Positions 1-25,304 of a stretch of 25,304 bases of DNA are shown in pieces; positions within the stretch are counted from its first letter, which is position 1, and each line of letters starts with the position of its first letter. The DNA comes from a virus. Location: IMG/VR virus record IMGVR_UViG_3300017746_000134, positions 1-25,304 of that record; one strand, 5' to 3'. The notes under the pieces are model-generated. The model saw nothing but the letters and a program-made list of their open reading frames with translations, was not told the DNA's origin and did no database searches. Made by a program: the position numbers and the translations under genes.

Positions 1-3000
1 ATAGCGTTTACGTCCTTCTTGTCAAACCTTCTTACTCTAGTTAAGTAGTCTCTTATGGTTGATTCTTTTACGTTATTGTCTCTACCTATCAAAATAATTT
101 CCGCAATATCCTCAACTGATCTACCCAATTCAGTAATGTTTTTTTCCCTTCTTGGTTCGGGATCAGTCATAGGTTTTATAACTTTATTACCTCTCTTTAA
201 ATAGTATCCAGATATCTCCCCCCTTCTATATCCCTCTCTGAAGTAAGAGGTCTTAAGTGTAAGGCCTAAACGAGCCGCTTCTTTGCGAAGAGCTCCAGGG
301 TTGTATAAATCACCAGGAAAATAATTACTATACCGATCCATGTTGTATTTTACCGCAAGCTTTTTAACTGGAGACATTTCTCTTCGTGGCTCTGGAGTAT
401 CTTCTTTTTTCTTTGAAGATTTTTTATCTGACCTACGCCTTGTACCTTCGTCTACAGCCACAGCTGCTGCTTCAGTATCGTATTGCCCCTCTACTACAGA
501 AACATTACGAACTGCATAATCAAGATTGAATTGTCCATCTTTGCCTTTCTGAACCAATACTTTACTTCCGGCTTCTCGATTTTTAGGTAAATGTAAAATT
601 GGTTGAGTTCCATCTTTTAATGCAATATGGTAAGGATAACTTGGGTGTGAGTCTTTTTTTACTTCTACTTCTCCATTAATTTCAATAATAGCATAAACAT
701 CACCAACATCTAAACCTTTTGTAAGTTGTTCAGCGGCTACATTAGCGATTAAATCTATCAATCCTTGAGCTGTGGTGGTGGTTTTTTTGGCAAGGGTCCT
801 GTCTGGTCTGCCTCCTAAAAATTCAGTTATTGCTGCTTGACTTTCTTTAGGAATATTTTTAGCTATTTCACCAACAATATCCTTAACTATAAATCCTCTT
901 TTTTCAAATGTACTTGTTGATGGATCAGTAAAGTATTTTTTTATATCTGTTTTTAAATCTTTAGCGCTTTGTCTAAGATTAATTTCTCCATCAGCTTTTC
1001 TAACTGTTGTAGAAACAGCGGACCTAAACAAAGATGGGCTAATTAAATTTTCATCTAACATAGTATTTAGTATTGCAAGTGTAGAGTTTACACCAGATGC
1101 ACTACTAACTAATTTAGAATCAGTGCCTTTAGTAAGGGTAAGAAATGCTTTACCACCATTCTGTTTTAATTGTTTATTTAATGCATTTGCAATAGTTTCT
1201 GCAGTGCCTTTTTTTCCTGACGCCCAAACATCGCCAAATTTAGTTACAAAAAAGACTCCACCCTCTCCTTCAAATATAACAATACCATCGTATTTTATTT
1301 CTCCTGCAAGCATATCATCAGGAGATGTAATTGTCGTAAACATGTTGTTTAAAAATAAAACATTTTCTGGCTGTGTAACACGACCCTGCTTTATATAGTC
1401 AACTATACTCTCTTGCTGGGTATAGCTAACTTCAAAAGAACCCTCTCTTCTGGTTTTTAAAGCATCGGCAGGATTATCAACTTTTTTTCCTCCTTTAAAT
1501 TGTGTTAATGGAGCTATTTCTTTTGATGTAATAGCCTCACCCTCTGCTGTTTTCTTAGCCACCACATTAAGCATGTCGATAATACCTTGGTCATCAGAAG
1601 TAAATTGTTTAAAAGAAATCCCTGCTTTACTTAAAATGCTTTCGACCCATTTACGAATTCTGCTTTTTGATGGAGCATCAAGCTGCATAAAATTGTCAGC
1701 AATGTATCCTACTATTACCGCCAATCGCTCTTCGTCTTGAATCGCTTCGTCGTAATTAGAAACAAAATCTTCTATTTGTCTTTTTATTTCAGGGGTTAAT
1801 CCTTTAGCTTTTGAAACGGCTTGCATCATTCTTTTAGTAATAGCCTGAGCAGCTGCATTAGTTTTAACTGCATTAAGTAATACCGCATGGAATACCTCAT
1901 GAGCCATTGTCCTGTTTGAAGCTTTAGGTAAATTTATATGTATAGTATTAGATGCGGGATCATAAGTTCCATTGCTAGTGTCTCCAGCTATTTTCTGATA
2001 GTTTTCACTATTTTCGTGAAGAACAATATTAACTTTTGGAAACACTTTAGATAGAGCTTTAACAGCTTTTACCGCTAGGTTTTTAATGCCTAGTACAGTA
2101 TCAGCGTCGTTATCCTCTTCTAAAGATTCTTCTAGAGCTCCTTTAGTAACCGTTATATTATCACTAATAGTCTCAACCTCTACCTCTACTGGCTCTCCTT
2201 CTAGGCTTTGTACTGTTTCTTTAGTTGACTCTCCTGGCTCTATGCTAACTTCGGTGTCGCTAGGACCTTCAACAAGCTCCTGGAAGTCAGTTACCTCATC
2301 AGAAACAACTGTATCAGAGGTAGATTCTGGAGCAACACCAATGCCTGCATCCAACAATTGTTGTCCACTATAAGTTAATCTTATTTTCTTTTTACCATCA
2401 ATCTCGATACTTCCCTCACCTGTAGGCTCTACCCCTTTAAGTGCATCAGGAACATTTTCTTTCGAGTCATATTCAAAAGAAAAAGATTTATTTGGATCAT
2501 CCACAATAATTTGTTCTACTTCAGCTTTATCTTTTTGTTGAGCATCATAAGTAGAGCTTACCATTCGTTCAAGCTCTTTCTTCATTTTTTCTTGCTCTAC
2601 CTTAAGGGGTTCAGCAAGCACATCATCTGTAGTTTCTATTTTTTTCTGAAGCTGATTGATGTTATATATCAACATTAAAGCACGCTGCTTCTGTTCTTTT
2701 GTGTAAGTATCAGGTATTTGATTTGCATTTATACCTTGTAGCTCTTGATAGGTTTGACGCTCCTTTGCTGCATCTTCTTCAGTATAGTTTTTAAACTCAC
2801 CCTCAGTTGCATTTATTTTTTGTTTTAGCCTAGTCTCAAACATTGCATCGTACTGAGGATCCCCTATCATTTCCTCAAACATATCATACATCTCAGAGGA
2901 AACAGCTTCCATGTTTGGACTAGTTGCTGCATTTGTTATCGCGCCAGGTACTGACATGATAAAACCTCCTATCATCTCTTGAGCCCCAGCCTTTAGAACT

Positions 3001-4967
3001 TCTGCTACGTACTCTCCTACCGTATCTGGAGTGTTAAACATTTCTTTCTCCTTGGTAATATTATAGATTTGTTTTACACTTAACTCTGCTATCTGCTGAG
3101 CAAAACCTGTTTCAAACTCTGCAGCTCCACCAGCACCTATAGTAAGTAAACCCCTTCCGATAGCACTATCAACATCTTGCCTAATAAATTCTCTGAAAGT
3201 TTTAACACTTGATCCTTTCGGAACTTGTCGCAATGCTTTTAAAACAAATTGATTTATTAATCCTTTTTGATTTATTAAATTTCTGAAACCATATGATTCT
3301 AATACACCCACTGCTATTCCGATGGGTGTGACTACCATAGCTTTTTCGTTTTCACTTATGTTATCAAACTCTGGGTTGTTCTCCATCTCTTCGGTAACAT
3401 TATCAGTTACAAGAGCATACATCTGAGCTGCTCTTTGTGCAAACCCTAGATAAGGTATAGGTACTGCTACCATTGCGGGAATAGATTCAGCAAGGCCTAG
3501 TATAGCGCCTCCCCAAAAACCTTCTTTCTTAGCGTCACTCCACTCTGGGGTTACATCAGAAGACCCTATCGCTAAGGTAAATCCTTTACGAGCAGCCTCT
3601 AGCCTTCCTTCACTCTCATCAAATTGATTAGCGTATTTAGAAAAGTTACTACGCCTACGACCTTTTACAGCTTTATCATAGGACTCAAAAAACTTCTCTC
3701 CTTTCTTTTTTAAATCTTTTATTTCAGATCTAATTTCTTCTGCAAAGGTAATATCCCTTTCAATTTCTTGAGCTCCCACAACCACGCCTGGAGTCATACG
3801 AGTGGTCTTACTAGTTCTTGCGATGTCTGTAAACTCGCTCAACAACTGTTCAGCTGTAACATCATCAAGTATTTCTTCTAACCTTAAGTCTATCAAACCT
3901 TTTTTTCTAGCTAGACGAACAACTTCTTCTTTATATTTCTCTTCAGATAGACCTGCTCTAGCTTCTGTTTCAGCTGCGTAATCTATCTTTTTTCTTTCTA
4001 TAGAAGAAGAGATAGCTCCTAAACCGTCTGTCAGTCCGTTCCAAATACCTTTGGCCCAGCTTCCTTGTTTTGCACGCATCTCCGTGTATCTCCCAGCTTG
4101 CTCATCTAAAAGCCTGCCTTGTTCATTAAGGTCTTTTTCTTGGGCTACCAAACTTATAAAAGCCTCTTGTAATTTTACTTTGTTTTCAGGTGTTTGTAAT
4201 TCAGGAGAGCTGTCAAATAAAAGTTTATTTTCTAAAAATTTAATTTTAGAATCATTGAATTGTTCTTCAACATCATTAATTTCTTTGACCCTCTGTTCTA
4301 CTTCTTTTTCAGTAAGTATATTTTTTTGTTCTTTGACCCAACCTTTTTCTGCATCTTTTATCCAGTTGCCTTCAGTTTTAATTTTATTCTTTTTTAAAAA
4401 GTCTTGAAGCTTTTTAGCGTTTTGTTTATTGAGTTCTTGTTGAACTTCAGGAGAATAAACATTAGTTCCAAAACCACCTGTAGTTACCTTTCGTTGTTTT
4501 AATGGTAACTCAAGCTCTTCTCTCTTGCCTTGCTCGTCTTTAGGGGCTAGAATTTTAACCGAATCCATTCCAGGAGCGTTCTCCTCAAAATCAAATCCAT
4601 ACTGCTTAAAATTTTCTTGTAATTCAGGAACTACAAACTCTTCTGATTTGTCTGTAAAAGATCCGTCTATAAGATTTAGACGCGCATCAAACTCTTCGGT
4701 TGTGTCGAACAAGTCTTGCGAGACCAAAGAACCATCCACCAATTCTGATTCCCCAGAAATTTCTTTTTTTTTTAACGGGTCCTGTATTCCTAATAAACTT
4801 TTAAAGTCATTAGGTGAGTCATTATAACCATCGTCTCTAAACAACTTATAACTGTAATCTAAAGCCTCAGTGTTCGTGCTTAAAAGATTTTTAAAATCAT
4901 CTATGCTGTCGCTATAACCATCAGCCTTAAATAAATCATACGCGTACTGTAATGCTTCCTCGTTCAT
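1..4967 (-). CDS. Giant internal/ejection virion protein with metallopeptidase motif (C-terminus beyond window)
   Basis: The frame is open without a stop from the ATG at 4967 to the left edge, at least 1655 codons. The start lies 2 nt after the stop of the 538-aa gene. Residues 4-63 are two tandem 30-aa repeats (EALxYxYxLF..DGY.DS..DFK.LL). Residues about 80-420 are charged and largely helical. Residues about 475-680 hold several hydrophobic, Gly/Ala-rich stretches that could be membrane-active. An acidic linker (about 890-960) leads to a gluzincin-like domain: NTIHINLP, then HEVFH at 1023-1027, with E1079 or E1080 in DEERLAVIVGYIADN as a candidate third zinc ligand. The C-terminal third resembles regions of large polyvalent phage proteins, and PEPRRE occurs at about 1525 and again at 1603. 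By size and by position last of three internal-protein genes it resembles the slot of T7 gp16. The role is inferred; the zinc motif is seen directly. Confidence 0.8.
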   Translation of the reverse strand, partial: MNEEALQYAYDLFKADGYSDSIDDFKNLLSTNTEALDYSYKLFRDDGYNDSPNDFKSLLGIQDPLKKKEISGESELVDGSLVSQDLFDTTEEFDARLNLIDGSFTDKSEEFVVPELQENFKQYGFDFEENAPGMDSVKILAPKDEQGKREELELPLKQRKVTTGGFGTNVYSPEVQQELNKQNAKKLQDFLKKNKIKTEGNWIKDAEKGWVKEQKNILTEKEVEQRVKEINDVEEQFNDSKIKFLENKLLFDSSPELQTPENKVKLQEAFISLVAQEKDLNEQGRLLDEQAGRYTEMRAKQGSWAKGIWNGLTDGLGAISSSIERKKIDYAAETEARAGLSEEKYKEEVVRLARKKGLIDLRLEEILDDVTAEQLLSEFTDIARTSKTTRMTPGVVVGAQEIERDITFAEEIRSEIKDLKKKGEKFFESYDKAVKGRRRSNFSKYANQFDESEGRLEAARKGFTLAIGSSDVTPEWSDAKKEGFWGGAILGLAESIPAMVAVPIPYLGFAQRAAQMYALVTDNVTEEMENNPEFDNISENEKAMVVTPIGIAVGVLESYGFRNLINQKGLINQFVLKALRQVPKGSSVKTFREFIRQDVDSAIGRGLLTIGAGGAAEFETGFAQQIAELSVKQIYNITKEKEMFNTPDTVGEYVAEVLKAGAQEMIGGFIMSVPGAITNAATSPNMEAVSSEMYDMFEEMIGDPQYDAMFETRLKQKINATEGEFKNYTEEDAAKERQTYQELQGINANQIPDTYTKEQKQRALMLIYNINQLQKKIETTDDVLAEPLKVEQEKMKKELERMVSSTYDAQQKDKAEVEQIIVDDPNKSFSFEYDSKENVPDALKGVEPTGEGSIEIDGKKKIRLTYSGQQLLDAGIGVAPESTSDTVVSDEVTDFQELVEGPSDTEVSIEPGESTKETVQSLEGEPVEVEVETISDNITVTKGALEESLEEDNDADTVLGIKNLAVKAVKALSKVFPKVNIVLHENSENYQKIAGDTSNGTYDPASNTIHINLPKASNRTMAHEVFHAVLLNAVKTNAAAQAITKRMMQAVSKAKGLTPEIKRQIEDFVSNYDEAIQDEERLAVIVGYIADNFMQLDAPSKSRIRKWVESILSKAGISFKQFTSDDQGIIDMLNVVAKKTAEGEAITSKEIAPLTQFKGGKKVDNPADALKTRREGSFEVSYTQQESIVDYIKQGRVTQPENVLFLNNMFTTITSPDDMLAGEIKYDGIVIFEGEGGVFFVTKFGDVWASGKKGTAETIANALNKQLKQNGGKAFLTLTKGTDSKLVSSASGVNSTLAILNTMLDENLISPSLFRSAVSTTVRKADGEINLRQSAKDLKTDIKKYFTDPSTSTFEKRGFIVKDIVGEIAKNIPKESQAAITEFLGGRPDRTLAKKTTTTAQGLIDLIANVAAEQLTKGLDVGDVYAIIEINGEVEVKKDSHPSYPYHIALKDGTQPILHLPKNREAGSKVLVQKGKDGQFNLDYAVRNVSVVEGQYDTEAAAVAVDEGTRRRSDKKSSKKKEDTPEPRREMSPVKKLAVKYNMDRYSNYFPGDLYNPGALRKEAARLGLTLKTSYFREGYRRGEISGYYLKRGNKVIKPMTDPEPRREKNITELGRSVEDIAEIILIGRDNNVKESTIRDYLTRVRRFDKKDVNA
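4779..4958 (-). repeat. Two tandem 30-aa coding repeats at the N-terminus of the giant protein
   Basis: Residues 4-33 and 34-63 of the giant protein align without gaps. Over the first 26 positions of each unit 17 residues are identical, with the pattern EALxYxYxLFxxDGYxDSxxDFKxLL. The DNA units (4869-4958 and 4779-4868) have drifted more than the protein, which suggests an old duplication kept for the protein fold, probably a helix-loop-helix docking unit. Function is not known. Confidence 0.85.
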
Positions 4968-4969
4968 TA

Positions 4970-6586
4970 TTAGTTATTTTGACCTTGGTTAAACTTACCA
5001 GCTCCACCTCCGGGATCTGTTTGCTGAGTAGTGTTGGCTGGTAAAAGTTTAAATGTTTTTATAAGGCTTTCATTAGAACTATTCAGTATAACAAAATCTT
5101 TAATTAATTTTTTCAAATTTTCATTAGACATGAATTTCTTATTTACAAGATCATATAAATCTATATTAAGTTTTTTATCACCTATAACTATATTTATTTC
5201 AGTAGGATCAGCTATGTTAGCTTGTTCTACTTCAGCATTGTATTTGCTAAGCAGAGGTTCGAGTTTTTTCTGAACTAACTGTTCTATTTGATTGACCCTA
5301 ACATTTCCTTCTGCGTCTTTTATATCCTCAGTAATTATATTAGAAAAATCTTTGTCAGCTTGTTGAATAATTTGTCCTATAATATCTCTTGACTCTTCTT
5401 CTTTTTCGCCTAGCTGTGCGTAGCCTAGCTTAATTCTTGCGTCCCCTAATCTTATTTGCTCCTTTTCATATTCACTCATTGGAGCTTTCCCAGCAGTCTC
5501 TTTAATATCCAGCTTAGTTCTGATCATATCACGCACACCATCTATAGCTGCCTTTTCTTGATCTACAGTTAGCCTAGGCTGATAAGCCCCGCTATTGTCT
5601 ACAAACATTTCTATACCTAGATTTTCATCTGGAATAGAATCCATTCTAGTATTAGTCCTTAAGTCAGTAAAGGTGCCGTCATCATTTTTAGTATACATGT
5701 AATATCCATCAGCGCCCATTGTATCTATAAGCATACTAGCTTTAGACATATCTGTCACCATAGAGGCTTCAATGCTTTTATTTACAGCTTCTCCAAATTC
5801 GCTTAATACAGTCTCCCCGTCTTTTGTTTCAAACATTCTAGCAAACGCATCTTCCTTAGTTTTAATATTGGGATCAGTAGCTTGCAATACCTCTATTCTT
5901 GTTCCTAAAGATTCCGCAAGTCGAGTGGCCTGAACATCTGACTGATACCGGTCTACTTGTCTGTTTATAATTCCTTCCGCAGTACCAACGCTCATTAAAG
6001 ACTTGTTTACGCCATCTATTTTTTTAGTATTCTCATAAGTATTAGGATCACCATCTTCTATAGTACTTGCTAAAAAAGCTTCTCCAGTTATGGGATCAAT
6101 ATAATAATCAGTAGATCCTGGGGGTCCAAACCTTTCAACGGATCCCATAAGCATAGCTTCAATCTCACTGCCAACTGGGGGTTTGCCATCTATAGATTGA
6201 AGTCTTTTCATCCCTGCCTCATAGTTATCTTGATACTGTTTAGATAAAGTAAATAGTTTTTTAGTAGATGAAAGTCCTGTATTTGTTCTTGAGTTATATT
6301 CTTTTAAAGATATAGCACCAGACTTTAATAGTTTTTGATTAGCTAAAGCAATAGCTGAAGCTTGCTCTGCATAACTAGAGATACGATCATTTTCTTTTGA
6401 GTAAGCTCCTTGAGGTTTATTTGCTATGTCCTCTAAATTAGTAAGAACTGCATTATCAATATCTACCCTTTGCTGTTCGCGCTCCCCTTCTATTCTAGTT
6501 ATATCGTCAGTAATGCCTTTGGTGATTGCTCTCCAATCAACTATGTCTTTACCTTCTCTAGATTTATACTTATAGTACGTTGCCAT
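4970..6586 (-). CDS. Internal virion (ejection) protein, 538 aa
   Basis: This is a hydrophilic, mostly helical protein with no signal peptide or membrane segment and long charged stretches. It begins MATYYKYKSREGKDIVDW, an opening I associate with internal virion proteins of phages infecting marine Bacteroidetes. It ends in a Gly/Gln/Asn-rich tail (GGGAGKFNQGQNN). It starts 10 nt after the 220-aa Ala/Gln-rich gene and stops 2 nt before the giant gene, so the three are probably co-transcribed and perhaps translationally coupled. The layout (small hydrophobic-headed protein, mid-size protein, giant protein) parallels T7 gp14-gp15-gp16, whose products are injected with the DNA. The middle position suggests a gp15-like tube-forming role. 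That assignment rests on order and composition; I recognise no catalytic motif. Confidence 0.6.
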   Translation of the reverse strand: MATYYKYKSREGKDIVDWRAITKGITDDITRIEGEREQQRVDIDNAVLTNLEDIANKPQGAYSKENDRISSYAEQASAIALANQKLLKSGAISLKEYNSRTNTGLSSTKKLFTLSKQYQDNYEAGMKRLQSIDGKPPVGSEIEAMLMGSVERFGPPGSTDYYIDPITGEAFLASTIEDGDPNTYENTKKIDGVNKSLMSVGTAEGIINRQVDRYQSDVQATRLAESLGTRIEVLQATDPNIKTKEDAFARMFETKDGETVLSEFGEAVNKSIEASMVTDMSKASMLIDTMGADGYYMYTKNDDGTFTDLRTNTRMDSIPDENLGIEMFVDNSGAYQPRLTVDQEKAAIDGVRDMIRTKLDIKETAGKAPMSEYEKEQIRLGDARIKLGYAQLGEKEEESRDIIGQIIQQADKDFSNIITEDIKDAEGNVRVNQIEQLVQKKLEPLLSKYNAEVEQANIADPTEINIVIGDKKLNIDLYDLVNKKFMSNENLKKLIKDFVILNSSNESLIKTFKLLPANTTQQTDPGGGAGKFNQGQNN

Positions 6587-6596
6587 TATTTATTTT

Positions 6597-7259
6597 TTAA
6601 TTACCTCCGCGTATTAAACCTGTAACTCCTTGAAATATTTTTCCAAAAAATCCATCTTTTTGAAACATCCCTTTATCGTCAGCCTGTCTCGCTTTTCGAT
6701 TAGCTACTCTAGTTTCTTTATCTTTTCCATATAATTCTTGAGCGCTTTGTAACCCCGTAGTAATGTCCCCTAAGCCTTGAACGCCTGCCGTTATGGCCGA
6801 TGCTTGATTTTTAGCTGCATCTGCAGCCGCTTGTTGAGCGCCTTCAGCTTCTTGCAAATCCAAAGTAGCTTTCATTGTAGATAATCTAGACTCTTCGCCT
6901 GCTACTGTACGTTCTAACTTCTCTAAGCTATCAATCTGTCTATTAGTAATATCTTGTTCGCCTTGCTGCATTCCAAGCATAACTCTTCCTGCGGTAGCTG
7001 CAGCGCCTCTTCCGGCCTCTTGACCTGCTTGTACCAGCTGTTGACCTACGCCAGCTAAAGCGTCACGCTCTTGCTCAAATGATTTAAGATTAATATCTAA
7101 ACCTTCATAAAAGTTTTGTTCTAACTGTGCCCGTGCCGCAGCCATTGCTTTTTCAGCATCCGCTTCGGCTTCTTGTTGTAGTTTATTTTGTTTTGAGGCT
7201 TGAAGAAAATTCATTGCTACACCCCCTGCGCCTATAACTGCACTAGTAATTGCTGCCAT
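6597..7259 (-). CDS. Small internal virion protein, Ala/Gln-rich, gp14/gp7-like
   Basis: The 220-aa protein starts with a hydrophobic segment (residues about 2-19, ending NFLQASKQNK). A long Ala/Gln/Glu-rich coiled-coil follows (about 22-175). It ends with a basic stretch and an amphipathic Phe/Gly segment, GFFGKIFQGVTGLIRGGN. A hydrophobic head on an Ala/Gln-rich coiled coil is typical of the smallest ejection protein of short-tailed phages (T7 gp14, P22 gp7), which inserts in the outer membrane. The ATG lies 1 nt after the GNAT-like gene stop (TAATATG), so coupled translation is likely. The role is inferred from composition and from its place before the 538-aa and giant proteins. Confidence 0.6.
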   Translation of the reverse strand: MAAITSAVIGAGGVAMNFLQASKQNKLQQEAEADAEKAMAAARAQLEQNFYEGLDINLKSFEQERDALAGVGQQLVQAGQEAGRGAAATAGRVMLGMQQGEQDITNRQIDSLEKLERTVAGEESRLSTMKATLDLQEAEGAQQAAADAAKNQASAITAGVQGLGDITTGLQSAQELYGKDKETRVANRKARQADDKGMFQKDGFFGKIFQGVTGLIRGGN

Positions 7260-7260
7260 A

Positions 7261-7671
7261 TTATAATAGTTTTATCATTTCTTGTGAGTAATTATCTGCT
7301 GCGGTGTATCCCAAGTTCTCATATGTTTTAATTAAACTTTTATTTTTTAAGAGCGCATAGCTGAATTTCTTACCGCTATCCTTACAGATTTTTGTTAATG
7401 TCTTAATGAGTAACGTCAAAGCCTCTTGGCGCTGTGGTTTTTTCTTATAATCTTTATTAGATATAATCCAGTCTACCCAAGCTACTTTTGAATTAGTCAT
7501 ATATATAAATCCTGCACAAACAGGCATGTCATTATCTAAAACCATTATACCACCTTTACCGTCATCAGGTAAAAATGCAGGAACTGGAGCTGTCCACTTC
7601 CAATCTTTCCACCAACCTACGAGAACTTCTTCATAGTCAGTATCGTTTAATGGCCTTATGTTAAATTCCAT
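7261..7671 (-). CDS. GNAT-like acetyltransferase
   Basis: This 136-aa protein has the length and order of a minimal GNAT domain. It has an N-terminal strand (FNIRPLNDTDYEEV), a central strand pair with VCAGFIYMTN (51-60) and AWVDWIISNKDY (64-75), a helix from about 80 to 98, and the closing motif NKSLIKTYENLGY (110-122), typical of GNAT motif B. The acetyl-CoA loop (around K78-A84) lacks the usual glycine-rich Q/RxxGxG/A pattern, so activity is uncertain. It sits between a tail protein gene and the ejection genes. The substrate is unknown; a virion protein or a host protein are both possible. A TATCTTTG box lies only 7 nt upstream of the ATG. Confidence 0.7.
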   Translation of the reverse strand: MEFNIRPLNDTDYEEVLVGWWKDWKWTAPVPAFLPDDGKGGIMVLDNDMPVCAGFIYMTNSKVAWVDWIISNKDYKKKPQRQEALTLLIKTLTKICKDSGKKFSYALLKNKSLIKTYENLGYTAADNYSQEMIKLL

Positions 7672-7678
7672 TGAGTAA

Positions 7679-7686
7679 CAAAGATA
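7679..7686 (-). promoter_or_regulatory. Bacteroidetes-type -7 box before the GNAT-like gene
   Basis: The minus strand reads TATCTTTG, a perfect TAnnTTTG, 7 nt before the ATG at 7671. No TTG lies at the usual distance upstream, so this is a half promoter. If used, the transcript would be nearly leaderless. Confidence 0.45.
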
Positions 7687-7693
7687 CTAATTT

Positions 7694-8488
7694 TTAAGGA
7701 TTGCTTTTAGCTACTTGAGACTCTACAGCAAACAGCTCTGTTGCTATTGTTGCAGTATTCTGAAGTACAAACTTCATGTAGTGACCTAACAGTCCATGAG
7801 ATTCAGCCTCTTGATTTTTAATATATAAAATAAAAGAGTCTTGAAGAGTAGGAGCTGCGCCTCCAGCCACCGTTGCGTCCACTGTAATCCTGTTTATATT
7901 ATTAACCAGATCAATTTCTATAGCTGTTACCGTGCCCACAAGTGTTGGACCTGTATAGGGAGGGTTTGCAGAGTATAGACTGTCCCCTATACTTATAATG
8001 TTACCTATGTTTATGGTAGTAGCAAAGTTTATAATCGGAGTATTGGCAGTTCCAGTTACCGATAAGCTTTGAGAGATACCATTCATTGATCGTAACGCAT
8101 ACTCTGTAATAGCTGCGGGGTCACCCCCTGAACTTCTGATGTAAGCAAACCAGTCCCCTTCTTTTTGAACAAACCAAGTGTAATCAATAAGGCCTGTGTT
8201 AGGAAGGTCTGTCTCAAGTGCTGCTGACCACGCTGTATCTGATTCTAAGTTTACAGTTTTAAATATTTTATTAGTTATAGGGTCATCATTAAATACACTA
8301 GTTATTTCTGAGAAGCCCTGAACGCCATAGTAGTTGTTTCTGACTTCGTTACTATTGTGCTGAAATATATTTCCACCAGAAAAAGAATACAAGTAGTTAT
8401 TTAAGCCTACTAAATACTCAGGCATGTATGAATAAAAAGAAGGCCACCCGTTAGAGTTTTCACTGTAGGTAAGAGTATAGTCTGGCAT
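7694..8488 (-). CDS. Tail-associated structural protein with muzzle-like GWxSFYSYxPE domain
   Basis: The 264-aa protein opens with NGWPSFYSYMPE (13-24), then LNNYLYSF.GGNIFQHN, NNYYG and VFNDDP..NKIFKTVN. It closes with SHGLLGHYMKFVLQN and ELFAVESQVAKS. From memory, this motif series occurs in large neck/tail structural proteins of many marine and Bacteroidetes phages, usually as part of one long polypeptide. In between (about 145-215) is a beta-rich insert resembling fibre modules. Here it is a separate gene placed after the glycosyltransferase, about 3.5 kb downstream of the 1908-aa muzzle-like gene, and may be a detached part of that complex. The ATG follows a TAAATTTG box by 19 nt. There is no signal peptide or membrane segment. 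Confidence 0.6.
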   Translation of the reverse strand: MPDYTLTYSENSNGWPSFYSYMPEYLVGLNNYLYSFSGGNIFQHNSNEVRNNYYGVQGFSEITSVFNDDPITNKIFKTVNLESDTAWSAALETDLPNTGLIDYTWFVQKEGDWFAYIRSSGGDPAAITEYALRSMNGISQSLSVTGTANTPIINFATTINIGNIISIGDSLYSANPPYTGPTLVGTVTAIEIDLVNNINRITVDATVAGGAAPTLQDSFILYIKNQEAESHGLLGHYMKFVLQNTATIATELFAVESQVAKSNP

Positions 8489-8507
8489 AATGTTTAATTT
8501 ATATATA

Positions 8508-8515
8508 CAAATTTA
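8508..8515 (-). promoter_or_regulatory. Bacteroidetes-type -7 box before the 264-aa gene
   Basis: The minus strand reads TAAATTTG, matching TAnnTTTG, in the 27-nt gap between the glycosyltransferase stop and the ATG at 8488. No TTG is found 17-23 nt upstream, so support is partial. Confidence 0.35.
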
Positions 8516-9739
8516 CTAAAAATAACTGACCACTTTATCACCCCAACCATGTGACGCGCTATAAGGCCACATAAGATACCTATAAGGGACTTGTCCAGCC
8601 AAGCTTCTGACTACAGTCATGTAAGGATTGTTAAGCGATTTAAGGGTCTTAATCTCTTCTTTTGTTATAGTGTCATGGTGAACTACTATTCCATTGCTAT
8701 CTTCGAATACAAGCACTCCAAAAGCGCAATCCTCATATAAAAAGTCATGCTTATTAATCTTAACATAATAATCTTTAGTTTGGTGGTATATAGAATCTCC
8801 TTCTGTACCAGGAGGTGGCAAGTTCTGTTGACATCTATGTGTTATAGTCTGATCTTTAAATTTTATTCCAGCATACAGTTCATAATCCTCTAAGGTTCGC
8901 TCTTCTCCAAGATCATACTCTTTAAAGGTATTCTTATTGCAAGGAGAACACACCTCTCCGTTTACTCCTAAGAGTTGTCTTGTTCTTGCTTTTGATTGAT
9001 TATCTCTTTCAAACCATTTCTTATGATCGTCCCAATGTTTAGCCCTGCCCTCACGCGTATACTCATGCCATACTATTGGTTTATGTGGCGCAAACAAATC
9101 GTAGCCATGCGTGTAAGCCCTGACTGATATAGATATTTCTTCTCCATAGAAATACATAAGCGGATCATGAGGAACCTCTTTACAAAACTGACCCAATGTA
9201 AAAGCAAAGTGTCCAGAGTAAAACCTTGAGGGGACAGGAACAATACTTTTTGGCATTGTGTATGGGTGAAAAAGAGCTACGCCATCTTTCCACGTATTCA
9301 CTTTCATACCGTATACAGTTTCATTTTGTTCAATAGGTTTATTAATATGGTATGCCGGGCAGTATGAAGTAAGCAAAGGTTTTTTAAAGCCCTGCTTCTG
9401 AAGCCTAGCTATAGTACTAATACATTCACTGTCCCACCCCTCAATAAACCTATGATGCGAATCTAAATGAAGAGTATAGTCCTCTCCATTATAGTGTTGT
9501 TGTATCTGATTACGTGCCCAGCAAGTGCCTTGAGCCTCTGTGTGTGGTATCTGTATTACTATAAACCTTCCGTCTTCAGCAAACTGATCAAGTCGGTCCC
9601 ACTCATCTTCTTCGGCATACTGGTGAGCTATGCATATTTTTAAATTCTCTGGATGATGAGCTTTCTCAATAAGATCTTTGATGGTAGGTATAAGCTCAGG
9701 ATCACGATAACTCGCAATCTGTACAAATATAGATTTCAT
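8516..9739 (-). CDS. GlcNAc-type glycosyltransferase (GT60-like)
   Basis: The 407-aa protein begins SIFVQIASYRDPEL (3-16), the opening strand and loop of the Pfam 'Glycosyltransferase (GlcNAc)' family, which includes Skp1 GlcNAc-transferases. CWARNQIQQ (73-81) and the metal/nucleotide-sugar motif LHLDSHHRF (90-98, with D93-S94-H95 in the DxD position) follow. FYGEEISISVRAYTHGYDL and a WHEY segment follow in the middle. The last 95 residues are less familiar. It likely transfers GlcNAc or a related sugar from a UDP-sugar. The enzyme is soluble, with no signal peptide. It lies between the cysteine-rich appendage gene and the 264-aa tail protein gene, so the target may be a virion protein, though host surface glycans or a host protein cannot be excluded. 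Confidence 0.82.
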   Translation of the reverse strand: MKSIFVQIASYRDPELIPTIKDLIEKAHHPENLKICIAHQYAEEDEWDRLDQFAEDGRFIVIQIPHTEAQGTCWARNQIQQHYNGEDYTLHLDSHHRFIEGWDSECISTIARLQKQGFKKPLLTSYCPAYHINKPIEQNETVYGMKVNTWKDGVALFHPYTMPKSIVPVPSRFYSGHFAFTLGQFCKEVPHDPLMYFYGEEISISVRAYTHGYDLFAPHKPIVWHEYTREGRAKHWDDHKKWFERDNQSKARTRQLLGVNGEVCSPCNKNTFKEYDLGEERTLEDYELYAGIKFKDQTITHRCQQNLPPPGTEGDSIYHQTKDYYVKINKHDFLYEDCAFGVLVFEDSNGIVVHHDTITKEEIKTLKSLNNPYMTVVRSLAGQVPYRYLMWPYSASHGWGDKVVSYF

Positions 9740-9774
9740 TAGATTTAATTTTATGTACTAAGATAATCAATTAA

Positions 9775-12009
9775 TTAAAATCCAAACCCTCCTCCTGTAC
9801 ACTGGCTATTATTACATCCTGAAGATGTAATTATTTGTATTACGTCTCCTTGAGAAGCAGCGGTAGTTGTGCCCTGAATAGTGCCACAAAAAGTCTGTCC
9901 TGTATTAGTTCTAAAAAACACTACAGTTGAAACAGCTAATGAAGCTATATATGAAATTCTATAACTCACAAAAGTACCACACGTAGTAATTAGATAAGTA
10001 AATGTGGAGACATCTTGTGTTATTTGTCCTCCAACAATTAATGTTATATCAGAGTCTTGAGTAATACTTGTAGGATTAAATGTAACACTTGAATTAGCTA
10101 TACTAAATCCATCTGTAACTAAAATACTTGAGTTAAAAGTTGTAGTATCTAAAGGCGAAGGTCCTGTAACAAAAGATCCAATAGTGTCACCTATCAAATT
10201 ATACCCCACACCCAGAGTGCTTCCAGTGATATTATTGTCAATTGATGTTATAGTTCCAGTAATATTTTGAGGAGCTGAACTACAAGTAGTTGTTACTCCA
10301 GTAAATTGAGCTCCATTCCAATACCTAGATATTTTTGAGCCTGAGCTAGTGAATGCATAGGTTCCAGCATTTGCATAATCTGATGTTCCACAAGAGTTTT
10401 GAGTTTTCCAAATTGCAGTCACTGCACTAAAATTATTATTTGCATTTCCAAAAACAGTTGTATTTCCTCCAGAAGGACATACGTCTGTAGCTTGATTATA
10501 TTCTACACTATATGCATAACAATCAACGGTAGGAGTACACGCTGAACTATCACCAGTGCAGCCGCTAAAAGTTTGTGTTATAGTATTGTTTGTAGAGGTA
10601 GCTGTAGAATCACCTGTTATAACATAACAAGTAGTTCCTGTATTGCTTGTATGAATTGAATCACCTATACTAGCACTTCCAGTTGTTTTAACCACTATTT
10701 CTCCTCCTCCAGTGCAAAGCTCAGCAGTGAAATAGGAATTAGGATCTGTGTTAGCTGGTGGTGCTGATCCTCCAGGACATGAGCCTTGTGGATCTTCTGT
10801 TATTGTACCACCAAGGCTTAAAGAACTATTTTGGTAACACAAAGACCTTTCTTCGTTAGGGGAAAGTGATACATTGTTATAAGAAGAACCAGCACAATCA
10901 GTATAACTGTATGTACCTCCAGAGCCACCGCCATTAAGTATAGATAAGGTGCATCCAACTCCAGGACAAGGAGATGTAATGGTATTGGTTGTAGTTCTAG
11001 TAGTTTGGCTAACTAATCTATAACAACCCGAAGCTGCACTTATTTGTGTTTCGTCACCTATTTGTCCAGAACCTAATTGCACATCGTATTCATTACTAGA
11101 GTTTGTTATGTCTCTAGCTACAAAGGAGTTATTAGGAGGAGGAACTACAATACAAGGATTAGTTCCGCTTGTACATCCAGTATAAGCTGTCCCATCATAC
11201 ACCCCACCAAATGTGGTATCTGATCCTAATCTTTGAGAGTTAATCTGGTAACACGTTGTTGATCCATTAATTTTTACTGAGGTTGTTCCCTCATTAAAAG
11301 TTGTTCCAACAGGCGCTTGAATAACAAGCGTATTATTAGGGTTGTTACACTCCTGAGCAAACCAGTAAGTAAATTGAGGCGGCACTGCAGGGCACGCAGC
11401 GTCTGCTGTTAAAGCTAAGCCATTCTCTACTAAAGGTATGCCTGAGCTAAGAGTGGTAACTGGAGCGGCATTACTATACGAATAGTACGCGTTTGAATTT
11501 GTATTTAGATAAATAAACTGATTGCTTGTAGGGGGAATTGATGTGTAAATAGCACTTTTAGCTCCTGTACCCGCAGACACTGGACACAAATTAAGAAGAT
11601 AATATTCCGCAGGTGTTCCTGGATCTGGCACACAAACGCCTGATATTGTATTTGCCGTACCATTTACCGCCAAAGAATCAATAAGCCAACAGTTAGAATT
11701 AATGCTAGTTGTAACCTCTTGACCTACTGCAAAATTATTCTTTAATACAACATGGTCTTGAGTACCCGTAACTTTATCTGTAATTTTAAACGCATTATTG
11801 GCTGCTGGCGTAGGATCGGGAGAAGGCTTACTACACGATGGACAATCTTGTGGCGGGTCTAAAACTCCATTAACTTGTTGACGGGCTGTGACACCGCCCA
11901 TTTGATAAAACCCATCAGCTGCAAGGGTGGTTAAAGCCGCATCAGTATAGACAGCAGTAGCTTTTGCAAAATTAAAAGTGTCTATGTAGTATATATCAGC
12001 TTGAGCCAT
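9775..12009 (-). CDS. Cysteine-rich modular virion protein, probable receptor-binding/tail appendage
   Basis: The 744-aa protein is rich in Thr, Ser, Asn, Gly and Cys and contains almost no helix. Residues 1-60 (IYYIDTFNFAKATAVYTD ... GFYQMGG, ending CPSCS) form an N-terminal unit I have seen at the head of marine phage virion proteins. A Pro-rich linker (61-70) leads to about six degenerate modules of 50-80 residues (about 71-510). Each has the rough order aromatic strand, CxxxxxxxV, GDxxxx, G..CYxI, then a later Cys. The last part (about 515-744) is Thr/Ser/Ile-rich beta structure ending CTGGGFGF. The gene begins 20 nt after the muzzle-like gene, whose own C-terminus carries related modules. 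Composition and repeats point to an exposed, host-contacting protein. The exact role is inferred. Confidence 0.6.
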   Translation of the reverse strand: MAQADIYYIDTFNFAKATAVYTDAALTTLAADGFYQMGGVTARQQVNGVLDPPQDCPSCSKPSPDPTPAANNAFKITDKVTGTQDHVVLKNNFAVGQEVTTSINSNCWLIDSLAVNGTANTISGVCVPDPGTPAEYYLLNLCPVSAGTGAKSAIYTSIPPTSNQFIYLNTNSNAYYSYSNAAPVTTLSSGIPLVENGLALTADAACPAVPPQFTYWFAQECNNPNNTLVIQAPVGTTFNEGTTSVKINGSTTCYQINSQRLGSDTTFGGVYDGTAYTGCTSGTNPCIVVPPPNNSFVARDITNSSNEYDVQLGSGQIGDETQISAASGCYRLVSQTTRTTTNTITSPCPGVGCTLSILNGGGSGGTYSYTDCAGSSYNNVSLSPNEERSLCYQNSSLSLGGTITEDPQGSCPGGSAPPANTDPNSYFTAELCTGGGEIVVKTTGSASIGDSIHTSNTGTTCYVITGDSTATSTNNTITQTFSGCTGDSSACTPTVDCYAYSVEYNQATDVCPSGGNTTVFGNANNNFSAVTAIWKTQNSCGTSDYANAGTYAFTSSGSKISRYWNGAQFTGVTTTCSSAPQNITGTITSIDNNITGSTLGVGYNLIGDTIGSFVTGPSPLDTTTFNSSILVTDGFSIANSSVTFNPTSITQDSDITLIVGGQITQDVSTFTYLITTCGTFVSYRISYIASLAVSTVVFFRTNTGQTFCGTIQGTTTAASQGDVIQIITSSGCNNSQCTGGGFGF
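10480..11799 (-). repeat. Degenerate cysteine modules in the 744-aa protein
   Basis: About six protein-level repeats are recognisable by the recurring core GD/VGxxxxxxx..G..CY/CW-x-I followed some 15-25 residues later by another Cys. Examples are SNCWLIDS, TTCYQINS, SGCYRLVS and TTCYVITG. Boundaries are approximate because the units are strongly diverged. Confidence 0.6.
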
Positions 12010-12029
12010 TGTATAAAATTAATTAATTT

Positions 12030-15000
12030 TTAACATAAAGAGAATGATATTACTCTTCCGTTATTTCCTATTTGCACCCATCCTTCCATAAAACCTGCTT
12101 GAGCTTTTTTAGTTCCTGTAGCCGGTGCTCTAAAACCAAAGTACTTGTTATTTCCATTAAATGGAGTATTGAAGTTTGAATCGATAAAAAATAAAACATC
12201 CCCGTTAAATAAATTATTAGTTGTTGTTATCGATGTAAACACAGGATTGCTACAGTATATCGTATTACAAGGTTCTAATTGAGACGAACTATCTGCGCCA
12301 TTATTTTGTCTTTGATTAAACATCCAAATAGGGTTATCAGTAGAATCGCTTGGACAGTTTACAGGGTCATTACATGCGGATGCTTCTCCTACAATATCAC
12401 CGCTAGCTCCATCACCCCAATTTACTATTTCTATTTGAGCGCATTTTCTTATACTTACATTTGATCCGCTTAAATTTATTTCATCATAATAAACAAAATT
12501 ACCAACACTAAATAAACCTAATGAAGTCTTTCCTGATAAGAATACTCTTGTTCCACTACTACCACACTGAATAGCTGAGTAGTTATATTGTTCACACGCA
12601 GATCCTGCTGTTACAGTACCATTAGTTCCTGATGTTCTTACGGGTATATTCTGAGCACATTTTACAACTGACTTTCCGCCTCCAACTGTTTCTTGTAATT
12701 GAACCCCATTACAACTCTCCCAAGTAAATATATTGTCAGATCCTCCACAAGATGAACCTGCCGTTACCGTACCTGTACTTGGAGTGGTGGTTGGTATTGT
12801 TGTCGAACATACATCCACAGCGTCTCCAGCGGGTAATGAAGCTATAAAATCTGGGTTGCCATCACAATCTGTAAAGTCAATTCTTATAGTGTCCGCATTA
12901 GCAACAACATCATAAGTAGTACAAGTAGACGGTGATGCTAAAGTATAAGAGTTACAGGCTAACGGAGCTGGTGTAACGTCTGGTCCAGGAGTAGGAGTAG
13001 GCTCTACGTTACATCCCACACAACAAACATCATTTAAATCTACGTTAGAATAACATAGTTGTACTTCTGTAGAATTTCTATAATCATAAATCAGATATAA
13101 ATTGTCTCCTGTATTTCCAGAAGGCATTGTAAAGGTTGCGGTAACCTCCGGAATATTAAATTGTAAAGGCGTAACATTAGTTGATGCAGCAAGTAAAGCT
13201 ATTATGTCTGATTGTATAAACTCTCCATATACAGTAGCTGTTCTTAAAAACCTAAAGTTGTTAGTGTCACGTTTAAAATTGTAATTATCAAATCCAATCT
13301 TGTTACTACCTATAATAACCTTTGCACCATCGTCTGGTATTACACCAGCTCCTTGACCACCAGTTAAACTTAAAAACTGACTAACTAAAGGGTTGTTAGT
13401 TCCATTTGTAAATTCCATTAATTCACTATGAAGAGGAGAATTAAACAATCCATCTTGCCACCTGTACTCATTGTGTATAAACTTTCCTCCATCTGCATTA
13501 CTTCCTATACCCACTTGAATGATTGTAATTTCATCAGGCTCTGGGCAGTTAACTGTTACCTCAATGGTATCAGCTGTAATGCTGTTTGAAGAAACCACTA
13601 TTGTCATGTCTTCAGCATATACTGAATTTTTAGCCACATTTAATATTCCATTAACGGAAGTAGTTACACTAGTAGAAGTTCCGTTATATAAGGCTGTAAT
13701 AGTGTACGTATTATTATTTGTAGAATCTTCAATTATTATTTCATTTCCTGAAGCGGCAGTTGAATTTGTTTCTGTAATCATTTTAACTAATCCTGCATTT
13801 GGATTTGGCGTATCCGCCTCAGTTATAATATTGTCATTGCCGCCACTAGGAATAACATATTCTATTTCTACCGTACCGACCTCTTGAGTAACATCTACAC
13901 AATATGAAACCTGTTCACCTACTGGTATTGTTATGTTCCTTGAGCTACCGCAAAGGTCACAGTTACCTACAAATGGTAATGTAATACTGTTGGCAGACAG
14001 AACATACTCGTTCATATAAGGGTCAAAGCCCCCTATTTTCTGCGCATCAAAATTGTCATGGAATAAATCTCTAAACCAACCTCGCATTCCAGACTCTGAA
14101 ATTACAGTCAATGACTCTTGGTTATAAGCACCACCTTTTAACTGTATAACAGCGCCTCTTTGCTCATCTGTAAAAAACTTGTCGGCTCCAAACACTGCAA
14201 AGCTTTCAGGGTTTCTGCTTATACCAAACTCTTCTATTCTAGATATTTGTTGACCTAACACTTCTGGAACTGAAGTAAGGGATCCAGTGCCTCCTGCATC
14301 TGTAAGTAAATCTTTACCTGCTAGTACATAAGATATTTTATCTTCTTGTAAAGTAAGTATATCTGTTTTTCTAGAATGTAATTTTTGAATAGATCCAAAT
14401 GAATCTTCTAAGGTTTTGTAGTTGACAAGCCCTAGGTTAAACTCATTAAGTTTATTTACGTTTGATTCATCATTGTATACACCACTATAAGTTAAATCCG
14501 CAAACCTGTGCGCTTCTTTATATTCTTGTCCTGATGTTGTTGTAACTCTATTACCTAGCGCAAAGGCTTCACCTTTTACTGAGTCTCTTATGGTATAACT
14601 TTCAACTCCATTTCCAAAAGTAAAACAATCAAAAAATCCTGTGTCAACTATTGCAGAGTTTTTAGTTTGAACACGTTGATTTGCTTGTGTTCCTTGATGT
14701 TCTCCATTAGTATTAACATTAAAATTTAAATTATTCTCATACCATATATCAGGAGATGCATCTGAAGGTAGTGTTTCGAATACTACAACTCCGCCTTGAT
14801 TTGCTCGTTCAACTGTTATTTCTATTTCAGAATTTGAAGAGTTGCCGCCCCCAAATATTCCAGAACTTGTACAGCTTAATGTTCCTGTGGCTAAAAACCA
14901 TAAAGAATTATCTCCCCCATTAGAATTATCACTTCTCCAAAATTGATAATAATTTTTATCAAAACCCACATCTATATAGCCTGGTAATAATGCATTACTT

Positions 15001-17756
15001 ATTGTTTCTTCAGGAATTTTTTCATTTGCACCACCAGTTAATAAAGTGGAATTATAAATATTTGTAACCGTAGGAGAATCAGACTTACTTCCAACATCAA
15101 AAATACTTTCTTGTGCAATTAAATCTCCTATGTTATCTCCATCAAACCAAGATTTAAAATCAGTATAATTAGTAGTTGCGACCAACTCGCCTGAAGTATA
15201 TGTGTTTCTTCTGTATTCACACTCTCCCAAAAAACCTCCTTCCGCTCCTTCACGGTGTTGAAAAACTCTAATAGTTATTACACTATTTACAGGTATGGTA
15301 TAGTCTATATATGGAGTCGTAGAAGATGTGTTAGGATCGGGGTTAATTATATTTACTCGCGCTCTTCCTACAGGATAGCCTCTCATTTTGTTAAAAGGAG
15401 GAAATGTTGATGTTGTGGCTGGGTAAGCGACTCTGTTGCCACCCGGCTCTTCGCTTGAGGTTAAATTAAATCCGCTAGGAACAATTTCCATATAAGGCCC
15501 AGCAGGAACTTCTATAAAAGCGCCATCTACACTTGGATCAAAAGGATTTGTTGTGTCGGCAGGATTTTTTATTTTAAGAAAATCTTGAGCTTGTACTTTT
15601 TTGTCAATTACGACAGCCTCAACGCATTGAGTTACAGCTCCACCACTGTCTCGTTTAACTATTAATCTTTGTCCCGCTTCAATTTTTGCAGCATTTTCAC
15701 CTTCTAGCAAAAAGAAAACACTATTAGACCTAGGGTCTTGAAAAAATGTTTCACTATAGATTGTTTCATAAGTGCCTACTGTAGGCTTTAAAACAAACTT
15801 ATAAAACTTAGCCCAGTAAGGAGCTCTTTGAGCCCAAGGAATTGTGACTTGTATTTGATTTTGTGTTGTTGAATTAGCGCACGGTATTTGAACAGTATTG
15901 TTTGGACTTACGAGAGCCGTCGATGATCTTAAAAACTCATCCATATAGACTACTCCTATTTCATAACCTCTATTACTATGTAAGCTTTTAGGGTTAGAAA
16001 TAGTACTAAATTGAGCACTAACCGAAATAACTTTAAAATACTCGTAAAAACCTCCTGATGGATTAGCAACGTCACTAACATAACGCATAGCAGGTAATTG
16101 TAATTTTATATAATTAGACGAAGGTGTATTGTCTACTATTTTAATTGGTTGGTTTGCAGCCGTTATTCCGCTTTCATACTTATAAACAGTTCCAGAGGCA
16201 GTGGTTTGAGTTGGATTAATTAAACAATTTACAGTATCAGTCAAAGTAAACCCCGAACAAGATGTTGGATTAGAGGCGTCGTAAACAGGCTTAATATTAG
16301 TTGCTGTTCCTATAGCTTGTTGAAAATCTAGTGACTCAACTAATTCATAAATAGAAGTGAAGTTTTGAGGCAATAAATACGTATACTGAATATTTGTATT
16401 TTGTTGTTGAGTTGTTGGCTGACCTGTGGTAGGATCATAAAGAGAATGCTCAAACGTAAAAGAGAAACTTAAAGCTGTATTTACTTTAAGATCAGTAAAA
16501 ACATTTAAAGATGATAAATTAAATTTTATTACAGAATTAGAAATATTTTGAGAACTACCGAATGTATATACACCACTTTCAGTAGTTGAAACTAATGAAG
16601 TATTTCTAACTTCTCCAGCAATTAAATTTGCTTGAAATTCTAATTTAACTGGATTATTAAAAATATCTTTTAAATCATAACCCTCTATATAATTACCGTA
16701 GACTAATCTATTCCCCATTAAGGTTTGACCTAAAGCCTTAAGTGGAACATTATCATATAGTCTTAAAAGCTCTGTGGAAGGTAAAACAGTAAAAATTTTA
16801 CTATTATTAAAAGTAAATGTATACTCTGTGTTATCAGCGTACCCTTGCAAACCTTTAGATAATTTATCAATAATCTTAATTGTATCATCTGTGCTTTCTT
16901 TATAAAGGATTTCGATTCCTTTTACTAAAGAGCTACCTGAATTAAATTGAATATCTACACCAGTTACGGTGTTTAACATACCTTCATTTAAATTAGTTGC
17001 AAAATCATATTGATAAATATTTGGATCAAATGCTGGTTCAGACCACTGTGATGTTGCTGAAAATTCTCCATTAGCATATTGATATCTATAAGCAAAACAA
17101 ATAAACCTTGTTTCTAAAAAATCATCTTGATTGTTATTTTGACTTCTTAACACAATAGTAGGAGACTTAATAGGTGGCTTCTTAATCACCATAAACTCTT
17201 CCGCAGTTACAACATCTACGTCATAAAAAGGATTGGGATAATTCTGTGTTACATTTATAAACCTAGGAGGATTAATGTTGTCAGTAAAAAACAATAAGTC
17301 ATCTACTAAATCTATACCCGTTATTAAATGTTGAGGATTAAAATTCAAAGTAGTGTTAGCACCAAATCCGTCATCAATACTTATTATATGATAAGTAAGG
17401 CTTTGAGTAGTAGGATTAAAAGATACTACCATATCTATCTTTCCTGTCTCTCCTAAAGTATAAGCGGGGTCATGGACAAACCAGTATATTCGGTTACTCT
17501 GTCCATCTTCATAAGCCCCTATACATCTAGCTTGTGAACTTAATAAAACAGCCCCCGTAGTACTAGCAGTTTGCTCATACTGCAAACTAGTCATCTTAGT
17601 ATTACCCTTGGAGTTTTCAACAGAGCCAACTTCCCCACCTTCGGTAGAACCTAGCCTAACATTTAAAGCATCAATGTATTCCCCGTTTGGTACAAGTCTT
17701 TCATCGAGAGACTTATTCATTCTCCCTGCGATAAAATTTCTTTGAATGTTTGCCAT
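12030..17756 (-). CDS. Muzzle/stabilisation-type neck protein with C-terminal cysteine modules, 1908 aa
   Basis: The N-terminus has GRMNKSLDERLVPNGEY (11-27) followed by DALNVRLGSTEGGEVGSVEN. I recognise this opening from the large 'stabilization' proteins of crAss-like and related Bacteroidetes phages; the annotation goes back to P22 gp10, and they probably correspond to the crAss muzzle at the distal end of the tail. A second core is at about 1060-1256: LGNRV..., DKISYVLAGKDLLTDAGG, then FDPYMNEYVLSAN at 1244-1256. After that come Ig-like beta segments (about 1270-1560), a Pro/Thr linker (PTPTPGPDVTPAP, about 1583) and cysteine-rich repeats (about 1600-1800). The start follows the 306-aa ring gene stop by 1 nt. 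It likely closes the neck channel and anchors appendages. The family is fairly secure; the name of the sub-structure is inferred. Confidence 0.75.
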   Translation of the reverse strand: MANIQRNFIAGRMNKSLDERLVPNGEYIDALNVRLGSTEGGEVGSVENSKGNTKMTSLQYEQTASTTGAVLLSSQARCIGAYEDGQSNRIYWFVHDPAYTLGETGKIDMVVSFNPTTQSLTYHIISIDDGFGANTTLNFNPQHLITGIDLVDDLLFFTDNINPPRFINVTQNYPNPFYDVDVVTAEEFMVIKKPPIKSPTIVLRSQNNNQDDFLETRFICFAYRYQYANGEFSATSQWSEPAFDPNIYQYDFATNLNEGMLNTVTGVDIQFNSGSSLVKGIEILYKESTDDTIKIIDKLSKGLQGYADNTEYTFTFNNSKIFTVLPSTELLRLYDNVPLKALGQTLMGNRLVYGNYIEGYDLKDIFNNPVKLEFQANLIAGEVRNTSLVSTTESGVYTFGSSQNISNSVIKFNLSSLNVFTDLKVNTALSFSFTFEHSLYDPTTGQPTTQQQNTNIQYTYLLPQNFTSIYELVESLDFQQAIGTATNIKPVYDASNPTSCSGFTLTDTVNCLINPTQTTASGTVYKYESGITAANQPIKIVDNTPSSNYIKLQLPAMRYVSDVANPSGGFYEYFKVISVSAQFSTISNPKSLHSNRGYEIGVVYMDEFLRSSTALVSPNNTVQIPCANSTTQNQIQVTIPWAQRAPYWAKFYKFVLKPTVGTYETIYSETFFQDPRSNSVFFLLEGENAAKIEAGQRLIVKRDSGGAVTQCVEAVVIDKKVQAQDFLKIKNPADTTNPFDPSVDGAFIEVPAGPYMEIVPSGFNLTSSEEPGGNRVAYPATTSTFPPFNKMRGYPVGRARVNIINPDPNTSSTTPYIDYTIPVNSVITIRVFQHREGAEGGFLGECEYRRNTYTSGELVATTNYTDFKSWFDGDNIGDLIAQESIFDVGSKSDSPTVTNIYNSTLLTGGANEKIPEETISNALLPGYIDVGFDKNYYQFWRSDNSNGGDNSLWFLATGTLSCTSSGIFGGGNSSNSEIEITVERANQGGVVVFETLPSDASPDIWYENNLNFNVNTNGEHQGTQANQRVQTKNSAIVDTGFFDCFTFGNGVESYTIRDSVKGEAFALGNRVTTTSGQEYKEAHRFADLTYSGVYNDESNVNKLNEFNLGLVNYKTLEDSFGSIQKLHSRKTDILTLQEDKISYVLAGKDLLTDAGGTGSLTSVPEVLGQQISRIEEFGISRNPESFAVFGADKFFTDEQRGAVIQLKGGAYNQESLTVISESGMRGWFRDLFHDNFDAQKIGGFDPYMNEYVLSANSITLPFVGNCDLCGSSRNITIPVGEQVSYCVDVTQEVGTVEIEYVIPSGGNDNIITEADTPNPNAGLVKMITETNSTAASGNEIIIEDSTNNNTYTITALYNGTSTSVTTSVNGILNVAKNSVYAEDMTIVVSSNSITADTIEVTVNCPEPDEITIIQVGIGSNADGGKFIHNEYRWQDGLFNSPLHSELMEFTNGTNNPLVSQFLSLTGGQGAGVIPDDGAKVIIGSNKIGFDNYNFKRDTNNFRFLRTATVYGEFIQSDIIALLAASTNVTPLQFNIPEVTATFTMPSGNTGDNLYLIYDYRNSTEVQLCYSNVDLNDVCCVGCNVEPTPTPGPDVTPAPLACNSYTLASPSTCTTYDVVANADTIRIDFTDCDGNPDFIASLPAGDAVDVCSTTIPTTTPSTGTVTAGSSCGGSDNIFTWESCNGVQLQETVGGGKSVVKCAQNIPVRTSGTNGTVTAGSACEQYNYSAIQCGSSGTRVFLSGKTSLGLFSVGNFVYYDEINLSGSNVSIRKCAQIEIVNWGDGASGDIVGEASACNDPVNCPSDSTDNPIWMFNQRQNNGADSSSQLEPCNTIYCSNPVFTSITTTNNLFNGDVLFFIDSNFNTPFNGNNKYFGFRAPATGTKKAQAGFMEGWVQIGNNGRVISFSLC
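12360..12960 (-). repeat. Cysteine-module repeats at the C-terminus of the muzzle-like protein
   Basis: Two to three tandem units are visible. GTVTAGSSC and GTVTAGSAC mark unit starts, KCAQNI and KCAQIEI mark the second cysteine strand, and GEASAC closes the last. The order (Cys, V-rich strand, VGxxV, KCAxI, later Cys) matches that of the modules in the next gene. Confidence 0.65.
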
Positions 17757-17757
17757 T

Positions 17758-18678
17758 TTATTTAATCCACTTATTCTCGCCTCTTAGATTCATAAGTAAT
17801 CTTCCTGGATGAATATTGCTTATTCTAATTTTAGCGTTTCTTAGTAAAGAACTTTTATCTTTTCTAGCTCTATTAATTATATATTCTTGTACTCCAAATT
17901 TGTTATTTAATATTTCATATTTAATGTAAGCATATAAGTAATCTTCAAAAAGCTTATTTACACTTACTAGTGAATCATTGCCTCCTTCCATGCCATCGCA
18001 TATATACTCAACAACACACTGCTGATTAGCCATTGTAGAATCAAAGTTTATTACACCAGCTTTTTTATCTATCCTAAAGGTTGGATTAAAATTGGCGGTC
18101 TCAGTATTTAAACCATATCTAGCTCCTATATTATAATCTTTCCATGCATCTGGATTCTCAGAGGCAATATCAGAAGCATCATTAGAATTGTTTTGGTTTA
18201 AGTAAATGCTCTGTTGCGAACCATTTTTTCTTTGTGTATCTAAAGTAGACGCTGTAGTCTGCACTGTACCGTCTGCATTGAAGCTTAGAGTACCTGTAGC
18301 ACTCTGCAAATAGGATGCAGCTGAGTTTACTTGTATGTTCTCAGTAAGAGGTCTTAAATAGCCGTTTTGATATAAAGAAATACGAACCCAGTTTACATAA
18401 TCAGAGGGTAGAATAAATTTGAGATCATCGAACACCTTAAGCTCTAAAGCTTTTATTTCTTTAAACGCATCATAATTAAGCTCTTGTATACCACGCTTAG
18501 TGTGAAATAATATCTTATACCTCTCTTCATTATTAACTAACGAGTGATTCCCGTCATACATTAAAAGAAAATTATTAACTATATCAGTTAACGGTACGTA
18601 TTGAAAAGACCCCCAATTAGCATTTGTAGGTGCTGCACCTGCGTTTTCGTAATATTGATATTCAGATAAGTATGCCAT
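17758..18678 (-). CDS. Ring/adaptor neck protein (306 aa)
   Basis: The protein carries DIVNNFLLMYDG (about 32-43), then HTKRGIQELNYDAFKEIKAL (about 59-78) and LKFILPSDYVNWVRISLY (about 86-103). I recognise this series from head-to-tail connector proteins of crAss-like and marine short-tailed phages, comparable in role to P22 gp4 or the crAss ring proteins. The C-terminus is basic (RARKDKSSLLRNAKIRISN). No membrane segment is present. Its ATG overlaps the stop of the upstream ring gene (TAATG) and its stop is 1 nt before the muzzle-like gene, so the three are tightly coupled. It would stack below the portal. The exact ring number is not known. Confidence 0.7.
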   Translation of the reverse strand: MAYLSEYQYYENAGAAPTNANWGSFQYVPLTDIVNNFLLMYDGNHSLVNNEERYKILFHTKRGIQELNYDAFKEIKALELKVFDDLKFILPSDYVNWVRISLYQNGYLRPLTENIQVNSAASYLQSATGTLSFNADGTVQTTASTLDTQRKNGSQQSIYLNQNNSNDASDIASENPDAWKDYNIGARYGLNTETANFNPTFRIDKKAGVINFDSTMANQQCVVEYICDGMEGGNDSLVSVNKLFEDYLYAYIKYEILNNKFGVQEYIINRARKDKSSLLRNAKIRISNIHPGRLLMNLRGENKWIK

Positions 18679-19409
18679 TAGTTTTCTTTTTGTTCTTCCA
18701 TTTGTTCTTGTTCAGCTCCAAACTGCGCTTCTTGTATATCTCTAATTGACATACCTGCGTACTGCAATATTTTAAATACTAAAGACGTTTCATCATCTGG
18801 AGACAATTCAAAGTCTTGAAAGTCAGCGTTACTTTGGTTAAATGCAGGCTCTCCATTAGCTACATTTAAATAGGTCCAATTAGGATCTTTAGGATATCTT
18901 ATATATTGTGCTTGTATGTCCGTAGCTCCATTAAATTGAGCTGGGAATATTGTTATAAAAGCTCCCTGCAAACTATACGCTGGATAAGTTATAGTTGGTG
19001 AAGTTAAGTTAGAAGCATTTAAAAGAGTTATTTTACTATTAGATACCTTTTCTGCCTCTCCCTGATAAACACCACCGCTAGAACATAATATTTTATTTAG
19101 TAAATAGTAGTCATCTCCCGTAGTGCTTTGAGATGGCAAAAAGTATTGATTAAGTAGGTTTTGTGCAAGAGTTTTAGTTTCTGAAAATAAATCAATCACC
19201 TCTTCATAGCCCTTGGTAATATTTGCATATCCTGTTCCAGACATCCTAGCATTCTCTTGATTTATTAATTGATTATACTGATAAAAATAATCATCAAATA
19301 TATCTAGCTGCGCTTGTTTAGCAAACAAATTAAAATCTTGCGGTGAAATATACCCGTAATTATTTTTATTAAGGATTGCTAAAACTGTATTCCGTACAGA
19401 ATTTATCAT
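18678..19409 (-). CDS. Ring/connector neck protein (243 aa, start corrected)
   Basis: I place the start at the ATG at 19409 (MINSVRNTVLAILNKNNYGYIS). An in-frame TTG at 19427 would add six residues, but it lies inside the promoter -7 box TATCTTTG and is unlikely. Conserved segments are ILNKNNYGYISPQDFNLFAK (12-31), AQLDIFDDYFYQYN, ARMSGTGYANITKGYEE and, near the end, FELSPDDETSLVFKILQYAG. I recognise these from structural proteins that precede the ring and muzzle genes of Bacteroidetes podoviruses. The acidic Gln/Glu tail (EQEQMEEQKEN) is typical of the group. It is the first gene of the neck operon, right after a full promoter, and its stop overlaps the next start (TAATG). Probable portal-proximal ring; function inferred from position and similarity. 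Confidence 0.7.
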   Translation of the reverse strand: MINSVRNTVLAILNKNNYGYISPQDFNLFAKQAQLDIFDDYFYQYNQLINQENARMSGTGYANITKGYEEVIDLFSETKTLAQNLLNQYFLPSQSTTGDDYYLLNKILCSSGGVYQGEAEKVSNSKITLLNASNLTSPTITYPAYSLQGAFITIFPAQFNGATDIQAQYIRYPKDPNWTYLNVANGEPAFNQSNADFQDFELSPDDETSLVFKILQYAGMSIRDIQEAQFGAEQEQMEEQKEN

Positions 19410-19424
19410 TGTTATTCTTTTACA

Positions 19425-19453
19425 CAAAGATAAGTAAAAAAAAAAGAGGTCAA
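19425..19453 (-). promoter_or_regulatory. Complete Bacteroidetes-type promoter for the neck operon
   Basis: On the minus strand TTG (19453-19451) and TATCTTTG (19432-19425) are separated by 18 nt, within the spacing known for Bacteroidetes (TTG, about 17-23 nt, TAnnTTTG). The ATG at 19409 follows the box by 15 nt. The TTG lies in the downstream arm of the preceding terminator hairpin. Confidence 0.7.
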
Positions 19454-19468
19454 TTTTTCATGACCTCT
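19436..19468 (-). terminator. Rho-independent terminator after the 95-aa gene
   Basis: On the minus strand the sequence is AGAGGTCA, an 8-nt loop, TGACCTCT and then an unbroken T run of about 9. The 8-bp stem is perfect. It starts 26 nt past the stop at 19495 and directly precedes the neck promoter. Confidence 0.85.
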
Positions 19469-19494
19469 CTCTAATACCTAATAAAAAGGTAATG

Positions 19495-19782
19495 TTAAAT
19501 AGTAGCTACAGCTACGCTAGTAAATACTAAAAGCCCTCCTGATGTACTTACAGGAATTGCTGCATTAGTCCAAGATGTTTGCGCTGCATCAACTAAAGCT
19601 GCGTTTACATTTGCTGCGAAACCTGAAGTTAAACCTGTTCCAGTAACAGTAAATTTGTGACTTCCGCCTTTCAAAAATATTGTTCCAGCAGTTGAACTTG
19701 TAGTTTCTGCATAAAGAATGCCGTCTGTTGCAAGGTGAACATTTCCGTCACTTGCAGTATCGAATGTAATATATTTTGCCAT
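19495..19782 (-). CDS. Small virion structural protein (95 aa), possible head decoration
   Basis: The protein begins MAKYITFDTASDGNVHLATD and is rich in Thr, Ala, Val and Gly, apparently all beta. It has a central strand FLKGGSHKFTVTG (about 36-48), an Ala-rich helix (ANVNAALVDAAQTSW) and a hydrophobic C-terminus LLVFTSVAVATI. Small proteins with this opening recur near capsid genes in marine phages. It is an isolated transcription unit: a TATCTTTG box 29 nt upstream and a strong terminator downstream. That arrangement suits a protein made in many copies, such as a capsid decoration protein or a fibre base. I cannot name it with more certainty. Confidence 0.6.
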   Translation of the reverse strand: MAKYITFDTASDGNVHLATDGILYAETTSSTAGTIFLKGGSHKFTVTGTGLTSGFAANVNAALVDAAQTSWTNAAIPVSTSGGLLVFTSVAVATI

Positions 19783-19811
19783 GTTAAAAATTTTATGGGT
19801 TAAACAAAAAA

Positions 19812-19819
19812 CAAAGATA
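19812..19819 (-). promoter_or_regulatory. Bacteroidetes-type -7 box before the 95-aa gene
   Basis: The minus strand reads TATCTTTG, a perfect TAnnTTTG, 29 nt before the ATG at 19782, in a 58-nt AT-rich gap. No TTG is present at 17-23 nt upstream, so the -33 element is missing or degenerate. Confidence 0.5.
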
Positions 19820-19840
19820 CTTAAAATTAAAACGTACTAT

Positions 19841-20593
19841 TTACATGTTTTTTGCCAAACCTGACAAATGTTTTAAATGCTCTATACCCTCATCGTTTTC
19901 AAAAAAGGAAGATACCATGTATATAGGCTCTTCACCATAAGGGACATTTAACATTTTCTTTTTATTTGAAGGGGTGTTAAACCAAACTTCTTTTTTCTGA
20001 TTACGTAATTGTAAAATGTTTTTATCAAAAAATCCTTGAATAGTTGCATTCATCTTTAATGCAGGATCTTCTAGAAGCAGCATAAAATCTTTTGGTTGAT
20101 TTTTAGCGAATACTAATATATCTCTTCTCAGCTCGGCCGTTGTCATACGAGTAATGTCTTGTTGAAATAAAACCCTACCGACATTTTCTACTTGATCGAC
20201 TGTTAATTGTCGAGCTTGAATCAGAGCATCTACTTCAATGTTTAATTCTTCAACAATTTGAGCCGCATCTTTTGCCTTGTCCACTTCAACATATACCCTT
20301 CCGTTGCCAGGGTGGTATGCTAGAAATTTTTGTAATACTTGATTTTCTTTACGGACTGTTAAAAATCCATTTTCAAACACAATAGGCTCCAAAATAGCAT
20401 TATTATCCTGGTCCTCTTGAAAAGGGGAGTTTTGATTTCTTGCATATCGTAAAGCTTTGTTAGTTCCTGTCTCTTCATCAAACCACAAAAGAGGAAATCT
20501 TTGTGTATGTCTTGATGCTAAGATTAAAGAAAGTGGCGCTGTGTCGCGCGTGAGTTTGTAGATTTTATCTACATATTTAGTAGTAGTTTTCAT
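19841..20593 (-). CDS. Unrecognised head-region protein (250 aa)
   Basis: I do not recognise the family with confidence. The protein is soluble with no signal peptide. It has a beta-rich N-terminal half (LILASRHTQRFPLLWFDEET, 23-42; ILEPIVFENGFLTV, 67-80). A helical middle follows (about 107-195, with RMTTAELRRDILVFAK). The conserved-looking end is VWFNTPSNKKKMLNVPYGE (203-221). It sits between the capsid gene and the 95-aa structural gene, flanked by terminators, so a capsid-associated or assembly role is likely. The leader AAATCTAAT-CTA-ATG is shared with the scaffold gene. It lies about where a head accessory gene would be expected, but I cannot equate it with one. Confidence 0.55.
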   Translation of the reverse strand: MKTTTKYVDKIYKLTRDTAPLSLILASRHTQRFPLLWFDEETGTNKALRYARNQNSPFQEDQDNNAILEPIVFENGFLTVRKENQVLQKFLAYHPGNGRVYVEVDKAKDAAQIVEELNIEVDALIQARQLTVDQVENVGRVLFQQDITRMTTAELRRDILVFAKNQPKDFMLLLEDPALKMNATIQGFFDKNILQLRNQKKEVWFNTPSNKKKMLNVPYGEEPIYMVSSFFENDEGIEHLKHLSGLAKNM

Positions 20594-20616
20594 TAGATTA
20601 GATTTAAATTTTATAT

Positions 20617-20644
20617 AAAAAAAAGGGGGCTTTTACACCCCCTT
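20617..20644 (-). terminator. Rho-independent terminator after the major capsid gene
   Basis: The minus strand reads AAGGGGG, an 8-nt loop (TGTAAAAG), CCCCCTT and then a T run. The G:C-rich 7-bp stem starts 10 nt past the capsid stop in an otherwise AT-rich region. Confidence 0.85.
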
Positions 20645-20654
20645 AAGTAGTGTA

Positions 20655-22118
20655 TTACTCTTGGAAGATAAAGAAGTTGTTAGCACCTAAAGTACAAACA
20701 GCTCTCTCTGACAAGAAGTTTACTTGCATGTTATCAACATCACTAGTTGCAGCACCACCAGCAGAACCAGTAATCCAAGTCTTGTAACGTCTGTCTTCTG
20801 TTTCAGAAGCTCTATATCTAACATGTAAGAAAGGTCTCTTAGCGTTTTTACCAAGGATTTGGTCATAAACACTAGTTGATCCAGCGGGCACAAGTAGTCC
20901 GTTTACACGTCCTGATCCTGCTCCTGTTGGAAGTCCACCTCTCATAGTTGGGTCATTTAAGTATTTCCAGTCAGTCTTATAGAAGTCATAACCTCTACGG
21001 AATCCTGAGAAACCTAAGTTTAACGCCATCTCTTCGTCATTGTCAAAAAGACCATATGAAGTACCACCCGCTCCGTAAGAGTTTTGTGCAGCTAACATAT
21101 CATCAATATCAAAAGCAAACTGACGATCAACGAATAATACGTTTTCTTCAATTGCTCCTTGCTTGTCTAGACGACTAATTACATTATCAAAATCAGCTAA
21201 TACTGTTGGGTTTCCACCGTCCCAGATATTACCTCTTTGTTGTACAGCATAGAAAATACCATCAGATCCAGCTCCTGGATCAGCAGCAGCACCAGCACTA
21301 CCAAGAATGGCAGCAGCTCCTGAGTTAGTCTCAGCAGGCACAGCTTCAATCATTGCTGTTTCTAAGAAGTCATCAAAACGTAGTCTTGTTTCATGCTCAG
21401 ATTTTAGGTACCATAGGTATCCTGTTCCACCATCTTCAGTTGTAATTTCAATCCATCCAATTTGAGCCATATCAGATCCAGATACATTGTAAGTATCTTT
21501 AATTATAATAGGCTTGTTGTCAAAGATAAAATCATTTGATTCAAGAGATCCTTGCATTCCTGCAGTTCCTTTCTTAAATTCTGATCCGTAGATGAATACT
21601 GTAACATCAGCATTACCTACTCCAGTTCCTGCAGTTACTAATCCACCTGCTTCATAAAAGTCAGCTGTGAATTGTCCTCTACCACCACCTGCATTGTTTA
21701 CTGCACTAACTACAGCTTTGTTTGAACCTGATCCGTCATTTTGTACAATAACTACTGTTTGTCCAACACGAATAACTTGCTCTGCAGCCGTCGGGTCTAG
21801 CACATCATTTACTTGAAATACAACTTGATCTGCTGCTCCAGCGCCGCCAGATCCAACATTAGTGTATTTAGTATGTAATCTACCTTGCTCAGCCCATTTA
21901 ATAAGGTCAGAGTTAGTAGGCATCTCAGCACCTACCATACGTAGAAATGAAGAGATTGTTCTGTTACCATAACGCTCGAATTCTTTTTCGTAAGTGTCTG
22001 GTAAATATTGATTTAACCAATTGAAATCTGCATTGGTCAAATAGTTTTGAGCTGTTGGAGTTCTTTCTGAACTCGGCGTTAGCGCAAAAGTTGGAGTTGT
22101 TTTAACTTGTCCAGCCAT
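20655..22118 (-). CDS. Major capsid protein (487 aa)
   Basis: The length of 487 aa is close to that of crAss-like major capsid proteins (about 490 aa, HK97 fold). The N-terminal segment FERYGNRTISSFLRMVGAEM (47-66) and WAEQGRLHTKYTN (75-87) are regions I associate with this family. Long Gly/Ala/Asp-rich beta insertions follow, then DGIFYAVQQRGNIWDGG, a stretch around GFSGFRRGYDFYKTDWKY, and the end LSERAVCTLGANNFFIFQ. It lies directly after the acidic scaffold-like gene (23 nt gap) and is closed by a strong terminator, as expected for the most abundant virion protein. The start ATG has an A/T-only leader and no Shine-Dalgarno. No cleavage site was assigned. Confidence 0.82.
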   Translation of the reverse strand: MAGQVKTTPTFALTPSSERTPTAQNYLTNADFNWLNQYLPDTYEKEFERYGNRTISSFLRMVGAEMPTNSDLIKWAEQGRLHTKYTNVGSGGAGAADQVVFQVNDVLDPTAAEQVIRVGQTVVIVQNDGSGSNKAVVSAVNNAGGGRGQFTADFYEAGGLVTAGTGVGNADVTVFIYGSEFKKGTAGMQGSLESNDFIFDNKPIIIKDTYNVSGSDMAQIGWIEITTEDGGTGYLWYLKSEHETRLRFDDFLETAMIEAVPAETNSGAAAILGSAGAAADPGAGSDGIFYAVQQRGNIWDGGNPTVLADFDNVISRLDKQGAIEENVLFVDRQFAFDIDDMLAAQNSYGAGGTSYGLFDNDEEMALNLGFSGFRRGYDFYKTDWKYLNDPTMRGGLPTGAGSGRVNGLLVPAGSTSVYDQILGKNAKRPFLHVRYRASETEDRRYKTWITGSAGGAATSDVDNMQVNFLSERAVCTLGANNFFIFQE

Positions 22119-22141
22119 AATATTTAATTTTAAATTTTAAT

Positions 22142-23302
22142 TTAACTTCGTTTTATACTTTTTATTCTCAGTCCATTGCTTGAAGGCGATGAGACTGCTT
22201 TCACTTGCATTCCTCCTTTTGTTGAAACCTCTGGTGCAGTACGCTCACTCATATTTATATTTTTAGTTTTACGTATCACATCTTCCGTCGCATTTGATTT
22301 GCCTTGTTCATAAAAGAACTGAGCAAACTTTTCAGGATTCATAGCTATAGCTAAAGAGCGGTGGTATCCTTCTGCGTCTTTAAGCATACCCGATTCATCC
22401 AAGAATTTATTTACAAAATTCATAGGCGTATCTTGAGCTTTTCTTAACTCAGAAGCGTTACCTGGAGAAAAAGTTATATCGGACTCGTCAACTTTAAATT
22501 TAAAACCTTTAAACTCAGTGCTAAAGACTTCGTCACTTTTTTTCGCAAACCATTGTGATTTACGGTTACTTTCCTCTTGTTGCGTTTTAGCTTCATTCAC
22601 ATATTGCTTGTAAGCTTTGAACTCTTCATTCTGAGAGGCTGAACTTTCCCTTGACTCAAGAGGCTGTTTATAGACTTCCTGCTGTTCTTTGAAGAATTTT
22701 TTAGCTTTAGCAATAATTTTTTTCTTTGCTAATCTTGTTTTTTTAATGTCTGCAGGATCATCTAGTTCCTCGTCTGATTCATAGTCCTCCATCAAGGAGT
22801 CTATATCTTCAGGGTCTAAACCTTCCTCAGTTACAGTTAAATACTCTCTTAGCAAAGAGTCAGGATTCATTTGGGAAAAGTCTTGCTGTAGCTTAACGTA
22901 ATCTTCCAAACTTCTTCCTGTTTCTTTTTTGTACTTAAAATAAGCAGCTACATCTTCAGGAAGGGTCTCGGACTCTTCTCTTTCAGCTGTTAATTCTTCT
23001 AAAGAATTTATCTGCTTACCGTATCTTTTCTCAATAAATGAAAGAACTTGTTCTTCGTTTAATTCTGCAGGCGTAGGTTCTTGTTTAATCTCCTCTTTGG
23101 GCTCTTCAACTGAAACCTCTTCTTGGCCTTGCTCGGATTTTGCTTCAGGCTCCGAAACTTTAACTGAATCTACCTGTTCTTTTTTATCACCATCATCAAA
23201 CTCTAATTTTTGTTGAGCTTCATGCTTGTCTAATAATTCTTGTTCTATCTGTTGTTTAGACTTCTCTACAACGTCAGTTACTTCTTTTACTTGGATTTCC
23301 AT
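22142..23302 (-). CDS. Acidic scaffold-like head assembly protein (386 aa)
   Basis: Residues 1-100 are Glu/Lys/Gln-rich and probably disordered (VEEPKEEIKQEPTPAELNEE). A helical body follows, with a very acidic patch (about 165-185, DPEDIDSLMEDYESDEELDD) next to a lysine-rich patch (KKTRLAKKKIIAKAKKFFK). The conserved end has GYHRSLAIAMNPEKFAQFFY (about 316-335) and a basic C-terminus. High charge, coiled-coil content and position between portal and capsid are typical of scaffolding proteins, whose basic C-terminus binds capsid subunits. No protease catalytic motif is seen. The start is supported by a TAATTTTG box 21 nt upstream and the leader AAATCTAAT-CAA-ATG. The function is inferred from features and gene order. 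Confidence 0.72.
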   Translation of the reverse strand: MEIQVKEVTDVVEKSKQQIEQELLDKHEAQQKLEFDDGDKKEQVDSVKVSEPEAKSEQGQEEVSVEEPKEEIKQEPTPAELNEEQVLSFIEKRYGKQINSLEELTAEREESETLPEDVAAYFKYKKETGRSLEDYVKLQQDFSQMNPDSLLREYLTVTEEGLDPEDIDSLMEDYESDEELDDPADIKKTRLAKKKIIAKAKKFFKEQQEVYKQPLESRESSASQNEEFKAYKQYVNEAKTQQEESNRKSQWFAKKSDEVFSTEFKGFKFKVDESDITFSPGNASELRKAQDTPMNFVNKFLDESGMLKDAEGYHRSLAIAMNPEKFAQFFYEQGKSNATEDVIRKTKNINMSERTAPEVSTKGGMQVKAVSSPSSNGLRIKSIKRS

Positions 23303-23323
23303 TTGATTAGATTTGATTTATTA

Positions 23324-23331
23324 CAAAATTA
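23324..23331 (-). promoter_or_regulatory. Bacteroidetes-type -7 box before the scaffold-like gene
   Basis: The minus strand reads TAATTTTG, matching TAnnTTTG, 21 nt before the ATG at 23302 in the gap after the portal gene. No TTG occurs at the expected spacing. It would drive the scaffold-capsid pair. Confidence 0.4.
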
Positions 23332-23355
23332 ATAAAAAAAGAAACACGTTTTTAC

Positions 23356-25304
23356 CTACCTAGGATCGAACTCTGCGAGATCAAAACCATCCATAGAATC
23401 CTCATTTGATTCAAATGTTTTAGGAGGTAAATTGTTTTTTCTTTGATTAATTAATTGAGATTGTTCAGTGTTCTGTTGACTAATTCTATCTTTTTTAGCG
23501 TCTTCTCTAGCGCCCTCTCTGAAGGCTAGAGCATTTTCTGAAACATTTCTAAGTTGCTGATTATAAGCAAATTCTTGTTTCATAAGTTGAGACTTAAGAT
23601 TGGCCTCATTGTTTTGTTTCTCTATTTCAAAAGCAATCTCAGCTTGTTTTATTTTCATCTGAGCTTGAGCTTCTAAATTAATTTTTTGCACCGCTACTTG
23701 CGCTGACATCTCTTGAGACTTTAGCTGTTGTTGTGAGATCATAGCTTGTTTCTGCATTTCTCTCTTTTCGTCAGCTTCTTGTTTAGACTTACGCTTAACC
23801 TTTAGTAACTGATTAGCAAGCTTTAGGTTTTTAATTTCACGAATATCAATAGCGTCTTCAAGATTAATATCTTGTTTAGATAAAGCCATTTGAATGTTTT
23901 GCTCAAGCATAGCCTTTTGCTCTTCATCTGGTGAAAGTTCTATAAACACACCAAAGTCATAGATATATAACTCACTTATTTCTCCTAGTATACTTACGTT
24001 ATACTTGCCTATTTTATTAATAAAGTCATCTTTAAAATCAGCATACTCTAAAATGTCAGCTACCCTATACGTTAACGCTTCAGCTAACGTACGATATATG
24101 TAAAGACTTCCGTCTAATATATGTCGGGTAGCTGTGTTTGAATTTAATGCTGCTAGTTTTTGAACGCCAACTAAAGCATCTGGGTTAGGAGTAGACCCAT
24201 CTCTAGCCTCATTAAGGCCAGTTACTGACCTTATCATATCTAGATAATGATTATAGTTAGCTAAAAGCATTTGCGTTTTAGAAGCTCCAGAGTTACTAGT
24301 AAGCTGCTGAATAGGGACCCTTCCTTGGTTATATTCGCCATCTTGAGTATAGCTTCTACCTACGACACTACCCGTTTGGAAATATAAACGTAGTGCGTCT
24401 TCTGGATTATATGCTGCGCCAGTCCCAAGATCTACTTCATTTAGACCATCAGCATCAATGTAAACACCATCTGGAACTACCTTAGCAATTACTTGTTGTA
24501 ACTTCAAATGAGTCATCTGTATCAAGTCCGCAAAAGGAATCATGCGTCTTACTAGAGATTCGATAACACCCTTGTACATTCTTGGAGCTACAGCTACATA
24601 GTTAGGTAATGCATGTTGTGATGAAGACTTAGGTCTAACCATATTCTTGGCAAGCTCCCACTTGAGAATAATATTTGTGCCCATAACCATAACGCCATCA
24701 TACCATACATCAATAGTCTTTTCTATCTTTTCAAAGTTTCCTTCTTCAAGCATTTCTTCTGGCGGATTAAAGGTATCATCCTTCTCTATCATTCTAGTTG
24801 CACCACCCTCGTTTATTTTTTTCTTGTAAACTATTTTTTTAGTAGTCTTATAGTTAAAGTACATAAGAGTACATGTGTCACGATAAAAGATATCGTTCTC
24901 ATAATACTGAGCTGTATTAAAGTAATCATACCAGCTCTGGCTATATTGAGATATTTTTTCTAATTGCTCTCTGTCTAGGGTAGGGTCTATTTTTATTAGC
25001 TCACTAATACCAACTGTTTTTATTTCACCCCAATAGAAACAATCTTTAAAGAATGGATCTTCAGTATAACTATATACCACATTAGCAGGGTCTACATAAG
25101 ATACTTGGACACCTGATCCTGGAAGAAACTCGTGTTTAGCCATTCCCACGCCCACAACCATTTGGTCATAGTCTATGCGCTTACGGATATCTTCATAATG
25201 GTTTTCAGCAAACATAGTGTCTATAGCCTCTTCTTCAGCTATTTCTATTGCTGGCTTGTAGTTCAGGTTCATGTATAATGAAAGTTCTTCATCTGAAGCA
25301 GGCA
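23356..25304 (-). CDS. Portal protein (N-terminus beyond window)
   Basis: The frame is still open at the right edge: ten codons upstream of the Met at 25272 read PASDEELSLY, running into MNLNYKPAIEIAEEEAID, so that Met is internal and the gene is truncated. From the Met at 25272, YVDPANVVYSYTEDPFFKDC (about 59-78) and LIQMTHLKLQQVIAKVVPDG (about 248-267) are portal wing/stem-like segments. About 485-575 is a Gln/Lys/Met-rich coiled coil, and the acidic end reads DSMDGFDLAEFDPR. The sequence matches what I know of portals of crAss-like and related Bacteroidetes phages. It forms the dodecameric DNA channel at one capsid vertex. It comes before scaffold and capsid genes, as usual, and the terminase would be expected further upstream, outside the window. 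Confidence 0.78.
   Translation of the reverse strand, partial: PASDEELSLYMNLNYKPAIEIAEEEAIDTMFAENHYEDIRKRIDYDQMVVGVGMAKHEFLPGSGVQVSYVDPANVVYSYTEDPFFKDCFYWGEIKTVGISELIKIDPTLDREQLEKISQYSQSWYDYFNTAQYYENDIFYRDTCTLMYFNYKTTKKIVYKKKINEGGATRMIEKDDTFNPPEEMLEEGNFEKIEKTIDVWYDGVMVMGTNIILKWELAKNMVRPKSSSQHALPNYVAVAPRMYKGVIESLVRRMIPFADLIQMTHLKLQQVIAKVVPDGVYIDADGLNEVDLGTGAAYNPEDALRLYFQTGSVVGRSYTQDGEYNQGRVPIQQLTSNSGASKTQMLLANYNHYLDMIRSVTGLNEARDGSTPNPDALVGVQKLAALNSNTATRHILDGSLYIYRTLAEALTYRVADILEYADFKDDFINKIGKYNVSILGEISELYIYDFGVFIELSPDEEQKAMLEQNIQMALSKQDINLEDAIDIREIKNLKLANQLLKVKRKSKQEADEKREMQKQAMISQQQLKSQEMSAQVAVQKINLEAQAQMKIKQAEIAFEIEKQNNEANLKSQLMKQEFAYNQQLRNVSENALAFREGAREDAKKDRISQQNTEQSQLINQRKNNLPPKTFESNEDSMDGFDLAEFDPR

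What the first reader, a model, noticed from the sequence alone, without database searches (positions are those of the whole stretch)
1..4967. Giant ejection-type protein carrying a zinc-metallopeptidase motif
The unfinished reading frame of at least 1655 codons carries HEVFH at residues 1023-1027, preceded by an NTIHINLP strand and followed 52-53 residues later by E1079/E1080 in a helix, the arrangement of gluzincin peptidases. It is the last of three genes that mimic the T7 gp14-15-16 ejection set. In T7 the large ejected protein carries a transglycosylase. Here a peptidase could open peptidoglycan cross-links, mature other internal proteins, or act on host proteins after injection.
Basis: partly seen in the sequence, partly recalled or inferred. 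Interest (0 to 1): 0.75.

Follow-up and report, generated by a model that had tools for sequence, protein, structure and literature searches.

The report
Zinc-peptidase module in giant phage protein
A very large protein that this phage probably carries inside its particle and injects into its bacterial host contains a well-preserved zinc-peptidase domain, a new branch of a kind of giant multi-domain phage protein already described in 2017.

Summary
HEVFH lies at residues 1023-1027, a TIHIN strand precedes it, and E1079/E1080 start a helix. A near-identical second record shows a protein of 2,859 residues. In 104 distinct copies of the domain H, E, H and E1080 are kept in all 104. Two scans made with other parts of the protein agree: the domain is intact or absent as a whole. 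The predicted fold is the minimal zincin core. Fold neighbours include the HExxH domain of phage N4 virion RNA polymerase and the lethal-factor peptidase domain, only at Z about 6, and Foldseek gave no significant PDB hit. The gene is the last of a virion-cargo set; in the syntenic phage phi40:1 all three counterparts were found in virions by MS/MS, though its giant lacks the peptidase. I read it as a new clade of the zincin-like peptidases of phage polyvalent proteins (Iyer 2017), most likely cutting its own chain around ejection. Wall opening is unsupported. Additions: the following 300-residue domain has no Pfam family and had a zincin upstream in 37 of 37 judgeable loci; the window copy alone of 104 has V at a near-invariant E.

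The parts
3..4967 (-). Giant cargo/ejection-type protein, first 1,655 of 2,859 codons (cut by the contig end)
   Evidence: full length from L002, 2 substitutions in 1,655 residues
4758..4967 (-). N-terminal tag, residues 1-70: tandem duplicated unit followed by PLKKK
   Evidence: KKK within the first 110 residues in 62 of 80 distinct N-termini of relatives, background 131 of 1,853 windows; tandem repeat before KKK reached by at most 1 of 100 shuffles in 47 of 59
2508..3650 (-). N-terminal core, residues 440-820, conserved also in relatives without the peptidase; two hydrophobic stretches near 484-503 and 543-562
2121..2507 (-). Variable acidic linker before the peptidase, residues 821-949
   Evidence: sequence; no blastp match at E <= 1e-3 in the nine relatives tested
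1458..2120 (-). Zincin-like metallopeptidase domain, residues 950-1170
1932..1946 (-). TIHIN edge strand, residues 1008-1012
   Evidence: I1009, H1010, I1011 and N1012 kept in 42, 44, 41 and 44 of 45
1887..1901 (-). HEVFH, residues 1023-1027: proposed zinc ligands H1023 and H1027, general base E1024
   Evidence: H, E and H in 104 of 104
1728..1733 (-). E1079-E1080; E1080 is the proposed third zinc ligand
   Evidence: E1080 104 of 104, E1079 103 of 104
1716..1718 (-). V1084, at a column that is E in 102 of 104 copies, Q in one and V only here
   Evidence: the same V in the second record L002
540..1454 (-). Partner domain after the peptidase, residues 1172-1476, no Pfam family
4970..6586 (-). 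538-aa gp15-like/cargo gene
   Evidence: phrog_35506 (unknown function), E 1.5e-13; position
6597..7259 (-). 220-aa gp14-like virion protein
   Evidence: phrog_13764 virion structural protein, shared with phi40:1 gp099 and elemoF gp20

Best explanation
The gene encodes a virion cargo protein, packed in the capsid and ejected into the host ahead of or with the DNA (inferred from synteny). It is built from an N-terminal tag, a conserved helical core with hydrophobic stretches, and exchangeable modules. One module, residues 950-1170, is a zincin-fold zinc peptidase of the kind found in phage polyvalent proteins: H1023 and H1027 with E1080 hold Zn2+, and E1024 activates water. The likeliest use is limited proteolysis of its own chain, or of its ejected partner proteins, around ejection, so that the downstream modules are freed or activated; the acidic linker before the domain and the junction after it are the obvious places to cut. 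Shown here: the motif, its conservation, the predicted fold, the modular architecture, and (from a record's annotation) virion presence of the syntenic counterpart in a relative. Inferred: zinc binding, catalysis, and self-cleavage as the purpose. My estimates: a zincin-fold domain of a polyvalent-type cargo protein 0.87; catalytically active in most relatives 0.75; self or partner processing as the main role 0.45.
For: Catalytic residues kept in 104 of 104 distinct domains. Scan with the N-terminal core: 21 of 30 loci carry the domain, all 21 with intact HExxH (HEIFH, HEVFH, HEMMH, HEAFH or HEVMH); the other 9 have no domain match and no HExxH in the part held (5 of them cut off too early to judge), and no degenerate copy was seen. 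Scan with the partner domain: of 37 loci with upstream sequence, 35 have this zincin with HExxH and 2 have a different HEFGH motif upstream. Model with the order helix, strand, helix, two strands, HExxH helix, helices, Glu helix, in line with the zincin layout in Iyer 2017 (PMC5512222, passages). VIA rows whose ranges span both motifs: N4 vRNAP gp50 2159-2366, Z 6.1, rmsd 4.3, 160 aligned; lethal-factor peptidase domain 590-776 (1yqy), Z 5.9, rmsd 4.9, 133 aligned. N4 has HELVH at 2228 and a similarly placed NEFMAW glutamate at 2310. BFVD: 9 matches at E <= 1e-3, phage giants and a MuF protein of phi191 among them. Of 15 giant relatives scanned with Pfam, 14 with this zincin, single members match ART-PolyVal, LPD23, LPD38 and DUF6782. 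phi40:1 gp099, gp100 and gp101: structural proteins by MS/MS. Self-processing of such proteins is a proposal of Iyer 2017, resting on phage P1 DdrB being cut before packaging.
Against: Foldseek found no PDB match at E <= 0.001, and VIA Z of about 6 is in the range of common arrangements, tied with unrelated rows. No curated Pfam cut-off is reached by the window copy. The model's coordinates were not returned, so the distances between H1023, H1027 and E1080 were not measured. The window copy has V1084 where 102 of 104 copies have E, which may weaken it. N4 vRNAP carries a similar domain and is packaged unprocessed (Iyer 2017), so such a domain need not cut its own chain. No cleavage site or product is known. 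The one giant counterpart with stated MS evidence, phi40:1 gp101, has no HExxH. The 104-copy count rests on profile hits at E <= 1e-5, which could miss strongly decayed copies. One search does not name which of the 15 proteins carry ART-PolyVal and LPD38; one of the 15 (L109) lacks the zincin.
Confidence: 0.5

Rival explanations
1. The peptidase is an effector: after ejection it cuts one or a few host proteins, for example defence or regulatory proteins, and the partner domain helps to choose or sense the target.
For: Catalytic residues fully kept while neighbouring modules are exchanged; the partner domain had a zincin motif upstream in 37 of 37 judgeable loci and has moved between phages (87% identical to L013 where the zincin is 49% and the C-terminal part 39%); single giant relatives match ADP-ribosyltransferase and acetyltransferase families, which suit an effector set; Iyer 2017 lists this option.
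Against: No target is known; the domain sits in mid-chain and must be delivered through a narrow portal; weak fold similarity to toxin peptidases says nothing of the target.
Confidence: 0.3
2. The domain is a structural relic or a non-proteolytic HExxH enzyme, for instance an alpha-ketoglutarate-HExxH oxygenase, and has no peptidase activity.
For: [quoted passage not shown] V1084 in the window departs from the family.
Against: A relic would hardly keep H, E, H and E in 104 of 104; the weak sequence links include zinc peptidases such as IrrE, DUF5700, M78 and DUF6782.
Confidence: 0.13
3. The peptidase opens peptidoglycan cross-links for DNA passage, replacing the T7 gp16 transglycosylase.
For: Position of the gene and the need of such phages to pass the wall.
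Against: No wall-enzyme family listed for the full-length protein; I recognise no wall enzyme among the fold rows shown; the module is absent from complete relatives L109 and L117 that keep the core.
Confidence: 0.05

Closest known systems
Zincin-like MPTase domains of phage and plasmid polyvalent proteins (Iyer et al. 2017, PMC5512222)
   Same: HExxH in the first and Glu in the second conserved C-terminal helix, three-stranded sheet, variable insert between the helices, within a giant protein beside virion genes; single relatives match ART-PolyVal and LPD domains
   Different: No Pfam model reaches its cut-off on the window copy; I could not reach the paper's clade alignments, so whether this is one of its 12 clades is open; the partner domain matched no LPD model of Pfam
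C1 domain (2124-2375) of phage N4 virion RNA polymerase gp50 (9pnr; PMC12633501)
   Same: HELVH at 2228 and Glu 2310 resemble the window motifs; VIA Z 6.1 over 160 residues; gene next to the other virion genes gp51 and gp52
   Different: No RNA polymerase family found here; sequence link only marginal (hhalign probability 7)
Giant 'structural protein' of Flavobacterium phages elemoA-F (e.g. NC_055853 gp18, 3,694 aa)
   Same: Same zincin and partner domain in the same order, 30% identity over window residues 966-1464, same gene position
   Different: No blastp match at E <= 1e-3 outside that stretch; DUF3293 added
Cellulophaga phage phi40:1 gp099-gp101
   Same: Same gene order; gp099 in the same PHROG family as the 220-aa protein; all three annotated as virion proteins by MS/MS
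   Different: gp101 (1,691 aa) has no HExxH
T7 gp14-gp15-gp16 ejection proteins
   Different: No transglycosylase family found; the particle is crassvirus-like (PF25729). No direct comparison with T7 sequences was run

Membership tests
Gluzincin-type zinc peptidase (zincin fold) | HExxH in a helix | tested here: met
   104 of 104 copies
Gluzincin-type zinc peptidase (zincin fold) | third ligand Glu on a later helix | tested here: met
   E1080 104 of 104, helix 1079-1095
Gluzincin-type zinc peptidase (zincin fold) | acidic residue four after the ligand Glu (recalled for thermolysin-like enzymes, not universal) | tested here: not met
   V1084 in the window; E in 102 of 104 copies. N4 gp50 has W at the like place (sequence)
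Gluzincin-type zinc peptidase (zincin fold) | ligands converge in space | not testable with these tools
   model coordinates not returned; VIA ranges on N4 C1 and the lethal-factor peptidase domain span both motifs at Z about 6
Gluzincin-type zinc peptidase (zincin fold) | peptide cleavage | not testable with these tools
   needs an experiment
Phage polyvalent protein (Iyer 2017) | very large multi-domain chain beside late virion genes | tested here: met
   2,859 aa after the virion gene cluster
Phage polyvalent protein (Iyer 2017) | zincin MPTase with other modules exchanged around it | tested here: met
Phage polyvalent protein (Iyer 2017) | two or more recognised disparate enzyme domains in the same chain | tested here: inconclusive
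   recognised only in some relatives; in the window protein only the zincin is recognisable
Phage polyvalent protein (Iyer 2017) | packed in the virion and injected | not tested
   stated virion MS/MS only for the syntenic phi40:1 protein, which has no HExxH
T7 gp16-type ejection protein | transglycosylase/lysozyme domain | tested here: not met
   no such Pfam (E <= 1) or NCBIfam (E <= 0.1) match in the full-length protein
T7 gp16-type ejection protein | last of three consecutive ejection genes | tested here: met
   synteny with phi40:1
YTH/PUA-like domain (partner module) | fold | tested here: inconclusive
   7 best VIA entries are YTHDF1/2, Z 5.5-6.9, next 4.5, all below 8
YTH/PUA-like domain (partner module) | sequence match | tested here: inconclusive
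   no YTH or EVE model among the Pfam and PDB sequence matches listed

The most novel reading that the evidence does not exclude
The peptidase and the domain that follows it form one device: a phage-injected peptidase switched or aimed by a sensor domain of YTH/PUA-like fold that reads a nucleic-acid modification or a similar small mark, cutting host or phage proteins only in the right place or state.
Probability: 0.06. Interest if true: 0.85.

Novelty: new member of a known kind. Interest (0 to 1): 0.48.

Why it matters
What the peptidase domains of giant injected phage proteins cut is an open question: N4 vRNAP carries one but is packaged unprocessed, while P1 DdrB is cut before packaging (Iyer 2017, passages). 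This family has cultured members (the elemo phages of Flavobacterium sp. BAL314), relatives that keep the core but lack the peptidase module, and fully conserved catalytic residues, so a single-residue change in a laboratory phage could settle whether such peptidases process their own chain or attack the host. The partner domain gives a second, independent handle.

Tried and rejected
Pfam, NCBIfam and PHROGs on the giant protein: no family above cut-off for the zincin. For the window copy of the domain the best Pfam match was Tox-MPTase4, E 0.017, below its cut-off; among the 45 copies scanned, zinc-peptidase families (DUF5700 in 21, M78 in 7, M9_N in 6, DUF6782 in 5) are mixed with unrelated families such as DUF445 in 13, so these are hints only. 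Sequence profile against PDB: best was IrrE at E 0.032, with motif over motif, not significant; unrelated chains scored about as well. Foldseek against PDB: 233 matches at E <= 10, none at E <= 0.001, the top rows mostly unrelated. Several lethal-factor and edema-factor rows in VIA align to about residues 41-257, not to the peptidase domain, and are not counted as support. The VIA list also has tied unrelated rows (pyruvate:ferredoxin oxidoreductase, a designed binder). N4 C1 by profile comparison: hhalign probability 7.

The peptidoglycan idea was dropped for lack of any wall-enzyme family or neighbour. A gene-split argument for self-cleavage was tried: only L056 shows a split after the zincin, and L066 a similar one that may be a frameshift, so it is too weak to use. 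A literature search for phage, ejection protein, metallopeptidase and virion together gave no paper, and no paper on elemo virion proteomics turned up in two searches; the word 'structural protein' in the elemo records carries no stated basis. Partner-domain search against PDB sequences and Pfam found no family.

Selection effects: the first relatives scan used patterns that contain HE[IV]F or IHIN, found 127 relatives and kept the best 80, so its conservation count is biased; the scans do not use the motif. Some contigs recur in several scans; the 104 domains are distinct sequences out of 144 hits, but the 48 of 109 are not freed of repeats. Alignment A2 used 44 of 81 relatives after clustering at 85% plus the window. 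Of the 30 N-core loci, 5 of the 9 without the domain are cut off too early to judge (L101, L106, L115, L116, L122). Of the 40 partner-domain loci, 3 start inside the domain and were left out (L140, L147, L165). The scan of genome contigs gave one relative out of 109 pattern matches. That draft also gave the Pfam matches to relatives 'with the same zincin' without knowing the member; this is mended above.

Papers: of PMC5512222 I saw the abstract, outline, passages and one section; of PMC12633501, PMC10925440, PMC10172136, PMC13288928 and PMC8776804 passages only; all others as search listings.

Full report
What was checked. The minus-strand frame 4967..3 is open for 1,655 codons and runs off the contig. 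HEVFH is at 1023-1027, NTIHINLP at 1007-1014, E1079 and E1080 are as stated. It is the only HExxH; the expected number by composition is 0.003. A second IMG/VR record differs at two of 1,655 residues and carries the whole gene, 2,859 codons.

Conservation. An alignment of the domain from the window, L004 and elemoF found 127 relatives in IMG/VR, of which 80 were kept. 84 of the 91 loci then held have the domain, in ORFs of at least 1,147 residues. In 45 representatives A1016, T1020, H1023, E1024, F1026, H1027, F1068, Y1072, E1079, E1080, G1087 and G1143 are invariant. Because that scan used the motif, I made two that did not. With the N-terminal core, 30 loci were found: 21 carry the domain and all 21 have HExxH; 9 do not and have no HExxH in the part of the ORF held; three of the nine are complete ORFs (L109, L117, L121), L108 reads 877 residues past the core, and five are cut off early. 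With the partner domain, 40 loci were found; 37 show the upstream part, 35 have this zincin with HExxH and 2 have another motif, HEFGH. Over all scans 104 distinct domains, the window's included, keep H, E, H and E1080 in 104 of 104 and E1079 in 103. So far as these scans see, the module is either intact or absent, which speaks for function; strongly decayed copies could escape the E <= 1e-5 limit.

A departure in the window. Four residues after E1080 the family has E in 102 of 104; one copy has Q and the window has V1084. The same V is in the second record. The place is also non-acidic in N4 gp50 (NEFMAW) and in the second HEFGH region of MW202828 (REVMAI), so activity is not excluded, but at this place the window copy is unlike its family.

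Fold. AlphaFold2 on 45 sequences gave mean pLDDT 76.9 and pTM 0.61 (ten-residue means 66-96 up to residue 190 of 231, below 50 after it): helix, strand, helix, two strands, HExxH helix, helices, glutamate helix. This agrees with the layout that Iyer 2017 gives for zincin-like MPTases of polyvalent proteins (PMC5512222, passages). Foldseek against PDB had nothing at E <= 0.001. VIA-align on Foldseek's candidates gave Z up to 6.4; rows whose ranges cover both motifs include N4 vRNAP gp50 2159-2366 (Z 6.1, rmsd 4.3, 160 aligned) and the lethal-factor peptidase domain 590-776 (Z 5.9, rmsd 4.9, 133 aligned), with collagenase G/H, PPEP and selecase lower, but also tied unrelated chains. BFVD gave 9 matches at E <= 1e-3, phage giants and a MuF protein of phi191 among them. 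The N4 structure preprint (PMC12633501, passages) describes the HExxH-bearing C1 domain at 2124-2375; N4 gp50 has HELVH at 2228 and the glutamate at 2310. Together with the motifs I take the zincin fold as likely at about 0.87; the Z values alone would not do it.

Architecture. The giant proteins are mosaics. Window residues 440-820 match seven of nine relatives tested at 34-47%, including L006, which has no peptidase. L004 lacks the domain after the zincin. Fifteen giant relatives scanned with Pfam (14 with the zincin) showed ART-PolyVal, LPD23, LPD38, DUF6782, GNAT, DUF3293 and others, each in one or two members; LPD23 and DUF6782 are in L037, which has the zincin, while the output does not name the member for the others. 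This ties the set to polyvalent proteins. The following domain (1172-1476) is found in 48 of 109 zincin ORFs, repeats not removed. In the independent scan a zincin motif stands upstream in 37 of 37 judgeable cases; in 34 of the 35 with this zincin family it follows within 34 residues, L151 being the exception at 554. MW202828 has a distant copy beside its second HEFGH region (hhalign probability 89.6 for the partner, 43.7 for the zincin). The partner domain of L013 is 87% identical to the window's while the zincins are 49%, the cores 47% and the C-terminal parts 39% identical: this piece was probably exchanged recently. Its model is good (pLDDT 85.4, pTM 0.82). The best fold rows are seven YTH-domain entries (Z 5.5-6.9), next 4.5, with no sequence support; I treat this as a lead only.

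Context. Upstream lie a 538-aa and a 220-aa gene; the latter shares phrog_13764 with phi40:1 gp099 and elemoF gp20. In KC821612 (phi40:1) gp099, gp100 and gp101 are annotated as structural proteins on experimental MS/MS evidence, so the trio is a virion set in a syntenic relative, though gp101 has no HExxH. Maribacter phage Panino's giant (CDS0069) has none either. The 264-aa gene 7694-8488 matches a crassvirus muzzle C-terminal domain and the portal is 74.5% identical to MW202828, with cultured relatives on Flavobacterium, Cellulophaga, Tenacibaculum and Maribacter. The crassvirus atlas (PMC10172136, passages) describes large cargo proteins found by MS in that virion, so 'crassvirus-like cargo' fits at least as well as 'T7-like'.

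Mechanism. With the catalytic set fully kept and other modules exchanged around it, a working peptidase is likely. Iyer 2017 proposes self-processing before or after injection, or host attack, for such domains, citing P1 DdrB (cut before packaging) and N4 vRNAP (packaged unprocessed). Nothing here separates these decisively; I lean to processing of the protein's own chain or partners (0.45) over a host effector (0.30). Wall opening is unlikely (0.05).

Novelty. The kind is known since 2017. The family reaches no Pfam cut-off in the window copy, and neither this clade nor the partner domain showed up in the listings and passages I saw, but the clade alignments of the 2017 paper were out of reach. 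Hence: new member of a known kind, with a partner domain worth following.

Noticed in passing
window 4758-4967 and N-termini of relatives: Most giant proteins start with a tandem duplication of a short unit, of very different sequence between phages, ending in KKK: KKK in the first 110 residues in 62 of 80 against 131 of 1,853 background windows; tandem repeat reached by at most 1 of 100 shuffles in 47 of 59. It could be a cargo-loading tag.
   Followed up: partly
window 7694-8488 and 8516-17756: The muzzle gene of phi40:1 (gp97) corresponds to two separate genes in the window (12030-17756 and 7694-8488, PF25729), between which lie a 744-aa gene and a GlcNAc glycosyltransferase gene (PF11397, E 1.2e-72).
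   Followed up: partly
window 540-1454: Partner domain apparently exchanged between phages: 87% identical to L013 where zincin, core and C-terminal part are 39-49%; weak YTH-like fold.
   Followed up: partly
L037 residue 2131, L152 1522, L154 1532, L155 2013 and 2381: A further HExQH motif along the same giant chain; in L037 it falls in a weak DUF6782 metallopeptidase match, E 0.0006, below its cut-off.
   Followed up: no
L091: A contig of a metagenome-assembled 'Aliivibrio' genome carries the giant gene; probably a phage contig binned with the bacterium.
   Followed up: no
L121 6642-9524: A giant-gene homologue of only 961 codons that ends shortly after the N-terminal core, the shortest complete version seen among the N-core loci.
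   Followed up: no
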